The position numbers were made by a program, and so were the translations under genes. Shown here in pieces: positions 1 through 64,000 of a stretch of 64,000 nt of DNA. This DNA is from Thalassovita gelatinovora (GTDB lineage: Bacteria; Pseudomonadota; Alphaproteobacteria; Rhodobacterales; Rhodobacteraceae). The notes below the pieces were generated by a model that saw nothing but the letters and a program-made list of their open reading frames with translations, was not told the origin of the DNA and did not search any database. The DNA lies in the NCBI RefSeq assembly GCF_001458355.1, contig NZ_CYSA01000016.1:1-64000 (forward strand), read 5' to 3'. Within the stretch, counting starts at the first letter, position 1. Each line of letters begins with the position of its first letter.

Positions 1-32
1 TCGTTCTGAGCCAGGATCAAACTCTCAAGTTG
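1..32 (-). rRNA. rrs: 16S ribosomal RNA, 5' end only
   Basis: The reverse strand of the first 32 bases reads as the universal 5' start of bacterial 16S rRNA, including the 27F primer site AGAGTTTGATCCTGGCTCAG. The gene runs off the left edge, so only its first 30 or so bases are here. The exact mature 5' end is set by analogy with other alphaproteobacteria. The presence of an rRNA operon start is very secure. Confidence 0.95.
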
Positions 33-443
33 AAAAGCACTTACATGCTTATCCTTGACGTTCGAACCTCTGCACATCACTTCCCGATCGGCTAAGATCG
101 GGAATTGTCTCTGTTTGTTGTGCTTCGGGTTTCATCAGAAACCGAAAGCCGTACAAACAGTGAAGCTGACTATCCATCATCGGACCGAAATCCTAGGTAG
201 TTGATATGTGCAGTTGTTTGTTCATCGAATGAACCAAACCGCCCACATATCTCTTCAGATACCAAATTGTCAAAGAGCGCGGACCCGAAAGTCCAGAGAC
301 AAAATCAACCGACTGCGCTAAATACTAACTAGCGCCGCCCGCTTCATAAACCTCAATAATGTGCCGCTTCGCTTCCCTCAAGAGCACCGCCCCGTCGTTC
401 CGTCCCGCGTCCCAACCGCGCCTCAGCGCCGCCGGTGAAGGGG
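33..443 (-). other. 16S rRNA leader (external transcribed spacer)
   Basis: About 410 bases separate the predicted rRNA promoter from mature 16S. The stretch has no credible coding frame. It contains a boxA-like antitermination element and several short inverted repeats of the kind that pair across the rRNA for RNase III processing. The direction is leftward, set by the 16S gene. Confidence 0.6.
269..281 (-). promoter_or_regulatory. boxA-like antitermination element
   Basis: The reverse strand reads GCGCTCTTTGACA, a close match to the bacterial rRNA boxA core (TGCTCTTTA-type) bound by NusB/S10. It lies about 240 bases upstream of mature 16S, the usual location in alphaproteobacterial rrn leaders. 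Confidence 0.6.
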
Positions 444-472
444 GTTCTAAGGTTATACCGGGAGACCCGCAA
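444..472 (-). promoter_or_regulatory. predicted rRNA promoter
   Basis: On the reverse strand TTGCGG (-35) and TAGAAC (-10) are 17 bases apart. Upstream of the -35 element (about 475-540) the DNA becomes unusually A/T-rich for this genome, with runs of T, as expected of an UP element. This is the only good sigma-70-like match at the head of the rRNA leader. Seen by eye and not tested. Confidence 0.45.
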
Positions 473-734
473 CCCCTTTTTTCATCTAATGTGTGTGTTT
501 TTTGAACTTTATGTGAAATATAATAAAGTCAATTACTTACATCACAACAGTTCTAGAAACGAACGCCTGAGACCGACAGGAATGCCGCTTTGCAGCGTTT
601 GCGCCAACTATATCTTGGGTTATCCACAGACTTACCCACCAAACGCAGCGAGACTCAAAAATTCAGAGCAGACTCAGAACCGATGGGCCGCATGTCATCG
701 CGCAAGAATCGCCGACAGCCGCCCAATGCCCGGA
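473..734. other. intergenic, A/T-rich then featureless
   Basis: The left half is the A/T-rich probable UP element of the rRNA promoter. The right half, up to the msrQ stop, holds no gene I can support; open frames here on the + strand are antisense to msrQ and lack a ribosome binding site. No clear terminator for msrQ was seen. Confidence 0.4.
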
Positions 735-1343
735 CTATGCCAGTCGGACCCGATGACGGTATTTCAACCGAAGGGTCAGCAAGACGACCACCACGCCCAG
801 ATAGATCAGCGGCTCTACCGGGACTCCTTTCACCACCATGATGAAATGCGCCGCCCCCAGCAAAGCCACCGCATAGGTCAGGCGATGCAGTTTGCGCCAT
901 GTCTGCCCCAACCGGCGGATCGCGGCGTTGGTCGATGTCAGCGCCAATGGCAGCATCAGGACAAAAGCGGCCATGCCGATGGTGATATAAGGACGTTTGA
1001 CGATATCGGCCCAGACCCGTGCCAGTGTCTGCACATCCAGCAGCGCCCAGATCAGCAGATGCGCCACGACATAGCTGAAGGCCAGTACTCCCAGCGTCCG
1101 GCGGAATTTCAGCAGGTTCACCCCTGCATAGCGCCGCAACGGCGTGATCGCCAAACCGGCGATCAACAGCTTCAGCGCCCATTCCCCATAGGCATGTTCC
1201 AGCGCCTTGACCGGATCAACGCCGAGCGCGCCGTTCCAGCCTTGCCAGAACAGATAGGCGATCGGCACAAGGCCAATCACATAGATGACCCATGTCGGCA
1301 GTTTGCGGGCCGTTCGATTGATCAGGTCGGTCATCTGATACAT
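735..1343 (-). CDS. msrQ: MsrQ, haem-binding membrane subunit of MsrPQ methionine sulfoxide reductase
   Basis: The 202-residue protein is almost entirely hydrophobic helices of the ferric-reductase-like transmembrane family. Histidines sit in helices at VVAHLLIW, RKLHRLTY and GAAHFIMVV, the positions expected to bind haem. In the known system MsrQ passes electrons from the respiratory chain or flavin reductase to periplasmic MsrP, which repairs oxidised methionines. It lies 7 bases downstream of msrP on the same strand, so the two are surely one operon. Length is normal for the family. The start gives MYQMTDL; a start three codons later is possible. Confidence 0.93.
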   Translation of the reverse strand: MYQMTDLINRTARKLPTWVIYVIGLVPIAYLFWQGWNGALGVDPVKALEHAYGEWALKLLIAGLAITPLRRYAGVNLLKFRRTLGVLAFSYVVAHLLIWALLDVQTLARVWADIVKRPYITIGMAAFVLMLPLALTSTNAAIRRLGQTWRKLHRLTYAVALLGAAHFIMVVKGVPVEPLIYLGVVVVLLTLRLKYRHRVRLA

Positions 1344-1350
1344 GGCCAGA

Positions 1351-2256
1351 TCAGAAATGGGTCTTGAGGTTCATGCCACGATACAGCGACGCGACCTCGT
1401 CATAGCCGTTGAACATCGGCGTCGGCACCCGCTTGGTAAACAACCCGCCCCCGATCTTGCGCTCGGACCCTTGCGACCAGCGCGGATGATCCACCTCAGG
1501 GTTCACATTGCTGTAGAACCCGTATTCGCGGGCATTGGCCTTGTTCCAACTGGTCGGCGGCTGTTTGTCTGTCAGGGTGATGCGGACCACCGATTTGATC
1601 GACTTGAACCCGTATTTCCATGGCACCACCAACCGCAGCGGTGCGCCGTTCTGATTGGGCAGATCCTTACCATAGATCCCGGTCGCCATGAGGGTCAGCG
1701 GATGCATCGCCTCATCAAGGCGCAATCCTTCAACATAGGGCCAGTCCAGCACCGGCACTCGCTGCCCCGGCATTTCTTCGGGCCGCATCAGCGTTTCGAA
1801 GGCAACATATTTTGCGCTGTTCTGAACCCCGGCAAGAGCCAGCAGATCGGCCAATTCGAACCCGTTCCACGGAATCACCATCGACCAGGCTTCAACACAG
1901 CGGAACCGATAGATGCGTTCTTCTACCGTCATCGTCTTCAGAATGTCGTCGAAATCATAAGCACCGGGCCGGTCGACCATGCCGTCAATCTTGACCGTCC
2001 AGGGTGCAGTGGTCAGCTGACCGGCATGGCGGGCCGGGTCATCCTTGCCGGTGCCGAATTCGTAGAAATTGTTGTAGCTGGTCACCTCTTCCCAGCTATT
2101 CGGCGTCAGCGTCTCGGCCGCAGCCTGACTGCCCAGCCCGGTCAGACCGATCCCGGCCATCCCAGCCATCCCAGCCATGATCTGGCGTCGGTTCAAATAG
2201 GTCGTTTCGGATGTGACATCATTGTCGGTCAGTGTGTTTTTCCAGCGGCCAGCCAT
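1351..2256 (-). CDS. msrP: MsrP, periplasmic molybdopterin methionine sulfoxide reductase
   Basis: The protein has 301 residues. A twin-arginine signal (LNRRQIMAG, arginines 23-24, hydrophobic stretch, then an AxA-type site near residue 48) sends the folded molybdoprotein through Tat. Cys120 in [10 protein letters not shown] is the expected molybdenum ligand of the sulfite-oxidase-fold family, formerly YedY. It reduces methionine sulfoxide in periplasmic proteins using electrons from MsrQ, encoded directly downstream. It is transcribed away from the DUF302 gene, sharing a 219-base promoter region. Family and partner assignment are secure. Confidence 0.94.
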
Positions 2257-2383
2257 CGGGACATCCTTTTGTTGCGGTTGCGGTCAAGCTAACGCGCTGC
2301 CCCCAACGGGCCAAACCACATCGGCTCACAATCACGTGCCGGGGATGAAACAAATAAATTCCATATGCAAAGCTGCAAATATG

Positions 2384-2399
2384 TTTGACCTGAGTCAAA
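2384..2399. promoter_or_regulatory. FNR/CRP-type operator (FnrL-like box)
   Basis: TTTGAC-CTGA-GTCAAA is a perfect 6-base inverted repeat with a 4-base centre. It matches the TTGAY-N4-RTCAA consensus of FNR-family regulators; FnrL is the usual oxygen-responsive member in Rhodobacterales. It lies about 77 bases before the DUF302 start and about 130 bases from the msrP start, so it could act on either divergent gene. Confidence 0.55.
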
Positions 2400-2475
2400 G
2401 CAATAGTGGCAATATTGGTTAAGTTCTTAAAGGATTATGCGGTCGCGCCGCGGCCGATACGGAGGAGGATTCCAT

Positions 2476-2919
2476 ATGAAACCGTTTATCCTTGCCGCGG
2501 CTCTTGCCGCAGCAGCAGCCACCACCGCTTTCGCTGACGGAATGGTCAGCTATTCCACAGAAGACAGTTTCGAAGACGTCGTGTTCGGATTGGAAAACGC
2601 AATTCTGGATCAGGGGCTGGTTATCGATGCTGTCAGCCATGTCGGGGAAATGCTGGAACGCACCCGGGCTGATGTTGGATCGAACGTGACGATTTTCACC
2701 CATGCGGATGTCTACAGCTTTTGTTCCGCCAATCTGTCGCGCAAGGTGATGGAGGCCGATCCGATGAATATCCGGTTCTGCCCTTACGACATTTTCGTGG
2801 CCGTACAGCCCGATACCGGCAAGACAACCATCGGCTACCGGGAATTCCCCGATGGTCCGATGCAAGAAGTGCAAGCATTGGTAGATACGATTACCCGCGC
2901 GGCGATCGGTATGGATTAA
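2476..2919 (+). CDS. periplasmic DUF302 protein
   Basis: The 147-residue product starts at the ATG placed 7 bases after a strong GGAGGAGG ribosome site. A frame 13 codons longer is open but lacks such a site. A signal peptide (KPFILAAALAAAAATTAFA) implies export. The rest follows the DUF302 pattern, including FCSANLSRKVMEADP followed by RFCPYDIFV with its conserved cysteines. The family has no settled biochemical role; members are often found with sulfur or redox genes. An FNR-type box lies upstream and a strong terminator follows, so this is a single-gene unit. Confidence 0.85.
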   Translation: MKPFILAAALAAAAATTAFADGMVSYSTEDSFEDVVFGLENAILDQGLVIDAVSHVGEMLERTRADVGSNVTIFTHADVYSFCSANLSRKVMEADPMNIRFCPYDIFVAVQPDTGKTTIGYREFPDGPMQEVQALVDTITRAAIGMD

Positions 2920-2962
2920 ACTTGCACAATCGTCCGGCGATTTCGCCATTGCTTGAAAATCG

Positions 2963-3003
2963 AAACAGCCCCCGCTCAATCAGCGGGGGCTGTTTCGGTT
3001 TTT
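2963..3003 (+). terminator. Rho-independent terminator of the DUF302 gene
   Basis: The GC-rich stem AACAGCCCCCGC pairs with GCGGGGGCTGTT across a 7-base loop, then TCGGTTTTTA. It is 44 bases after the stop codon. Confidence 0.85.
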
Positions 3004-3125
3004 ATCCCTTTTGGGACATAAACTTTGGCGCAACTTGGCCGCGGCGCGAACCTTACCCGATTCTTTTCCGGCCCGGTTTTGATTGCTTATCCGGGCCTGC
3101 ATTCGGGTTAGGGGCGGGCAATTTC

Positions 3126-3377
3126 ATGACCGAATTCACACAAGGAACCACTGCTGACGTTTCACTATCGAGTGCGATTGCCCAGATTATATTGACCTTC
3201 TGGATGGCAACGACACCTATTTCGGCGATAGTGACGCGGATCAGATTCTGGGTGGGTCCGGTGACGATTGCCCAAGAAAGGGCGCATACCGTCCTCACCG
3301 TCAGCAGCACCTATATGGTGACGCGACTGGATACGCTGGCCAGTAACATCGCGGCGGATGACTTCTGCTTCGCCTGA
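3126..3377 (+). pseudogene. remnant of an RTX-type calcium-binding protein gene, frameshifted
   Basis: An ATG opens a frame beginning MTEFTQGTTAD, typical of short RTX proteins. The repeat itself, LLDGNDTYFGDSDADQILGG followed by SGDD, is in another frame (about 3194-3265). A short LYGDA lies in the third frame near 3310. The end, DTLASNIAADDFCFA, recalls the usual RTX close (GADTFVFA) and is back in the first frame. Pieces of one RTX domain spread over three frames mean decay through small indels. The frame of the ATG happens to stay open to 3377, so a chimeric peptide could still be made, but it would not fold as an RTX domain. No type I secretion genes are nearby. Confidence 0.6.
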
Positions 3378-3392
3378 TCCGATCCAGACACG

Positions 3393-3424
3393 CAAAAGCC
3401 CGCCCGGTTAAGGGCGGGCTTTTC
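3393..3424. terminator. bidirectional terminator between the RTX remnant and clpB
   Basis: AAAAGCCCGCCC pairs with GGGCGGGCTTTT around a short GGTTAA-like loop, giving T-runs on both strands. It can end transcription of clpB (leftward) and of the RTX remnant (rightward). Its survival suggests the remnant was once a normal gene. Confidence 0.8.
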
Positions 3425-3438
3425 TCTAGTCACCGGTT

Positions 3439-6057
3439 TTAGTGCACCACTGCATCTTCGGGCGGTTGCCGGTTCGAAGACCCGATCCGGTCGCCGATGA
3501 TCAACCCATCGGCCCCGGCGGACACCACCAACCTGTCACCATCTTTCACATCCCCGGCCAGCAGCAATTCCGCCAACGGATCCTGCAGGGCGCGCTGGAT
3601 CACCCGCTTCAGCGGACGCGCGCCAAAGACCGGATCATAACCTTCATCGGCAAGCCACTTCTTGGCGACGTCATCCAGTTCCAGCGTGATCTTGCGATCC
3701 ACCAGACGTTTGGCCAGACGCTTGAGCTGAATTTCGACGATGCCATCCATATCGGCCCGGCCCAACCGGTCGAAGATGATGGTTTCGTCCAGACGGTTCA
3801 GGAATTCGGGGCGGAAATGGGCCCGCACCGCATCCATCACGTCGCGCTTGGCATCTGCGGCATCAGCCCCATCGGGCAATTGGCTCAGCGCCTGCGCCCC
3901 CAGGTTCGAGGTCAGCACGATCAGCGTTTGCTTGAAATCAACGGTGCGGCCCTGACCATCGGTCAGCACACCATCATCCAGCACCTGCAACAGCACGTTG
4001 AACACGTCCGGGTGGGCTTTTTCGACCTCGTCGAACAGCACCACCTGATAAGGCCGGCGCCGCACCGCTTCGGTCAGAACCCCACCTTCGTCATACCCGA
4101 CATAGCCCGGAGGCGCACCGATCAGACGTGCTACGCTGTGCTTTTCCATAAATTCCGACATGTCGATACGCACCATCGCATTGTCGTCGTCAAACAGGAA
4201 ATTGGCCACCGCTTTGGTCAACTCGGTCTTACCGACGCCGGTCGGCCCCAGGAACAGGAACGATCCCAGCGGACGATTTTCATCGTTCAGCCCGGCGCGC
4301 GCCCGGCGGACCGCATTCGACACCGCTTTGACCGCCAGATTCTGACCGATCACACGACGGTGCAAATCGTCTTCCATCCGCAGCAGTTTCTCGCGTTCGC
4401 CTTCCAGCATCCTGGCCGTCGGGATCCCGGTCCAGCGTTCGACCACAGCAGCAATCTGTTCGGGGCGGACGGCCTCTTCGACCATCATGCCCTGATCTTC
4501 CTGCGCTTCGGCATCGATCAGCTGCTTTTCCAGCCCCGGAATGACGCCATAGGACAGCTCCCCGGCCTTGGCCAGATTGCCTTCGCGCTTAGCGATTTCC
4601 AATTCGGCACGGGCATGGTCCAACTGTTCCTTGATATCACGCGCACCAGCCAGCTTATCGCGTTCAGCCTGCCATTTCGCGGTCATCTCGGCGCTCTGCT
4701 GTTGCAGATCCGACAGTTCCTTTTCCAGATTTTCCAACCGGTCTTTGGACGCTGCATCCTCTTCCAACTTCAGCGCCTCGACCTCGATCTGCATCTGCAG
4801 GATCTGACGATCCAGTTGGTCCAGTTCCTCGGGCTTGGAATCCACCTCCATCCGCAACCGGCTGGCGGCCTCGTCAACCAGGTCGATCGCCTTGTCCGGC
4901 AGGAACCGGTCGGTGATATAGCGGTGTGACAGGGTCGCCGCCGAAACCAATGCCGCATCCGAAATGCGCACGCCGTGATGCAGCTCGTATTTTTCCTTGA
5001 TACCGCGCAGGATTGAAATCGTATCCTCGACGGTCGGTTCTTCTACCACGATGGGTTGGAACCGCCGTGCAAGGGCTGCGTCCTTTTCCACATATTTGCG
5101 GTATTCATCCAGCGTGGTGGCACCGATACAATGCAATTCCCCCCGCGCCAGGGCAGGCTTGATCAGGTTGGCCGCATCCATTGCGCCATCCGCCTTACCG
5201 GCACCGACCAGAGTGTGCATTTCATCGATGAACAGGATAATTTCGCCCGCAGCCGCTTCGATTTCCTTCAGGATCGCTTTCAGACGTTCCTCGAATTCAC
5301 CACGGTATTTCGCGCCTGCGATCAATGATCCCATGTCCAGCGCCAGAAGCTTCTTGTTCTTCAGGCTTTCGGGCACGTCACCATTGATGATGCGCAACGC
5401 CAAGCCTTCGGCAATCGCGGTCTTACCCACGCCGGGTTCCCCGATCAGCACCGGGTTGTTCTTGGTCCGGCGGCTCAGCACCTGCATCGAACGGCGGATT
5501 TCTTCGTCCCGACCGATGATCGGGTCGATCTTGCCCTGTTCTGCGGCCTCGGTCAGGTCGCGGGCATATTTCTTCAGCGCGTCATAGCCTTCTTCGGCAG
5601 ACGCGCTATCGGCAGTGCGACCCTTACGGATATCGTTGATCGCCCCGTTCAATTTCTGTGGCGTCACCGCACCGGCATCCAGCGCGTCCTTGGCCTTGGA
5701 TTTGACCAGCGCCAGCGCCATCAACATCCGTTCCACCGGCACGAAACTATCGCCTGCTTTCTTGGCTATCTTTTCGGCTTCGTCCAGAACCCGCGCGGTT
5801 GCGTTGTCCATATAGACCTGACCGGCATCCCCAGACACTTTCGGCTGTTTGGCTACAGCAGCATCCACTGCCTCAATGACGCGTTCGGACGACCCGCCCG
5901 CGCGTGTAATCAGATTGGCCGCCAGCCCCTGATCGTCATCCATTAATGCTTTGAGTATATGTTCGGGCACCAAGCGCTGGTGATTTTCCCGCATCGCGAT
6001 GGTCTGAGCCGCCTGAATGAAACCGCGCGACCGCTCGGTGAACTTGTTCAAGTCCAT
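3439..6057 (-). CDS. clpB: ClpB, ATP-dependent protein disaggregase
   Basis: At 872 residues it has the normal ClpB length and layout: an N-terminal Clp domain (about 1-150), a first AAA+ module with Walker A GEPGVGKT, a long charged coiled-coil middle domain (about 410-530) and a second AAA+ module with GPTGVGKT and arginine-rich sensor segments. It threads aggregated proteins through its hexamer with DnaK. The middle domain separates it from ClpA/ClpC. It stands alone with a heat-shock type promoter upstream and a terminator downstream. Confidence 0.97.
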
Positions 6058-6135
6058 CGTATTCTCCTTTTCAAAAGCACCCTATCTGCGTAGCGCCCGC
6101 TTCGCGGCACGCCCTATGTTCGGGCCTCAAAAGTG

Positions 6136-6164
6136 AGGTGGGAACTCCGAAAGGATAGTTCAAG
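6136..6164 (-). promoter_or_regulatory. sigma-32-like heat-shock promoter for clpB
   Basis: The reverse strand reads CTTGAA, 16 bases, then CCCACCT. This resembles the sigma-32 consensus (CTTGAA then CCCCATNT) and sits about 80 bases upstream of the clpB start, as expected for a chaperone gene. Match by eye; the -10 element is imperfect. Confidence 0.45.
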
Positions 6165-6274
6165 ACCCCTCCCTCAGCACATCTGTAAAAACAGCTGGTT
6201 CAATCGTACTTTAAGTATAACCCAAATTTAACACCATGATCGTTAGTTTCAAAGAACCAGTGCAGGGCGTATTT

Positions 6275-6535
6275 ATGTATATTACTCAGATCGAAGTTTC
6301 GCAGATGCAGGGAAATTCAGAATCGGGCCAAGCGTCCGGTTTCGTGTCATTCGACTCTGACATGGGCCATGTGCAAATGCACTGCGCGGTGACCGACGTA
6401 ACCCCGACCAGTTGCCACCGCGCATTGATTTCCGAAGCGTTGCGTCAGCTGGGCCGGATGCCGGAATACCGGAATGGCCGCCGAACCTTGTCCTTTGCCC
6501 CTGGAATTCTGGCCGCCGAACCCGCCGCTGCTTGA
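6275..6535 (+). CDS. hypothetical protein, 86 residues
   Basis: I do not recognise this gene. The ATG giving MYITQIEVSQMQG is preferred; the frame could start 13 codons earlier. The product is soluble and slightly acidic, with no signal peptide or membrane helix. A segment DVTPTSCHRALISEALRQLG looks like an amphipathic helix and the C-terminus is alanine-rich. It lies divergent from clpB and 53 bases before pyrF on the same strand, so it may share a transcript with pyrF. Regular codon use suggests it is expressed. Confidence 0.6.
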   Translation: MYITQIEVSQMQGNSESGQASGFVSFDSDMGHVQMHCAVTDVTPTSCHRALISEALRQLGRMPEYRNGRRTLSFAPGILAAEPAAA

Positions 6536-6588
6536 CGACTTGGCGATATCCCGCGAAAAGGGCGCAACCTTGCAGGAGCACCCTTCTC

Positions 6589-7305
6589 ATGTCCGATGAT
6601 CGTCTGATCGTAGCCCTCGATGTTCCCAACGCCCTCGAAGGTCTGAACCTGGCTGAACAGCTGGGCGATGCCGTATCCTTCTACAAAATCGGCCTTGGAA
6701 TGCTCACCGGCGGTGGGCTGGCGCTGGCCAATGAGTTGAAACAGGATCACGGCAAACGCATCTTTCTGGACATGAAACTGTTCGATATCGGTGCCACGGT
6801 GGAAAGCGCAGTGCGCGGGCTGGCGCAATTCGATATTGATTTCCTGACCGTGCATGGCGATCCGCATGTGGTCCGCGCCGCCAAGGAAGGCGCAGCAGGC
6901 AAGGATCTGAAAATACTTGCGGTGACGATCCTGACTTCGCTGGATCGCGATGATCTGGACGCCAGCCTGATCAAACCCGGCACAATGGCCGATCTGGTGG
7001 TCGAACGCGCCGCCCGCGCTTTCGAAGCCGGTGCCGACGGCATTATCGCTTCACCGCAGGAAGCCGCCCTGATCCGTGCCTTGCCGCAGGCTTCTGGCCG
7101 TCTGATCGTCACCCCCGGTGTGCGCCCGGCCGGGGCCGCCTTGGGCGATCAGAAACGCATTGCCACACCGGCTCAGGCGGTGGCCGATGGCGTCGATCAC
7201 ATCGTGGTCGGTCGCCCCGTCTGGCAGGCAAAAAATCCGCGCGCGGCAGCCGAAGCGATCCTGACCGAAATGAACAGCCCGCAGGCCAAATCGCCCAATC
7301 ACTGA
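6589..7305 (+). CDS. pyrF: PyrF, orotidine 5'-phosphate decarboxylase
   Basis: The 238-residue TIM-barrel enzyme catalyses the last step of UMP synthesis. The diagnostic residues are Asp11 (ALDVP), Lys33 (YKIG), and Asp61/Lys63/Asp66 in FLDMKLFDIGAT, the catalytic D-K-D array. The phosphate-binding end reads TPGVRP and later VVGRPVW. The ATG follows a GCAGGAG site by 10 bases; the frame is open further upstream but without homology. Group I bacterial length is normal. Confidence 0.96.
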   Translation: MSDDRLIVALDVPNALEGLNLAEQLGDAVSFYKIGLGMLTGGGLALANELKQDHGKRIFLDMKLFDIGATVESAVRGLAQFDIDFLTVHGDPHVVRAAKEGAAGKDLKILAVTILTSLDRDDLDASLIKPGTMADLVVERAARAFEAGADGIIASPQEAALIRALPQASGRLIVTPGVRPAGAALGDQKRIATPAQAVADGVDHIVVGRPVWQAKNPRAAAEAILTEMNSPQAKSPNH

Positions 7306-7328
7306 ACAGCCGCAGCGCCGGCGGTTCT

Positions 7329-7760
7329 TTATCCTTCACGGTCGCGCAGATAAATCCGCAGCCGTTCGGCGAAATGCGGGATTGCCTTGGGGTGCGCAAG
7401 ATAAGTTTCGGCCTGCATCATCTGCCAACGCTGCCCTTCATCGCCCAGCTTGATATCGTCCATCCGCGCCGCTGGTAAATGCGCCGCGTAGAACCATACC
7501 GGCAATTGATCGTCACGCGGGAAAATCTGCTTCCACACCAAATCGCCGGGAACCAGACGGATCGACAATTCCTCTTCGGTTTCGCGGATCACGCATTGTT
7601 CGGGTGTTTCGCCAGGATCGCGTTCGCCCCCCGGAAAATCCCAGTAATCCGGCCAAGGGATATGGGAAAAATCATCCCGCAAGATTACCGCCAACTGCTC
7701 GCCCACAAAAAGCATCAACTTGGCGCCGGCGAATGCTGTAACGTTACTCTGAATACCCAT
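7329..7760 (-). CDS. Nudix hydrolase
   Basis: The 143-residue protein carries a clear Nudix box at residues 44-65: GGERDPGETPEQ followed by CVIRETEEEL, matching Gx5Ex7REUxEExGU except for the last glycine. Such enzymes cleave nucleoside diphosphates linked to another moiety; the substrate cannot be told from sequence. It is convergent with pyrF (23 bases apart) and divergent from dinB. A role in cleaning oxidised nucleotides would suit its place beside dinB but is only a guess. Confidence 0.9.
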   Translation of the reverse strand: MGIQSNVTAFAGAKLMLFVGEQLAVILRDDFSHIPWPDYWDFPGGERDPGETPEQCVIRETEEELSIRLVPGDLVWKQIFPRDDQLPVWFYAAHLPAARMDDIKLGDEGQRWQMMQAETYLAHPKAIPHFAERLRIYLRDREG

Positions 7761-7798
7761 ATACCTATCCTTGCCTGCTCAAAGGAAACGCCGTTTCT

Positions 7799-9052
7799 AT
7801 GCCATCGCTTTGTCGAGATTGCATGACAGATTTTGACACTGGCCCGCGCTGCCCTTCCTGCGGCAGCCCCAGACTCGTGCAACATCCTGAACTGTTTTCA
7901 TTATCGATTGCCCACATGGACTGTGATGCATTCTATGCCTCGGTTGAAAAGCGCGACAATCCCGAACTGGCTGACAAACCCGTGATCATAGGCGGCGGGC
8001 GGCGCGGCGTGGTGTCGACCGCCTGCTATGTCGCCCGGATTCGCGGCGTGCATTCGGCGATGCCGATGTTTCAGGCGCTGAAGCTTTGCCCCGACGCGGT
8101 GGTGATCCAACCCCGCATGCAGGTCTATGCCGAAGTCTCGCGCGATATCCGGCAGATGATGCAGGACCTAACACCGGATGTGCAGCCGCTGTCTCTGGAC
8201 GAAGCGTTCATGGATCTGTCGGGGACAAGTCGGCTGCATCACGCACCGCCCGCAGTGATGCTGGCGCAGTTGGTCAAACGGATGAAGGACGAATTGGGCG
8301 TGACCGGGTCGATCGGGCTCAGCCATAACAAATTCCTCGCCAAGGTCGCGTCAGACCTGCAAAAGCCGCGCGGGTTTTCAGTGATCGGCAAGGCCGAGAC
8401 AGCGGATTTTTTGCGCGACAAACCGGTTCGGATGATCTGGGGCGTCGGTCAGGCCACCCAGACCGCGCTGGACAAGGCCGGGATTCGCACCTTCACCGAC
8501 CTCTTGCGATGGGATCGGGACGACTTGAATATGCGCTTTGGATCGATGGGGGATCGATTGTGGCATCTGGCCCGAGGCCAAGATCGGCGCCGGGTTACGG
8601 CACATGAACCGATGAAATCGATTTCCAATGAAACGACCTTTTTCGAAGACACCAGCGCTCCCGACATTTTGGACGGCCACCTGTGGCGGATGGCGGAAAA
8701 AGTCGCCGACCGCGCCAAGGCCAAGGGACTGGCGGGCCGTGTCGTCACCCTGAAGCTCAAGCGATCCGATTTCAAATCCCTGACGCGCCGACACAAGCTC
8801 TATGATGCGACCCAGTTGGCCGACACGATTTACCGCAATGCACGGTCGCTTTTCGATCAGATCCCCGGAACCGGCCCCTATCGACTGATCGGTGTCGGAT
8901 TGTCCGAACTGTGCCCCGAAGATCAGGCCGGGCTGGCCGGTGACCTGCTGGACCCCGAAGCAGGCAAGCGCAGCAAGGCCGAACGCGCCACCGATGCGAT
9001 CCGTGAACGGTTCGGCAAGGACATGATCAAGAAAGGCAGATCACTGCGCTGA
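7799..9052 (+). CDS. dinB: DNA polymerase IV with an N-terminal zinc-ribbon-like extension
   Basis: This Y-family translesion polymerase has 417 residues. Catalytic acids are Asp41 (AHMDCDAFYASVE) and Asp134/Glu135 (SLDEAFMD). The helix-hairpin-helix thumb (VGQATQTALDKAGIRTF) and little finger follow. It lacks the usual beta-clamp motif pentamer at the very end as far as I can see. The first 30 residues add two CxxC pairs (Cys5, Cys8, Cys18, Cys21; CRDC and CPSC), a probable small zinc ribbon absent from E. coli DinB. The same head is common among roseobacter DinB proteins. Confidence 0.94.
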   Translation: MPSLCRDCMTDFDTGPRCPSCGSPRLVQHPELFSLSIAHMDCDAFYASVEKRDNPELADKPVIIGGGRRGVVSTACYVARIRGVHSAMPMFQALKLCPDAVVIQPRMQVYAEVSRDIRQMMQDLTPDVQPLSLDEAFMDLSGTSRLHHAPPAVMLAQLVKRMKDELGVTGSIGLSHNKFLAKVASDLQKPRGFSVIGKAETADFLRDKPVRMIWGVGQATQTALDKAGIRTFTDLLRWDRDDLNMRFGSMGDRLWHLARGQDRRRVTAHEPMKSISNETTFFEDTSAPDILDGHLWRMAEKVADRAKAKGLAGRVVTLKLKRSDFKSLTRRHKLYDATQLADTIYRNARSLFDQIPGTGPYRLIGVGLSELCPEDQAGLAGDLLDPEAGKRSKAERATDAIRERFGKDMIKKGRSLR

Positions 9053-9925
9053 TCACTCCGCTGCCAGCTTTGCTTCCCTTGCCCCGATATCCGCTATCCG
9101 CGCGATGATATCGCGCAGCACGGTGCGGAACGCGTTGAAATTGTTGTTCGGCCGGATCATCTGTTCGTTCATATATAGCGACCGGTCGATTTCGATCTGA
9201 ATTGCATGTTGGCGCCGCGACGGGCGCCCGTAATGCTGCGCCGTATAAGCCCCGGCAAAAGGGGCATTGCGCGACACCCGAAACCCGGCTTCCAGAAAAG
9301 CAGTTTCAATTTGCTCGACGATATCGGCCCCGGCGGCCGCGCCAAACCGATCCCCCAAAACGATATCGGGTCGGGGGACGCCCGGACGCACCACGCTATC
9401 AACCGCCTCATGTGGCATCGAATGGCAATCGATCAGAATCGCTTCACCAAAACGGGTGTACGAATCGCTCAGCAACTTCTGCAACGCGGTGTGATACGGT
9501 AACCAATAGATGCTGATCCGTCTGTCGGCCTCTTCCCGGGGGATCTTGCCGTTATAAATCGCGCGGCCATTGGCGACCACGCGCGGGATAATGCCAAGAC
9601 CCGAAGCGATTCGCGGATTATGCCCGCCACTGCGCACCCCTTCGATCAGCGCCGGGTCCAATTCGTCGGCGCTGCGGTTAAGATCGATAAAGGCGCGCGG
9701 CGCCCCCGCCAGCAACAGCGGGGCCCCGAAACGCGGGGCGCAATCGAAAAGCCTGTCTACAAAGGCATCTTCCGAACTGCGAATCGAATACTCATTCAAA
9801 ACTGTGCGTCGTAAAAACGACGCGGGATAATCCCGGCCACTATGCGGAGATGCGAAAACCACGCTGGTATTGCGTGTTTCGGGGTGTATTAACTCGAACG
9901 CGACCTTGGGCAACGGAGACTCCAT
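9053..9925 (-). CDS. N-formylglutamate amidohydrolase family protein
   Basis: The 290-residue protein belongs to the FGase family (zinc-dependent, distantly like carboxypeptidases). Typical blocks are VVFASPHSGRDYPASFL near the N-terminus, ILIDCHSMPHEA in the middle, and an arginine-rich C-terminal third with HAIQIEIDRSLYM. In histidine breakdown HutG of this family splits formylglutamate to glutamate and formate, but no hut genes are near, so the substrate is open. The ATG at 9925 (MESPLP) is preferred over an in-frame TTG 13 codons earlier. Its stop codon abuts that of dinB. Confidence 0.85.
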   Translation of the reverse strand: MESPLPKVAFELIHPETRNTSVVFASPHSGRDYPASFLRRTVLNEYSIRSSEDAFVDRLFDCAPRFGAPLLLAGAPRAFIDLNRSADELDPALIEGVRSGGHNPRIASGLGIIPRVVANGRAIYNGKIPREEADRRISIYWLPYHTALQKLLSDSYTRFGEAILIDCHSMPHEAVDSVVRPGVPRPDIVLGDRFGAAAGADIVEQIETAFLEAGFRVSRNAPFAGAYTAQHYGRPSRRQHAIQIEIDRSLYMNEQMIRPNNNFNAFRTVLRDIIARIADIGAREAKLAAE

Positions 9926-9970
9926 ATTTGGAAAATACCTTAGCCTGAATATTCTTGTCGCCAAAAGCCC

Positions 9971-9999
9971 TTGATCCCCCCGCCGACTCCTTTTATAGG
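9971..9999 (+). promoter_or_regulatory. sigma-70-type promoter for tRNA-Val
   Basis: TTGATC and TATAGG are separated by 17 bases and lie 65 bases before the tRNA. This is the clearest housekeeping promoter in the window. Confidence 0.55.
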
Positions 10000-10063
10000 G
10001 TCCGAACCGGCGCGGAATTCCGCGCCCCTTTCTTTGGGGCTCGGGGCCAAACTGGACAAATAC

Positions 10064-10138
10064 GGGCGATTAGCTCAGCGGTAGAGCACTTCGTTGACAT
10101 CGAAGGGGTCACAAGTTCGATCCTTGTATCGCCCACCA
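10064..10138 (+). tRNA. tRNA-Val (GAC)
   Basis: The 75-base gene folds as a full cloverleaf: acceptor GGGCGAT/ATCGCCC, D arm GCTC/GAGC, anticodon stem CTTCG/CGAAG around TTGACAT (anticodon GAC at 10096-10098), and T arm ACAAG/CTTGT. The CCA end is encoded. It reads Val codons GUC/GUU. Confidence 0.97.
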
Positions 10139-10209
10139 TTTACTTCGCTTCACATGAAGCGACCCGCAACCCAGGCGCAAAGGCGCGCCGCGAATGAAGG
10201 AGATAGGCC

Positions 10210-10335
10210 ATGAAGGTCAAGAACTCGCTCCGCTCGCTGAAGCAGCGTCACCGCGACTGCCGTGTCGTGCGCCGCAAAGGCCGCGTTTACGTCATCAACA
10301 AGACTCAGCGACGCTTCAAAGCCCGTCAGGGCTGA
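10210..10335 (+). CDS. rpmJ: ribosomal protein L36 (bL36)
   Basis: The 41-residue product [20 protein letters not shown] and onwards is the longer L36 type found in alphaproteobacteria. It is very basic, has only one cysteine and so lacks the full zinc-binding set of the short L36 form. A GAAGGAGA ribosome site lies 6 bases before the ATG, and a terminator follows. It is probably transcribed with or just after tRNA-Val. Confidence 0.95.
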
Positions 10336-10356
10336 GTACAGCTTACAAGACTTTTT

Positions 10357-10388
10357 GAAAAACCGCTCTGAGCATCAGAGCGGTTTTT
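10357..10388 (+). terminator. Rho-independent terminator of rpmJ
   Basis: AAAACCGCTCTG pairs with CAGAGCGGTTTT around AGCAT, then TCT. The stem is 12 perfect pairs and the A/T flanks make it usable on both strands. Confidence 0.85.
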
Positions 10389-10561
10389 CTGCTGCCTGCA
10401 CCCTGCGAACGTCCATCACACGCCCGGTAGCGCAATAACCCCGATTTTCGATGCGATCCTGTAAGAAAACGCCGCGAGCACCTATATCTCTGATCTGCGT
10501 CATGAACTGTTCATCCGAATCATCGCATGGATAGGTCAGGAAATGTGAAAAGGGATCCGCA

Positions 10562-12403
10562 ATGACCGCGCCTACTGCAAAACCGAATGTCGTGAAACTG
10601 CCCGATCCCGAGGCCCCCAAGCCATCCGCCATTGGGTCCAATCCGCAGCAGTCCCACAACCCTGTACATCCTCCTCAAATTCATCATCCAAATGATGCAC
10701 TGGACCGGTCAATACGCGCAGCGATGTCGAAACTGACCTCCGGCATGTCCCCCTATGCAGCGTCAGAAGCATGGGTCGACTGGGCCGCGCATCTGGTCAC
10801 CGCGCCGGGGCGGCAACTGGAACTGCTGGATCATGCGCAGAAAAACATGTTCAAACTTGCGTCCTTCGCCGCCGATCAATTCAGCCAGGATCCAAAGCCA
10901 CCTTTCAAACCAAAACCCACCGATCATCGCTTCACCGATCCAGATTGGGCCAAGCCACCGTTTTCAATGCTGCAGCAAAGTTTCCTGTCGATTCAGGATT
11001 GGTGGGATCACGCCACCAATGACCTGCCCGGTGCGCAAAAGAAGAACACCGATCGCGCCGCCTTCATGATCCGGCAGATGCTGGATGCTGCATCACCGTC
11101 CAACCTGCCGATGCTGAACCCTGAAATCATTAAGAAGGCGCGCGAAACCAAAGGCGATTCCTTTGTTGAAGGGTTAAAAAATCTGGCTGAGGATATTCAG
11201 CAATACATCACTGACGATCCCGTTGAAGTGCCTGACGAATTCCGTGTCGGCGAAGCTTTGGCAGCAACGCCGGGCGAAGTGGTGTATCGCAATACCCTGT
11301 TCGAACTGATCCAGTACAGCCCGCAAACCGACAAGGTTCATGCCGAACCGATCCTGATCGTGCCGGCCTGGATTATGAAATATTACATCCTTGATCTCAG
11401 CCAGCATAATTCGCTGATCCGGAACTTGGTAACGCAGGGCTTTACCGTGTTCGCGATTTCTTGGGTCAACCCGACCGCGGAACAAAGCGACCTGTCGATG
11501 GATGATTATCGCCAGAACGGGGTGATGGCCGCAATCGACGCGATTTCTGACATCGTGCCGGATCAGAAAATCCACGCCTGCGGCTATTGCCTTGGCGGTA
11601 CCATCCTGTCGATTGCCGCTGCGACCATGGCGCGGGACGGCGATGACCGACTGGCCTCGATCACGCTTCTGGCGGCGCAGACAGATTTCACCGAAGCCGG
11701 TGAATTGATGCTGTTTCTGGATGAAAGCGAATTGAGTTACCTCGAAGCCATGATGTGGGCACAGGGTTATCTGGATAACAAACAGATGAGCGGTGCCTTT
11801 CAGGCGCTCCGGGCCGAAGACCTGATCTGGACCCGCGCGGTACGGCGGTACTTGATGGGGATCGACGAAAAACAGGCCGATATTTCAGTCTGGAATCAGG
11901 ACGCAACCCGGATGCCCTACAAGATGCATTCGCAATACCTGCGCGGGCTGTTTCTGGAAAACCGGCTTTCTGCGGGCCGCTTCGCGGTCGACGGTAAGGT
12001 GATCGCGCTAAAGGATATCAAGGCTCCGCTCTTTGTCCTCGCCACCGAAAAAGACCACATCGCGCCCTGGCGGTCGGTATATAAGACCAAACTTTTCACC
12101 GATGGGGACCTGACTTTCGTTTTGACCAAGGGCGGCCATAACGGCGGCATTCTCAGCGAACCGGGCCATAAGGGGCGGCATTATCGCATCGGATTCCGTC
12201 CCGCCGACGCGCTTTACAGCGATCCCGACAGCTGGGTCGCCGCGCATGATCCCAAAGATGGGTCATGGTGGCTGGAATGGAATGACTGGCTGCAAAAAGC
12301 CCAATCCGGTGCCGAACTGGTCGACCCTCCCTCAATGGGGGCCCCGGACAAGGGCCTTCCGCCACTGGTCCCGGCCCCCGGTACTTATGTGTTCCAGAAA
12401 TAG
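10562..12403 (+). CDS. phaC: class I poly(3-hydroxyalkanoate) synthase PhaC
   Basis: The 613-residue enzyme polymerises hydroxyacyl-CoA into PHB storage granules. The lipase-like box GYCLGG holds the nucleophile Cys343; the rest of the triad is Asp in ATEKDHIAPW and His in KGGHNGGI. The N-terminal 50 residues are proline-rich and low complexity, and a later start at MSKLTSGMSPY is possible. Length and the lack of a PhaE/PhaR partner nearby point to the single-subunit class I. phaA/phaB, phasin and depolymerase genes are not in this window. It converges on the next gene with one base between stops. Confidence 0.95.
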   Translation: MTAPTAKPNVVKLPDPEAPKPSAIGSNPQQSHNPVHPPQIHHPNDALDRSIRAAMSKLTSGMSPYAASEAWVDWAAHLVTAPGRQLELLDHAQKNMFKLASFAADQFSQDPKPPFKPKPTDHRFTDPDWAKPPFSMLQQSFLSIQDWWDHATNDLPGAQKKNTDRAAFMIRQMLDAASPSNLPMLNPEIIKKARETKGDSFVEGLKNLAEDIQQYITDDPVEVPDEFRVGEALAATPGEVVYRNTLFELIQYSPQTDKVHAEPILIVPAWIMKYYILDLSQHNSLIRNLVTQGFTVFAISWVNPTAEQSDLSMDDYRQNGVMAAIDAISDIVPDQKIHACGYCLGGTILSIAAATMARDGDDRLASITLLAAQTDFTEAGELMLFLDESELSYLEAMMWAQGYLDNKQMSGAFQALRAEDLIWTRAVRRYLMGIDEKQADISVWNQDATRMPYKMHSQYLRGLFLENRLSAGRFAVDGKVIALKDIKAPLFVLATEKDHIAPWRSVYKTKLFTDGDLTFVLTKGGHNGGILSEPGHKGRHYRIGFRPADALYSDPDSWVAAHDPKDGSWWLEWNDWLQKAQSGAELVDPPSMGAPDKGLPPLVPAPGTYVFQK

Positions 12404-12404
12404 C

Positions 12405-13997
12405 CTAGCGCGACATTTCCCTGGTCAACCGCACCATTGTTTGTTGCGACACATAACCGGTCACCGCCAGTCCGGTGGCCTGCTGGAACCCTTTCAACGC
12501 CGTGCGCGTCCGGTCGTCGAAATTCCCATCCACCGGACCGGGATCAAACCCGGTCTGCGACAAGGCCTGCTCCACCATCAGTCGTGAAACCGGGTTGCCC
12601 GCGATCGTGCGCTCCTCGGCCTTGGCCTTTTCTATCGCAGCAAGATCGGCGTTGCGCCGTTCCAATTGGGCAATACGGTCCCTTGCCTCTGCGACATGGC
12701 GGCTGTTGGGAAAAGATTGAACAAAGCCGCGATACGCGGCAATGGTGTTTTGCTGCATAGCGCTGTTCCACGCGGCGGTCTCGGTCCGGTTGCTGTCCAT
12801 TTCGTCCAGTTTTCGCCGCGCCGTTTGGGCATAAACCCCATCGGGAAAGCGATCGAGATAAGCGCGAAGCCCTTCAACGGACCCCAATGCGCCGGTCTGA
12901 TCCCAATACGCGCGATCCTGACGTTCCTGATCTGTCCTGACTTGTGCCGCTTCGCGCTGAATCTGCGCCAGTTGTGGCGCGGTCAGATAGGACGTTTCGG
13001 CATGACCCCGGCTTGTTTGATACCGCGAAATCGCGGCCCGTGTCGCCCTGCCGAAGATACCGTCGGCACCGCCGGTATTGAACCCAAGAATTGTCAGGTC
13101 CCGCTGCAACTGCTGCCGCGCGGCGCGGCTCAACCCCAAAGCGCCTTCTACGGCTTCGGCCTGACGCCGCGGTTCGTCTTCCACCGAATTGATCAATCTT
13201 TGCGCCTCAGTGGCGAACAGTCCTTTCGGAAATCGGTTGAGATAGGCCCGATATGCTTCGGGGCTATCGATATCGCGCACCGCGCTCCAATAAGCCGTAT
13301 CGCCTTGATCGACCGGATCACTGCCGCCCCTGCCAAGCGCAATATCGTTGGGCAGATAGCCCCTAAGCGCCACACCGTCCGGCAGGCTGCGCGCGATCTG
13401 ACCCAGCGGCTGCCGCGCCGCCAGAAGCATATCCCGGATCACCGGTTTGATCGCTTCGGTCGGCCCGGTCAGCACCGCAACACCCTGGGAGGCGGATAAT
13501 TTTCTGGCCCCGACCCGCAATCCCGGCCCGGCCCCTTCACGGCTGCTCCAGGACGGTGCAACCACCAATACCCCATGCCCCTGAAAGGTCCCAAGCAGCC
13601 GGTCAATTTCAGCCAGAGACACCCCGTAACGCCCGGCATTCAGGTTCGACAACCCACGATATTCGCGCCCCAACAGCCAACTGTCGTTGAACGACGCCAC
13701 CACACGCCCGGACAGAAGCACGACAATGCGGTCCACATCACCATCGCTCAGCGTCTGCCGAAACGACTCGATCGAACGGATCATCGTCTCGGTTTTCCAA
13801 TCCTGCCCGCCAAAGACCTGAAACCCGGCCCCTCTCAGCATATTGGCCCATTCGTCATAAGATGCCGATTCCGGCTCCGCAGTGGCGGAATCATAGGATT
13901 TGTTCGACAGGATCAGGGCATAGTCCGCAGCCAGTGCCCCGCCTCCCCACACCAAGGTCGCGGCAACAAGACCAGCAAGACGTATTTTAAAGCGCAT
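12405..13997 (-). CDS. secreted protein with a degenerate caspase-like domain and two peptidoglycan-binding domains
   Basis: The 530-residue protein starts with a signal peptide (RFKIRLAGLVAATLVWGGGALA). Residues 24-230 resemble a caspase/metacaspase (C14) fold. Where active members have a SGH motif it reads VVLLSGRVVASF, and where they have a Cys motif it reads VVAPSWSSREG, so the His-Cys dyad appears lost. Two peptidoglycan-binding-1 domains follow (about 285-345 and 465-528; LTILGFNTGGADGIFGRATR and GFDPGPVDGNFDDRTRTAL). Between them are three repeats of the form AYRAYLNRFPKGLFATEA. A wall-anchored non-catalytic scaffold is my inference. It starts 30 bases after the CoA-ligase gene and may share its transcript. 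Confidence 0.75.
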   Translation of the reverse strand: MRFKIRLAGLVAATLVWGGGALAADYALILSNKSYDSATAEPESASYDEWANMLRGAGFQVFGGQDWKTETMIRSIESFRQTLSDGDVDRIVVLLSGRVVASFNDSWLLGREYRGLSNLNAGRYGVSLAEIDRLLGTFQGHGVLVVAPSWSSREGAGPGLRVGARKLSASQGVAVLTGPTEAIKPVIRDMLLAARQPLGQIARSLPDGVALRGYLPNDIALGRGGSDPVDQGDTAYWSAVRDIDSPEAYRAYLNRFPKGLFATEAQRLINSVEDEPRRQAEAVEGALGLSRAARQQLQRDLTILGFNTGGADGIFGRATRAAISRYQTSRGHAETSYLTAPQLAQIQREAAQVRTDQERQDRAYWDQTGALGSVEGLRAYLDRFPDGVYAQTARRKLDEMDSNRTETAAWNSAMQQNTIAAYRGFVQSFPNSRHVAEARDRIAQLERRNADLAAIEKAKAEERTIAGNPVSRLMVEQALSQTGFDPGPVDGNFDDRTRTALKGFQQATGLAVTGYVSQQTMVRLTREMSR

Positions 13998-14027
13998 GAC
14001 AGACCTCCCTAAGGTTCTGCCCCGAGC

Positions 14028-15248
14028 TTAATCGTACGAACGCTGATCCTCGATCACTTTTCCGTCGTTCGGCAGATCGCCGGGGGCAACCAACTGAATC
14101 TTGCCCTTCATCTTTAGCACATCAACCACCGACGCAGCATAGGCATCGGGCGACTGCGCCTCGGTTTCGATCTGAACCGTCATCGTGTCCATTTCGCCAT
14201 CGCGGCCCGCGATGACACGGGCCTTGACGATATCGGCATGTTTGGCGACCAACTGCGCCACTTGTTCCGGGCGCACGAACATGCCCTTGATCTTGGTGGT
14301 CTGGTCGGCGCGACCCATCCAGCCCTTGATCCGCATATTGGTGCGGCCACAGGGGCTTTGCCCGGCCAAAACCGCGCTCAGATCGCCGGTGGCAAATCGA
14401 ATCAGCGGATAATCGGGATTCAGGGTGGTCACCACCACTTCGCCCACTTCACCGGGTGCGACCGGATCGCCGGTGCCGGGGCGAACGATTTCCACCACCA
14501 CGCTTTCATCGACGATCATACCTTCCATCGCTTCGGTTTCATAAGCGATATTACCCAGATCAGCGGTGGCATAGCTTTGCAGACAAGCAATACCGCGATC
14601 CGCGTATTCCTGCCTCAGTGACGGGAACAAAGCACCGCCGCCCACCGCCGCCTTGGTAATCTTGAGCGCAAGCCCCATCGCTTCGGCCTTGTCAAGAATC
14701 ACCTTCAGGTAATCCGGCGTCCCGCTATAGGCCGTTACGCCCACATCATGGGCCGCACGCGCCTGCAATTCGGTTTGGCCGGTACCGGCCGGCAGCACGG
14801 CTGCGCCAACCGCACGGGCACCACTTTCGAAAATCATCCCTGCCGGAGTCAGATGATAGCCGAAACAGTTCTGTACAATGTCGCCCTTGCCGATGCCGCA
14901 AGCGTTCAAAAACCGCCCCATGCGCCACCAATCGTGTTCGATCCCCCCCGGTTCATAGATCGGACCGGGAGATTGAAAGATATGTGCAAAGCCGCTGGCA
15001 GGTTTCGTGGTTAACCCACCAAACGGGTAATCCGCTTCCTGTGCCCGGCTCAGATCGGATTTACGCAAAACCGGCAAGGTCGCCAGATCTTCAACCGATC
15101 TGATCTTTGCCGCATCGAAACCCTTCAAAGCGTCGCCATAGCCGGGCAATCCCTGCGCCCGCGCGATCTGTTTCGGCAGCGCCACGGTCAGCGCAGCCGC
15201 ACGTTCATCCGCGCTGCGGGTTTCGAGATCGTCAAAGAAACGGCTCAT
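14028..15248 (-). CDS. phenylacetate-CoA-ligase-like AMP-forming enzyme
   Basis: The 406-residue adenylate-forming enzyme resembles PaaK-type ligases: an N-terminal helical region, SGTPDYLKVILDKAEAM, an ATADLGNIAYE block near the adenylate site, VTTLNPDYPLIRFATGDLS, and a small C-terminal domain ending in KVIEDQRSYD. Such enzymes activate aromatic or other carboxylic acids to CoA thioesters. It is the last enzyme of the ABC-transporter operon, which begins with another CoA ligase. The ATG at 15248 is chosen because a GGAGAT site precedes it by 8 bases. No other paa gene is near, so phenylacetate is only one candidate substrate. Confidence 0.85.
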   Translation of the reverse strand: MSRFFDDLETRSADERAAALTVALPKQIARAQGLPGYGDALKGFDAAKIRSVEDLATLPVLRKSDLSRAQEADYPFGGLTTKPASGFAHIFQSPGPIYEPGGIEHDWWRMGRFLNACGIGKGDIVQNCFGYHLTPAGMIFESGARAVGAAVLPAGTGQTELQARAAHDVGVTAYSGTPDYLKVILDKAEAMGLALKITKAAVGGGALFPSLRQEYADRGIACLQSYATADLGNIAYETEAMEGMIVDESVVVEIVRPGTGDPVAPGEVGEVVVTTLNPDYPLIRFATGDLSAVLAGQSPCGRTNMRIKGWMGRADQTTKIKGMFVRPEQVAQLVAKHADIVKARVIAGRDGEMDTMTVQIETEAQSPDAYAASVVDVLKMKGKIQLVAPGDLPNDGKVIEDQRSYD

Positions 15249-15333
15249 AATCAATATCTCCGGAACAGCCCCGGACCTCTCATCCGGTGCAACAGTAAAT
15301 GGGGACGGGCCCCGGGGCCCGACGAAAACTTTC

Positions 15334-16164
15334 TCAGCTCAACCAACGCTTGCGGCGGCGATACGACCGCACATCGCGGAAACTCTTGCGGCCTTCTTCA
15401 GACATGCCGAGGTAGAATTCCTTCACATCCGGATTTTCTCGAAGGTCAGCGGCTGGGCCATCCATCACCACACGGCCGGATTCCAGAATATAACCGTAAT
15501 GGGCAAAGCGCAGCGCCACGTTGGTGTTCTGTTCGGCCAACAGGAAGGTCGCGCCTTCCTTTTCATTGAGATTCTTGACGATATTGAAAATTTCTTCGAC
15601 CAACTGCGGTGCCAGCCCCATAGAAGGTTCATCCAGCAGGATCGTTTCCGGTCGGCTCATGATCGCACGGCCAATTGCCACCATCTGTTGTTCGCCACCC
15701 GAAGTATAACCCGCCTGACTGCGGCGGCGCTCTCTCAGGCGCGGAAAATAATTATAGACCATCTCAAGATCGGCATCGATTGCACCTTTGCCATCCTTGC
15801 GCGTATAGGCACCGGTCATCAGGTTTTCTTCGACGGTCAGGTGCTCAAAGCAATGGCGCCCTTCCATCACCTGGATCACGCCCTTTTGGACCAGATCGGC
15901 CGGGGCCAAGTCCTGCACGCGTTCGCCGCGATAGGTGATACTGCCCTTGGTAACTTCGCCACGCTCCGAGTGCAGCAGGTTCGAAATCGCCTTGAGCGTC
16001 GTGGTCTTGCCTGCTCCGTTCCCGCCCAGAAGCGCGGTAATCCCGCCCTTGGGCACTTTCAGCGACACGCCCTTCAGCACCAGGATAACGTGGTTGTAGA
16101 TCACCTCGATATTGCTGACCTCCAGAAGGGTCTCGTCAGCGGGTCCTGCATCCAGCATCTGCAT
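15334..16164 (-). CDS. LivF-type ABC transporter ATPase
   Basis: The 276-residue branched-chain-type importer ATPase has Walker A GGNGAGKTTT, signature TSGGEQQMVAIGRA and Walker B ILLDEPSMGL, and the LivF hallmark QVMEGRHCFEHLTVEENL. The start at 16164 (MQMLDAGPADET) is preferred; the frame stays open 41 codons further into the hairpin region. It pairs with the LivG-type ATPase of the same operon. The substrate of the importer is not known; the flanking CoA ligases suggest an organic acid. Confidence 0.92.
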   Translation of the reverse strand: MQMLDAGPADETLLEVSNIEVIYNHVILVLKGVSLKVPKGGITALLGGNGAGKTTTLKAISNLLHSERGEVTKGSITYRGERVQDLAPADLVQKGVIQVMEGRHCFEHLTVEENLMTGAYTRKDGKGAIDADLEMVYNYFPRLRERRRSQAGYTSGGEQQMVAIGRAIMSRPETILLDEPSMGLAPQLVEEIFNIVKNLNEKEGATFLLAEQNTNVALRFAHYGYILESGRVVMDGPAADLRENPDVKEFYLGMSEEGRKSFRDVRSYRRRKRWLS

Positions 16165-16192
16165 TAACTTTCTGGTTTTCGGTTTATGGGAA

Positions 16193-16223
16193 TTCCGGCC
16201 GCGCACGCTGCGCGCGGCCGGAA
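16193..16223 (-). other. intercistronic stem-loop after the binding-protein gene
   Basis: TTCCGGCCGCGC pairs perfectly over 12 bases with GCGCGGCCGGAA around a 7-base loop. It lies 12 bases after the binding-protein stop and has no T-run in the direction of transcription. It therefore looks like an mRNA 3'-stabilising or partial-attenuation hairpin that raises binding-protein mRNA relative to downstream livF. Confidence 0.7.
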
Positions 16224-16234
16224 CCATGAAAGAT

Positions 16235-17518
16235 TTAGTTACAACCCGGCGTGAGGTTGTTTTCCTTGGCGTAGGATTCGGAATCATCGTCGATCAGCGG
16301 CGTCAGAACGTCCTGATCGGCCTGCATATAGTCGGTGATCATGTTCCATTCACCGGCTTTCGCATCCCACTGAAGAACGGCGGCATAGCCGTCGCCACCA
16401 TGATTTTCACAGCTCACGTTGAAGGACGGGCCGAAGTTGGGCATGCCCAGAGCGGTCATCTTGCCTTCGGTCATTTCCAGCTTTTCCATACCGTCGCGCA
16501 TCATCGCAGGGGTGATTGCCGAAGTGCCATGGATCTGCTGAGCGGTTTTGGCCGCTTCGGCTGCCAACATCGCGGCATAGAGGCCACGGTTGTACAGAAC
16601 AGTACCGATCTGGTCGCCCGCGCCAGCGGCCTTGCCTTCATCGACCACGAATTCCTGAATATCCTCATACACCGGATAATCAGACCCCACGTTGTGGAAG
16701 GTCAGGGACTTGTAGCCATTTGCAGCTTCGCCGGCAGGTTTCACGTCGTTTTCCGAACCCGACCACCAGATGCCGATGAAGTTTTCCATCGGGAAGCGGA
16801 TGTTGACAGCTTCCTGAATGGCAACCTGATTCATCACGCCCCAGCCGTACATGATCACGTAATCGGGACGTTCGCGGCGAATCTGCAGCCACTGCGACTT
16901 CTGTTCCTGACCAGGATGGTCAACGGGCAGCAAAGTCAGGTCGTAACCGTGCTTCTTGGAAAGCTCTTCCAAAGTACGGATCGGTTCCTTGCCATAGGCC
17001 GAATTGTGATAGACCAAAGCGACCTTCTTGCCGCTGATGTCACCGTCGTTGATGTCCAGCAGGTGCTTGATCGCAACCGATGCACCATCCCAGTAGTTGG
17101 CAGGATAGTTGAAGATGTGGCTGAATACCTTACCGTTCTTGGCCGAAGTCCGGCCATATCCCATCGTGTGCATTGGGATATTGTCCGCGGTCGCTTTGGG
17201 GATCAACTGATAGGTAATACCAGTCGACAGCGGCTGATAAACCAACGCGCCTGTCCCTTTGGTCGATTCAAAGCATTCGACACCTTTTTCGGTGTTATAG
17301 CCGGTTTCGCATTCCACCAGGTTGACCTGTTCGCCGCCGATACCGCCATCGCGTTCGTTCAGCAGGGTGAAATAATCGGCATAGCCGTCAGCAAACGGAA
17401 TGCCGTTTGCTGCATAGGGGCCCGTCCGGTAGCTGAGAGACGAAAATGTCAGGTCAGCCATGGCCGGCGATGCCGCCACAAGCGCAGCAATCGCTGCAGA
17501 GATCAGTTTCAATTTCAT
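16235..17518 (-). CDS. periplasmic substrate-binding protein of the ABC importer
   Basis: The 427-residue protein begins with a signal peptide (KLKLISAAIAALVAASPAMA) and has the type I periplasmic-binding fold of the Leu/Ile/Val-amide family: FADGYADYFTLLNERDGGIG, then VECETGYNTEKGVECFES. The cysteines are spaced for disulfides. A GGGAGGAA ribosome site precedes the ATG. It captures the substrate for the LivHM-type channel encoded just upstream. The ligand cannot be read from the sequence; it differs clearly from UrtA at the other end of the window. Confidence 0.92.
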   Translation of the reverse strand: MKLKLISAAIAALVAASPAMADLTFSSLSYRTGPYAANGIPFADGYADYFTLLNERDGGIGGEQVNLVECETGYNTEKGVECFESTKGTGALVYQPLSTGITYQLIPKATADNIPMHTMGYGRTSAKNGKVFSHIFNYPANYWDGASVAIKHLLDINDGDISGKKVALVYHNSAYGKEPIRTLEELSKKHGYDLTLLPVDHPGQEQKSQWLQIRRERPDYVIMYGWGVMNQVAIQEAVNIRFPMENFIGIWWSGSENDVKPAGEAANGYKSLTFHNVGSDYPVYEDIQEFVVDEGKAAGAGDQIGTVLYNRGLYAAMLAAEAAKTAQQIHGTSAITPAMMRDGMEKLEMTEGKMTALGMPNFGPSFNVSCENHGGDGYAAVLQWDAKAGEWNMITDYMQADQDVLTPLIDDDSESYAKENNLTPGCN

Positions 17519-17601
17519 CGGTAAAGTTCCTCCCTTTGGTCATATCCGATGGTTTTGTACCGGGGCTCCTCCGACCCCCGGACTTATGGCAGGGCCCGTC
17601 C

Positions 17602-18678
17602 CTAGTGCGGGAAGGGCCAAAGCCGTAGTTTTTCTTTGGCGACGCGCCACAATTGCGCCAACCCATGGGGTTCCGCGATCAAGAAAATGATGATCATCGC
17701 CCCCACAATCATGAATTCCAGATGCGCGGCCAGATCGGTCGGCCAGCCCAGCATGCCAACCAGAACGTTTTTCAACAGCACTGGCAACAGAACAAGAAAC
17801 GCCGCCCCTGCGAAGGACCCAAAGATCGATCCCAGACCACCGATGATGACCATGAACAGCACGAGGAACGATTTGGTGATGCCAAAGGCTTCGCCCACTT
17901 CAACCGCGCCGAGATAGACCGAGAAAAACAAGGCTCCCGAAACGCCGATGAAGAACGAACTGACAGCAAAGGCGCTCAGCTTGGACTTCAGCGGGTCAAC
18001 CCCGATGATTTCAGCCGCGATATCCATATCGCGGATCGCCATCCACTTCCGCCCCTGGGTGCCCCGTGTCAGGTTTCGCGCCAGAATGCCGCAGATAAAC
18101 ACGAAAACCAGACAGAACATGTAAGAAGCCCAGGCGCTGGTATTGGCCCCGGTCACGGCAATACCGAAAACGGTACGTTCCGGCGCACTGATCTGTCCCG
18201 AAGCCGAATAGTTGTAGAACCACGGCACTTTGTTGAACAGCCAGACTAGGAAAAACTGCGCCGCCAGCGTTGCCACGGCCAAATAGAACCCCTTGATCCG
18301 CAAAGATGGCAAGCCAAAGGCCATACCAACCATTGCGGTGATCCCGCCGGCCATCAGAACATGGAAGAAAATATTCACTTCCGGCATCGCGGTCATCAGC
18401 TTGTAGCAGGCATAGGCGCCCACAGCCATGAAACCACCAGTGCCCAGCGAAACCTGCCCACAATATCCGACCAGGATATTCAGCCCGATCGCGGCAATCG
18501 AATAGATCAGGAACGGCATGAACACCGCGTTGACCCAGTAATCGTTAACCGCAAACGGAATAACCAAGAAGGCAGCGAATAGGACGAAATAGTACCGGTA
18601 CCGGTCGAACCGGATCGGGAAAGTCTGGTTGTCATCGACATAGGACGTTTTGAATTCGCCCGCTTCACGATAGAACAT
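17602..18678 (-). CDS. LivM-type ABC transporter permease
   Basis: The 358-residue membrane protein has about ten hydrophobic helices and the LivM conserved block GTQGRKWMAIRDMDIAAEIIG, followed by KLSAFAVSSFFIGVSGALF, the loop that contacts the ATPase. The N-terminal 30 residues are cytosolic and include a run of aromatic residues (FDRYRYYFVLF). It forms the channel with the LivH-type permease. The gap to the binding-protein gene is 83 bases and contains weak GC-rich hairpins. Confidence 0.92.
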   Translation of the reverse strand: MFYREAGEFKTSYVDDNQTFPIRFDRYRYYFVLFAAFLVIPFAVNDYWVNAVFMPFLIYSIAAIGLNILVGYCGQVSLGTGGFMAVGAYACYKLMTAMPEVNIFFHVLMAGGITAMVGMAFGLPSLRIKGFYLAVATLAAQFFLVWLFNKVPWFYNYSASGQISAPERTVFGIAVTGANTSAWASYMFCLVFVFICGILARNLTRGTQGRKWMAIRDMDIAAEIIGVDPLKSKLSAFAVSSFFIGVSGALFFSVYLGAVEVGEAFGITKSFLVLFMVIIGGLGSIFGSFAGAAFLVLLPVLLKNVLVGMLGWPTDLAAHLEFMIVGAMIIIFLIAEPHGLAQLWRVAKEKLRLWPFPH

Positions 18679-18700
18679 CTGTTATTTTCCTTTCTGCCGC

Positions 18701-18958
18701 TTACAGCGGATGCTCGGCCTGCGCGCGTTCACGCGCTGCCGGATCAATCAGCGAGGTCTTGGCAGCATAGCCGCTGGCCTCGGCGCCGCGCGCCAGTTTC
18801 AGATAGGCGATCACCCCCACACCAAAGCCAAGACAGGCTAGGATGGCAGAGATGACCAGTTGCCGATCGCTAAATCCGTCAGACGTCAGGGCGAGATAGC
18901 CAAAGGACCAAAACCCGGCCCAAGCGATCACGTTGATCAAAGCGATGAGTTTCTGCAT
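18701..18958 (-). CDS. small two-helix membrane protein between the two permease genes
   Basis: The 85-residue product has two hydrophobic segments (ALINVIAWAGFWSFGYLAL and LVISAILACLGFGVGVIAY) and a charged C-terminal tail. I do not recognise a named family. It starts 3 bases after the livH stop and ends 22 bases before livM, so it is translated as part of the transporter operon and may be an accessory subunit of that importer. Confidence 0.75.
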   Translation of the reverse strand: MQKLIALINVIAWAGFWSFGYLALTSDGFSDRQLVISAILACLGFGVGVIAYLKLARGAEASGYAAKTSLIDPAARERAQAEHPL

Positions 18959-18961
18959 GCC

Positions 18962-19963
18962 TCAGACCCTCTCGATGATCTTTTCACCGAACAGACCTTG
19001 CGGACGGAACACCAAGAACAGCAGCGCCAGAACATAGGCGAACCAGTTTTCGGTCGCGCCGCCAACCAGCGGACCAACGGTGAATTCGAACAGCTTTTCA
19101 CCGACCCCGATGATCAGCCCACCGACGATCGCACCGGGGATCGAAGTGAACCCGCCCAGCATCAGTACCGGCAGTGCCTTGAGCGCGATCAGCGATAGCG
19201 AAAACTGCACACCCGATTTCGCACCCCACATGATGCCCGCGACCAGCGCCACGAACCCGGCAACCGACCACACCATCACCCAAATGAAATTCAGGCTGAC
19301 GCCAACGGACAGGGCCGCTTGGTGATCATCTGCCACCGCGCGCATTGCCCGGCCCTGCTTGGTGTACTGACTGAACAACACCAGCACGATCACCAGAATA
19401 GCCGCGATCACCGTTGCGACGATGTCCAGCTTGTCGATGAAGAAGCCAAAGAAATTTTCATTCCCAAAGCCCAGCCATTGGGTATTTTCCTCAATCCAGA
19501 AACTGCCCCCTTGCGGCAGACCAACATCCAGTTTCTTGATATCCGACCCCCACATGAGGTCGCCGAAACCTTCCATGAAATAAGCCAGCCCGATCGTGGC
19601 CATGAACAGGATGATCGGCTCTTGGCCGATCAGGTGTCGGAACACGAACCTCTGCACGCAGTAAGCCAGAACGATCATCATGCCCATGGTCAGGATGATC
19701 GACACAAATCCGTTGATATGCCACCCGAAATGGTGAATGTCCGTGCCCAGAACCGCGTTGATCAGATGGCTGAAGGGTACTTGCCCGTCCATGAAACCCA
19801 CCAAAGTCAGCGCGGCGAACAGCGCCATCACACCTTGGGCATAGTTGAAGATCCCCGACGCTTTGTAGATCAAAACAAAGCCGAGCGCGACAAGGGCATA
19901 AAGAACGCCAGCCATAAGGCCGTTCAATAACACCTCGGTCCCGAATAGAAGTTGCGTAGGCAT
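18962..19963 (-). CDS. LivH-type ABC transporter permease
   Basis: The 333-residue protein has eight or more helices. The LivH signature is clear: GLMAGVLYALVALGFVLIYK followed by ASGIFNYAQGVMALFAA near the N-terminus, and QYTKQGRAMRAVADDHQAA for ATPase contact. An insert near residues 70-180 (HLINAVLGTDIHHFGW, WIEENTQWLGFGNENF) is longer than in amino-acid LivH proteins. It is the first permease gene, 40 bases after livG. Confidence 0.92.
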   Translation of the reverse strand: MPTQLLFGTEVLLNGLMAGVLYALVALGFVLIYKASGIFNYAQGVMALFAALTLVGFMDGQVPFSHLINAVLGTDIHHFGWHINGFVSIILTMGMMIVLAYCVQRFVFRHLIGQEPIILFMATIGLAYFMEGFGDLMWGSDIKKLDVGLPQGGSFWIEENTQWLGFGNENFFGFFIDKLDIVATVIAAILVIVLVLFSQYTKQGRAMRAVADDHQAALSVGVSLNFIWVMVWSVAGFVALVAGIMWGAKSGVQFSLSLIALKALPVLMLGGFTSIPGAIVGGLIIGVGEKLFEFTVGPLVGGATENWFAYVLALLFLVFRPQGLFGEKIIERV

Positions 19964-20003
19964 TCGTTACGCCCCCTTAACCTGTTGAATTTCGTGCGCA
20001 AAA

Positions 20004-20819
20004 TCAATCATGAGACACCCCCAGATAGGCGTCGATCACGTCCTGATTGCTGCGCACTTCGTCGGGGGTTCCGTCCCCGATCTTCTTACCGTAATCCATC
20101 ACCACCACCCGGTCCGACAGATCCATCACCACGCCCATATCGTGTTCGATCAGGGCAATCGTGGTGCCGAATTCGTCGTTCACGTCCAGAATAAAGCGGC
20201 TCATGTCCTCTTTTTCCTCGACGTTCATGCCCGCCATCGGTTCATCCAACAGCAGCAACATCGGTTCGGCGGCCAACGCCCGGGCCAGTTCGACCCGCTT
20301 TTTCAAACCGTAAGGCAACCGCGCCACCGGGGTTTTGCGGATCGACTGGATTTCCAGAAAGTCGATGATCTTTTCCACCGCTTCGCGGTTTTCGACCTCT
20401 TCCTTCTCGGCTTTGCCCTTCCACATGGCCTGATGCAGAATGTTGGACTTCATATAGTTCAGCCGTCCGGTCATCACGTTGTCGAGAACCGACATGCCTT
20501 CGAACAAAGCGATGTTCTGGAATGTCCGGGCGATGCCCTGTTGCGCCACCTGATAGGGTCTCATTTGCGGGCGTTTCGCGCCCTTGAACCAAACTTCGCC
20601 CTCTTGCGGCACATAGAACCCCGAAATTACGTTCAGCATCGACGACTTGCCGGCCCCGTTCGGGCCGATGATTGCCCGAATTTCGCCTTCCTTGATGTCG
20701 AAACTGATATCGGTGATCGCCTTCACCCCGCCAAACCGCAGCGTGATGTTCTTCATCTCCATCAGAGTGCCGCCAATCTTGCGGCCATCTGCGGTGACGT
20801 ATCCTTCTTCGTTGCTCAT
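20004..20819 (-). CDS. LivG-type ABC transporter ATPase
   Basis: The 271-residue ATPase has Walker A GPNGAGKSSM, signature LPYGLKKRVELARAL and Walker B LLLLDEPMAGM. The LivG-specific blocks are IARTFQNIALFEGMSVLDNV and the C-terminal tail GTPDEVRSNQDVIDAYLG. Its signature replaces the usual SGGQ with PYGLKK, as seen in several LivG proteins. The ATG overlaps the stop of the upstream acyl-CoA ligase gene (ATGA), implying coupled translation. Confidence 0.93.
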   Translation of the reverse strand: MSNEEGYVTADGRKIGGTLMEMKNITLRFGGVKAITDISFDIKEGEIRAIIGPNGAGKSSMLNVISGFYVPQEGEVWFKGAKRPQMRPYQVAQQGIARTFQNIALFEGMSVLDNVMTGRLNYMKSNILHQAMWKGKAEKEEVENREAVEKIIDFLEIQSIRKTPVARLPYGLKKRVELARALAAEPMLLLLDEPMAGMNVEEKEDMSRFILDVNDEFGTTIALIEHDMGVVMDLSDRVVVMDYGKKIGDGTPDEVRSNQDVIDAYLGVSHD

Positions 20820-22789
20820 TCTGCCGCCACCTTTCGCGTTGTCACCGGTACTACCTCGGCATCGATCAGCTTCAGCGTTGCGCTGATCGACCCTTTGCGG
20901 CCGTCTTCATAGGTCACTTCGGTCTTGGTGAAGATTTCATCCTTACCGCTGTACAGAGCATCGATCAGATCGTTGAACTTTTCCTCGATAATCCGGCGGC
21001 GCACCTTGCGGGTCCGGGTCAGTTCACCGTCATCCGCATCCAGTTCCTTGTGCAGAACCAGGAACCGATGAACCTGACACCCCGACAGCATTTCATCCAC
21101 CGCCACGGATTTGTTGACCTCTTCCACATGCAATTTTATCGCGTTCAGAACCTCTGGATGACCGGCCAGTTCCTGATAAGAGGAATAGGAAATATTGTTA
21201 CGCTCGGCCCAGTTTCCGACCGCGTTCAGGTCGATATTGACGAACGCCATACATTGATCACGGCCATTCCCGAACACCACTGCTTCAAGGATGTTGGGAT
21301 AGAATTTCAGCTTGTTTTCAACGTATTTGGGCGCAAACAGACTACCATCGGCCATCTTGCCGACATCCTTGGCCCGATCGATGATCCGCAGATGCCCGGT
21401 ATCGGGTTCGATGAACCCGGCATCGCCGGTGGCGACCCAACCTTCGGTGTCTTTGGTTGATGCGGTGCTTTCAGGGTTCTTGTAGTAATATTCGAACACC
21501 CCGGGACTGCGGTAATACACTTCACCGCTTTCGCCGATCTTGATTTCGACGCCGGGCGATGGAACCCCAACCGTATCCGACCGCACTTCACCATCAGGCT
21601 GGGCGGTGATGAACACCGTCGCTTCGGTCTGACCGTAAAGCTGTTTCAGGTTGATGCCCAAAGACCGGTAGAAATCAAAGATTTCCGGCCCGATCGCTTC
21701 ACCGGCAGTATAGCCGACCCGCACACGGGAAAAGCCCAACGTATTCTTCAGCGGGCCATAGACGAACAGATCGCCCAGCCAGTATTTGAAACGATCCCCG
21801 AAACCGACCGGTTTGCCGTCCAGAATATCGCCACCCACTTTCTTGGCGTGATCCATGAAGTAATGGAACATACGCCGCTTCAGTGGCGACGCATCTTCCA
21901 TCCGGATCATCACGCTGGTCAGTTCGATCTCGAACACCCGTGGCGGGGCGAAATAATAGGTCGGCCCGATTTCACGCAGATCGGCCTGAAGGGTTTCTTC
22001 ACTTTCCGGGCAATTGACGCAAAAACCGCACCAATAAGCCTGACCGACCGAAAAAATGAAATCCCCGACCCATGCCATCGGCAGATAGGCCAGGATTTCC
22101 TCATCCAGACGCAGATGATCGAATTCGCTGGAATTCTTGGCGCTTTCGATCACGTTGCGGTTCGACAGGACCACCCCCTTGGGCTTGCCCGTGGTGCCCG
22201 ACGTGTACAGCATCACACAAGTGCTGTCGTAGTCCAGCTTGTCGCTTCGACGCTTCAGCTCCGGCAGGAATTCTTCACGCGCGGCGTGGCCTTGTTCCTG
22301 AATATGGCTGAATTCATGCAGGCGAGAATGATCGTATTTCCGCATCCCGCGCGGATCGAGATAGATCATATGCTCGAACTGATGCAGGCGATCCTGAATC
22401 TCGATGACCTTATCGACCTGTTCTTGGTCCTCTGCGATCACGAAACGTGCGCCGCAATGATCCAGAACGTAAACCATCTCTTCGGCGGCACTGTCCTGAT
22501 AGATCGGGACCGGCACCGCGCCAACGGATTCGGCGGCAACCATCGACCAATACATATATGGCCGGTTGCGCCCGATAATCGCGATAAAATCGCCTTCGTT
22601 GACGCCAAGATTGATCAGACCCAGGGCGAGATTCGTTATCTCTTTCTCTGCCTGTTTCCAGGTCCAGCTCTGCCAGATCCCGAATTCCTTTTCCCGATAG
22701 GCGGGTCTGTCGCCAAATTCGGTGGCGTTACGGTGCAACAACGCCGGGATGGACTTAAGTCCCCCCGCCGTCTGTGACGACTGTGCCAA
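20816..22789 (-). CDS. long-chain-type acyl-CoA ligase (AMP-forming), first gene of the importer operon
   Basis: The 657-residue enzyme of the FadD/long-chain ACS type has the AMP-binding motif YTSGTTGKPKGVVLS, the motif GYTAGEAIGPEIFDFYRSLG, YGQTEATVFIT, and GWVATGDAGFIEPDTGHLRI. It joins an acid to CoA using ATP. I choose a TTG start at 22789 because a perfect GGAGG lies 7 bases before it; the frame is open 23 codons further but without a ribosome site. Being first in the operon and overlapping livG, it probably traps the imported acid as its CoA ester. Confidence 0.9.
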   Translation of the reverse strand: MAQSSQTAGGLKSIPALLHRNATEFGDRPAYREKEFGIWQSWTWKQAEKEITNLALGLINLGVNEGDFIAIIGRNRPYMYWSMVAAESVGAVPVPIYQDSAAEEMVYVLDHCGARFVIAEDQEQVDKVIEIQDRLHQFEHMIYLDPRGMRKYDHSRLHEFSHIQEQGHAAREEFLPELKRRSDKLDYDSTCVMLYTSGTTGKPKGVVLSNRNVIESAKNSSEFDHLRLDEEILAYLPMAWVGDFIFSVGQAYWCGFCVNCPESEETLQADLREIGPTYYFAPPRVFEIELTSVMIRMEDASPLKRRMFHYFMDHAKKVGGDILDGKPVGFGDRFKYWLGDLFVYGPLKNTLGFSRVRVGYTAGEAIGPEIFDFYRSLGINLKQLYGQTEATVFITAQPDGEVRSDTVGVPSPGVEIKIGESGEVYYRSPGVFEYYYKNPESTASTKDTEGWVATGDAGFIEPDTGHLRIIDRAKDVGKMADGSLFAPKYVENKLKFYPNILEAVVFGNGRDQCMAFVNIDLNAVGNWAERNNISYSSYQELAGHPEVLNAIKLHVEEVNKSVAVDEMLSGCQVHRFLVLHKELDADDGELTRTRKVRRRIIEEKFNDLIDALYSGKDEIFTKTEVTYEDGRKGSISATLKLIDAEVVPVTTRKVAAE

Positions 22790-22990
22790 TTCTGTTCCTC
22801 CCAATTGCCCGTCAAACCGGACCTGCGGCTCTCCCTGCCGCGATTCTCCCTCTGCCAAAGGGAGCGAAATTAAATTTCACCGTCAACTTTTTCCTGATCA
22901 TTTCCCAAATCTAACGAATTGTAACAACCGCGATTCAGGCGCTTTCCGCCGCCGCCCCTGAATGTTAGCCATAATGCAGGAGGAGCAAGA

Positions 22991-24913
22991 ATGCCCCATA
23001 TACCTCAGGATATTGCGGCAATGACCATGGCCGGGCTCAACCTGATCGAGCAAGGTTTGTCGATCTATGATCGTGATCTCAAACTGGTGGTGTGTAACCG
23101 TCCCTTCAGGGAAATGTTCGGCCTGTCGGGACATTTGGTCGAACCTGGTGCGGATTTCAAAGACACGATTCGCTATATCACTGAGCGCGGCGAATACGGG
23201 GAAGTCGATGATATCGACGAAGCCGTTCAGGCCCGCGTCGATCAGGCCAAGACCTTCACCCCACATTACATGGAACGTAAACGCGCCAATGGCCGTTGGA
23301 TTTCGGTCGAAGGGTCGCCGCTGCCACAGGGCGGATGGATCACCGTTTACACCGACATCACCCCCACCAAGCAGCAAGAAGAATTGCTGCGCACCCGGTC
23401 CGAGGAATTGTCAGACAAGGTGCTGACCTATGCCGAACAGTTGGCCACCTCCAACCGCAAGCTCGCTGCGACCATCACCGCGCTGGAAGAAGCCAAAAGG
23501 CAACTGACCGAAACCGAAGCGCGTACCCGCCAGACCACTGAAATGATGCCGGCCCATATTGCGCATCTGGGAATGGATAGACGCTATACATTTTCGAACC
23601 GCAAGCTGTCTTCGATCATGCCCGGACGACCATCAGACATTCTCGGCCTGCATATCAAGGACGCTCTGGGCAAGGATATCTACACAGCGATCCTGCCGCA
23701 TCTCGAAGTCGCCTACGCCGGAACCGCTTCGGTCTTCGAATTCTTCGACGAAGAAAGTTCCCGACGCATTCGCGCCGCCTTCACACCGGCACAGGACGCA
23801 GACGGTGAAGACGCAGGGATCTATATCCTGTCGATGGATATCACCCGCGAAACCCAGGCGCGCACTGCGTTGCAACAGACCCGGCGCCGGGAAATGGCGG
23901 CGCAGCTGACCAGCGGTATGGCGCATGATTTTTCCAACTTGTTGACCATCATCCTTGGCAGCCAATCGCGGTTGCAACGGATGGACTTACCAGAACCGGC
24001 CAAGCGCCAGATCGAAGCCACGCTTTCGGCGGCGCATCGCGGCGGCGCGCTGCTGAACCGGATCGCCGACATTACCGGTGCGCGGGAATGGAACCCGGCC
24101 CCCGCCGATGTCAGCCTGATGCTGCACGACCTGCAAATCCTGACCAACCCGGCGCTGCCAGACAATTTCACCCTGCATATCAGCAACCTGCTACGCGAAA
24201 ATATGCTGATGCTGGATACTGGCATGTTGCAGGATTCATTACTCAACCTGATCCTGAACGCCCGCGACGCTTGTGGTGCCGCTGGCCAGATCAGCCTGAC
24301 CGTCGCCCCGGTGCAGAACCTGTGGGCCGAATTTATCCTTGATGACAACGGGCCGGGGTTTTCCGACAGCGCGCTGGAACACGCGCTGGAACCGTTTTTC
24401 ACCACCAAAGGCGGCGAAGGATCGGGGCTTGGCCTGTCGATGGTATATGACATGACCAAACTGGCAGGTGGGCGGCTTCGTATCAGCAACACCGAAACCG
24501 GCGGCCGGGTCGTCATCCGCCTGCCGTTGCAACCTGCCCCGCCACCGCTGGAACCCGGATTGGTGCTTCTGGTCGAAGACAGCCCCGACCTGCGCGAAAC
24601 CGTGCGCGCGATGCTGACATCGATGGGCAATACCGTGATCGAAGCCGAAAGCGCCGACGAAGCGCTGGCGCTGCTGGAAGAATTGCCGGAAATCAATCGC
24701 ATCCTGTCCGACATCACCCTTGCAGGTGAAAAAACCGGGCTCGATCTGCTTGATGCGTTGCGCGACGGTCACCAACCTTTATCGTTGATGACCTCGCTGC
24801 CACCCGAACACCCGCTGTACCAAACGGCCTCGACGCGGGTGCCATTGCTGCGTAAACCCTTTACCCAGTCCCAACTGACTTCTTTTTTGCACCATGAAAG
24901 CGCCCCCGAATGA
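22991..24913 (+). CDS. hybrid sensor histidine kinase with PAS domains
   Basis: The 640-residue kinase has no membrane helix. An N-terminal PAS domain (about 10-125; GLSIYDRDLKLVVCNRPF), a coiled-coil linker (125-175) and a second PAS (about 180-290) precede the phosphoacceptor His312 in GMAHDFSNLL. ATP-binding boxes NLILNARDAC, DDNGPGF and GSGLGLSMV follow. A C-terminal receiver (from about 523, LLVEDSPDLR) has its Asp in ILSDITLAG. AGGAGG lies 6 bases before the ATG. It overlaps the response regulator gene by 4 bases and is divergent from the acyl-CoA ligase/ABC operon. Confidence 0.92.
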   Translation: MPHIPQDIAAMTMAGLNLIEQGLSIYDRDLKLVVCNRPFREMFGLSGHLVEPGADFKDTIRYITERGEYGEVDDIDEAVQARVDQAKTFTPHYMERKRANGRWISVEGSPLPQGGWITVYTDITPTKQQEELLRTRSEELSDKVLTYAEQLATSNRKLAATITALEEAKRQLTETEARTRQTTEMMPAHIAHLGMDRRYTFSNRKLSSIMPGRPSDILGLHIKDALGKDIYTAILPHLEVAYAGTASVFEFFDEESSRRIRAAFTPAQDADGEDAGIYILSMDITRETQARTALQQTRRREMAAQLTSGMAHDFSNLLTIILGSQSRLQRMDLPEPAKRQIEATLSAAHRGGALLNRIADITGAREWNPAPADVSLMLHDLQILTNPALPDNFTLHISNLLRENMLMLDTGMLQDSLLNLILNARDACGAAGQISLTVAPVQNLWAEFILDDNGPGFSDSALEHALEPFFTTKGGEGSGLGLSMVYDMTKLAGGRLRISNTETGGRVVIRLPLQPAPPPLEPGLVLLVEDSPDLRETVRAMLTSMGNTVIEAESADEALALLEELPEINRILSDITLAGEKTGLDLLDALRDGHQPLSLMTSLPPEHPLYQTASTRVPLLRKPFTQSQLTSFLHHESAPE

Positions 24914-25611
24914 CCGCGCCCCTTGTCACCATCCTCGATGACGAACCTGCCATCCGCTCGATGTTGGCCGACGCGCTGACCGAAGCGGGGTTCCGCACCA
25001 TGAGCTTTGGCCGCGCCACCGAATTCGAAGCGGCGCTGAAAACCGCAACGCCCGATGTCTGTCTTGTCGATCTGTCCTTGCCAGACAAGGACGGACTGAC
25101 GCTGGTGCACCGGCTGGCGCTGGAACAGGGCGCGACGGTTATCATCATTTCCGGACGGGCACAGGTACAGGACCGGGTCACCGGGTTGGAACTGGGGGCG
25201 GATGATTACATCATCAAACCCTTCGATCCGGCCGAAGTCGTGGCCCGCATCCGCGCCCGGCTGCGGCGCGGTCAGTCACAACCGCAATCGGGCAATACCG
25301 CCCGTTTCAACGGTTGGACCGCCCATTTCGACAGTTACATTCTGGAAAACGAAGCGGGCGAAGAAACCCCGTTTTCCCACGCCGAAGGCGAAGTTCTTCG
25401 GCTGTTCCTCGAACGTCCCAAACGGCTGATTTCCCGTGCGGTGATGCAGGAAACGCTGGGCGGGGCAGCCGGGGAAAGTTTTGACCGGGCGATGGATGTA
25501 CGGATTTCGCGGCTGCGCACCAAACTGCGCGAAGACCCGAAAAACCCGCGACTGATCAAAACGATCTATGGGGCCGGTTATATTTTCCTAGGTGATGTCA
25601 GCTGGAGCTGA
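24910..25611 (+). CDS. OmpR-family response regulator
   Basis: The 233-residue protein has a receiver domain with acidic pair Asp10/Asp11, phosphoacceptor Asp54 (CLVDLSLPDKDG) and the conserved Lys in IIKPFDPAEV. A winged-helix DNA-binding domain follows (about 130-230, ending RLRTKLREDPKNPRLIKTIY with a GAGYIF close). It overlaps the kinase gene by ATGA, so the two form one system. Its likely target is the divergent importer operon, an inference from position. Confidence 0.94.
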   Translation: MTAPLVTILDDEPAIRSMLADALTEAGFRTMSFGRATEFEAALKTATPDVCLVDLSLPDKDGLTLVHRLALEQGATVIIISGRAQVQDRVTGLELGADDYIIKPFDPAEVVARIRARLRRGQSQPQSGNTARFNGWTAHFDSYILENEAGEETPFSHAEGEVLRLFLERPKRLISRAVMQETLGGAAGESFDRAMDVRISRLRTKLREDPKNPRLIKTIYGAGYIFLGDVSWS

Positions 25612-25675
25612 GCGATCTTTGCGCCGCGAATCGAACGGGCTTGATCCCGGCGAATCACCCGCTTAGATTCACGCC

Positions 25676-25912
25676 ATGACCTGCTGCCTGCTATACCGTC
25701 CCTCTTTGCGATCTTTCCTCCCGCGTTATTACCGGGTCGAAATCGAAATGAACCTCTTTGAAGAGGTTTCGGTGCTGCGCGAATGGGGCGTCAGCGGTGG
25801 CAAGGGCCAATGCCGGATCGACATGTTCGGCAATCTGCGCCAAGCTTCGGAACAGGCCGACCGGCTGCGCAATGCGGCGTTGAAACGGGGCTATTGCCGC
25901 GCCGCCGCCTGA
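25676..25912 (+). CDS. stand-alone WGR-domain protein
   Basis: The 78-residue product is nearly all WGR domain: YRVEIEMNLFEEVSVLREWG, then VSGGKGQCRIDMFGN and a closing helix of alternating charges. In larger proteins, including PARPs and MolR-type regulators, WGR domains bind nucleic acid or sense it. Alone, its role is unknown. No strong ribosome site precedes the ATG. It lies 64 bases after the response regulator gene. Confidence 0.8.
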   Translation: MTCCLLYRPSLRSFLPRYYRVEIEMNLFEEVSVLREWGVSGGKGQCRIDMFGNLRQASEQADRLRNAALKRGYCRAAA

Positions 25913-25999
25913 CCCGTTTTCCGGCATTTTTCGCTGCGGCCCCATTGCACCCCGTCGCAGCTTTGCCTAGGCCTTTGCCGAACCCGAAAGGCAAAGCAT

Positions 26000-26659
26000 A
26001 TGTCCACCATTACCCTTATCCGCCACGGTCAGGCCAATACCACGGCGCAAGATGAAATCAGCTATGACAGGCTCAGCGATCTGGGCTCCCAGCAGGCAGC
26101 GTGGCTGGGGGATCACATCCGTGGGACCGGGGAACATTTCGAACGCGTGCTTTGCGGCACCCTGACCCGCCATATCGAAACCGCCCGTGCCATGCAGGCA
26201 CAAACCCATGCCGAAATCGTGCAGGACAACCGGTTGAACGAAATGGAATTCTTTACTCTCGCCAACCTGTTGCGCGAACAGCAGGACATCCCCCTGCCCG
26301 CCTCGCGTGAAGAATTCGTGCCCTATATGCCGATGTTGCTGGGCAAATGGCAAAGCGGGGATATTGCCCAGGCGCCAGAAAGCTTTCAAGATTTCGAAAA
26401 CCGGGTCGGTTCGATAATCGCTGAAATCAGTCAGGGCCATGGCCCCGCCTTGGTGGTGACTTCTGGCGGGCTGATCGGCATGGTGATGCGCCACGTGCTG
26501 GGACTGGACATCCCCGCCTTTGCCCGCAGTAGCATTGCAATCATGAACACCTCGGTCCATCGTCTGCACCGGATCGGCGATGACCTGGCCTTGACCCAAT
26601 TCAATGCCGTGCCGCATCTGGATCATCCAGATCGGCAATATGCCCAAACCCACCTTTGA
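26000..26659 (+). CDS. histidine phosphatase superfamily protein
   Basis: The 219-residue protein opens with LIRHGQANTT, the phosphohistidine motif of the phosphoglycerate-mutase-like superfamily, and has the arginine in GTLTRHIETARAM. The second catalytic region reads VVTSGGLIGMVMRH where most members have a SHGG, so the usual second histidine is replaced by serine there. Substrate unknown. It is followed by the saccharopine dehydrogenase gene after 33 bases. Confidence 0.85.
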   Translation: MSTITLIRHGQANTTAQDEISYDRLSDLGSQQAAWLGDHIRGTGEHFERVLCGTLTRHIETARAMQAQTHAEIVQDNRLNEMEFFTLANLLREQQDIPLPASREEFVPYMPMLLGKWQSGDIAQAPESFQDFENRVGSIIAEISQGHGPALVVTSGGLIGMVMRHVLGLDIPAFARSSIAIMNTSVHRLHRIGDDLALTQFNAVPHLDHPDRQYAQTHL

Positions 26660-26692
26660 CGCCATATGCACGTGAATGGAAATCGATACGAC

Positions 26693-27742
26693 ATGACACA
26701 TCTCTGGGTCCGCGCCGAACAGCGCCTGAACGAAGACCGGGTCGGCCTGACCCCGCAAGGCGCCGCCGCCCTAATCAAGGCCGGTATCCGCGTCACCGTT
26801 GAAGAAAGCCATGCGCGCGCCATCCCGATCGGCGGATACCGCGACGCAGGCGCCGAAATCGCGGCCGAAAATTCATGGCCCGACGCGCCGCGCGACGCAA
26901 TCATCTTCGGCCTGAAGGAACTGCCCGAAGACGGCACCCAGCTGCCGCATCGCCACATCATGTTCGGCCACGCCTTCAAGGGGCAACATTCCGGCAAGGC
27001 GCTGCTGCAACGCTTCAAGGCCGGTGGCGGGACCCTGTACGATCTGGAATATCTGGTCGATGAGGAGGGTCGCCGGGTCGCGGCCTTTGGATACTGGGCC
27101 GGCTATGCCGGTGCGGCGGTGACGCTGAAAACCTGGGCGGCACAGCAGCGCGGCGAAATCTGCGGTCCGGTGGGTGTTTATCCCAGTCAGGACGCGCTGA
27201 ATACCGAATTGCTGGCTGAACTCGACGCGATTGGCCCAAACCGCCCCCGCGCCATTGTGATCGGCGCGCTTGGGCGGGTCGGCAGCGGTGCGTCGGATCT
27301 GTGCGAAGCGATGGGGGCTGCTGTCACAAAATGGGATATCGCGGAAACCGCCAATGGTGGCCCGTTCCCGCAAATCCTGGATCACGACATTTTTCTCAAC
27401 TGTATCTTCGCTCGCCCCGGCACCCCGGTTTTCGTGCCGCGCGACGCGCTTGATCAACCGCGCAGGCTGACCGCAATTGGCGATGTCGCCTGTGATCCTG
27501 ACAGCGATTACAACCCGGTCCCGATCTATGACCGTGCCACCACCTGGGCCGAACCGGCGCTGCGTGTCGCTACCGACCCGGTGATGGACGTGATGGCGAT
27601 CGACAATCTGCCCTCAATGCTGCCGGTGGAAAGTTCGCAAGATTATGCCGCACAGCTGTTGCCATCGCTGCTGACGCTGACCGATCTGGACAGCGGCGTC
27701 TGGGGCCGGGCCAAGGCCACCTTCGACACTCACATGGACTGA
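26693..27742 (+). CDS. saccharopine dehydrogenase, Lys1-type (L-lysine-forming class)
   Basis: The 349-residue protein matches the alanine dehydrogenase/Lys1 superfamily: RAEQRLNEDRVGLTPQGAAA, VTVEESHARAIP, FGHAFKGQHSGKALLQRF, and a Rossmann motif VIGALGRVGSGASDLCEAMG. Such enzymes interconvert saccharopine with lysine and 2-oxoglutarate using NAD(H). The start at 26693 (MTHLWVRAEQ) is preferred; an ATG 9 codons earlier is possible. With the Lys9-like gene downstream it forms a full saccharopine route for lysine breakdown or, in reverse, synthesis. Confidence 0.88.
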   Translation: MTHLWVRAEQRLNEDRVGLTPQGAAALIKAGIRVTVEESHARAIPIGGYRDAGAEIAAENSWPDAPRDAIIFGLKELPEDGTQLPHRHIMFGHAFKGQHSGKALLQRFKAGGGTLYDLEYLVDEEGRRVAAFGYWAGYAGAAVTLKTWAAQQRGEICGPVGVYPSQDALNTELLAELDAIGPNRPRAIVIGALGRVGSGASDLCEAMGAAVTKWDIAETANGGPFPQILDHDIFLNCIFARPGTPVFVPRDALDQPRRLTAIGDVACDPDSDYNPVPIYDRATTWAEPALRVATDPVMDVMAIDNLPSMLPVESSQDYAAQLLPSLLTLTDLDSGVWGRAKATFDTHMD

Positions 27743-27744
27743 AC

Positions 27745-27993
27745 ATGGAACTCTATATCGGTTACCTCGCCGGGTTTCTCGGCACGATCTGCTGGATCCC
27801 GCAAACGTGGAAAGCCTGGGCCACCCGCGACACTTCCGGCCTGTCGCTGGCCGCGAATTTTCTGTTCCTGCTGACCGTGACACTCTGGTTGGTCTATGGT
27901 TTGCTGGTAACCGACTGGCCGTTGATCATCGCCAATGGCTGCGCGACGCTGATCGTGTTGAGCATCGTCGCGGCGAAACTGAAATACAAATAA
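27745..27993 (+). CDS. SemiSWEET-type PQ-loop transporter
   Basis: The 82-residue protein has three membrane helices and the PQ-loop motif IPQTWKAWATRDTSGLSL. SemiSWEETs work as dimers; known ones move sugars, while other PQ-loop proteins move cationic amino acids. It starts 2 bases after the Lys1-type gene and is followed 22 bases later by the Lys9-type gene. That placement inside a lysine pathway suggests its substrate may not be a sugar. Confidence 0.85.
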   Translation: MELYIGYLAGFLGTICWIPQTWKAWATRDTSGLSLAANFLFLLTVTLWLVYGLLVTDWPLIIANGCATLIVLSIVAAKLKYK

Positions 27994-28015
27994 AGACAAA
28001 TAAGGGGAACGATTC

Positions 28016-29158
28016 ATGACCATTCACTGGTGCGGAACCGGCCTGTCGGCAATTCCCGGCCTGCGGCGACTGATCGAAGCGGGCCAGAAAGTCACCGTCT
28101 GGAACCGGACGGTGGACAAGGCAAAGGAAGCCGTCGGCGATCTGACCGACGACATTCGCGCCTTCGATATGAGCGCGCTGGCTGGAGCTGTCGCCAAAGG
28201 CGATGTGGTTGTGTCCATGCTGCCCGCAGATCATCATGTGCCGCTGGCCAAGCTGTGCCTGCAAAAGGACGCGCATTTCGTGTCGTCCTCCTATATCGCG
28301 CCGGAAATGCGGGCGCTGAACGACGAAGCCAAAGAAAAGGGCCTGTGCCTGGTTAACGAAGTCGGTCTCGACCCGGGCATCGACCACCTGATGGCGCATG
28401 CCTTGATGGCCGATTACAAGGCGTCGGTCGTGTTCGATCCGGCCAACGAACTGTCGTTCATTTCCTATTGCGGCGGCGTGCCCAAGCACGAAAACCCGTT
28501 CCGCTATAAATTCAGCTGGTCGCCGCTTGGCGTGCTGAAGGCGCTGCGCTCGCCGTCCCGGTCGATCCGTGATTTCGAACCGTTCGACGTGAACCGTCCT
28601 TGGGACGCGATCAGCAGCTACACCGCGCCGCTGCCCACGCAAGAAGCGTTCGAAGTTTATCCCAACCGCGATTCCCTGCCGTTCATGGCGCAATACGGTT
28701 TTAATCCGGCTTGGCCGGTGCGCCAATTCGTGCGCGGCACGCTGCGGCTCAACGGCTGGACCGAAGCCTGGTCGGAGGTATTCCGCGAAATCGAAACGCT
28801 GGATGGCCCCGCAGGCGATGACCGGCTGAAAGAAATGTCCGATCAATTCTGGGCCGAAAACGCCTATGATGAAGGTGAACCGGACCGTGTCGTGCTCTGC
28901 GTCGCACTCAGCGCCGTGAAGGATGGCACAGAAGTCTGGCATAAAACCTACACAATGGATGCTTGGGGCGACGCCCGCGGCAACGCGATGGCGCGGCTGG
29001 TGTCGGTGCCGGTATCGCTGGCCATTGAATCGGTGCTAAAGGGCAAGATCACGCCGGGCGTATCTGCCGCCCCATCAGATGAGCCTCTGGTGCAGGACTG
29101 GCTGGGACAGATCAAGGGTTTGGTTCAGCATATGGAAATCGTCGATCACCTCGCCTGA
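28016..29158 (+). CDS. saccharopine dehydrogenase/reductase, Lys9-type (L-glutamate-forming class)
   Basis: The 380-residue protein has an N-terminal Rossmann fold (HWCGTGLSAIPGLRRLIEAG) and the Lys9/LYS7-like core EVGLDPGIDHLMAHALM, SYCGGVPKHENPFRYKFSW and the C-terminal YTMDAWGDARGNAMARLVS. It would convert saccharopine to glutamate and aminoadipate semialdehyde or the reverse. The nucleotide-binding glycines are GTGLSA rather than the textbook GxGxxG. It ends with a strong terminator, closing the lysine operon. Confidence 0.88.
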   Translation: MTIHWCGTGLSAIPGLRRLIEAGQKVTVWNRTVDKAKEAVGDLTDDIRAFDMSALAGAVAKGDVVVSMLPADHHVPLAKLCLQKDAHFVSSSYIAPEMRALNDEAKEKGLCLVNEVGLDPGIDHLMAHALMADYKASVVFDPANELSFISYCGGVPKHENPFRYKFSWSPLGVLKALRSPSRSIRDFEPFDVNRPWDAISSYTAPLPTQEAFEVYPNRDSLPFMAQYGFNPAWPVRQFVRGTLRLNGWTEAWSEVFREIETLDGPAGDDRLKEMSDQFWAENAYDEGEPDRVVLCVALSAVKDGTEVWHKTYTMDAWGDARGNAMARLVSVPVSLAIESVLKGKITPGVSAAPSDEPLVQDWLGQIKGLVQHMEIVDHLA

Positions 29159-29180
29159 ACAAAATAGACGTTCTGAAACG

Positions 29181-29213
29181 ACAACGCCCGCCAAAAGGCG
29201 GGCGTTGTTTTAC
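29181..29213. terminator. terminator between the Lys9-type gene and repeat copy 1
   Basis: ACAACGCCCGCC pairs with GGCGGGCGTTGT around AAAA, followed on the + strand by TTTA. It ends the rightward lysine operon and probably also the leftward copy-1 gene. The same hairpin recurs after copies 2 and 3. Confidence 0.85.
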
Positions 29214-29238
29214 ATGCTGTGAGTGGTGGCTGAGGTGA

Positions 29239-29538
29239 TCAGCGCAGGCTGGGATAAGTATCCGCAGGCTGGCCGCTGAACGTATACACGTTCACCGCTT
29301 CGTCCTGATACAGGCCAAGGTCCCGCTCGGTCTGATAGTCAACCGCATCGACCACCGATTTCTGCCCAACGGTCACCGACAGGGTATCGGTCGGGAACTG
29401 GCCGCGATCACGGTTGTCTTGATAGGTTGCGGCAACAACGTTGCGGGTCGAAACCGTGTCATTGGCATAGCCTTGGTCGGCATATACAACCGAAGAAGCG
29501 GTCAGGGCGATGGCGGCGGCGGTGATGAAGAGTTTCAT
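29239..29538 (-). CDS. small secreted protein, tandem copy 1
   Basis: The 99-residue product has a signal peptide (KLFITAAAIALTASSVVYA) and a hydrophilic mature part of about 79 residues with repeated QxxVVxAxxYQxxRDxG-like patterns (NVVAATYQDNRDRG and SVVDAVDYQTERDLG), so it may be an internal duplication. No cysteines. I do not recognise the family. GAAAGGAAAA lies upstream of the ATG; the open frame continues 30 codons into the conserved leader but the signal peptide fixes the start. The protein is identical to copy 2. Confidence 0.85.
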   Translation of the reverse strand: MKLFITAAAIALTASSVVYADQGYANDTVSTRNVVAATYQDNRDRGQFPTDTLSVTVGQKSVVDAVDYQTERDLGLYQDEAVNVYTFSGQPADTYPSLR

Positions 29539-29570
29539 GTTTTTTCCTTTCAAGGGTTCGTTTATTCCGT

Positions 29571-29594
29571 GTCGCTCGTTGCGACCTGAGCAAC
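29571..29594 (-). promoter_or_regulatory. competing leader hairpins upstream of copy 1 (also in copies 2 and 3)
   Basis: In the 5' leader GTCGC/GCGAC (29571-29585) and GTTGC/GCAAC (29578-29594) share bases and so exclude each other. The segment is unchanged in all three copies although nearby spacer DNA has diverged. This is the geometry of an attenuator or thermosensor but the loops are small. Confidence 0.3.
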
Positions 29595-29819
29595 AGATGG
29601 CCCCTCCAACCCCGCGCTTCAATGACATTTAGCCCTTGGAATATGTGTGGGAATTGCCCCCGCCCGCGCGAAAATGCACACACATCTCCGTGACCTTATA
29701 AGTCACATAAATTCAATAGATTACCCGCCAATACCGGACAAGGAAGCAGAGGAAAATCGCGGCGGATGGTTCGGATAGATCCCAAAGATTTTCGAAGGAC
29801 TTCACAGGACGACAACCTA

Positions 29820-29849
29820 AAAGGGCCCCACCTTTACGGTGCGGCCCAA
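29820..29849 (-). terminator. vestigial DUF3775-type terminator in the spacer between copies 2 and 1
   Basis: Read leftward, GGGCC-G-CACC pairs with AGGTG-G-GGCCC and is followed by TTTT. The equivalent site between copies 3 and 2 is at about 30556-30585. Both correspond in position and sequence to the real DUF3775 terminator at 31297-31327. Confidence 0.55.
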
Positions 29850-29920
29850 ATCAGGTGTCGAGGCAGGCAGAAGCCCCCCAAGTCGTCTTCTTCGATCAGA
29901 ATCGATGCCCCGAAAACGGC

Positions 29921-29951
29921 AACGCCCGCCAAAAGGCGGGCGTTGTTTTAC
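29921..29951. terminator. terminator of repeat copy 2
   Basis: AACGCCCGCC/GGCGGGCGTT with an AAAA loop, the second of three copies of this hairpin. Confidence 0.75.
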
Positions 29952-29976
29952 ATGCTGTGAGTGGTGGCTGAGGTGA

Positions 29977-30276
29977 TCAGCGCAGGCTGGGATATGTATC
30001 CGCAGGCTGGCCGCTGAACGTATACACGTTCACCGCTTCGTCCTGATACAGGCCAAGGTCCCGCTCGGTCTGATAGTCAACCGCATCGACCACCGATTTC
30101 TGCCCAACGGTCACCGACAGGGTATCGGTCGGGAACTGGCCGCGATCACGGTTGTCTTGATAGGTTGCGGCAACAACGTTGCGGGTCGAAACCGTGTCAT
30201 TGGCATAGCCTTGGTCGGCATATACAACCGAAGAAGCGGTCAGGGCGATGGCGGCGGCGGTGATGAAGAGTTTCAT
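29977..30276 (-). CDS. small secreted protein, tandem copy 2
   Basis: The protein is identical to copy 1 over all 99 residues; the genes differ by a single silent base near the 3' end. Leader, ribosome site and terminator are also shared. The identity implies either a very recent duplication or gene conversion between neighbours. Function unknown; exported by Sec signal. Confidence 0.85.
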   Translation of the reverse strand: MKLFITAAAIALTASSVVYADQGYANDTVSTRNVVAATYQDNRDRGQFPTDTLSVTVGQKSVVDAVDYQTERDLGLYQDEAVNVYTFSGQPADTYPSLR

Positions 30277-30660
30277 GTTTTTTCCTTTCAAGGGTTCGTT
30301 TATTCCGTGTCGCTCGTTGCGACCTGAGCAACAGATGGCCCCTCCAACCCCGCGCTTCAATGACATTTAGCCCTTGGAATATGTGTGGAAATTGCCCCCG
30401 CCCGCGCGAAAATGCACACACATCTCCGTGACCTTATAAATCATATAAAATCAGCTAGTTAGACCCATATACCGGACAAAAAATCAGGGATCAATCGCGG
30501 CGGACTGTACGGATGGATTCCAACCGTTTTCGACGCCTCTCTCGGGACTACGCCCCAAAATGGCCCCACCTTTACGGTGCGATCCAGATCGGGTGTCGGG
30601 GCGTTGCACAAGCCCCCACCCAAATCATCTTCTTCGCTCACAATCGATGCCCCGCAAACG

Positions 30661-30693
30661 ACAACGCCCGCCAAAAGGCGGGCGTTGTTTTTA
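30661..30693. terminator. terminator of repeat copy 3
   Basis: ACAACGCCCGCC/GGCGGGCGTTGT with AAAA loop and a T-run on the + strand; identical to the hairpin after copy 1. Confidence 0.75.
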
Positions 30694-30718
30694 CATTTTG
30701 TGAGTGGGGCCGTCGCGA

Positions 30719-31018
30719 TCAGCGCAGGCTGGGATAGGTATCCGCAGGCTGGCCGCTGAACGTATACACGTTCACCGCTTCGTCCTGATACAGGCCAAGG
30801 TCCCGCTCGGTCTGATACCCAACCGCATCGACCACCGATTTCTGCCCAACGGTCACCGACAGGGTATCGGTCGGGAACTGGCCGCGATCACGGTTGTCCT
30901 GATAGGTGGCGGCAACAACGTTGCGGGTCGAAACCGTGTCATTGGCATAGCCTTGGTCGGCATATGCAACCGATGAAGCGGTCAGGGCGATGGCAGCGGC
31001 GGTGATGAAGAGTTTCAT
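30719..31018 (-). CDS. small secreted protein, tandem copy 3
   Basis: It has 99 residues and differs from the other two copies at two places (Val to Ala near the signal-peptide end, and Asp to Gly in VVDAVGYQTE). Being next to the intact DUF3775 gene, it is in the position of the ancestral copy. Its leader also differs slightly (CAAGTCCTTGAAATATGTGT). Function unknown. Confidence 0.85.
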   Translation of the reverse strand: MKLFITAAAIALTASSVAYADQGYANDTVSTRNVVAATYQDNRDRGQFPTDTLSVTVGQKSVVDAVGYQTERDLGLYQDEAVNVYTFSGQPADTYPSLR

Positions 31019-31296
31019 GTCTTTTCCTTTCAAGGGTTCGTTTATTCCGTGTCGCTCGTTGCGACCTGAGCAACAGATGGCCCCTCCAACCCCGCGCTTC
31101 AATGAACTCAAGTCCTTGAAATATGTGTGAAAAATTGACCCCACCCGCGCAAAAATGCACGACACTTCCCCGTGATCGCATAAAGAGAATAAAATCAGTC
31201 GCTTAAGCATGAATAAAGGGGCGCAATAGCGGGGCATTCACGGCAAATCATAGAACCGGATCACACCCCTCCGCCAAGATCACATGGTGCAGCAAA

Positions 31297-31327
31297 CAAA
31301 AAGGGCCCCGCTTTCCCAGCAGGGCCC
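31297..31327 (-). terminator. terminator of the DUF3775 gene
   Basis: Read leftward, GGGCCCTGCT pairs with AGCGGGGCCC around GGGAA with a bulge, then TTTTTGTTTG. It is a strong intrinsic terminator 24 bases after the stop codon. Confidence 0.85.
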
Positions 31328-31350
31328 GATCTGTGTCCCGGATGACCGGA

Positions 31351-31677
31351 TCAACCGCCCCGGATCAGGTCGTCTTCTTCATCCGCCGCTGACAAACCCA
31401 AAGCTTCCAGCCCGTTTTCCAGATGATCGGACAAATGCGGCGTACCGATCAGGTAATCGGCGGTCGGGGTTGTGGCCTCGGTCAATGCGGTTGCACGGGC
31501 ATCGGCCCATTCTTCCGCTTCAAAGCTGCCGCGCCCGATCCACATCAACGTGACCAGATCGGCCTGTTCTTCTTCGTTCAGCCGGTCAAGGAAGGCACGC
31601 AATTCGCCTTCGGCGCGGTTCAGTTCCCGCGCCATGAGGATCACATTGGCAACTTTTCTGATGCTGATTTCAAGCAT
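31351..31677 (-). CDS. DUF3775 protein
   Basis: The 108-residue soluble acidic protein fits DUF3775: MLEISIRKVANVILMARELN, then FLDRLNEEEQADLVTLMWIGRG, and TADYLIGTPHLSDHLENGLE. No function is established. The C-terminal tail ADEEDDLIRGG is the part copied, in broken form, into the spacers of the neighbouring tandem repeat. It is 77 bases downstream of rmuC. Confidence 0.85.
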   Translation of the reverse strand: MLEISIRKVANVILMARELNRAEGELRAFLDRLNEEEQADLVTLMWIGRGSFEAEEWADARATALTEATTPTADYLIGTPHLSDHLENGLEALGLSAADEEDDLIRGG

Positions 31678-31754
31678 ATCTCAATCTCCTATTCGCGCGT
31701 GTTTGGATGATACCATGAAACCGGCACCACGCCGCGTCCTTGATCTGGATTAAG

Positions 31755-32927
31755 TTAGGTTTTCGGCGTTTCCAACGGAACCACCTGGGCATCGGGTTCC
31801 GGGGCCAGTTCCTCGAAATCGAAATTGTCCAACCGCCTTGCGCGGCGGCCCGCCTTATCGGAACTGATCTTGATCTCGGCAATGTCCTTGGCTGCCTGTC
31901 CGAAATGCCGATCAAGGTTTTCCACCCGCGTCCCTAACCGTTCCACGTCAGCAAACAGCAGCGCCAGTTCGCGGCGGATCGCACCGGCTTGTTCGCGCAT
32001 CCGCGCATCCTTCAGGATCGCCCGCATCGTGTTCAGCGTCGCCATGCAGGTGGTTGGTGACACGATCCAGACCCGTTTGTCGAACCCTTCGCGCACCAAT
32101 TCGGGAAAATTCGCGTGCAGCTCGGCATAGACCGCTTCGGACGGCAGGAACATCAACGCCCCATCGGCGGTTTCACCTTCGATCTGATATTTTTCGGAAA
32201 TCGCCCGGATATGGGTGCGCACGCTCTGGCGCAGGAATTGCGCCGCGCGGTTCAATTGATCCTGCGTTTCGGCCCGGCGCAGTGCCTCATAGGCTTCCAG
32301 CGGAAATTTGCTGTCGATCACGATCGGGCCGGGCGGGTTTGGCAAGTGGATCAGGCAATCCGCCCGCCGACCGTTCGACAGCGTCGCCTGCCAAGTGAAA
32401 CTGTCGCTCGGCAGCGCCTTGCCAACGATATCGCGCAGCTGGATTTCCCCGAATGCGCCCCGGGTCTGCTTGTTCGACAAAATGTCCTGCAGGCTCAGTA
32501 CATCGCCCGACAGCTTGGTGATGTTTTCCTGCGCCTTGTCGATCACCTGCAACCGCTGTTGCAATTCGCCCAGACTATGCGCTGTGCGCCTGGAACTGCC
32601 TTGCAGGTTTTCGGTCATCTGGTGCTGTACCTGCGCCAGCCGCTGTTCCATCAGTCGCAGCATATTGGTCTGCGCCGCCGATTGCGCCTCGGCCACATGG
32701 GTCAGCCCGCCCGCCAGTTGCTGCTGCCCATCCGACAGCGCCTGCACCCGCTGGCCCATCTGACCGATCTGCATCGCCAAGGGTTCCGCCAGACGCGCCG
32801 ACCGGCCCGAGGCCCGGACCGCCATGATCAGCAGGATCATCACCAGCGAAACAATTCCCGCCACGACCAAAGCCGCGATCACCAGCGGATCACCCCAAAC
32901 ATATTGTTGGCCGCCAATTTCGATCAT
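31755..32927 (-). CDS. rmuC: RmuC family protein
   Basis: The 390-residue protein has an N-terminal membrane helix (VIAALVVAGIVSLVMILLIMAV), a long coiled coil (about 45-160), and the RmuC nuclease-like domain: LRDIVGKALPSDSFTWQATL, IVIDSKFPLEAYEAL, and VWIVSPTTCMATLNTMRAIL. In E. coli RmuC limits recombination at inverted repeats. The ATG at 32927 overlaps the mutL stop by 2 bases, so the two repair-related genes are translationally coupled. Confidence 0.93.
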   Translation of the reverse strand: MIEIGGQQYVWGDPLVIAALVVAGIVSLVMILLIMAVRASGRSARLAEPLAMQIGQMGQRVQALSDGQQQLAGGLTHVAEAQSAAQTNMLRLMEQRLAQVQHQMTENLQGSSRRTAHSLGELQQRLQVIDKAQENITKLSGDVLSLQDILSNKQTRGAFGEIQLRDIVGKALPSDSFTWQATLSNGRRADCLIHLPNPPGPIVIDSKFPLEAYEALRRAETQDQLNRAAQFLRQSVRTHIRAISEKYQIEGETADGALMFLPSEAVYAELHANFPELVREGFDKRVWIVSPTTCMATLNTMRAILKDARMREQAGAIRRELALLFADVERLGTRVENLDRHFGQAAKDIAEIKISSDKAGRRARRLDNFDFEELAPEPDAQVVPLETPKT

Positions 32928-34789
32928 GTCCGTCCAAACAACCGTTCGATATCGCTCAGTTTCAGTTCCACATAGGTGGGGCGCCCGTGATTGCACTGGC
33001 CCGAATGCGGCGTTGCTTCCATTTCGCGCAGCAGCGCGTTCATTTCTTCCGCCCGCATCCGGCGTCCCGATCGGATCGACCCGTGACAGGCGACCCGGCT
33101 CAGGATCGCTTCGATCCGGGCTTGCACCGTCTGACTGTCGCCCAGATCGGCCAGTTCATCCAGAATATCCAACACCATGGCGCGAGCGTTGACTTCGCCC
33201 AGGATGGCCGGGGTTTCGCGTACCGCGATGGCCCCGCCGCCAAAAGGTTCAATCCCCAATCCCAATTTTTGCAGATCCGCCTCAATTTCCAGAATCCGGG
33301 CGCAATCGCCCTCGGACAGTTCGACGATTTCAGGGATCAGCAGGGCCTGCGCCGCGACCCCGTTTTCGGCCATCTGGTGTTTCAGCTTTTCATAAACCAA
33401 TCGTTCATGCGCCGCGTGCTGATCAACGATCACCATGCCGGTTTCAGTCTGGGCGATGATGTAATTTTCATGCACCTGCGCCCGCGCAGCCCCCAAGGGC
33501 AGCGCCTCGGCCCGCGTCTCGTCCGGCCCGTGCGCATCGGCCTCAACTACATCTTCCACCCGCGCACTATAACTTTGGCCGAACTCGGCAAAGCCCGGAT
33601 CGGGGGCCTGTGCCCGGTAACTTTGCGCAATCGCCTGCTGTGAGGGCCGGTCCATCTGATAAACCCGCGCCGGGCCTTGCGCCATCGGTTCGGGCCGAAA
33701 CGCGCCCAAGGTCGCCCCGGCAACGGTGGTCGATGCACGATGCCCCGCTTCGGCCAAGGCATGGCGCAAAGCCGACACGATCAACCCACGCACCATTCCC
33801 GGATCGCGGAACCGCACTTCGGATTTCGCCGGGTGCACGTTGACATCGACCCGGTGCGGATCGCATTCGACAAACAGCGCCGCCGCCGGGTGCCGATCGC
33901 GGCTGAGGAAATCGAAATAGGCCCCGCGCAATGCCCCGATCAGCAACTTGTCCTTTACCGGACGGCCATTGACGAACAGGAATTGCGCCACCGCCGACCC
34001 GCGCGAATAGGTCGGCAATGCGGCATAGCCGGTCAGCATGAAATCATCGCGTTCGGCGTCGATCTTCAGCGCGTTTTCAGCAAATTCAGATCCCAGTACC
34101 CGCGCCAGCCGACCATGCAGCGCGTCAAACAGATCGCCGCTTTCGGCATCGGCGCGAAACGTGACCCGGCCTTCGCCACCGCCCGACACATCGCGCAGGG
34201 TGAAACCGATGAACGGCTCGGCCATCGCCAGCCGTTTCACCACATCATTGATCGCCTGGGTTTCGGCCCGGTCGGTGCGCAGGAATTTCAACCGCGCGGG
34301 GGTGGCATAAAACAGATCGCGTAATTCAACCACGGTGCCCCGGTTCAATGCGGCCGGTTTGACCGCCCCCATCTGCCCGCCCGTCACCGTGATCTGCGCC
34401 GCTTCGGAACCGTCTACCCGACTGGTGATGCGCAACCGTCCCACCGCCCCCAAGGATGGCAGTGCTTCGCCCCGAAACCCGAAACTGTGGATGTCCAACA
34501 GGTCGGACCCGTCGATTTTCGACGTCGCATGGCGCGACAGGGCCAACGCCAACTGATCGGCGGCAATACCGCAGCCGTCATCGGTGACCCGGATCAACGT
34601 CTTGCCACCATCGGCAATCGCCACTTCGATCCGCCTTGCGCCCGCATCGATGGCGTTTTCGATCAATTCCTTGACCGCCGATGCCGGTCGTTCGACCACT
34701 TCACCGGCGGCGATACGGTTGATCGCGCCTTCGTCTAGTTGCCGGATGACGGGCTGATTTTCGCTTATATTGGGGGATGCCTGAACCAT
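32924..34789 (-). CDS. mutL: MutL, DNA mismatch repair protein
   Basis: The 621-residue GHKL ATPase has the MutL motifs NRIAAGEVVERPASAVKEL, ENAIDAGA, DDGCGI and FGFRGEALPSLGAVG. The C-terminal dimerisation region contains VIVDQHAAHERLVYEKL. It lacks an obvious DQHA(X)2E(X)4E endonuclease extension beyond QHAAHERLVYEK, where a Q/E pattern partly fits; whether it nicks DNA as in most bacteria without MutH should be modelled. Ends ATCHSGQCNHGRPTYVEL-like, a conserved metal-binding region. Overlaps rmuC. Confidence 0.95.
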   Translation of the reverse strand: MVQASPNISENQPVIRQLDEGAINRIAAGEVVERPASAVKELIENAIDAGARRIEVAIADGGKTLIRVTDDGCGIAADQLALALSRHATSKIDGSDLLDIHSFGFRGEALPSLGAVGRLRITSRVDGSEAAQITVTGGQMGAVKPAALNRGTVVELRDLFYATPARLKFLRTDRAETQAINDVVKRLAMAEPFIGFTLRDVSGGGEGRVTFRADAESGDLFDALHGRLARVLGSEFAENALKIDAERDDFMLTGYAALPTYSRGSAVAQFLFVNGRPVKDKLLIGALRGAYFDFLSRDRHPAAALFVECDPHRVDVNVHPAKSEVRFRDPGMVRGLIVSALRHALAEAGHRASTTVAGATLGAFRPEPMAQGPARVYQMDRPSQQAIAQSYRAQAPDPGFAEFGQSYSARVEDVVEADAHGPDETRAEALPLGAARAQVHENYIIAQTETGMVIVDQHAAHERLVYEKLKHQMAENGVAAQALLIPEIVELSEGDCARILEIEADLQKLGLGIEPFGGGAIAVRETPAILGEVNARAMVLDILDELADLGDSQTVQARIEAILSRVACHGSIRSGRRMRAEEMNALLREMEATPHSGQCNHGRPTYVELKLSDIERLFGRT

Positions 34790-34847
34790 ATAACAAGACC
34801 TAGCATAAAGAGCCGCGATTCGCCCATTGTTGATATTCGCAACAGGC

Positions 34848-35957
34848 TTACAGCGGCCCGGTCTTGTACAACGTCACCTTCAACCCGCCATGAGCAATCG
34901 GTGGTCCGGGCGGATCGAACGGCAGGGCGGTGGCCTTGGCCAGCCCCGGTTCGCTGGTCACGATCCCGACACGCCAGCCGGAAAACCGCTGTTTCAGAAC
35001 CTGCCCCAGCGATCCGTAAAGCGCGAAAAGGTCTTTTTTGTTGCCAATCCGCGCCCCGTAGGGCGGGTTCACCATGATCAGCCCCGGCTGACCGTCGGGG
35101 CGCTCCAGATCGCTGATCGCGGCATGGGTGAACGTGATGCAATCGGCAACCCCGGCGCGGTCCGCATTGCTGCGCGCCATGTCGATCACCCCGGCATTGC
35201 GATCCGATCCGTAGAACTGCAAATCGATGGCTCGCGTCTTTGATGCGGCGCGCATTTTCTGCCATTGCGCGGCGTCGAACCCGGCCAGTTTTTCAAACGC
35301 AAACGACCGTGCCCGCCCCGGCAACAATCCCAGCGTGATCTCTGCCGCCTCAATCGGGAAGGTGCCCGAACCGCACATCGGATCAAGCACCGGCTCAGAC
35401 CCGACATAGCCGCAGGCCCGCAGCAGCAACGCGGCCATATTTTCGCGCATCGGCGCCTTGCCCACGGCGGCCTTCAGCCCACGCTTATGCAGGCTTTCGC
35501 CGGATGTATCGACGCTGAGAATCACCAGATTGTCGTCGATCCGGGCCTTGATCTGCACCTCGGCTTCGTCTGAAATGACCGCGCCCAGTTCTTCTTTCAG
35601 CGCTGTTTCCAGCCGCTGCTTGGCGGCCCCGGCATGGTAGATTTTCGATTTCTTGTTGGTCGACACCTCGACCCGCACCGACTGCCCCGGATGCAAGATA
35701 TCGCCCCAAGGGAATTTCCGCGCCCGCTTGTCCAGCTGCGCCAGATGAAAGGCGCGAAACGACCCAATCCGCGCCAACACCCGCGACGCCCCGCGCAATT
35801 CCAGATTGGCGCGCCAAACCTCGGGCCAGCCTCCGGTTAGGGTAACACCACCGGGCACCGCATTGACCCCGGAAAAGCCCTTTTCACGGGCTTCGTCGGC
35901 CAGATAGGGTTCCAACCCCGGCGGGGTGGCGAGGAAAATTTCAAATTCTGCATCCAT
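34848..35957 (-). CDS. THUMP-domain RNA methyltransferase (RlmL-type)
   Basis: The 369-residue protein has an N-terminal THUMP region (about 40-155; VWRANLELRGASRVLARIGSF) and a C-terminal Rossmann methyltransferase with the SAM loop LDPMCGSGTFPIEAAEI and the N6/N2 methylation motif NPPYGARIG. The family methylates guanosine in 23S rRNA; this is the short form without the fused RlmK domain of E. coli. It sits 58 bases upstream of mutL on the same strand. Confidence 0.9.
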   Translation of the reverse strand: MDAEFEIFLATPPGLEPYLADEAREKGFSGVNAVPGGVTLTGGWPEVWRANLELRGASRVLARIGSFRAFHLAQLDKRARKFPWGDILHPGQSVRVEVSTNKKSKIYHAGAAKQRLETALKEELGAVISDEAEVQIKARIDDNLVILSVDTSGESLHKRGLKAAVGKAPMRENMAALLLRACGYVGSEPVLDPMCGSGTFPIEAAEITLGLLPGRARSFAFEKLAGFDAAQWQKMRAASKTRAIDLQFYGSDRNAGVIDMARSNADRAGVADCITFTHAAISDLERPDGQPGLIMVNPPYGARIGNKKDLFALYGSLGQVLKQRFSGWRVGIVTSEPGLAKATALPFDPPGPPIAHGGLKVTLYKTGPL

Positions 35958-36071
35958 TGCGCCTGATTAGCGGGGTTTGGATCGGGGCGCGATAGGAATT
36001 TATCACAGCACAAAGAAACACAGGCTCACGGCGTCCCTGCGGTCGCGGTCTGTGCAACGATCAAACCGCTG

Positions 36072-37295
36072 TCAGCCGTCCATCGCGGCCTTGTACCAAG
36101 CCACGATCTTGGCCCGTTCTTCGGGTTCGATATAGGACAGGTTCGCCAACGGCATCGCATGGCTCAGACCGGCCTGAATATAGATCCCGCGCGCTTGCGA
36201 TGCGATCTGATGCGGGGTTTCCAACCGCACCCCTTTGGGGGCCCAATGCAACCCTTCCCAACCCGGTTCGGCGGCATGGCACATGGAACAGCGGCCCATG
36301 ACGATATCCGCAACTTCGTCAAACCCTTCGGCTTGGGCAAAGCGCAAGGCGGCGCCATGCGCTTCTTCTTGTGCCTCGGTCCTGAACATCGGTGCGGTGG
36401 ACAGCCACATGATCAGCACGAACAGCAGCGCAGTGGCCAACCAGGTCCAGGTCGGATTGCCTTTGCGCGCATGCAGCGAATTGAAATAATGCCGGATCGT
36501 CACCCCCATCAGGAACACAAGACTGGCGATGATCCAGTTATATTCGGTGGCAAAAGCCAACGGATAGTGGTTCGACAGCATCAGGAAAATGACCGGCAAG
36601 GTCAGGTAATTGTTATGGGTCGACCGCTGCTTGGCGATCTTGCCGTATTGCGCATCCGGCTTGCGTCCGGCGATCAGGTCGGCCACCACGATTTTCTGAT
36701 TGGGAATGATGATGAAAAACACGTTCGCGCTCATGATCGTGGCGGTAAACGCCCCCAGATGCAGCATCGCAGCGCGGCCCGAAAACACCGACGTATAGAA
36801 ATAAGCCATGCCCACCAACACCACAAACAGCGCCACCATCAGCGCGGTCTGATTGGCATTCACGAACTGCTTGCACAGCGCGTTATAGACGATCCAGCCA
36901 AACCCCAGCGACGCCATTGAAATCAAGATCGCCTGCCAATTGGCCAATTCCATCACCGCCGGATCGACCAGATAGAACTCGGCCCCCATGTAGTAAACCA
37001 CCGCCAGCAAAGCGAAGCCCGACAACCATGTCGAATAGCTTTCCCATTTGAACCAAACCAACCCGTCGGGCATGTTGTCTGGTGCCACCAGATATTTCTG
37101 AATGTGGTAAAACCCGCCGCCATGGACCTGCCATTCTTCCCCATCGGCCCCGGTGGCAAGGTTGCGGTCGCGGTGCAATCCCAGATCCAACGCAATGAAA
37201 TAGAACGACGACCCGATCCAGGCGATCCCAGTGATCACGTGCAGCCATCGCACCGCGAATTCCATCCATTCGCCCATGGCGGCAAAATCATACAT
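36072..37295 (-). CDS. puuD: PuuD, membrane urate hydroxylase with cytochrome c domain
   Basis: The 407-residue protein has an N-terminal membrane domain with about eight helices (WLHVITGIAWIGSSFYFIAL; SANVFFIIIPNQKIV) and a C-terminal cytochrome c domain with haem motif CSMCH and distal Met in SHAMPLANLSY. PuuD oxidises urate to 5-hydroxyisourate with electrons to the respiratory chain. The ATG at 37295 follows a CAGGAG site. It is divergent from a LysR regulator. Other purine genes (hiuH, allantoinase) are not in the window; urea from this path could feed the urease genes downstream. Confidence 0.93.
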   Translation of the reverse strand: MYDFAAMGEWMEFAVRWLHVITGIAWIGSSFYFIALDLGLHRDRNLATGADGEEWQVHGGGFYHIQKYLVAPDNMPDGLVWFKWESYSTWLSGFALLAVVYYMGAEFYLVDPAVMELANWQAILISMASLGFGWIVYNALCKQFVNANQTALMVALFVVLVGMAYFYTSVFSGRAAMLHLGAFTATIMSANVFFIIIPNQKIVVADLIAGRKPDAQYGKIAKQRSTHNNYLTLPVIFLMLSNHYPLAFATEYNWIIASLVFLMGVTIRHYFNSLHARKGNPTWTWLATALLFVLIMWLSTAPMFRTEAQEEAHGAALRFAQAEGFDEVADIVMGRCSMCHAAEPGWEGLHWAPKGVRLETPHQIASQARGIYIQAGLSHAMPLANLSYIEPEERAKIVAWYKAAMDG

Positions 37296-37395
37296 CGAAA
37301 ACTCCTGCTGATCGGTTTTGCAATCAGGGTATCCCCCGCCGCACTTGTTTGTTAATTCTTCAAATCGGAAGAACAGTTTCAAGAACTCACTGAAA

Positions 37396-38328
37396 ATGGC
37401 CTATGTAAATAATATCCGGATGTTCCTGCGTGTCTATGAATTGGGCAGCATGAGCGCCGCTGCACGTGATCAGCGCACATCGCCGGCGGTCGCATCGTCA
37501 CGGATTGCCGATCTGGAACGGCATCTGGGTGTGCGATTGTTCAACCGCACCACCCGCGCCCTGCACGCAACCGAACATGGCAAACTGTTCTATGACGGGG
37601 CCAGCAAAGTCCTCGACGCGATCGAAGACGCCGAATCCAAGGTGATGGTCGCCACCCAATCGCCGCGCGGTACGCTGTTCGTCGCCGCTCCTCTTGGCGT
37701 CGGGCGGCGCTTCATCGCCCCGATGGTGCCGGAATTCAAAGCGCTTTACCCCGATATCGATGTCCGGCTGCGGTTGTCGGACCGGATCATCGACGTGACC
37801 GGAGAAGGGCTTGATCTGTGTTTCCATCTTGGCCCCCTGCAAGACAGCGAATTGAAAATTCGCGTCGTGGCCGATTGCCCGCGCATCCTTTGCGCCGCAC
37901 CCGATTACATTGCCCAGCGCGGGATGCCGGATACCGGCGACGACCTGCTGGCGCAAAATCACGATTGCCTGAACCTGCGCTTTCCTGGTGCCCGCGAATT
38001 CCAATGGACGTTGGAAACCGAAAAAGGTCCGCGCAAATTCGAAATCACCGGCCCGTTCGAATCCGATGACGGCGATGTGCTGACCGGTTGGGCGCTGAAC
38101 GGATCGGGGATCGTCCTGAAACCGATTTTCGAAGTTGCCGATCACCTTGCGTCCGGCGCTCTGGTTCCGGTGGCTCAGCGCACCCCGCCACTACCAACAC
38201 AGCTTGTCTGCCTGTCGCCCAGCCGGCGGTTGCGCGACCCGAAGGTCCAGTTGTTCGCAGAATTCATGGTTCGTAACTGCCGGGAAAAACTGGCGCAACT
38301 CCACGCGAGCTATGGCCCCCCGCGCTGA
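37396..38328 (+). CDS. LysR-family transcription regulator
   Basis: The 310-residue regulator has the N-terminal LysR helix-turn-helix (MFLRVYELGSMSAAARDQRT then SPAVASSRIADLERHLGVRL) and a periplasmic-binding-like effector domain (GTLFVAAPLGVGRRFIAPMV). The CrgA/DmlR subtype is suggested by FNRTTRALHATEHG. It is divergent from puuD with 100 bases between starts, the normal arrangement for a LysR protein and its target, so it likely controls urate oxidation. The effector is unknown. Confidence 0.93.
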   Translation: MAYVNNIRMFLRVYELGSMSAAARDQRTSPAVASSRIADLERHLGVRLFNRTTRALHATEHGKLFYDGASKVLDAIEDAESKVMVATQSPRGTLFVAAPLGVGRRFIAPMVPEFKALYPDIDVRLRLSDRIIDVTGEGLDLCFHLGPLQDSELKIRVVADCPRILCAAPDYIAQRGMPDTGDDLLAQNHDCLNLRFPGAREFQWTLETEKGPRKFEITGPFESDDGDVLTGWALNGSGIVLKPIFEVADHLASGALVPVAQRTPPLPTQLVCLSPSRRLRDPKVQLFAEFMVRNCREKLAQLHASYGPPR

Positions 38329-38641
38329 TACCGTATTCGACTGCGCACATATTATGTTTCGACTCACCTCGAACACGCCCTGGTTGACGTTCGCGCATTG
38401 AAATCGCCGCAAACGCAAACGCTTGGCCTGCATACATACTTTGGTATAGCCGTTTCCGCCAAAACAAGTCTCTTTGGTATGTACGGCTATGGAATTACCC
38501 CTGTTACAGCATATCCTAAAACAGCGATTTAGCTCTGTTTAAAAGTTGCAAAAGCGGGGTTTCGAACCGCATGTTCATTGAAAAATTACCGGTCAGAAAC
38601 TCGGCGTGCGCCGCTTGGGCGACCCTAGGAGGACCACAGAA
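38329..38641. other. intergenic region upstream of the hybrid kinase
   Basis: No long coding frame. It holds a pair of related elements, ACATACTTTGGTATAGCCG (about 38433) and CTTTGGTATGTACGGCTAT (about 38471), which combine a direct repeat (CTTTGGTAT) with inverted ends (ATAGCCG/CGGCTAT). It is locally A/T-richer than its surroundings and probably contains the promoter and an operator for the kinase. Confidence 0.4.
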
Positions 38642-38752
38642 TTGAAGACCCGCAATATTTGCACTGGTTTCCTGCGGTCGTATCGGTCGGTTACGGGCCG
38701 CCTGTCGCCCTGCGCAATCGTGACCAAACCGCTTTTGCTATCAGAGGGGTGA
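38642..38752 (+). CDS. possible small leader ORF before the hybrid kinase
   Basis: A TTG codon placed 8 bases after a perfect AGGAGGA opens a 36-codon frame (begins MKTRNICTGFLRSYRS) whose stop lies 3 bases before the GTG of the kinase. The site is the best ribosome-binding sequence in this region. Basic, with no clear domain. It may couple translation into the kinase gene or be chance; conservation is the test. Confidence 0.35.
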   Translation: MKTRNICTGFLRSYRSVTGRLSPCAIVTKPLLLSEG

Positions 38753-38755
38753 TCG

Positions 38756-41725
38756 GTGGAACGGAACATCAAATCCCTTATCGTGATGGTCTATCTGCTG
38801 GCGGCTGGCACGTTGATCACGGGCTACCTGATCATTGATGGAATTCTCGACAAGAATTACCGCAACACGCTTTCTGAACGATTGCTGGATGGTTTGCACA
38901 GCACCGAATTCGCGTTGGATTTCTGGGTCGAAGCGCACAAACGCGAAGCCGTGGCAATGGCGAAACTGGATATTGTCCAATCTGCAGCGCATGACCTTTT
39001 GGAAATCCGCAATGATCGCGCTGCGCTGATCGATCATCCGGATCAGCAACGGTTACGTGATTTTTTCGGGCACTACCTGTCCAACGATCATATCGAAGGC
39101 TATTTCCTGATCGCACCGGACGGAACCAGCCTCGCATCGTCCAGGGTCTCCAATACCGGCACATCAAATCTGTTGTTAAAGCAATCGGATCTGTACTTTT
39201 CCGCGCTTGCGGGACAGACGGTCATGACCCGATTGCAGGAATCGGAAGTACCTCTTTCGGATGAAACAACGCCCCGGGGAAACGCCACGCTTTTCGCGCT
39301 GGCTCCGATCAGGCAACAAGACGGTCAGGTAATCGCCTTGTTTGCCTTGCGTCTGTCACCCAGAGCCGAATTGTTCCCTCTGATCGACGGGAAACTGCCC
39401 GGCGCGCAATTGCGGTCATACGCCTTCGATTCCGACGGCAATCTGCTGAGCATGGTCGCCGAAACCGAAAATCCGAATGACCACAACATTTGGAACCAAG
39501 GCGACGCGCGCCCGCTGACCGCCCCCAACGCGACCGATCCAACCGATTTCATCATGCCTGTCCGCGAAGCGTTGCGTGGTGTCGATGGTCTTTCGACAGA
39601 AGGCTATGAAAACTATGCCGGCGTTGAAAACGTCGGGGCCTGGTCCTTCAACGATGCTTTGGGGATGGGCATCGTGACCGAAATCGACAAAAAAAACGCC
39701 TACCAGATGGTCGCGTTTTTCAAAAAACTGACCTTTATCGCCTTCGCCTTGGGGTTGCTGGTGTCGACGCTGGTATTCTTGGCAATGTTGCTCACCACGC
39801 GGCACGCGGACAAACAACGCCGCATGGTGGAATCCGTTTTGTCGGCCACCAAGGACGTCAATCTACTGCTGAATGCCCAAGGCATCATCACCGAGGTTAA
39901 TCCCGCCTTCCGCAATGTCTTCGGACTGGCCCGCGAAGCGGCCATCGGTGAACCCATCACTACATTTGCCGCCCTTTACTCCGATCAGGATTGCGACCTG
40001 TCCCCGCAGGGGTTGAAAACGTTGGGATACGGCGAAACCGACAGGATCCTGCGCGCACGCGGAATTGGCCGGGGCGATAACAATATTCCCATCGGCCTTC
40101 GCGTCGAACGGCTGACCAGCGTAAATCAGGGCGATACCTATCTGGTCGTGATCCACGACTACCGCGACATCGCCAAACGCGAAGCCACGCTGCGCGAAGC
40201 ACTGAACAAAGCGGAAGCCGCCAACCGCACCAAGGCGTCTTTCCTGTCGACCATCAGCCATGAATTGCGTTCGCCGCTGATCAGTGTGATTTCGGCCATC
40301 GAACTGATCGTCGGCCGGGCGACAAATGCCGAGGATCGCAATTTGCTCGACGCCTCACAGCGCTCGGCGCAGCTTCTTCTCGGCACGATTGATGACATTC
40401 TCGATTTTTCCCGAATGGAATCGGGCAATCTCGATCTGAGCAATCAGGATGTCGTGCTGGAAAACGTTCTGGAAAATGTCACCGACACGTTGCGGTGGCA
40501 GGCTTGGAATAACGATGTCAGGCTGATCCCCTATTGCACCCCCGACCTGCCGGTTGTGCAGGCGGACGGGCTGCGGCTGCGGCAAATCCTTGTAAACCTG
40601 ATCGGCAACGCGATCAAATTCAGCGCTCAGATGCCGCGCAATGGCGAAGTGAAAGTGTCAATCCTGCCCGGCATTCGCCACGGTGACACCCAGCAAGTGA
40701 TTTTGCAGGTCCGCGATAACGGCATTGGCATGACGCAGGAAACGATCGACCAGATTTTTCAGCCGTTTACGCAGGCGGACGGATCGATCCGCCGCCATTA
40801 TGGCGGCACCGGGCTGGGATTGGCGTTGACCGACCGGCTGGTTCAACTGATGGACGGAACCATCAGCGTCAGCAGCAACGCCGGGTCCGGATCAACCTTC
40901 GAGGTCAAGATCCCGCTGCGATTTGCCCCGCCCGAACCTGCGGCCCTGCCAATGGATGCTCCGAAACCGCTGGCCGGCAATGCCATTTTGTTCAAGGGTC
41001 GGAATTCGGACATTCGCGACATCGTGCGCAGCTATGTCGAAAGCGCCGGCGCCCTTCTTTTGGAAAACGGTCTGCCACAGGACACCAATCGCGATATCAA
41101 GCCTGACTATGTCATCGTCTACGCTGAAACCGTGGCTGAACTGAAAGAGCTGTCACAAAATGTCGGCGATGTTGCACTGTTGGAAATCGTCAACACGGTG
41201 GAAGACAACGATCAGATCAGCAGCGATAGCCGCATGGCCGTGACGGCGCTGCTTCCCTCGTTGCTGGTCCGCAAACTGACCGATCTGAAATCTAAACCGG
41301 TTCGGAAACCGGCAACGGTCGTGATCCCGCAAAGCAAGGTCTTGCTGATCGAAGACGACAAGATGACCCGCGACATCACCATGCGGATGTTGCAGGAACT
41401 GGGGATCGCCGCCGATGCCGTCGCCAATGGCAAGGAAGGTCTGGAATTGTGGCGCAGCGGAAAATATGCGCTGCTTCTGTCGGATTGCCACATGCCGATC
41501 ATGGACGGGTTCCAGATGGCCGCCTGTATCCGCGACGAGGAAATGAAGCGCAGACTGCCCAAAACCCCCATTGTCGCGGTTTCCGCCGATCTGACGATGG
41601 AAATCGAACAGTTGTGTCAGACCTGTGAAATCAACGAATACATCCCGAAACCGCTGACCCCGGCCAAACTCAAGGCCCTGATGGCCTCTTACGCCTCAAA
41701 CGGCAAAGCCCATCACGATGCCTGA
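38756..41725 (+). CDS. membrane-bound hybrid sensor histidine kinase
   Basis: The 989-residue kinase has a first membrane helix (about 5-27), a roughly 280-residue periplasmic Cache-like sensor domain, a second helix (about 322-345; KKLTFIAFALGLLVSTLVFL), a PAS domain (about 365-480), HisKA with His502 in FLSTISHELRSPL, and an ATPase domain (NLIGNAIKF, DNGIGM, GTGLGLALT). A stretch about 735-855 looks like a degenerate receiver, followed by a true receiver with Asp910 (LLLSDCHMPIMDG). No Hpt domain is fused, so an external Hpt protein is expected. GTG start. Its stop overlaps the convergent ABC gene by 13 bases. Confidence 0.92.
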   Translation: MERNIKSLIVMVYLLAAGTLITGYLIIDGILDKNYRNTLSERLLDGLHSTEFALDFWVEAHKREAVAMAKLDIVQSAAHDLLEIRNDRAALIDHPDQQRLRDFFGHYLSNDHIEGYFLIAPDGTSLASSRVSNTGTSNLLLKQSDLYFSALAGQTVMTRLQESEVPLSDETTPRGNATLFALAPIRQQDGQVIALFALRLSPRAELFPLIDGKLPGAQLRSYAFDSDGNLLSMVAETENPNDHNIWNQGDARPLTAPNATDPTDFIMPVREALRGVDGLSTEGYENYAGVENVGAWSFNDALGMGIVTEIDKKNAYQMVAFFKKLTFIAFALGLLVSTLVFLAMLLTTRHADKQRRMVESVLSATKDVNLLLNAQGIITEVNPAFRNVFGLAREAAIGEPITTFAALYSDQDCDLSPQGLKTLGYGETDRILRARGIGRGDNNIPIGLRVERLTSVNQGDTYLVVIHDYRDIAKREATLREALNKAEAANRTKASFLSTISHELRSPLISVISAIELIVGRATNAEDRNLLDASQRSAQLLLGTIDDILDFSRMESGNLDLSNQDVVLENVLENVTDTLRWQAWNNDVRLIPYCTPDLPVVQADGLRLRQILVNLIGNAIKFSAQMPRNGEVKVSILPGIRHGDTQQVILQVRDNGIGMTQETIDQIFQPFTQADGSIRRHYGGTGLGLALTDRLVQLMDGTISVSSNAGSGSTFEVKIPLRFAPPEPAALPMDAPKPLAGNAILFKGRNSDIRDIVRSYVESAGALLLENGLPQDTNRDIKPDYVIVYAETVAELKELSQNVGDVALLEIVNTVEDNDQISSDSRMAVTALLPSLLVRKLTDLKSKPVRKPATVVIPQSKVLLIEDDKMTRDITMRMLQELGIAADAVANGKEGLELWRSGKYALLLSDCHMPIMDGFQMAACIRDEEMKRRLPKTPIVAVSADLTMEIEQLCQTCEINEYIPKPLTPAKLKALMASYASNGKAHHDA

Positions 41726-42516
41726 GACGCTGCGGTTTTGCGCCGGATTTCGGCATCGGCGGGGCTTGGTGACGCGGCCCTGCACGGCTTGAAATCGGCT
41801 GGTTCCGGCTTGTCGCCAGTGGCCTGAATCCGACCCTTATGCAACAGCACGAACTGGTCGCAAACCTGCGCGGCCTGTTCGGCATGACCGGTGCAAAAGA
41901 TCACGCTCATGCCGGTTTTCCGGGCTGCGTCGATCTGCTTTAGCAGGCGATCGGCCTCGGGTTCCGGCACTGCTGACGTCACATTTTCCAGCACCAGAAG
42001 ACTGGATTTGAAATAAACGGCCCGGGCAATGGCCAGCGCCCGCTGCTGCGCCCAAGACAGCGCCGAAACGGGTTGATCCACATCCCCACCGTCGATCCCC
42101 GCCGCCGCAAGAATGGTGCGTGACTGTTCGCGGGCCTGACGCTTCTTCAAAACCAGAACCGGACCGATCCTACGCCCGATCCTGTCCTCGTGAAGAAGAA
42201 ACAGGCTGCGCCAGACCGGCAGCCCGGGATACAGGGCGTGTGCCTGCCAAACAGTGGAAATCCCCAAGGAAATCGCCGCCAGAGGAGGCCCCAGCGCGAC
42301 CGGCTTGCCGTACCACACGATTTTGCCGCCATCAGGGTGCCGCAACCCGGCAAGGACCCGCACCAAAGCCGCCTTGCCCGCCCCGTTTTCCCCCAGCACC
42401 GCCAGAATTTCCCCCGGGTGAAGATCGAAACTGATCTTCTCCAATCCGGTTTGCGGCCCCGCAGCGACGGAAAGGTCTTGCAGCGACAAACGAGGCGCGG
42501 TGAACACATCCGACAT
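41713..42516 (-). CDS. sugar-type ABC ATPase with degenerate catalytic motifs
   Basis: The 267-residue protein has the length and order of a single-domain sugar importer ATPase (FrcA/XylG-like). Key motifs are altered: Walker A GENGAGKAAL has Ala where Ser/Thr should bind Mg; the signature is LSWAQQRALAIARA instead of LSGGQ; Walker B reads LLVLENVTSAV, so the Asp-Glu pair became Glu-Asn. The switch His is kept (CTGHAEQAAQ). ATP hydrolysis is doubtful. It is 4 bases downstream of a matching permease gene. Confidence 0.85.
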   Translation of the reverse strand: MSDVFTAPRLSLQDLSVAAGPQTGLEKISFDLHPGEILAVLGENGAGKAALVRVLAGLRHPDGGKIVWYGKPVALGPPLAAISLGISTVWQAHALYPGLPVWRSLFLLHEDRIGRRIGPVLVLKKRQAREQSRTILAAAGIDGGDVDQPVSALSWAQQRALAIARAVYFKSSLLVLENVTSAVPEPEADRLLKQIDAARKTGMSVIFCTGHAEQAAQVCDQFVLLHKGRIQATGDKPEPADFKPCRAASPSPADAEIRRKTAASQAS

Positions 42517-42520
42517 CCGC

Positions 42521-43570
42521 TCAGGCCTCCTGCGATCGCATCAGAAAACGCAACATGATCACCGCCAGTGCCACCATCACCCCGGCGCGGTACCAAACCG
42601 GATCCCCCCCCGCCGTCAGCAGCGCTTGCTGGCTCATCTTCAAGATCAGCACGCCGCATATTATGCCCGAAACAGTGCCGCGCCCGCCACGCAGCGGCAC
42701 GCCGCCGACAAGCGCCGCCAACAAAGCTTCGAAAACCAGGATATCGCCCATCTTGGGGACCATGTGGCCGGTTTGCACGCTGCTCATCACGCCGGCCAGC
42801 GCGGCCAGCGCCGATGCAATGGCAAAGCTTTGCAGCCGTACCGAAGTTACTGGCACCCCCATTTCACGCGCCGCTTGCGGATCGGCGCCGGTGGCATAGA
42901 TCCAATTCCCCAACCGGGTCCACCCCAACCCCAGCGCAGCCAGCAGGACCAGCAAAACCATCCAGATCACACTGACCGGAATGCCCCCCAACACCCAGAA
43001 ATCGAACAAACCAAAAGACCGGGAATACCCGCTCAGTTGCATTTGATGGTACTGACCCAACCCAACAACAGCGGCATGACAGGCCAGCATCGTAACGAAG
43101 GTCACAAGTAACGAATGCAGCTTCAACCGGGCAACCAGATATCCGTTCAGCGCGCCAATGATTCCGGCCCCGGTCAAAACCGCCGCGATGGTAAAACCGG
43201 GGATCAGGCCGATATTGATGCCGACGATTGTCATCCCCCCGGCCAAGGTGAACACCGCACCAACGGACAGATCGAATTCCCGCTGGATCAGCAACAGCCC
43301 GACACCCGTCGCAACAACCCCAAGCCGCGCCGAAACAAGTAAAACATTCGAAAGCACATCAGCCGAAAAGAACCCCTCGATCAGGATCGAAAACACCGCA
43401 AAACACACCACTGCGCCCCAGAAGCCAGGCCACGCCATCGAAAACGGACCGGGTTTGAAACTGGAATATCCTGTGGTGTGCAAAACAGTCGGTTTGGGTG
43501 TTGCGTTAGAAACCGCAGGTGCGGTTTCCGATCCCATTGTCGTAGGCATCTTGGTGCGCGGCTCTGACAT
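42521..43570 (-). CDS. sugar-type ABC permease (RbsC/FrcC-like)
   Basis: The 349-residue membrane protein of the ribose/fructose permease family has motifs LLLIQREFDLSVGAVFTLAG, INIGLIPGFTIAAVLTGAG, RLKLHSLLVTFVTMLA, and SVQTGHMVPKMGD with GGVPLRGGRG. The N-terminal 47 residues are proline/threonine-rich and cytosolic. An AGGCTGGAGG site precedes the chosen ATG. No periplasmic binding protein is encoded beside it, unusual for this family. Confidence 0.88.
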   Translation of the reverse strand: MSEPRTKMPTTMGSETAPAVSNATPKPTVLHTTGYSSFKPGPFSMAWPGFWGAVVCFAVFSILIEGFFSADVLSNVLLVSARLGVVATGVGLLLIQREFDLSVGAVFTLAGGMTIVGINIGLIPGFTIAAVLTGAGIIGALNGYLVARLKLHSLLVTFVTMLACHAAVVGLGQYHQMQLSGYSRSFGLFDFWVLGGIPVSVIWMVLLVLLAALGLGWTRLGNWIYATGADPQAAREMGVPVTSVRLQSFAIASALAALAGVMSSVQTGHMVPKMGDILVFEALLAALVGGVPLRGGRGTVSGIICGVLILKMSQQALLTAGGDPVWYRAGVMVALAVIMLRFLMRSQEA

Positions 43571-43615
43571 GCTGCCTCCAGCCTGCGGCCCTACAATCAA
43601 CCCAGCCGCGAATCC

Positions 43616-43630
43616 TTAAAGTCTCTTTAA
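43616..43630. promoter_or_regulatory. possible CtrA box
   Basis: TTAA-AGTCTCT-TTAA fits the TTAA-N7-TTAA half-site pair of the alphaproteobacterial regulator CtrA. It lies 46 bases upstream of the permease start. A single match of this low-complexity motif is weak evidence. Confidence 0.3.
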
Positions 43631-43754
43631 ACATAAGCGAAATGCGTTATCCCTCAAATAAAAAACGATTTTTTGCATTTTCTATCGGAGTCAATCGGAT
43701 TTTTTTACAATCTCACCGAGACTGACCACACAATATTTTGTGGTGACAAACGAA

Positions 43755-43786
43755 AACCGCCCAAGACCATGCGGCGCTTGGGCGGT
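43755..43786 (-). terminator. terminator of the chemotaxis operon
   Basis: Read leftward, ACCGCCCAAG pairs with CTTGGGCGGT around GCGCCGCATGGT-like loop bases, then TTTTCGTTTG. It is 22 bases after the last gene of the operon. Confidence 0.8.
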
Positions 43787-43808
43787 CGACCGCAAAATGG
43801 TGGAGGGA

Positions 43809-45512
43809 TCAGAAAAAGATATCCGACAGGTCGTCATCCTCGGTCGCGGCCGATGCGGCTTGCGGTTCGGGGTCCACAATGACCTGTTCGCTGCCCTGTT
43901 TGCCGTTCAGTTCGGCGAACATGATATCGTGGATATTCCGTTCTTCCTGCATCGTGTAGCTGGCGCGGATTTCATCCAGATGCAGCGCAAAGGTTTCCGA
44001 TGTGATCGCATCCGCCAATGGCAGCGGTGCCACCTCGACCGGATCTTGCTGTGCAAGCTGCTCCAGTTCACGGAAGAACGACAAAAAGGTATCCGCGCTC
44101 GACGAAATTGCCTGCGCGATCTGCGGCGCATCATTGGTCAGGCTGGGCAACAGTTTCGCCAGAACTTTTTGCGCCTCGTCCAAGGTCGGGTCGTTTTCAC
44201 CAATCCCTTCGATTTCAGCATCCACCGCGCTGACTTCGCGCGATGCCCATTCGGTCACCCGCTGCTTGGTCATATCCATCGTTTCGGCAAACAGCTCGAA
44301 TGTCACCGGCGCTTCGGAAATCACTTCGTTGATCTGTTGGGAAATCATGATCATATCCATCGCTTCCTTGAAGCCACGGGCACAGGTGATGATCGTATTC
44401 AACGCCGCCAACTGCATCTGAAAGGCGCAGTCCGACAGCGTCTTTGACCGCGCACCCAACGATTCGTCGGCCTCTTGCAGCCGGTGCTGGGCTTTTTCCT
44501 GCGCCTTGGCGCTGGCCGCAAAATCAAACTTGCGGTTGCCACTGTCATGTTCGGCCGGATTAAGCATCCGCGCACTGTCTTCGAAAGAAAATGCGATTTC
44601 CCGGCAGCGGGCCAGAAATTCGTTCTGCCGCCCCGCCAGATCGGCAAACTGACTGCTGGCCTTGCGGGTGTCGGTGACTGCCTCGGTCACGGTCTGCTGC
44701 ATCTGCGCCTTGGCCAGAAGGATCAGGCTGTGACCTTCGGTCGATTGAGCCGGATAAAGCGATGCGCGCCCGGTGATGACCCGCACATGTTCAGCCCGTT
44801 GTCGGCTGCGGTCACCGACCTGAAGCGCCGAAATGACCTCGGACACATCGCGTTCGGCGACGGCGACGAATTCGGACAGCCACGCAGACGCAGACTGGGC
44901 TGCGGTCATGCCCTGTTCCAGCGCACCCAATGCCGTTTCCAGCGCCCGCGCCCGAGGTTTCAAAGTCGAAAACAGGGCCTTTGCGCGTTGTTCGACATTG
45001 CCGCCCATATCTTCAGTCGCGGCAACGATGCTGTCGATCACATCGAACATTTCATTCACCAGACCCGAGGCGTCACTGGAAATATCCGACAGGCTTTCGG
45101 CCAGCCGCACCAACTGACTGCCCAAGGGCCGATGCCGGTGGCCCTGCGCAATGATCCGCGCGTTCAGTGACACGATATTCGACGACTGGATGATCTTGGA
45201 CAATTCTCGCAATGTCATCGACATCTTGCGGCTGTTGTCGCGCAGGTCCTGCACGAACGCCTTGGCATCGCCGCTGTTGCGGTCGATTTCGTCCATCAAC
45301 TCGGCAACACCCTGCATACGTTGGTGGATCAAGGTTAAATTGGCCGGTTCCAACAACCGATCCAGATCGGCCACGCCTTCGCGCAGCTTCTTGGTGGTGT
45401 CGAAGGCAAAAAACAACTTATCCAGAATGTCGCTCAGAACACTTTCTATGCGCAAAAACGGGCCATCATTCAGACCGTGCGCATCCACTGGTACCATACG
45501 AAATTCTTTCAT
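43809..45512 (-). CDS. large soluble chemotaxis-associated coiled-coil protein with CheZ-like features
   Basis: The 567-residue protein has no membrane helix and is almost wholly helical. Two segments resemble the MCP signalling tip (SSNIVSLNARIIAQG near 111 and QMQLAALNTIITCARG near 366). Between them LQVGDRSRQRAEHV (about 231-244) has the D-x-x-x-Q spacing of the CheZ catalytic site followed by EHV. The last nine residues, DDDLSDIFF, are like the CheY-binding tail of CheZ (VDDLLDSLGF). The ATG lies 4 bases after the cheB stop, next to a GAAAGGG site. I do not know a named family; a phospho-CheY phosphatase is a hypothesis. Confidence 0.7.
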   Translation of the reverse strand: MKEFRMVPVDAHGLNDGPFLRIESVLSDILDKLFFAFDTTKKLREGVADLDRLLEPANLTLIHQRMQGVAELMDEIDRNSGDAKAFVQDLRDNSRKMSMTLRELSKIIQSSNIVSLNARIIAQGHRHRPLGSQLVRLAESLSDISSDASGLVNEMFDVIDSIVAATEDMGGNVEQRAKALFSTLKPRARALETALGALEQGMTAAQSASAWLSEFVAVAERDVSEVISALQVGDRSRQRAEHVRVITGRASLYPAQSTEGHSLILLAKAQMQQTVTEAVTDTRKASSQFADLAGRQNEFLARCREIAFSFEDSARMLNPAEHDSGNRKFDFAASAKAQEKAQHRLQEADESLGARSKTLSDCAFQMQLAALNTIITCARGFKEAMDMIMISQQINEVISEAPVTFELFAETMDMTKQRVTEWASREVSAVDAEIEGIGENDPTLDEAQKVLAKLLPSLTNDAPQIAQAISSSADTFLSFFRELEQLAQQDPVEVAPLPLADAITSETFALHLDEIRASYTMQEERNIHDIMFAELNGKQGSEQVIVDPEPQAASAATEDDDLSDIFF

Positions 45513-45516
45513 CACA

Positions 45517-46656
45517 CTACCCTTTCAGAGCAACTCTGGCCAAGTGCTCAGCATCAAAACTCATGATCTGCGACGCGATCTTGGACAAATGCACGGCGCT
45601 TTGTGCCGCCCCGCGTTCCACGGCTTCGCGGGGCATGCCATAGACGACGCAACTTTCTTCGTTCTGCGCCAAGGTCGATGCCCCGGCTTGGCGCATTTCC
45701 AGCAGACATTGCGCCCCGTCATCGCCCATCCCGGTCATGATCACGCCCTGCGCATTCGCACCGGCGGAAATAGACAGCGACCGGAACAGGACATCGACCG
45801 ATGGCTTGTGCCGTGACACCGGCGGCCCTTCGATGACCCGGCAGGTATAGGCCCGGCCGGTGCGTTCGATCGTGATATGGTGACTGCCCGGCGCGACCAG
45901 CGCCAGACCACGTTCCATTTTGTCACCGTCACGCGCTTCGCGCACGGTGATGGCACACAGCTTGTTGAGCCGGTTCGCAAAAGCTTCGGTGAATTTTTCC
46001 GGCATATGCTGGACGATCGCGATTGGCGGGCAGTCTACCGGCAATTCCTTCAACACTTTGGCCAAAGCCTCGGTGCCACCGGTCGACGCACCGATGCCGA
46101 TGATCGGCGGCGTTTTGACCACGGCCGGTGCGTTCGGATTGCGGGCCGGCATGATTACATCGGGGGATTGTTTCTTCTGTGGGCTGAAATCGCGCACGGT
46201 GCGTTTCGGCTTTGCCCTAGATTTCGGGCTGATCCGCGCCTGCGACGCAGCACGCACCGCGTGACAAACCCGCTGGGTGCCTTCGTCATCCTTGGACAAC
46301 GCACCGACATCCGCTTTTGACAGCACTTCGACCGCACCCATTTCCAGCGCCTTCATCGACGCCGCCGATCCCTGCTGGGTATGATTGGAACAGATCACCA
46401 CCGGGATAGGATGCTGCGCCATGATCCGGCGCAGAAAGGTCAGCCCGTCCATACGCGGCATTTCCACATCCAACAGGATCACGTCGGGCAGCGCCTTGCG
46501 CATCTTTTCGGCGGCATCAAACGGATCACGGGCCATATCGACCACCCGCAGATCGGGCGCGGTTTCGACCATGTGTTTCAACATGGTGCGGGCGGTCAGA
46601 GAATCTTCGACGATCATCACGCGCACCTGATCGTGCGGGGTCACATGTGCATTCAT
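45517..46656 (-). CDS. cheB: CheB, receptor methylesterase/deamidase
   Basis: The 379-residue protein has a receiver domain (phosphoacceptor in VILLDVEMPRMDG) joined by a basic linker (about 145-180) to the esterase domain. The triad is Ser in GIGASTGGTEAL, His in IVQHMPEKFT and Asp in MTGMGDDGAQCL. It removes methyl groups from receptors to reset sensitivity. The start overlaps the cheR stop (TGATG). A GTG one codon earlier is an alternative start. Confidence 0.95.
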   Translation of the reverse strand: MNAHVTPHDQVRVMIVEDSLTARTMLKHMVETAPDLRVVDMARDPFDAAEKMRKALPDVILLDVEMPRMDGLTFLRRIMAQHPIPVVICSNHTQQGSAASMKALEMGAVEVLSKADVGALSKDDEGTQRVCHAVRAASQARISPKSRAKPKRTVRDFSPQKKQSPDVIMPARNPNAPAVVKTPPIIGIGASTGGTEALAKVLKELPVDCPPIAIVQHMPEKFTEAFANRLNKLCAITVREARDGDKMERGLALVAPGSHHITIERTGRAYTCRVIEGPPVSRHKPSVDVLFRSLSISAGANAQGVIMTGMGDDGAQCLLEMRQAGASTLAQNEESCVVYGMPREAVERGAAQSAVHLSKIASQIMSFDAEHLARVALKG

Positions 46657-47492
46657 CACTGTACCTCTTTACGGAACGCGGCGGCAGCGCATTGGGTCAG
46701 CCTAGGGTCGGTCACGACCGCAGATTCGGAATGGCCCACAAACAGATAGCCCCCCGGGCGCACATGGTCGGCAATGTTCGACACGACCTTTTTCTGCATC
46801 GCTTCGTCGAAATAGATCAAAACATTGCGCAAGAAGATCACGTCCATGTTTCGATCTACGGGATATTTCGGGCCGGTCAGGTTCATCTGGGCAAACACCA
46901 CCTTGTCGCGCAGGCTTTGCACGATACGTGCCAGTTCCCGACCGTTGCTGGAATGGCCCATTTCCATGTATTGATCCTGCATCGATTGCGGAATATCGAC
47001 CAGTTCCTCGCGGGTATAAACCGCTTGGCGCGCCTTGGTCACAACGGTGCTGGAAATATCGGTGCCCAGGATCGAATACTGGAAGCCCGGATTGCGCTTG
47101 GCATGTTCGGCGAAAGTCATTGCCGCAGTATAGGCTTCTTCGCCGCTCGAACTTGCCGCGCTCCAGAATTTGAAACTGCGCGTCGCCGGATGGTTGGGAA
47201 GGATGTGTTTTTCCATAAACCCGAAATGCGCTTTTTCGCGGAAAAAGTCGGTCTTGTTGGTGGTCAGAACATCAATGATATGCGGCAACTCGCTTTGCAA
47301 ATGGCCATCGTCAAACACCATCTTCAGATAGGTGCGGATGTCCGGCACACCGACCGCCCGAATGCGTTTTCGCAACCGGCCTTCGATCATGGTCGATTTG
47401 TTTTCGGGCAACTGAATGCCCGTTTTCTCGGTCACGATGGCGCAAAGTTTCGCGCGCAGTTCTCGGTCAGCAGCAATGATGGGTGACGACAT
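46656..47492 (-). CDS. cheR: CheR, receptor methyltransferase
   Basis: The 278-residue SAM-dependent enzyme has the CheR N-terminal helical domain (VTEKTGIQLPENKSTMIEGR) and catalytic domain (FWSAASSSGEEAYTAAMTFA; ILGTDISSTVVTKARQAVYT; FLRNVLIYFD). It methylates glutamates on MCPs. It lies between cheW and cheB in a tightly packed operon. Confidence 0.95.
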   Translation of the reverse strand: MSSPIIAADRELRAKLCAIVTEKTGIQLPENKSTMIEGRLRKRIRAVGVPDIRTYLKMVFDDGHLQSELPHIIDVLTTNKTDFFREKAHFGFMEKHILPNHPATRSFKFWSAASSSGEEAYTAAMTFAEHAKRNPGFQYSILGTDISSTVVTKARQAVYTREELVDIPQSMQDQYMEMGHSSNGRELARIVQSLRDKVVFAQMNLTGPKYPVDRNMDVIFLRNVLIYFDEAMQKKVVSNIADHVRPGGYLFVGHSESAVVTDPRLTQCAAAAFRKEVQ

Positions 47493-47513
47493 GGCAATCC
47501 CTTTACTAATTAA

Positions 47514-48029
47514 TTATAGCTGCGCCTCAGCCTCTTCGGGGGTCTGGTGAAATTCCGCGATCACCTTCGAACTCAGCATCCGGTCAAGATCGAGAACGGT
47601 CACGAAATCGCCGTTGCGGCGACCGACACCTTCGACCATGCGGGTGTCCCAGTTCAGCAACCCGTCCTGGGCAAAGGTCTGCAATTTGTCATCGTCCAGG
47701 CGGGTCACTTCGAAAACCTGATCGGCGCGCAGGCCGACGGGCATTTCGGAACCGCCGTTTCGAACCGACAGAACCACGATCCGGGTTTCCGGGGTATCTT
47801 CCTTGTAGGGTCGCGCCAGCAACAGGCGCAGATCGACGACCAGAATACTTTCGCCGCGCAGGTCGATATAGCCCAGCAGAAAATCAGGCGCTTGCGGCAA
47901 TCTGGTGGCCGGTTTTGGGTCAAGGATTTCCACCACCCGCGAAACCGGCAGGGCGACGCATTCCTCGCCGAGGCGACAGGTCAGAAAGGTCTTTTGGATT
48001 TCATCGGTCATGTGCTGCTGATCAAGCAT
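47514..48029 (-). CDS. cheW: CheW, chemotaxis coupling protein (copy 1)
   Basis: The 171-residue protein is a CheW-type SH3-like fold: FLTCRLGEECVALPVSRVVE, PDFLLGYIDLRGESILVVDL and GVGRRNGDFVTVLDLDRML. It links receptors to CheA. The ATG at 48029 has AGGA 8 bases before it; the ATG at 48038, three codons earlier, has that site almost touching it and is less likely. Two CheW copies are common in roseobacter che operons. Confidence 0.92.
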   Translation of the reverse strand: MLDQQHMTDEIQKTFLTCRLGEECVALPVSRVVEILDPKPATRLPQAPDFLLGYIDLRGESILVVDLRLLLARPYKEDTPETRIVVLSVRNGGSEMPVGLRADQVFEVTRLDDDKLQTFAQDGLLNWDTRMVEGVGRRNGDFVTVLDLDRMLSSKVIAEFHQTPEEAEAQL

Positions 48030-48126
48030 GTTCGGCATCCTGTTTCACGGTTTGAAGAGCTGCGGCACACATCACTTCGGTAATGGGCCGTGCGGTTGCT
48101 ATTGTTCGAAAGGCCGGATCGCGCAT
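48022..48126 (-). CDS. possible 34-codon ORF in the gap between the two cheW genes
   Basis: The 98-base gap between the two cheW genes is open from an ATG (MRDPAFRTIATARPITEVMC) to a TGA that overlaps the start region of cheW copy 1. A GAGG lies 9 bases before the ATG, which is 10 bases after the previous stop. It could serve only to carry ribosomes across the gap. Evidence is limited to position and ribosome site. Confidence 0.25.
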   Translation of the reverse strand: MRDPAFRTIATARPITEVMCAAALQTVKQDAEHA

Positions 48127-48136
48127 GGCTGAAACC

Positions 48137-48637
48137 TCACGCTGCGGCATCATCGGCATGGGCCGCGCCGATGTATTCCTGTGCGACGCGTTCCAGATCG
48201 ATCAGATTGACGAAACGGTCCTGCCAGCGGCCGATGCCCTTGATGGTCTGCGCCGGCCAACGGGTACCGACAGACGGCACCGGCTGCACCGTTGCAGGGT
48301 CCATCGACATCACCGCATGCACCTTTTCGGCAATCAATCCGATGGTGACCGGGCCCGACGCCAAAGCCAATTCCAGAACCACGATCCGCGTGTCGATGTC
48401 GAACGGTTTGTCCTGCATATCGAACAAGGGCCGCAAATCCGTCACCGGTACGACCACGCCGCGCACGTTCATCAACCCGGCGGAATAAACCCCGGCCAGC
48501 GGCACCCGGGTGATCCGGGGCGGTTCCAGCACTTCGCGCAGGATGCGGGTCGGTACGGCCATCAATTCGCCGCCCATTTCGAAGGCCACCAGATCCTTCA
48601 GTTCATCTTCGGTGGCGGATACCAATGACAGGCTCAT
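48137..48637 (-). CDS. cheW: CheW-type coupling protein (copy 2)
   Basis: The 166-residue CheW-fold protein has LVAFEMGGELMAVPTRILRE, GLMNVRGVVVPVTDLRPLF and GIGRWQDRFVNLIDLERV. It is clearly different in sequence from copy 1, so the two may serve different receptors or array positions. Its start overlaps the cheA stop by 4 bases. The alanine-rich acidic tail (AAHADDAAA) is unlike copy 1. Confidence 0.92.
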   Translation of the reverse strand: MSLSLVSATEDELKDLVAFEMGGELMAVPTRILREVLEPPRITRVPLAGVYSAGLMNVRGVVVPVTDLRPLFDMQDKPFDIDTRIVVLELALASGPVTIGLIAEKVHAVMSMDPATVQPVPSVGTRWPAQTIKGIGRWQDRFVNLIDLERVAQEYIGAAHADDAAA

Positions 48638-50619
48638 GCTGCTTGCTCCTTGTCCAGATTGCCCAGCCCCTGAGACCGGACCAGTTGCGCCACATCGATA
48701 ATCAGCGCGACATCGCCATCGCCCAGAATGGTGGCACCCGAAAACACGTTCAGACGGCTGTGGATCGGCGACAGTTGCTTGATGACGGTCTGGTAGGACC
48801 CGATGATCCGATCAACCGCCAGTCCGACCTGGGTGTCGCCGGTTTCCACCAGAACCACCTTGGGATGCTCGTTCACCGGCCCCGAACACCCAAACACTTC
48901 GCGCAGGCGCATGATCGAAACCAATTTCTCGCGCAATTCGATCACAGTTGTCGGCTCGGACCCTTTGCGCAGATCGTCGGGCTGTTCCAGAATGCCCCCC
49001 ACCGCAGCCAGCGGAATGGTGAACCGTTCATCCCCGACCTGCATCAGCAGCCCTTCGATGATCGCCAAAGTCAGCGGCAGCCGCAGGGTAAAAGTCGATC
49101 CGGCACCCAGTTCGGATTCGATTTCCACCGATCCGCGTAGCGCCTCCACCGTCGATTTGACCACGTCGGTGCCAACCCCGCGCCCGGACAGATCGGTGAT
49201 CTGCTCGGCGGTAGAAAACCCCGGCTCCATCAGCAGCGCAAAGGTTTCGCTGCGGGTCAGAATGGTATTTTCCGCGATCAGGCCACGCTCGACGGCGCGC
49301 TGACGAATGAAATCGGGGTCCAGCCCCTTGCCGTCATCCTTCACGCTGATCAGGACATCGGCACCGGAATAGCGCGCGCTCAACGTGACAGTACCGCGTT
49401 CGGCCTTGCCCGCGGCAATCCGGGTTTCGCTGTTTTCCAGACCGTGATCCACTGCGTTGCGCAGAATGTGAACCAAAGGATCGGACAGTTTTTCGATCAC
49501 CGTCTTGTCCAATTCGGTGGTTTCGCCTTCGATGACGAAATCGAAATCCTTGCCGGTCTTGCCCGCCAGATCATGCGCCAGACGCTGGAACCGTCCGGTG
49601 ATACTCGACATCGGGGTCAACCGGATCGCCATCGTGGTATCGCGCAAGCCAAGCGCCAGACGCTGAATGTTTTCCACCACTTCCATCAGATCGGGATTTT
49701 CCAGCTTCGCCGCCAGATCCGACAACCGCGCCTCGGCGATCACCAATTCGCCGACGCGGTCCATGATATCGTCCAACCGTTCGGCAGAAACCCGCATCTG
49801 CACCTTGGCGGTGCCCGGCTTCTTGGCCGCTTGGCTCGCCTGTTGCTGATCGGTCGATGTCTTGGTTTCGGTCGGTGTTGCGGGCGTGATTTCCCCCCCA
49901 GCAGGCTGATCGGCAAGGATCGGTTCCAGCGACAGTTCCATCTGATCCTCGTGGAACATGAACACGTCGCGAATATCGGATTCAGACGCCTCCGCCGGCA
50001 GCGTCACCTGCCATCCGGTATGCATTTCCGACGGCTTTAGATCGGCCAATGCGGGCAATTTGTCGGTCAATGCCTCGACCACGGTGCCTTCCCCGCCGAT
50101 TTCGATCAACTCGTCCAGCATCGCAATCGGGTTGCCGCCGATTTCCATGAAATCCGGGGGCAGTTTGAAAATCAGCTTCCACCCCTCGACTTCGCCTTCC
50201 ACATGCGCCGCTTCGGCTGGCGCATCCGATTGCGTCACCGCCGCGGCTTCGCCTTTGGTGACGGCCGTCAAAGCCGCTTTCAGCTCGGCATCGCGGTCTG
50301 CCGGGGGGTCTTCACCGTCCAGCAGCGCCACGATCAAGTCATAGGCTTTCAAAGACACCTCGACCAGTTCGGGGGTAACGGTGGCATTGCCGGACCGCAC
50401 CGCTTCGAACGCGGCTTCGAAATCGTGAATGAATTCGGCCAGACGGGCATAGCCGAACATCGCGCCGGTGCCTTTGAGCGTGTGCAGATCGCGAAACACC
50501 TGCGTCACCAGTTCGGCATCGTCGGGGGTCTTGTTCAGCTCCAGCAGCGCATCCTGAAGACTTTCAATCAGCGCCTCGGTTTCCTGACGGAATATCTCTT
50601 GGGTTTCTGCATCAATCAT
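48634..50619 (-). CDS. cheA: CheA, chemotaxis histidine kinase
   Basis: The 661-residue kinase has an N-terminal Hpt domain with phosphorylatable His46 (VFRDLHTLKGTGAMFG), a variable linker without a clear standard P2, a dimerisation domain (RLDDIMDRVGELVIAEARL), ATPase motifs (HILRNAVDHGLE, KDDGKGLD, SGRGVGTDVVKSTVEALRG) and a C-terminal CheW-like domain ending near GDVALIIDVAQLVRSQG. It passes phosphate to CheY and CheB. Its ATG overlaps the cheY stop by one base. Confidence 0.96.
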   Translation of the reverse strand: MIDAETQEIFRQETEALIESLQDALLELNKTPDDAELVTQVFRDLHTLKGTGAMFGYARLAEFIHDFEAAFEAVRSGNATVTPELVEVSLKAYDLIVALLDGEDPPADRDAELKAALTAVTKGEAAAVTQSDAPAEAAHVEGEVEGWKLIFKLPPDFMEIGGNPIAMLDELIEIGGEGTVVEALTDKLPALADLKPSEMHTGWQVTLPAEASESDIRDVFMFHEDQMELSLEPILADQPAGGEITPATPTETKTSTDQQQASQAAKKPGTAKVQMRVSAERLDDIMDRVGELVIAEARLSDLAAKLENPDLMEVVENIQRLALGLRDTTMAIRLTPMSSITGRFQRLAHDLAGKTGKDFDFVIEGETTELDKTVIEKLSDPLVHILRNAVDHGLENSETRIAAGKAERGTVTLSARYSGADVLISVKDDGKGLDPDFIRQRAVERGLIAENTILTRSETFALLMEPGFSTAEQITDLSGRGVGTDVVKSTVEALRGSVEIESELGAGSTFTLRLPLTLAIIEGLLMQVGDERFTIPLAAVGGILEQPDDLRKGSEPTTVIELREKLVSIMRLREVFGCSGPVNEHPKVVLVETGDTQVGLAVDRIIGSYQTVIKQLSPIHSRLNVFSGATILGDGDVALIIDVAQLVRSQGLGNLDKEQAA

Positions 50620-50984
50620 CAGCCGACCACCTTATTCACAACAGCCAGCAGCTTGGCCTGTTCAAACGGTTTCATGATCCAGCCCAGCGCCCCCGCCGAT
50701 CGCGCCTGATCCTTCAGGTTACCTTCGCTTTCGGTCGACAGGAAAATAATCGGAACACCGCTGCTGCTGGGGTCGCTCCGATAGGCCTGAATGAATTCGA
50801 TGCCGGTCATGTTGGGCATGTTCTGGTCGGTGATGACCATGTCGAAGCGTTTGGCCTTGGCTGTTTCCAACCCCTGCGCACCGTCTTCGCATTGCGTCAC
50901 TTCGAACCCTTCTTGCTGCAACGTCATTGCGACCATGCGCCGGACAGAAGGGGAATCGTCGATAATCAGGATGTCTTTGCTCAT
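50619..50984 (-). CDS. cheY: CheY-type single-domain response regulator
   Basis: The 121-residue receiver has acidic residues in IIDDSPSVRRMV, phosphoacceptor Asp in MVITDQNMPNMTG, Thr/Ser in IIFLSTES and Lys in IMKPFEQAKL. The position just before cheA indicates the chemotaxis output regulator that binds the flagellar switch. No flagellar genes are in the window. Confidence 0.94.
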   Translation of the reverse strand: MSKDILIIDDSPSVRRMVAMTLQQEGFEVTQCEDGAQGLETAKAKRFDMVITDQNMPNMTGIEFIQAYRSDPSSSGVPIIFLSTESEGNLKDQARSAGALGWIMKPFEQAKLLAVVNKVVG

Positions 50985-51010
50985 GTCTCTGCAACCTTTG
51001 CGATGGTTTA

Positions 51011-51307
51011 TTATACTGTTTCGGTCAAAACGGGCCCCAATCCCGTCTGCGCCAACATGGCGCTGAACGGGACATTTGCTTCGGCCAGATCGGCCAGATT
51101 TTCCCGGCTCACGCGGTTTTCCTTGCCAGCGGCGGCCAGCAACTGACCGAATGCGAACACTACCGATGGCGGCGCATCTTCGGTCAGATCCAGCTCAAGC
51201 TCTGCCGTTTTTCCCTCGGGTAGGCAGACAAGCGCGTCGCGGAACGGCACCAGCGTTTCGAACGTGCTGGCGCTATCCAGGGTGATCTGCAGGGCCGTAT
51301 CGGGCAT
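51011..51307 (-). CDS. small STAS-like protein of the chemotaxis operon
   Basis: The 98-residue protein (starts MPDTALQITLDSASTFE) resembles STAS/anti-sigma-antagonist-like proteins in length and pattern, with LECLP-type strand LVCLPEGKTAELELDLTED and a helix VVFAFGQLLAAAGKE. A STAS-type gene at this place, between mcp and cheY, is seen in other alphaproteobacterial che operons. AAGGA lies 8 bases before the ATG; a much longer open frame upstream lacks support. Confidence 0.7.
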   Translation of the reverse strand: MPDTALQITLDSASTFETLVPFRDALVCLPEGKTAELELDLTEDAPPSVVFAFGQLLAAAGKENRVSRENLADLAEANVPFSAMLAQTGLGPVLTETV

Positions 51308-51383
51308 TGAATGTTCCTTGTCATGTTCATTGCGTGAGTAGGGAACCCGGCGGGGGAACAGGATGCCTTCGCCGGGCAATTGT

Positions 51384-53012
51384 TTACGAAGCGATTTTGA
51401 AATCGGCAGCGTCCTTGCCGCTTTCGCCTTCGTCTCCGAGATAAATGTCGGTGCCTTGCGCATCTTCGCCGCCTGCGTCCACCGCGTCGTGCGACACGGT
51501 GCGTTCGTCGATCTGGAAGAAGGAAATCACTTCGGCCAACTGTTCCGCCTGGCTCGACAATTCGGTTGCCGCGCTCGACATTTCTTCCGAAGCCGAAGTG
51601 TTTTCCTGCGTTACGCTGTCCAACCGCTGAACAGATTCACTGATCTGGGTCGACCCGATCGCCAATTCGCGCGACGATGCGGTGATGTCGCTGACCAAAG
51701 ACGATGTCTTTTCGATATTGGGCACCAACTTTTTCAACATCTCACCCGCTCGGGTCGCCGATGTGACAGTATTCGCGGACAGCGCAGAAATCTCGGCTGC
51801 GGCGAGTTGGCTGTTTTCGGCCAGTTTGCGCACTTCCGAAGCCACCACGGCAAACCCACGACCATGTTCGCCGGCGCGCGCCGCCTCAACGGCGGCGTTC
51901 AGCGCCAACAGATCGGTCTGGCGGGCAATTTCCTGCAAAACCATGATCCGTTCACCGATGGTCTTCATGGCGTCAACCGCTTCGGACACCGCATCACCGG
52001 AAATCTGCGCATCGCTCGCGGCTCTGGTGGCGATTTCCTCGGTCATCGTGGCATTGTCCGAACTGGCGCTGATATTGGCCGACATTTCTTCGACCGCCGA
52101 TGAAACTTCTTCGGTCGACCCGGCCTGTACCGATGCCCCTTCGGACAGCGATTCCGAAGTCGAAGCCATCTGGTTGGCCCCCGCCGCCAGATTGCGAACG
52201 GCCGAAGCGACGTTTTCAACGGTATCGCGCAGACGCAGAACCATATCGTTCTGCACGTTCAGCAAATCGCTGATTTCGTTATTGCCCGTGACATTCGCGG
52301 TTTCACGCAGATCGCCTTCGGCCACTCGGCGGGCCAATTCGATCGACCGCTTGAACCCCGAAGAGATACTGCGCAGGATCAGCAGTGCCGACAATCCGCT
52401 AACCGCAAAGGCAATGGCCACCAGAACGGACATGTTGCGCACCGTTTCTGACAACGCCGCCGTGGCACTGTCTACTTCGGTCTGCATGCCTGCATTCACC
52501 GTTTCGGTCAGGCCGCCCAACACATCCAGCGCCGCGCGCGTCGCATCGCGGGATCCGTTATGGTACAGGATCGTCGCTGCCCGAGCCTTTCCCTTTGATC
52601 CGCTCTGACTGTATTCCAGCGATGTCTGGTTGGTTTCATAGGCAAGGTCATGCATCGTCTGTAGCTGTGACAGCGATTCCTGGGTTTGCTCATCGACAGA
52701 CGCCTGAAGATCACTCACCAAACCGTTATAGACCCCGTTCAGCCGGTCGATTTCCTTCATCATGCCCGGAATGCGTTCGGGTTCCCCGGTCGGCAAGGGG
52801 ATCAGGATTTCGGAAACAACACTTCGCAACGCGCTTTCGGTGGCCGCGATTTTCTCGATGGTGTTCACCTTGGCCATCTCGACATTCACCACCCGGTCGA
52901 AGGTCGCGTTGGCTTTGCGCATTTCGCTGACCGCGAAATACATGCTGCCAGCGAACATGCTCAATATGAAAAGAAAGGTCAGGGCCAATCGGGCCTTGAG
53001 TGTGAACCGCAT
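51384..53012 (-). CDS. methyl-accepting chemotaxis protein
   Basis: The 542-residue receptor has a first membrane helix ([20 protein letters not shown]), a four-helix-bundle periplasmic domain (about 30-185), a second helix ([20 protein letters not shown]), HAMP (about 212-265) and a cytoplasmic signalling domain with tip [20 protein letters not shown]. Methylation-type Glu/Gln pairs flank it. It heads the chemotaxis operon, so it may be its main input. No C-terminal CheR-docking pentapeptide is seen. Confidence 0.95.
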
Positions 53013-53526
53013 GGTTTATCCTTCTGGGTCATGACTTTGAGTTGGGAACAGGGGCATGGCCGTCTCGCTGGCGGTCAAACCACATCCGGAAACGAAATCG
53101 TGACGCAGGTGCGCAGTCGAATAACCCGATGCCGAAACTGACCCGTACATTCCAAACACACCCAAACCGTTACAATCACGAAACGCGCACGAAGCGCTCT
53201 GACTATGAAAACGGCATGAAACAGGGAATTTTACAGGGATCGACGAATGTTACTAAGGTCGTATCACGCTTGAGTGCCCATCCTAGACGAAAGACGGGGG
53301 AGACCCCGCCTTATTGTTGGGTGATCCGACTCATTTGAACCTAGGCAAGCCGACGAAGCGCAGGCAACCAATTGCACCGACTCGCCTTTTCGGACGGCGG
53401 GCACCACGACTTTGGTGCTGGGGGCAATCCTGCGGCAGGGTTCCATAGGACGCCGAAATGCCTGAATTTGGCACGGCGCTCGGCACCCGGTCGGGGTCAA
53501 ATCTTTTTCTGTCTGCTATGGGGAAA
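53013..53526. other. intergenic region upstream of the chemotaxis operon
   Basis: No gene can be supported. Open frames here are short, without ribosome sites, and lack homology I recognise. It should contain the che operon promoter, but no convincing -35/-10 pair was found. Two small hairpins occur: CGGGG-GAGA-CCCCG at 53295-53308 and GCACCA-CGACTT-TGGTGC at 53403-53420. Confidence 0.4.
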
Positions 53527-53603
53527 TGGTGGCGGTGCAGGGACTTGAACCCCGGACACGCGGATTATGATTCCGCTGCTCTAACCAACTGAGCTACACC
53601 GCC
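53527..53603 (-). tRNA. tRNA-Met (CAT), elongator type
   Basis: The reverse strand folds as a cloverleaf: acceptor GGCGGTG/CACCGCC, anticodon stem GCGGA/TCCGC around ATCATAA (anticodon CAT, + strand positions 53567-53569), T arm with GGTTCAAGTC, encoded CCA. It has the first base pair G-C and so is not an initiator type; a lysidine-modified Ile tRNA is less likely from the anticodon-stem sequence but not excluded. Confidence 0.93.
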
Positions 53604-53695
53604 AAAGTGGGATGCGAAGTACGAAAGCCGGGCGGTGCCGTCAAGGGCGAAAATGCGCCTTGGCGACTCTTTTTCACCACTGCGCGCTAAACCGA

Positions 53696-54391
53696 TCAGA
53701 CCGAAACGGCTTCAACCAGTTCATCGCGGGTCACTTCCGATTTGGCACCGCTTTTCAAAACCGACCCGCGCCGCATCACCACGAAATCATCCGCCAGCCC
53801 ATAAGCGAAATCGAAATACTGCTCGACCAGCACGATCGCCATATTGCCCTGATCGCGCAGATACTCGATCACCCGGCCGATTTGTTGAATGATATTAGGC
53901 TGAATGCCCTCGGTTGGTTCATCCAGCAACAGAAGTTTCGGCTTGGTGATCATCGCCCGAGCGATGGCAAGCTGCTGCTGCTGCCCCCCTGACAAATCAC
54001 CGCCACGGCGATGCAGGAACTCTTTCAGGATCGGGAATAGCTCATAGATTTCATCGGGGATGACATGTTCCGACCGTGGCAGGCAGGCATAGGCGGTTTC
54101 CATGTTTTCCTGCACCGTCAGCAGCGGGAAAATCATCCGCCCCTGCGGCACATAGCCAATACCCTTCTTGGCCAGCAGATGCGCCGGCAATCGGCCCAGA
54201 TCTTCACCGTCCAGTTCCATCGTGCCGCCAGATCGCACATGGGTGCCCGATATCGCCTTGAGCAACGACGTCTTGCCGACGCCATTGGTGCCCATGACAC
54301 AGGTCACCTTGCCGGTTTGCGCCTCCAGAGAAACCCCGTTGAGGATTTGCGAACTGCCGTAATGCAGGGTCAGGTTGTCGATCTTCAGCAT
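53696..54391 (-). CDS. urtE: UrtE, urea ABC transporter ATPase
   Basis: The 231-residue LivF-type ATPase has Walker A GTNGVGKTSLL, signature LSGGQQQQLAIARAM, Walker B LLLLDEPTEGIQP and the UrtE-typical LLAKKGIGYVPQGRMIFP. Last gene of the urtABCDE operon; with UrtD it powers high-affinity urea import. It lies 3 bases after urtD. Confidence 0.94.
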   Translation of the reverse strand: MLKIDNLTLHYGSSQILNGVSLEAQTGKVTCVMGTNGVGKTSLLKAISGTHVRSGGTMELDGEDLGRLPAHLLAKKGIGYVPQGRMIFPLLTVQENMETAYACLPRSEHVIPDEIYELFPILKEFLHRRGGDLSGGQQQQLAIARAMITKPKLLLLDEPTEGIQPNIIQQIGRVIEYLRDQGNMAIVLVEQYFDFAYGLADDFVVMRRGSVLKSGAKSEVTRDELVEAVSV

Positions 54392-54394
54392 CTT

Positions 54395-55135
54395 TCAGCG
54401 CCCCAGATATACGTCGATGACGTCTTGGTTTTGGGTGACATGGTCCAACGATCCTTCGGCCAGAACCGACCCTTCATGCAGCACCGTCACCTTGCAATTC
54501 AGCCGCCGGACAAATTCCATGTCATGTTCCACCACCACCACGGCGCGGGTCTTGGCCGCTTCGACCAGAATATCGGTGGTGTGTTCACGTTCCGACAATG
54601 TCATCCCGGCGGCGGGTTCATCGACCAGCAGCAGCCGCGGTTCCTGCGCCAGCAACATGCCGATTTCCAGCCATTGCTTCTGTCCGTGACTCAATTCTCC
54701 CGATTTCCGGCTCAACTCGGAACTCAAGCCAATCTCACTGGCCAATTCCTCAACCCGCGCCAGATCCTTGAACTTTGGCTTGAAGAACAGAACCGACCAC
54801 GGTGCCCGGTCATTCTTCAGCGCCATCAACAGATTGTCATGAACGCTTTGATCTTCGAACACGGTTGGGCGCTGAAACTTGCGCCCCACCCCTTCCCGGG
54901 CGATGCGGGCTTCGGACATCTTCAGCAGGGATATGGATTTCTCACCCCAGATCACCCGGCCTTCATCGGGCCGGGTCTTGCCGGTAACGATATCCATGAA
55001 AGTGGTCTTGCCAGCGCCGTTCGGGCCGATGATGGCGCGCATTTCGGCCGGGCCGATCTGAAACGACAGGTTGTTGATCGCCCGGAACCCGTCGAAACTG
55101 ACCGAAACGCCCGAAACTTCCAACAGCGTGCTCAT
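54395..55135 (-). CDS. urtD: UrtD, urea ABC transporter ATPase
   Basis: The 246-residue LivG-type ATPase has Walker A GPNGAGKTTFMD, signature LSHGQKQWLEIGMLLA and Walker B LLLVDEPAAGMT. The signature variant SHGQKQWLEI is characteristic of UrtD. Its ATG overlaps the urtC stop by 4 bases. Confidence 0.94.
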   Translation of the reverse strand: MSTLLEVSGVSVSFDGFRAINNLSFQIGPAEMRAIIGPNGAGKTTFMDIVTGKTRPDEGRVIWGEKSISLLKMSEARIAREGVGRKFQRPTVFEDQSVHDNLLMALKNDRAPWSVLFFKPKFKDLARVEELASEIGLSSELSRKSGELSHGQKQWLEIGMLLAQEPRLLLVDEPAAGMTLSEREHTTDILVEAAKTRAVVVVEHDMEFVRRLNCKVTVLHEGSVLAEGSLDHVTQNQDVIDVYLGR

Positions 55136-56364
55136 TCCCGTGCCTCCCGTTCCTGCAACGATCCGGAATCAGGCCCCAATGCTGCGCCGTGCCGGTTGGG
55201 GCTGCGGATCCCATCCAACAGATCGATCAGCCCGCCGATGCCCTTGGGCGCGAACAGCGTGACCAGAACGAAACTGAGCCCCAAAAGAACCTGCCACCAA
55301 TCGACCCATTTCAGCGTATAGCCGCCCAGCGGCAGATCGGGCACCTGCCCGCCGGTGAACCAGGTCGAGACCAGCGATACCACCGCCGCGCCGATCACCG
55401 CGCCATACAGCCGCCCGCGCCCGCCGATGGCGACCCAGACCGCCAGATAGATCGACGCGATCGGCGCGATTTCCGCCGGGTTGATGATACCGGCCTGCGG
55501 ATAATACAGCGCCCCTGCAATGCCTGAAATCATCGCGGTGATGACGAATATGAACAGCTTGTACCCTTCGACCGAATACCCCAGGAAGCGCACCCGCGCC
55601 TCGTCGTCACGAATGCCACGGATCACACTGCCGAATTTGCCCGACACGATGAAGGCAGCAAGGATATAGCTCAGCCCCAGCGCCAACGCCGAAGCCCAGA
55701 AGAACCAGATCGAGACCACGCTTTGCGGGATCGCATCCGCCCCGGGCAGGTTCTGCAATCCCGACAACCCGTTATTGCCGCGCAACCCGCTGTCGTTTTG
55801 AAACAGGTAAAGCGCCAGCGCCAGCGTCATCGCCTGGGTCAGGATCGACAGATAGACGCCGGTCACGCGGGACCGGAAGGCCAGCCAACCAAAGACCAGC
55901 GCCAACACCCCCGGGACTGCCACCACCAGAACAAGCTGCATGGTCAGACTATCGGCAAAGGCCCAGACCGCCGGGAAATCGCTGCTGCCGACGACGCCGA
56001 AAATCTGGCTTCCGATGGCATCGACCACTTCCTGCGCCGTGGGCGGTATTTCGGCATTGGCCAGCGACGTTTCGACGATCTGACGGGTGCGTTCATACAT
56101 CAGCCACATGCCGATCATGTATCCGCCCAAGCCGAAGAAAGCGAAATGCCCAAGGGACAGAATACCGGTATAGCCCCAGACCAGATCCATCGCGATGGCG
56201 ATCAGGCACAGGCACAACGTCTTGCCCAGGGTCTTGACGAAACTGGTGGAAATCAGCCCCGCGCCGGTGGCTTCCGACATCAACGTGACGGCAAGCGTGA
56301 ACAGCGCCAGCAGGCCGAGGAAGATCAGGATGGACGGGTTGCGCATCAGGAAGCTGTTTTTCAT
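55132..56364 (-). CDS. urtC: UrtC, urea ABC transporter permease
   Basis: The 410-residue LivM-type permease has about ten helices. Conserved blocks are GLISTSFVKTLGKTLCLCLI, DLVWGYTGILSLGHFAFFGL, FIVSGKFGSVIRGIRDDEAR and the C-terminal WVAIGGRGRLYGAVIGA. The ATG at 56364 is preceded by GGAGGCAGGAAA and overlaps the stop of a small upstream ORF. It forms the urea channel with UrtB. Confidence 0.94.
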   Translation of the reverse strand: MKNSFLMRNPSILIFLGLLALFTLAVTLMSEATGAGLISTSFVKTLGKTLCLCLIAIAMDLVWGYTGILSLGHFAFFGLGGYMIGMWLMYERTRQIVETSLANAEIPPTAQEVVDAIGSQIFGVVGSSDFPAVWAFADSLTMQLVLVVAVPGVLALVFGWLAFRSRVTGVYLSILTQAMTLALALYLFQNDSGLRGNNGLSGLQNLPGADAIPQSVVSIWFFWASALALGLSYILAAFIVSGKFGSVIRGIRDDEARVRFLGYSVEGYKLFIFVITAMISGIAGALYYPQAGIINPAEIAPIASIYLAVWVAIGGRGRLYGAVIGAAVVSLVSTWFTGGQVPDLPLGGYTLKWVDWWQVLLGLSFVLVTLFAPKGIGGLIDLLDGIRSPNRHGAALGPDSGSLQEREARE

Positions 56365-56501
56365 TTTCCTGCCTCCATCGGGATGTGGGTTTCGTTGCGA
56401 CGGCGGGCCGGCGGCCCGCGTCGCCATTGTCGCTCGGACCAATGGCGATCCAATAGCGACGCCTCGGAGTGTTTTTGGAACAATGAAAGAGCGGTTTTCA
56501 T
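56361..56501 (-). CDS. 46-codon ORF fitted between urtB and urtC
   Basis: The frame begins at an ATG 4 bases after the urtB stop, with CAGGAG about 8 bases before it, and ends at a TGA that overlaps the urtC ATG (ATGA). It encodes 46 codons including the stop (MKTALSLFQKHSEASLLDRH at the start), rich in Arg and Trp in the middle (RHWSERQWRRGPPARRR). The perfect fit at both ends implies translation in vivo. No domain recognised; a ribosome-bridging peptide or small Urt accessory protein are both possible. Confidence 0.6.
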   Translation of the reverse strand: MKTALSLFQKHSEASLLDRHWSERQWRRGPPARRRNETHIPMEAGK

Positions 56502-56505
56502 CTTG

Positions 56506-58455
56506 TTAATCTCCTGCGGCACGGCCCTTGAGGGCGATGATCCCGCGCGGGCGGAACTGAATGAAGACGATGATGAAGATGATCATATAAGTCTGCGCCG
56601 CCAGCGTGTTGGACGGGTTCAGCCATTCGATGCCCTTTTGCAAACCCCCGATCATGCCCGCGCCCAGCAGCGTCCCCCAGATATTGCCAACGCCACCCAC
56701 CACCACGGTCATGAAGCTTTGCACGATGTAATCGGCACCCAATTCGCTGGTCACCTTGGCGTAAAGCCCGATGGCGACACCGGCGATCCCGGCAATACCG
56801 GACCCAAGCCCGAAGGTCAGCATGTTGACCCGGTCGGGATTGATCCCCATCGACGCTGCCATGCGCGGGTTCTGCGTCACCGCGCGGGTTTCCAGACCCA
56901 GCCGGGTTTTCTTCATCAAGAACAGGAAAAACCCAAGGAAGATCAGCGCCAGCACGAAAATCGCGATACGGATATAGCTGATCGATACCACGTCATTAAG
57001 AACCCATGCCCCGTCAAGCCAACCCGGCGACGTCAGCGGCCGCGCCTGGGTGCCGAAGATGTTCTTGGCGATCTGTTGAAGCGCGATGGAAATCCCGAAA
57101 GTCGCCAGCAAGGTTTCCAGAGGCCGTGAATAGAGCCAGCGGATCACCAGCCGTTCCATCGCGACCCCCGCCGCGAAAGTGACGACAAAGGCCATCGGGA
57201 TGGCGACGATGATCGAAACGGTATAGTTCGGGATGATCTGCTGCACCACATAGCCGGTATAGGCGCCCATCATGATGAATTCGCCATGCGCCATGTTGAT
57301 CACCCCCATCACCCCAAAGGTGATGGCCAGACCGATCGCGGCAAGAAAATAGATCGAGCCGAGCGATAACGCATCAAGCCCGAGATCAAGCGCCTGATTG
57401 AGCGCCACCTTGGTTTCAATCGCGTCGAGCGTGGCGCTGGCGGCATCGGTCACCGCCTGTGACGGTTCGTCATATACATCGACAAAACGATGTGCCCGGA
57501 CGGCCTTGGCGGCCTCTGCATCGGTGACAGCGGCGGCAACCACCCCGGCGGTGACCAGACCGGCATAGGCGCGTTCCCGCGCGGCTTGGGTGTTCAATTC
57601 GGCCACCGGCACACCACCAACCATGCCATCCGCAGCATTATTCACCATCGCCGTGCGCAACGCGTCTGGCGTCAATCTCGGCGCGCCCAGATTGGCGGCG
57701 ACGATCAGGTCATAGGCTTGCTTGTCGGTCAGCTCGTCCGCTCCGGGTTTCAGTCTGCGTGCAATATTCATATCCGCCGGCGGATCGCCGGCAAAAACCA
57801 TGCGCTTGGTGGTCAGAACCGGGTTCAGCGCAGCGCGGACATCGACACCCAGATCGCCCTTGATCGCGTCCAGCGCCGCAATCCGGGCGGCCTCATCGGG
57901 GTCAAATGAAATCGTCTGCAACCGTTCGGTGCGGATCTTGCGCGCTTTCAGGCCAAGATCGGTTTCGCCCTCGATCGAGGCCCGCAGCGGCAGCAGCGTC
58001 GACGCATCGGGGGCCCGTTCGATCGCGGCCAGCGCTTCGGCGCGGCGGGCGGGGTCGGGATCAATCAGTTGAAACTGCACCAGCGCCGTGCCGATCAGCG
58101 CCCGCACCCCGGAATTGGGTTTAAGCTGTTTCAGCGCTTTCTTGTCTGCCTCACCAGCGGCTTCGCCGCTGTCGAAATCGATCAATTGAATGGCTTTCGA
58201 TGGCAAAGTGTTGCCGCGAAAAAACAGCCCGTCTTCGATCCGCAGCCACATGTCCTTGCCCTGCCATGTCTGCAACACGATCTGCGCCTGTGGCAGGTTG
58301 CTGTTGGCCAGTGCGTCGATCGCAGGCTGGATCGTCTTGCGCGAAGATTTGGTGATGAGTGCGCTATGGTCTTGCAGGATATCCTGCACCGGCCCGGCCT
58401 GCGCCGGAAGTGCAAGCAAGATCACTGCGCTGAACAGGATGAGTAGCTGCCGCAT
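56506..58455 (-). CDS. urtB: UrtB, urea ABC transporter permease with a large periplasmic N-terminal domain
   Basis: The 649-residue protein has a signal peptide (RQLLILFSAVILLALPAQA), then a helical, repeat-like soluble region of about 335 residues (segments such as ALAAIERAPDASTLLPLRAS), then a LivH-type permease (about 358-649) with GSIYFLAAIGLAITFGVMGV and NMAHGEFIMMGAYTGYVV. UrtB proteins of proteobacteria commonly carry such an N-terminal domain, but this one is long. The ATG at 58455 is set by the signal peptide; the frame is open 48 codons upstream through the intercistronic hairpin. Confidence 0.92.
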   Translation of the reverse strand: MRQLLILFSAVILLALPAQAGPVQDILQDHSALITKSSRKTIQPAIDALANSNLPQAQIVLQTWQGKDMWLRIEDGLFFRGNTLPSKAIQLIDFDSGEAAGEADKKALKQLKPNSGVRALIGTALVQFQLIDPDPARRAEALAAIERAPDASTLLPLRASIEGETDLGLKARKIRTERLQTISFDPDEAARIAALDAIKGDLGVDVRAALNPVLTTKRMVFAGDPPADMNIARRLKPGADELTDKQAYDLIVAANLGAPRLTPDALRTAMVNNAADGMVGGVPVAELNTQAARERAYAGLVTAGVVAAAVTDAEAAKAVRAHRFVDVYDEPSQAVTDAASATLDAIETKVALNQALDLGLDALSLGSIYFLAAIGLAITFGVMGVINMAHGEFIMMGAYTGYVVQQIIPNYTVSIIVAIPMAFVVTFAAGVAMERLVIRWLYSRPLETLLATFGISIALQQIAKNIFGTQARPLTSPGWLDGAWVLNDVVSISYIRIAIFVLALIFLGFFLFLMKKTRLGLETRAVTQNPRMAASMGINPDRVNMLTFGLGSGIAGIAGVAIGLYAKVTSELGADYIVQSFMTVVVGGVGNIWGTLLGAGMIGGLQKGIEWLNPSNTLAAQTYMIIFIIVFIQFRPRGIIALKGRAAGD

Positions 58456-58489
58456 TTCTGGGACCCTGGGGTGTTTTGGGGAAAGAGGT

Positions 58490-58516
58490 GGGCGGGCACC
58501 CGGTCGGTGCCCGCCC
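58490..58516 (-). other. intercistronic stem-loop after urtA
   Basis: GGGCGGGCACC pairs perfectly with GGTGCCCGCCC around CGGTC, 10 bases after the urtA stop. As with the binding-protein gene near 16.2 kb, no T-run follows. It probably protects or partly terminates the abundant urtA transcript before urtB. Confidence 0.7.
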
Positions 58517-58526
58517 GAATGTCCGA

Positions 58527-59807
58527 TTAGTAGTTCGATTTGATCTGAACGCAGCTTTCGGTTTCGGTGTTGTACATACCGCAACCCAGATCTTTCCAAT
58601 CCGATTTCAGTACCGCCGATTCCGGCAGGAAGTCGGTCCAGGCGTCGCCCGGCACTTCGGTGGTCTGGCTGATGATGTCGAATTGACCGTCATCCTGGAT
58701 TTCGCCGATCAGAACCGGCTTGGCCAGATGATGGTTCGGCAACATGACCGAAGTCCCACCGGTCAGGTTCGGATATTCCTGCCCGATCATCGCCGCCGAA
58801 ACCGCATCGACTTCGGTGGTCCCGGCCGCTTCGACCGCGTTCACCCACATGTTGAAGCCGATGAAATGCGCTTCCATCGGGTCGTTGGTGACGCGTTCGT
58901 CGCCCATCTTGGCTTTCCAAGCGGCGACGAATTCGTCGTTCATCTCGGATTCAGCCGACTGGAAGTAATTCCAGGCTGCCAGATGGCCAACCAAGTTGGC
59001 GGTGTCGAGACCCGACAATTCCTCTTCGCCGACCGAAAAGGCCACGACGGGAATGTCATCGGCGGAAATTCCGGCTGCGGCCAATTCCTTGTAAAAACCG
59101 ATATTGGCGTCGCCATTGATGGTGCTGATCACGCCGACCTTTTTACCATCCGCACCCAGCGCCACGACATCGGCGACAATTTTCGACCAATCGGAATGGC
59201 CGAACGGGGTGTAGTTCACGAAGATGTCGTCTTCGGCAATGCCTTTGCCCTTGAGGTAGCTTTCCAGAATGTTGTTGGTGGTACGCGGATAGACATAATC
59301 GGTGCCCAGCAGCGCGAATTTTTCAACGCCCAGTTCTTCAAGGAAATAATCGGTGGCCGGGATCGCCTGCTGGTTCGGCGCTGCGCCGGTATAGAACACG
59401 TTTTTCGAACTTTCTTCGCCCTCGTACTGCACCGGATAGAACAGCAGCCCGTTCAACTCTTCGATCACCGGCAGAACCGATTTACGGCTGACAGAGGTCC
59501 AGCAGCCGAACATCACGTCGACATCCTGCACCGTCAGCAATTCGCGCGCTTTTTCGGCGAATAGCGGCCAATCCGAGGCCGGATCGACGACAACCGCTTC
59601 CAGCTGTTTGCCCAGCACGCCGCCCTTGGCGTTCTGTTCGTCGATCAGCATCAGCATCGTGTCTTTTAGCGTGGTTTCCGAGATCGCCATCGTGCCCGAC
59701 AGCGAATGCAATACGCCGATTTTGATCGTGTCTTCGGCGGCAGCGGCCGGCAGGCTCAGCGTGCCCAGAGCCAAAGCCCCCGCAAGCGTGGATTTCAGAT
59801 AATTCAT
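58527..59807 (-). CDS. urtA: UrtA, urea-binding periplasmic protein
   Basis: The 426-residue protein has a signal peptide ending PAAAAEDTIKIG and the UrtA signatures GVLHSLSGTMAISETTLKDT, CWTSVSRKSVLPVIEELNGL followed by LFYPVQYEGEESSKNVFYTG, and LLGTDYVYPRTTNNI. It delivers urea to UrtBC. The second ATG is preferred because GGAGG directly touches the first one and is 7 bases from the second. First gene of the urt operon, divergent from ureD. Confidence 0.95.
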   Translation of the reverse strand: MNYLKSTLAGALALGTLSLPAAAAEDTIKIGVLHSLSGTMAISETTLKDTMLMLIDEQNAKGGVLGKQLEAVVVDPASDWPLFAEKARELLTVQDVDVMFGCWTSVSRKSVLPVIEELNGLLFYPVQYEGEESSKNVFYTGAAPNQQAIPATDYFLEELGVEKFALLGTDYVYPRTTNNILESYLKGKGIAEDDIFVNYTPFGHSDWSKIVADVVALGADGKKVGVISTINGDANIGFYKELAAAGISADDIPVVAFSVGEEELSGLDTANLVGHLAAWNYFQSAESEMNDEFVAAWKAKMGDERVTNDPMEAHFIGFNMWVNAVEAAGTTEVDAVSAAMIGQEYPNLTGGTSVMLPNHHLAKPVLIGEIQDDGQFDIISQTTEVPGDAWTDFLPESAVLKSDWKDLGCGMYNTETESCVQIKSNY

Positions 59808-59880
59808 GGTCATCCTCCAAGCGGGGCTTTTTTATATGCAAGTCTTGTCCGGCAATATCGGACCGCTTACCTATTCCCCC

Positions 59881-59899
59881 GCAACATGTTGTTTGTTGC
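59881..59899. promoter_or_regulatory. palindromic element upstream of urtA
   Basis: GCAACATGTTGTTTGTTGC contains the perfect 10-base palindrome CAACATGTTG and an overlapping GCAAC/GTTGC inverted pair. It lies 75 bases upstream of the urtA start and is a candidate operator. Confidence 0.35.
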
Positions 59900-60057
59900 A
59901 TCAGTGTGACGGCCGATCGATTTCCACATCCTTGCGGTCGTCACACGCCCCGGGAAACGCATTTCCCTTGGGGCAGGGCCAGTGAGGTCGGAAGCAGTCG
60001 ACCGCGCAATCTTCCCGACACATCCGCTTTGCTGCACTGCCGCATTTGATCGTTTTT

Positions 60058-60102
60058 TAGGCGAAAGCTGACCTTATCGCCTAATTGTTATGCGCCTAAT
60101 TG
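60058..60102. promoter_or_regulatory. repeated CGCCTAATTG elements upstream of ureD
   Basis: CGCCTAATTG occurs at 60078-60087 and again at 60093-60102, a 15-base period, and TAGGCG (its inverted core) at 60058-60063. Three copies with one inverted are unlikely by chance in 45 bases and suggest a transcription-factor array. Confidence 0.4.
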
Positions 60103-60189
60103 GCCGAAATCCGCCCTCAGCCCGTTTTTTAAGCGTTCGACTTCCAAGCGGTGGCGCTTTGTGCAACCGATTCCATCGGTAAGACGCAA

Positions 60190-61050
60190 ATGCCGGAGCG
60201 GATCATCACTATCGCGGCCAAAATATCATCAAACCTGCATGTTTCGCAGCAGCCTCGCGCGAATGGCGAAGCGATGGTATTTTCCAAGCTGCGAAACACC
60301 GGGTCCGCCATCGCCGATCTGCGTACGTCTGGCTGCATGAAGATGCTGTTCCCGCGCAGCGATGGACAGGAATTGACCGGCATCATGCTGAACACTGCCG
60401 GCGGCGTCACGGGCGGAGATCGCCTTGCCATTCAGGCCGGGGCGAAGGCGGGCAGCCACCTGCGCCTGTCCACCCAGGCCGCCGAACGGATTTACCGCGC
60501 CCAACCGGGCGAAGTCGGACGGATCGAAACCCGTCTCAGCGCTGAAGACGGCGCAAGGCTGGATTGGCTGCCGCAGGAAACCATCCTGTTCGACCGCGCC
60601 GCACTGGACCGGCGGTTGACGGTCGATCTGTCAGCAACGGCCCGGCTATTGCTGGTGGAACCGCTGATCTTTGGCCGCGCCGCGATGGGCGAAGCGGTAA
60701 ATGATGCCCAGCTGACCGACCGGATACGGGTGACCCGCGACGACGCATTGATCTTTGCCGACACGATGCGATTGCAGGGCAATTTGCAGGCACATATGAC
60801 GCGCTCCGCGATTGGTGCTGGCGCGGGCGCGATGGCCACGGTCCTGTTGGCAACCACGGTGGACGAAGCAGATCACCTGCTGCCGCACATCCGCGCCCTG
60901 CTGCCGACCACGGCCGGGGCATCGGTGATCCGACCCGGCCTTTTGTACTTGCGCCTTCTTGCCCCCGATGGGTTCGAATTGCGCAAAACCCTCCTGCCCG
61001 TTCTGACCTGTCTGAACGGGGCCAACCTTCCCAGAACTTGGATGATCTGA
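60190..61050 (+). CDS. ureD: UreD, urease accessory protein
   Basis: The 286-residue protein matches UreD/Ure[40 protein letters not shown]-like [11 protein letters not shown] and [18 protein letters not shown]. It works with UreF and UreG to load nickel into apo-urease. The start is uncertain: ATG at 60190 is taken; a GTG at 60151 is in frame. ureEFG are not in the window and should lie beyond the right edge. It precedes ureA by one base. Confidence 0.93.
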
Positions 61051-61051
61051 C

Positions 61052-61354
61052 ATGAACCTCACGCCCAGAGAAAAAGATAAACTGATGGTCGCGATGGCAG
61101 CCGAAGTGGCCCGCAAACGGCTGGCGCGCGGCGTCAAGCTGAACCATCCCGAAGCGATCGCGCTGATCACCGACGCAGTGGTCGAAGGCGCCCGCGATGG
61201 CCGTTCGGTGGCCGATCTGATGGTCGCCGGTGCGCAGGTGATCGGCCGCGAAAACTGCATGGAGGGCATCGCCGAAATGATCCACGAAGTGCAGGTCGAA
61301 GCGACGTTTCCCGACGGGACCAAGCTGGTGACCGTGCACGATCCGATCCGTTGA
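61052..61354 (+). CDS. ureA: UreA, urease gamma subunit
   Basis: The 100-residue subunit matches the family over its whole length: [60 protein letters not shown] and [20 protein letters not shown]. It is a structural part of the urease (UreABC)3 complex. Separate ureA and ureB genes are the usual proteobacterial arrangement. Confidence 0.97.
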
Positions 61355-61395
61355 ATTTTGAGTACTTAAAAAACGATGAAAGAGGAGAGCCGCCG

Positions 61396-61701
61396 ATGAT
61401 CCCCGGAGAATTGTTTGCCGCGACTGGCGAGCTGGAATTGAATGCGGGCCGCGACACCATCACCGTAATGGTGGCCAATACCGGTGACCGCCCGGTGCAG
61501 GTCGGGTCGCACTATCATTTCCATGAAACCAACCCGGCGCTTGATTTCGACCGTGTCGCGACGCGCGGCATGCGGTTGGATATCGCCGCCGGAACCGCGG
61601 TGCGGTTTGAACCCGGCCAGCGCCGCGAAGTGACGCTGGTACCATTATCGGGGAACCGCACGGTTTACGGCTTCAATCAGCAAGTGATGGGCAAGTTATG
61701 A
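61396..61701 (+). CDS. ureB: UreB, urease beta subunit
   Basis: The 101-residue subunit has [56 protein letters not shown] and ends [10 protein letters not shown]. The ATG follows AGAGGAGAG by 8 bases; the open frame extends 15 codons upstream without homology. Its stop overlaps the start of the LprI-type gene (ATGA). Confidence 0.97.
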
Positions 61702-62087
61702 AGTGCCGTTTCGCCATCGCAGTCTTGTTGGTCTCTGCCGGAGCCGCGCAGGCGCTCGATTGCAGCAATCCGCAGACCCAGCGGGACATGAACCAATGCG
61801 CCTACCAGATGTGGCAATATGCCGATGAAGACCTGAACCTGGCCTATCAGCTGGCCCGCGATGTCATGCGGACCACCGACAGCTATCTACCCGAAAACCT
61901 GAAAGGGGCCGAAGCCGCGCTGCGCGATGCCCAGCGCGCCTGGATCCCGTTCCGCGACAAGGCTTGCGAAGCTGAAGGGTTCGCCTTTCGTGGCGGATCG
62001 ATGGAACCGCTGATGGTTCTAAGCTGCAAAGAACGCCTGACCCGGCAGCGCACCGAAGAATTGCGCAGCCTGACCGAGATGAATTGA
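61698..62087 (+). CDS. LprI-type (DUF1311) exported protein inside the urease operon
   Basis: The 129-residue product has a signal peptide ([18 protein letters not shown]) and the DUF1311/LprI pattern: [19 protein letters not shown], the central helix pair, [20 protein letters not shown] and a late Cys in [12 protein letters not shown]. Four cysteines could form two disulfides. Relatives inhibit lysozyme; what it does among cytosolic urease genes is unclear. It overlaps ureB by 4 bases and is 21 bases before ureC, so it is truly part of the operon. Confidence 0.88.
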
Positions 62088-62108
62088 GCCTGAAAAGGAC
62101 CCGAACCG

Positions 62109-63818
62109 ATGCCTGCTAAAATTTCCCGTTCCGACTATGCCGCCATGTACGGCCCGACCACCGGCGACCGGCTGCGGCTGGCCGATACCGACCTGATCAT
62201 CGAGGTGGAAAAAGATTACACCACCTATGGCGAAGAGGTGAAATTCGGCGGTGGCAAGGTGATCCGCGACGGTATGGGCCAATCCCAGGTCACCCGCGCG
62301 GGCGGCGCGGTGGACACCGTGATCACCAACGCGCTGATCGTCGACTGGACGGGCATCTATAAGGCCGATGTCGGCCTCAAAAGTGGCCGCATCGCCAAGA
62401 TCGGCAAGGCCGGCAATCCCGACACCCAACCGGGCGTCGACATCATCGTCGGCCCGGGCACCGAGGTGATCGCGGGCGAAGGCCGGATCCTGACTGCCGG
62501 CGGTTTTGACAGCCATATCCATTTCATCTGCCCGCAACAGATCGAAGAGGCGCTGCATTCGGGGCTGACCACCATGCTGGGCGGTGGCACCGGTCCGGCG
62601 CATGGCACCTTGGCCACCACCTGCACGCCGGGTCCGTGGCATATGGGGCGGATGTTGCAGGCGGCCGACGCCTTCCCGATGAACCTGGCCTTTGCCGGCA
62701 AAGGCAACGCGTCGCTGCCCGCCGCCTTGGAAGAACAGATCAAGGGCGGTGCCTGTGCGCTGAAACTGCACGAAGACTGGGGCACCACCCCGGCCGCGAT
62801 CGATTGCTGCCTGTCGGTGGCCGATGCTTACGACGTGCAGGTGATGATCCATACCGATACGTTGAACGAATCCGGTTTTGTCGAACACACCGTGGCAGCG
62901 ATGAAGGGCCGCACCATCCACGCCTTCCATACCGAAGGCGCGGGCGGCGGTCACGCCCCCGACATCATCAAGATCTGCGGCGAAGACCATGTGCTGCCTT
63001 CATCCACCAACCCGACCCGGCCATTCACCGTCAACACCGTCGATGAACATCTTGATATGCTGATGGTGTGTCACCATCTGGACAAATCGATCCCCGAAGA
63101 CGTCGCCTTTGCCGAAAGCCGGATCCGGCGTGAAACCATCGCCGCCGAAGACATCCTGCATGATATGGGCGCATTTTCGATCATCGCCAGCGACAGTCAG
63201 GCGATGGGACGGGTCGGCGAGGTGCTGATCCGCACTTGGCAAACCGCCGACAAGATGAAGAAACAGCGCGGCCGCCTAGCCGAAGAAACCGGCGACAACG
63301 ACAATTTCCGCGTCCGCCGCTATATCGCCAAATACACCATCAACCCTGCCATTGCCCACGGCATCAGCCACGAAATCGGCAGCATCGAAGAAGGCAAGCG
63401 CGCCGACCTGGTGCTGTGGAACCCGGCCTTTTTCGGGGTGAAACCGGAAATGGTGCTGATGTCAGGCACCATCGTGATGGCACAGATGGGGGATCCGAAC
63501 GCGTCGATCCCGACGCCGCAGCCAGTCTACAGCCGCCCGATGTTTGGCGCCTATGGCCGGTCGGTGGAACAGTCCGCCGTCACCTTCGTATCAGCAGCGG
63601 CGCAGGCCGAAGGCATCGGCGCCACGCTGGGATTGGCGAAACAGACCGTCGCGGTGCAAAACACCCGCAACATCGGCAAGAAAGACCTGAAGCTGAACGA
63701 CGCCACCCCGCAGATCAAGGTAAACCCCGAAACCTATGAGGTGCGCGCCGATGGCGAATTACTGACCTGCCAACCGGCAGAGGTTCTGCCGATGGCACAG
63801 CGCTATTTCATGTTCTAA
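62109..63818 (+). CDS. ureC: UreC, urease alpha (catalytic) subunit
   Basis: The 569-residue subunit binds the two active-site nickels. Seen are HIHFICPQQ (metal histidines), Lys219 in ALKLHEDWG, which is carbamylated in urease, the metal His pair in [10 protein letters not shown] and [14 protein letters not shown], and the active-site flap [20 protein letters not shown] with catalytic His. Residue spacing matches known ureases. It hydrolyses urea to ammonia and carbamate. The stop overlaps the convergent gene at the right edge. Confidence 0.98.
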
Positions 63819-64000
63819 TGGCTCAGCGAAGACGACACCAAACGGCGGATCGGCCAACCCGGCCGGTCCAGCTGCGGCCGGATCGGCAGGCAGCGCACGC
63901 TCTGGGTGACCTTTTGATGCCAGAACCGGGGATTGTCCCGAACTTTTTCGGGCAAACGGTCCTTGTCGAACACCATTTCCCGGCGTTCGACCAGTTCGAT
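63815..64000 (-). CDS. C-terminal end of an unidentified protein (gene runs off the right edge)
   Basis: The reverse strand is open for the 61 codons before a TAG that overlaps the ureC stop. Visible residues include [20 protein letters not shown] and [20 protein letters not shown]. Codon use is normal for the genome, which favours a real gene over chance. I do not recognise the family from this tail. Confidence 0.55.

Follow-up and report, generated by a model that had tools for sequence, protein, structure and literature searches.

The TlpC-family protein encoded at the end of a chemotaxis operon of Thalassovita gelatinovora could act as a CheY-P phosphatase that is anchored in the chemoreceptor array and built on a receptor scaffold, a function to which we assign roughly even confidence. 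The proposal draws on the family identity of the protein, its hairpin architecture, the conservation of a Q-D-Q motif together with a C-terminal tail, and the link to a che operon, all of which were observed. Because the CheZ-like residue pair is strictly conserved, the "receptors" of the TlpC group may be off-switches. More tentatively, TlpC, TlpS and those McpA-like and F9-style "chemoreceptors" that have a single hairpin might constitute one family of receptor-scaffold CheY-P phosphatases, ending the signal instead of sensing and representing the missing terminators of cheY-bearing, cheZ-less operons, with the catalytic helix of CheZ perhaps related to theirs.

Operon context and family identity

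The gene lies on the minus strand at 43812..45512 of the window, i.e., the whole 64,000-nucleotide stretch analyzed, and encodes 567 aa from an ATG at 45512, with the stop codon at 43809-43811; an alternative GTG start at 45515 would give 568 aa (ORF span 43809-45515, minus strand). Directly upstream, and likewise on the minus strand, is cheB (45517..46659; Pfam CheB_methylest and Response_reg), preceded by cheR (46656..47492), two copies of cheW (47514..48038 and 48137..48637), cheA (48634..50619; Hpt, dimerisation, ATPase, and CheW domains), cheY as presumed substrate (50619..50984; Pfam Response_reg, E 8.5e-29), an ORF occupying the place of the STAS gene (51011..51463; no Pfam match), and an MCP gene with 4HB sensor and HAMP matches (51384..53012). 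The operon order is MCP - ORF 51011-51463 - cheY - cheA - cheW - cheW - cheR - cheB - TlpC-family ORF. The initial annotation had placed a 567-residue protein last in a che operon devoid of cheZ, and this is correct: the ORF is real and follows cheB, and no CheZ Pfam match was found genome-wide (E<=0.001). In a scan for promoters and terminators, the number of sites did not exceed that in shuffled sequences.

By gene order and homology, the window protein is a member of the TlpC family, which is already known, and not a novel unknown. Its operon matches the gene order of Rhodobacter cheOp2, the gene content of which has been given for Rhodobacter sphaeroides (PMC7277832); both TlpC of that species and the window protein come after cheB in the order cheY-cheA-cheW-cheW-cheR-cheB, and neither has a transmembrane segment (top 19-residue hydropathy of the window protein, 1.10). 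A family HMM match extends over the full length to the Cereibacter operon members L008/L013, L026, L028, and L037, at ~24-26% identity, and the Cereibacter-type relatives L013 and L028 have 580 aa, the length published for TlpC. The assignment was made via gene order and these relatives, not via the R. sphaeroides gene itself, and that of TlpS via the cheOp1-like setting of L015 and L047. Among relatives from genome contigs, 63/75 are preceded by a same-strand cheB at a distance of up to 400 nt, and TlpC was present in 6/6 genus members with the CheA orthologue and in 0/3 without it. Scans with the window protein as single query yielded no relatives in genome contigs and no match in plasmids.

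Two-hybrid contacts of R. sphaeroides TlpC with itself, CheW4, and CheA3, and a diffuse cluster upon tlpC deletion, have been described (PMC6829392). TlpC is the sole cheOp2 product located in the cytoplasmic cluster and has been proposed as a possible controller of CheA4 (PMC10924463). In the accessible parts of the published TlpC accounts, the QxxDxxxQ motif and the C-terminal tail go unmentioned, and no proposal of a CheY-P phosphatase role for TlpC or McpA-like receptors was found in the open-access literature.

A scaffold of two degenerate receptor hairpins

Profile comparisons show two degenerate receptor hairpins arranged in tandem in TlpC. The tip of hairpin 1 (residues 100-140, 45093..45215, minus strand), which contains IVSLNARIIA, was located by hhalign against MCPs of the single-hairpin DxxxQ class (173 columns at P 97.5% and E 8e-12; in a second comparison, P 98.0%, E 1.8e-13), with N117 aligned to the tip Asn of MCP hairpins. 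The second tip (residues 355-405, 44298..44450, minus strand; N372) came from a PDB search with A3, a family alignment whose 26 rows share 15-77% identity with the window protein; in this search the second half of TlpC matched solved MCP domains (hmmsearch, 2ch7, E 1.2e-14). The two MCP-tip-like segments of the initial annotation are thereby confirmed, and the hairpins also match one another (P 94%, E 1.1e-7). The second hairpin is part of ~240 extra residues that separate the motif from the conserved block YTMQEER (residues 519-525, 43938..43958, minus strand; Y519, E524, and R525 invariant in A3), and the corresponding YTMxxER lies 43 residues past the motif in the single-hairpin proteins L214 and L227.

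The MCP signalling domain PF00015 had no match in the window protein and matched 7/26 family members at E<=1 (best, 4e-4); the protein has no HAMP, its MCP tip is degenerate rather than canonical, and the Pfam search gave no match of note. Names such as XPC-binding, SepF, and MCE, returned from Pfam/NCBIfam, were all below the cut-off and were discarded. An all-helical fold is plausible. In a tree of the hairpins, hairpins 1 and 2 of TlpC form a group (support 0.97) from which the single-hairpin class is separate, reflecting either internal duplication or long-branch attraction; this placement counts against the phosphatase reading.

Conservation of the Q-D-Q motif and the C-terminal tail

The initial annotation had pointed to GDRSRQRAEHV with the D-x-x-x-Q spacing of CheZ, which is indeed present as D234 and Q238 (ATG numbering) within Q231-x-x-D234-x-x-x-Q238-R239 (44796..44822, minus strand), 117 residues past N117. 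The string by itself was rejected as evidence, since 2.67 occurrences are expected per shuffled protein of the same composition (mean of 2000 shuffles), and the window protein has four (234, 361, 413, and 547). The motif exceeds chance because Q231, D234, Q238, and R239 are kept in 29/29 family sequences, including that of the window, which were gathered without the motif as search pattern and reach down to ~15% identity; loss of the pair in orthologues, named earlier as grounds for abandoning the idea, was thus not seen. Within A3, Q231, D234, and Q238 are invariant in all 26 rows, with only nine invariant columns overall, and the Q at -3 from D matches the D/Q pair in its degree of conservation.

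Matches weaker than E 1e-30 were ascribed to the MCP tip; L145 and L146 were nonetheless retained because their matches extend to the end of the profile. Alignment A2 was made without L010 (an ordinary PAS-MCP) and L004 (a near copy of L003); the near-identical pairs L131/L132, L137/L138, and L139/L140 count separately among the 29 and singly in A3; and rows L176 and L189 were left out at one step. Since the scan that gave 80 genome-contig loci itself used the motif as pattern, these were set aside as proof of motif conservation and served for context and tails only.

The protein closes with a variable linker (residues 536-555, 43848..43907, minus strand, from the alignment) and an acidic tail ending in Phe, ATEDDDLSDIFF (43812..43847, minus strand), consistent with the C-terminus DDDLSDIFF reported in the initial annotation. 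All 29 family sequences end in F, and an acidic-hydrophobic-F tail occurs in 67/76 family ORFs versus 0/881 other long ORFs; the terminal F is missing in 4/75 relatives. The likeness of this tail to that of CheZ stands in part: DDLxD is common to CheZ and the window member, but the resemblance is loose and other members end in GIELF, DVFF, etc. The conserved acidic-F tail of TlpC follows a linker and may be a counterpart of the CheY-binding helix of CheZ.

The single-hairpin DxxxQ class

The "MCPs" matched by hairpin 1 of TlpC are widespread single-hairpin proteins of the F7 McpA-like and F9-style types, which have a tail similar to that of TlpC and in which Q, D, and Q lie 112, 115, and 119 residues past the Asn of the receptor tip. 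All 22 single-hairpin loci fetched lie in che operons, a sample outside which fall the neighbourhoods of 6/13 alphaproteobacterial members. Eight F7-type loci found by profile, not by motif, all show the pair at +115 (D) and +119 (Q), with varying surrounding residues (another 10 loci that carry it came from the motif pattern), and the pair was absent from 9/9 readable lower-scoring MCPs of the same profile search, which compared 30 loci, with no readable row from L305, L310, and L313. Between +60 and +130, Q112, D115, and Q119 are the only columns conserved at >=95% in 31 single-hairpin sequences, 10 of which were pattern-found; the three residues occur in 30/31, and the exception is a one-residue shift. 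The motif in 10 F9-style loci was not accepted as proof of conservation, these having been found by a DNA pattern. Of 19 ORFs read from the stronger loci, four (L225, L226, L229, and L233) were ordinary MCPs.

Compared with this class, the window protein has a degenerate tip and the pair at 117/121 in hairpin 1, as well as the tail. McpA-like receptors (CttP/PA0180 and VCA1088; F7) have an MCP tip with D and Q 115 and 119 residues on and tails such as GEVELF or GDIDFF that are comparable to that of TlpC; loci were assigned to them via gene order and tail, not via the PA0180 or VCA1088 sequences. The window protein lacks their one canonical MCP hairpin and has two degenerate hairpins instead. 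According to a study of F7 systems, McpA-like receptors possess one intact hairpin and a predicted membrane segment, are encoded after cheB (stage 1) or near the operon front before cheY-cheA (stage 2), show a puzzling co-evolution with F7 systems, and end in a C-terminus whose conservation is striking and whose role is called "important yet unclear" (PMC7184735). For Shewanella McpA, overproduction had an effect like that of other MCPs, and deletion left swimming unaltered (PMC9855816).

Comparison with CheZ

CheZ (PF04344) and TlpC share DxxxQ (on a helix in CheZ), a linker, and an acidic-hydrophobic C-terminal peptide, and differ in scaffold, a CheZ hairpin versus receptor hairpins. CheZ has the motif AXXFQ-DXXXQ before and at the catalytic Asp (PMC7750401). 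AXXFQ is absent from the window protein, where LQVGD replaces the F and Q of CheZ by V and G; family members L145 (QFHD) and L146 (QYSD) keep only its aromatic residue, and 23/24 single-hairpin relatives share [FY]Q before D with CheZ, less so in the F7 type. At the position of the -3 Q of TlpC, the residue in the CheZ sequences compared is D, G, N, S, or T.

The similarity of the single-hairpin class to CheZ is weak but above controls, whereas that of TlpC alone is not. Profile comparison of the class with 45 CheZ sequences gave E 7e-6 with D and Q in register, at a match-column score of 45.1 (best of 100 shuffles, 29.0; reversed, 27.0); against 12 full-length, non-alpha CheZ, the score of 26.9 barely passed shuffles of up to 26.5. 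The CheZ HMM matched 4/32 single-hairpin proteins at E<1e-3 versus 0/24 ordinary MCPs and 0/32 reversed sequences, and 0/29 TlpC sequences at E<0.05. The best local hhalign between TlpC and CheZ (score 28.5, P-value 0.011) aligned D234 and Q238 with the D and Q of CheZ. Direct TlpC-CheZ homology was rejected: the profile comparison did not exceed controls (match-column score 21.1; reversed 23.1, shuffled CheZ up to 31.4). CheZ was not among the best 25 of 106 families for the 26 members of A3, and among the 22 sequences listed by a PDB search with the single-hairpin class were MCPs and unrelated coiled coils, with no CheZ. From the earlier idea of a CheZ-like phosphatase on a receptor scaffold, the conserved D/Q and tail and the receptor-like scaffold thus survive, but not the CheZ family label.

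Proposed function and alternatives

In the mechanism that we envisage, the two-hairpin scaffold would hold TlpC in the chemoreceptor array via receptor-type CheW/CheA contacts, a single helix of hairpin 1 would display both Asp234 and Gln238, and the variable linker would end in an acidic-aromatic peptide that captures CheY-P. Most likely as in CheZ, the two residues would then reach into the active site of CheY and accelerate hydrolysis, so that the signal would be ended at the array. Array placement in T. gelatinovora, CheY binding, and catalysis by TlpC are inferred.

TlpC could also be a non-enzymatic array component or cytoplasmic receptor, in which QxxDxxxQ is a structural or docking element of the receptor bundle that contacts, for example, CheA/CheW or another receptor dimer, and we consider this a less probable but serious alternative. 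Such a role would agree with the two-hybrid contacts and diffuse cluster described in PMC6829392, with the possible control of CheA4 (PMC10924463), with MCP homology being strong and CheZ homology weak, and with a -3 Q that is equally conserved, yet absent there in the CheZ compared. Nevertheless, the pair is missing from the nine readable lower-scoring MCPs and travels with the acidic-F tail (21/22 MCPs with the motif versus 0/14 without, in a sample partly chosen by motif). CheA and CheW bind MCPs at the tip region, and the pair lies ~115 residues from the tip, outside that region.

It is rather unlikely that TlpC merely binds CheY-P, the tail docking and D/Q holding it so as to buffer the signal or bring CheY to CheA: as a docking feature, the tail is closer to CheZ and is kept where the D/Q surroundings change, but a pure binder would have no need for a D and a Q that are conserved at a constant distance. 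Still less probable is a tail that tethers adaptation enzymes, as NWETF does for CheR/CheB, with an unrelated role of D/Q. A C-terminal Phe on a variable linker and a gene often adjoining cheB would suit a tether; the tails, however, deviate from -x-[HFYW]-x(2)-[HFYW], and PMC7184735 reports that a change at a motif position of Pseudomonas aeruginosa McpA prevents binding to all four CheRs and that the motif is found in 0/39 other McpA-like proteins, data on which a CheR tether was rejected for TlpC. That the motif merely arose by chance within a coiled coil would accord with the shuffled expectation, but is already refuted by the conservation in the family and the fixed spacing in the wider class, and we give it next to no credence.

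If the phosphatase reading is true, genes annotated as "methyl-accepting chemotaxis protein", including two named plasmid examples, would encode signal-termination enzymes instead of sensors, and models that assign receptors to the arrays they signal through would need revision. Two point mutations (D and Q) would make directly testable the role of TlpC, the phosphatase gap of R. sphaeroides, and the McpA-like C-terminus. Standing against it are the location of R. sphaeroides TlpC in the cytoplasmic cluster, the genomes G471 and G479 with CheZ, and the MCP-like behavior of Shewanella McpA.

Phosphatases in this genome and in other systems

Pfam searches for CheZ, CheX, and CheC (E<=0.001; including PF04509 and PF13690) gave no match in the whole genome. 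The general statement that alphaproteobacteria usually lack cheZ was too strong, as CheZ was over the Pfam cut-off in 90/240 genomes sampled. TlpC as a strict replacement of CheZ was rejected, with G471 and G479 bearing both.

The window genome holds a CheA3/CheA4-like pair. CheA3 of R. sphaeroides, which acts in the same kind of two-cluster system, is described as a CheA-derived (PMC10542144), array-bound CheY6-P phosphatase; that CheA3 already dephosphorylates CheY6-P and a CheA3-like protein exists here too speaks against the phosphatase reading. Its middle region was dismissed as a TlpC relative: the CheA3-like protein of this genome lacks QxxDxxxQ, and none of the HMMs for TlpC, DxxxQ-MCPs, and CheZ matched it significantly. 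PMC2924250 reports no identified phosphatase for the chemotaxis regulators of R. sphaeroides apart from CheY6. Published modelling explains CheY3/4 turnover by a CheY6 sink, a further point against the phosphatase reading.

In HisKA_3 kinases such as DesK/NarX, a helical-bundle Gln places the attacking water and has been compared with CheZ (PMC5231405); this Gln belongs to the kinase DHp domain, and the likeness to TlpC is in mechanism only. CheT of Sinorhizobium meliloti is, like TlpC, a DXXXQ protein of an alphaproteobacterial che operon; it is compared here by description alone, and is reported to have no significant homology to known chemotaxis proteins, to form a complex with CheR, to be CheZ-like by AlphaFold, and to be active on one CheY-P (PMC12654446).

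Gene and family

The TlpC family is a known one of obscure function, and the new and testable point here is a conserved CheZ-like residue pair that it has in common with McpA-like receptors. The intact family gene in the window (43812-45512, minus strand; 567 aa from ATG) is the last of a che operon ordered MCP, ORF 51011-51463, cheY, cheA, cheW, cheW, cheR, cheB and the TlpC-family gene. The closest named relative found was that of Thalassovita aquimarina (Rhodobacterales; 76%), and homologues were likewise last in the cheY-cheA-cheW-cheW-cheR-cheB order in Cereibacter and kin (loci L013, L026, L028 and L037; in L028 cheY lies beyond the contig end). R. sphaeroides cheOp2 contains cheY3, cheA2, cheW2, cheW3, cheR2, cheB1 and tlpC (available text of PMC7277832), and published TlpC has 580 aa (available text of PMC3964821), as do the homologues of L013 and L028. 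Because both the cheOp2-type order and this length match, the window protein is filed under TlpC.

A second paralogue (L015, L047), situated between receptors and upstream of a cheY-cheA cluster, is from its gene context inferred to be TlpS of cheOp1. Two family copies, one after cheB and one TlpS-like between receptors, were found in genomes G059 (L013/L015) and G346 (L128/L129), and two copies each after a cheB in separate operons in G393 (L137/L139), G435 (L138/L140) and G191 (L142/L144). ORF 51011-51463, between the MCP and cheY, occupies the position of the STAS gene in related operons of other classes; it had no Pfam match and may be a degenerate STAS domain. A hybrid histidine kinase (weak dCache, PAS, HisKA, HATPase, receiver) is encoded near the operon at 38756-41725 on the plus strand.

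Conservation of the motif and tail

The D...Q string occurs four times in the window protein against a mean of 2.67 in shuffles, which rules out the motif alone as evidence above chance. A set of 29 family sequences was therefore read that had been gathered without the motif as search pattern. It consists of the window protein, eight relatives obtained by searching 101 genomes with the whole protein (10 matched, own included; the ordinary MCP L010 and the near copy L004 left out) and 20 obtained by searching 390 genomes of the order with a profile, whose 560 positions include the motif. The profile search matched 202 genomes at E<=0.001, mostly through MCP tips, with 24 matches at E<1e-30 spread over 19 genomes; L145 and L146, weaker than 1e-30, were retained since they reach the profile's end. 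The initial annotation had likened the DxxxQ spacing to that of the CheZ active site and set conservation of the pair in orthologues as one of its tests, and Q231, D234, Q238 and R239 were kept in 29/29, while R237, G233 and the flanks varied. Nine columns alone, L33, Q231, D234, Q238, R239, N372, Y519, E524 and R525, were invariant in the 26-row family alignment, whose members share 15-77% identity with the window protein. The motif was also found in 99/99 non-identical family ORFs, 75 of them from a scan selecting for it; the argument for the pair is carried by the unselected sets, these 29 sequences and the 8/8 F7-type loci described below.

The CheY-binding-like tail noted in the same annotation held up as a feature, with a C-terminal Phe in 29/29, and CheY binding is its putative role. 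An acidic tail ending hydrophobic-F was present in 67/76 family ORFs, whereas none of the 881 remaining long ORFs at these loci had one. The exceptions include L041, L047 and L053, with Leu as last residue, and L049, which has no such tail. L049, a Mesorhizobium liriopis TlpC (6891-8987 of its locus), keeps the motif and YTMxxER and is truncated or diverged.

Two hairpins and a single-hairpin class

Two MCP-tip-like segments had been proposed, and the second half of the family profile indeed matched solved MCP signalling domains (2ch7, tip on tip, E 1.2e-14), while hairpin 1 matched hairpin 2 with N117 on N372 (P 94%, E 1.1e-7). A profile of the N-terminal half only, searched against 240 alphaproteobacteria, matched 42 genomes at E<=0.001, and the 19 ORFs read comprised two TlpC (L212, L213), 13 single-hairpin proteins and four ordinary MCPs. 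The 13 proteins (353-535 aa) have an intact MCP tip, then a LQFQDRxxQRLEHV-like block and a C-terminal [IV]-[ED]-[LM]-F, which the Bradyrhizobium TlpC tails (ADDGIELF) match. In a profile comparison TlpC and these proteins aligned from the tip to the motif, across 173 columns (P 97.5%, E 8e-12), and the N-terminal-half and class profiles aligned at P 98.0%. The motif Asp lies 115 residues after the tip Asn in 12/13 and 117 in the window protein, and falls in one alignment column in 27/27 first hairpins and 34/34 single-hairpin proteins. Since YTMxxER follows the motif by 273-305 residues in TlpC versus 43 in the single-hairpin L214 and L227, the second hairpin adds about 240 residues to TlpC after the motif. 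In the tree, hairpin 1 grouped with hairpin 2 (support 0.97) and not with the single-hairpin class, which speaks against a simple story.

When 299 genomes of the phylum were scanned with a DNA pattern, 41 had a match, many of them in chance frames, and 11 MCP-like members were among the 30 loci read. Nine of these (360-415 aa, LQFQDR-type motifs, tails such as DDITFF) came from genomes outside the Alphaproteobacteria, judged to be gammaproteobacterial by their named plasmid relatives and their operon types. Searching 20 hand-picked genomes of the phylum with the class profile revealed a second, F7 type with D at +115 and Q at +119 in 8/8 loci, none pattern-found, amid varying surroundings (LQFQDMSSQ, LQFEDLTYQ, LQFADIIVQ, LQFGDINAQ); the pair was also present in ten further, pattern-found loci, 0/9 readable lower-scoring MCPs had it, and 3/30 loci were unreadable. 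Of the columns between +60 and +130, Q112, D115 and Q119 alone reached 95% or more across 31 single-hairpin sequences, 21 of which were not pattern-found; they were kept in 30/31, with a one-residue shift in L235.

All 22 neighbourhoods read (7 of the 13 alphaproteobacterial members, 5 F9-style, 8 F7-type, 2 plasmids) were che operons, flagged automatically in 21 and by an earlier match in L281, the gene standing directly after cheB in 7, directly before cheY in 13 and one gene away in 2; the CheZ HMM had no other match in them. Both plasmids, of Pseudomonas sp. HR96 (L314, NZ_CP139142.1, through CheB) and Aeromonas sp. BC14 (L315, NZ_CP102455.1, with a further MCP, shown up to CheD), read 'methyl-accepting chemotaxis protein', response regulator, STAS, CheA, MCP, CheW, CheR, CheD. 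Locus L273 (G835:C1:4832000-4851900) holds two tandem che operons, each led by a single-hairpin DxxxQ MCP, then cheY, STAS and cheA, the second cut by the end of the stretch.

These arrangements fit published operon descriptions, and PA0180 and VCA1088 are, by gene order and tail, presumed named counterparts of the F7 type. Operons of the cheY-STAS-cheA type are similar in gene order to the setting of VC1394 in V. cholerae cluster I/F9. VC1394 has McpA-like topology (available text of PMC7534058). As far as the available text of PMC7184735 goes, stage-1 F7 operons end cheR-cheD-cheB-mcpA-like-anti-sigma antagonist-serine phosphatase, the last three genes are shifted to the front in stage 2, and in stages 1-2 cheZ is confined to the F6 systems. 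There, McpA-like receptors are dispensable for the F7 array yet co-evolve with it, with unclear function, and their highly conserved C-terminus lacks the CheR pentapeptide, its second position being valine in P. aeruginosa. GEVELF is the tail sequence of several F7-type proteins in the present set.

Relation to CheZ and a possible phosphatase role

TlpC is not a CheZ, judging from its sequence. The CheZ match looked for by HMM-HMM comparison did not materialize, the TlpC-CheZ profile score lying inside the controls; the CheZ model had no match in the window genome and the CheZ HMM matched 0/29 TlpC at E<0.05. Nevertheless, the best local alignment sets D234/Q238 on the CheZ pair. Profiles of 24 single-hairpin proteins and 45 CheZ matched at P 84% and E 7e-6 (score 45.1 on match columns; reversed 27.0, maximum 29.0 in 100 shuffles), but with the CheZ set reduced to its 12 full-length, non-alpha sequences the class scored 26.9 and shuffles reached 26.5. 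At E<1e-3 the CheZ HMM matched 4/32 single-hairpin proteins versus 0/24 ordinary MCPs and 0/32 reversed sequences, dropping to 1/32 with the D/Q pair masked. The AXXFQ-DXXXQ block of CheZ (available text of PMC7750401) is half kept in the single-hairpin class ([FY]QD in 23/24) and lost in TlpC. The helix link from TlpC over McpA-like receptors to CheZ would thus be transitive and weak in its last step, and a receptor bundle that converged on a CheZ-like site explains the data as well as common descent does. Another DXXXQ protein of alphaproteobacteria, CheT, is reported to be CheZ-like (available text of PMC12654446); no paper found in the open-access literature, as far as its texts were available, gives TlpC or McpA-like receptors a DxxxQ site or phosphatase role.

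The most likely reading makes TlpC a putative array-held CheY-P phosphatase with CheZ-like action. Receptor-type contacts would retain it in the array, its tail could capture CheY-P, and D234/Q238 would play the part of CheZ Asp143/Gln147, numbered as in the initial annotation, in putative catalysis. In R. sphaeroides, TlpC had itself, CheW4 and CheA3 as two-hybrid partners, and its loss left a diffuse cytoplasmic cluster (available text of PMC6829392). The available text of PMC2924250 says that no phosphatase has been identified for R. sphaeroides chemotaxis regulators other than CheY6, so TlpC, if the reading is true, would be one for them. Within Thalassovita, TlpC was present in 6/6 genomes with this operon's CheA and in 0/3 without it (one of the three 83% complete). 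Against a phosphatase role, R. sphaeroides TlpC is located with the other cluster (available text of PMC10924463), CheA3 is already a phosphatase there, and a CheY6 sink may account for turnover (PMC2924250, same text). Beside fliF-fliG the window genome has a CheA4/TlpT/CheA3-like cluster (L241, C28:122000-141000), with a CheA4-like kinase without Hpt (5782-6996), an MCP (9791-11218) that has HAMP-type domains and takes the place of TlpT, and a CheA3-like protein of 1374 aa, Hpt...CheW (11734-15855), and it therefore has an R. sphaeroides-type two-cluster system.

CheZ itself was common in the sampled alphaproteobacteria (90/240 genomes), and a C-terminal peptide of the type SQ-x-[DE]-[IV]-D-x-[LI] is found in many of those read (L147-L194).
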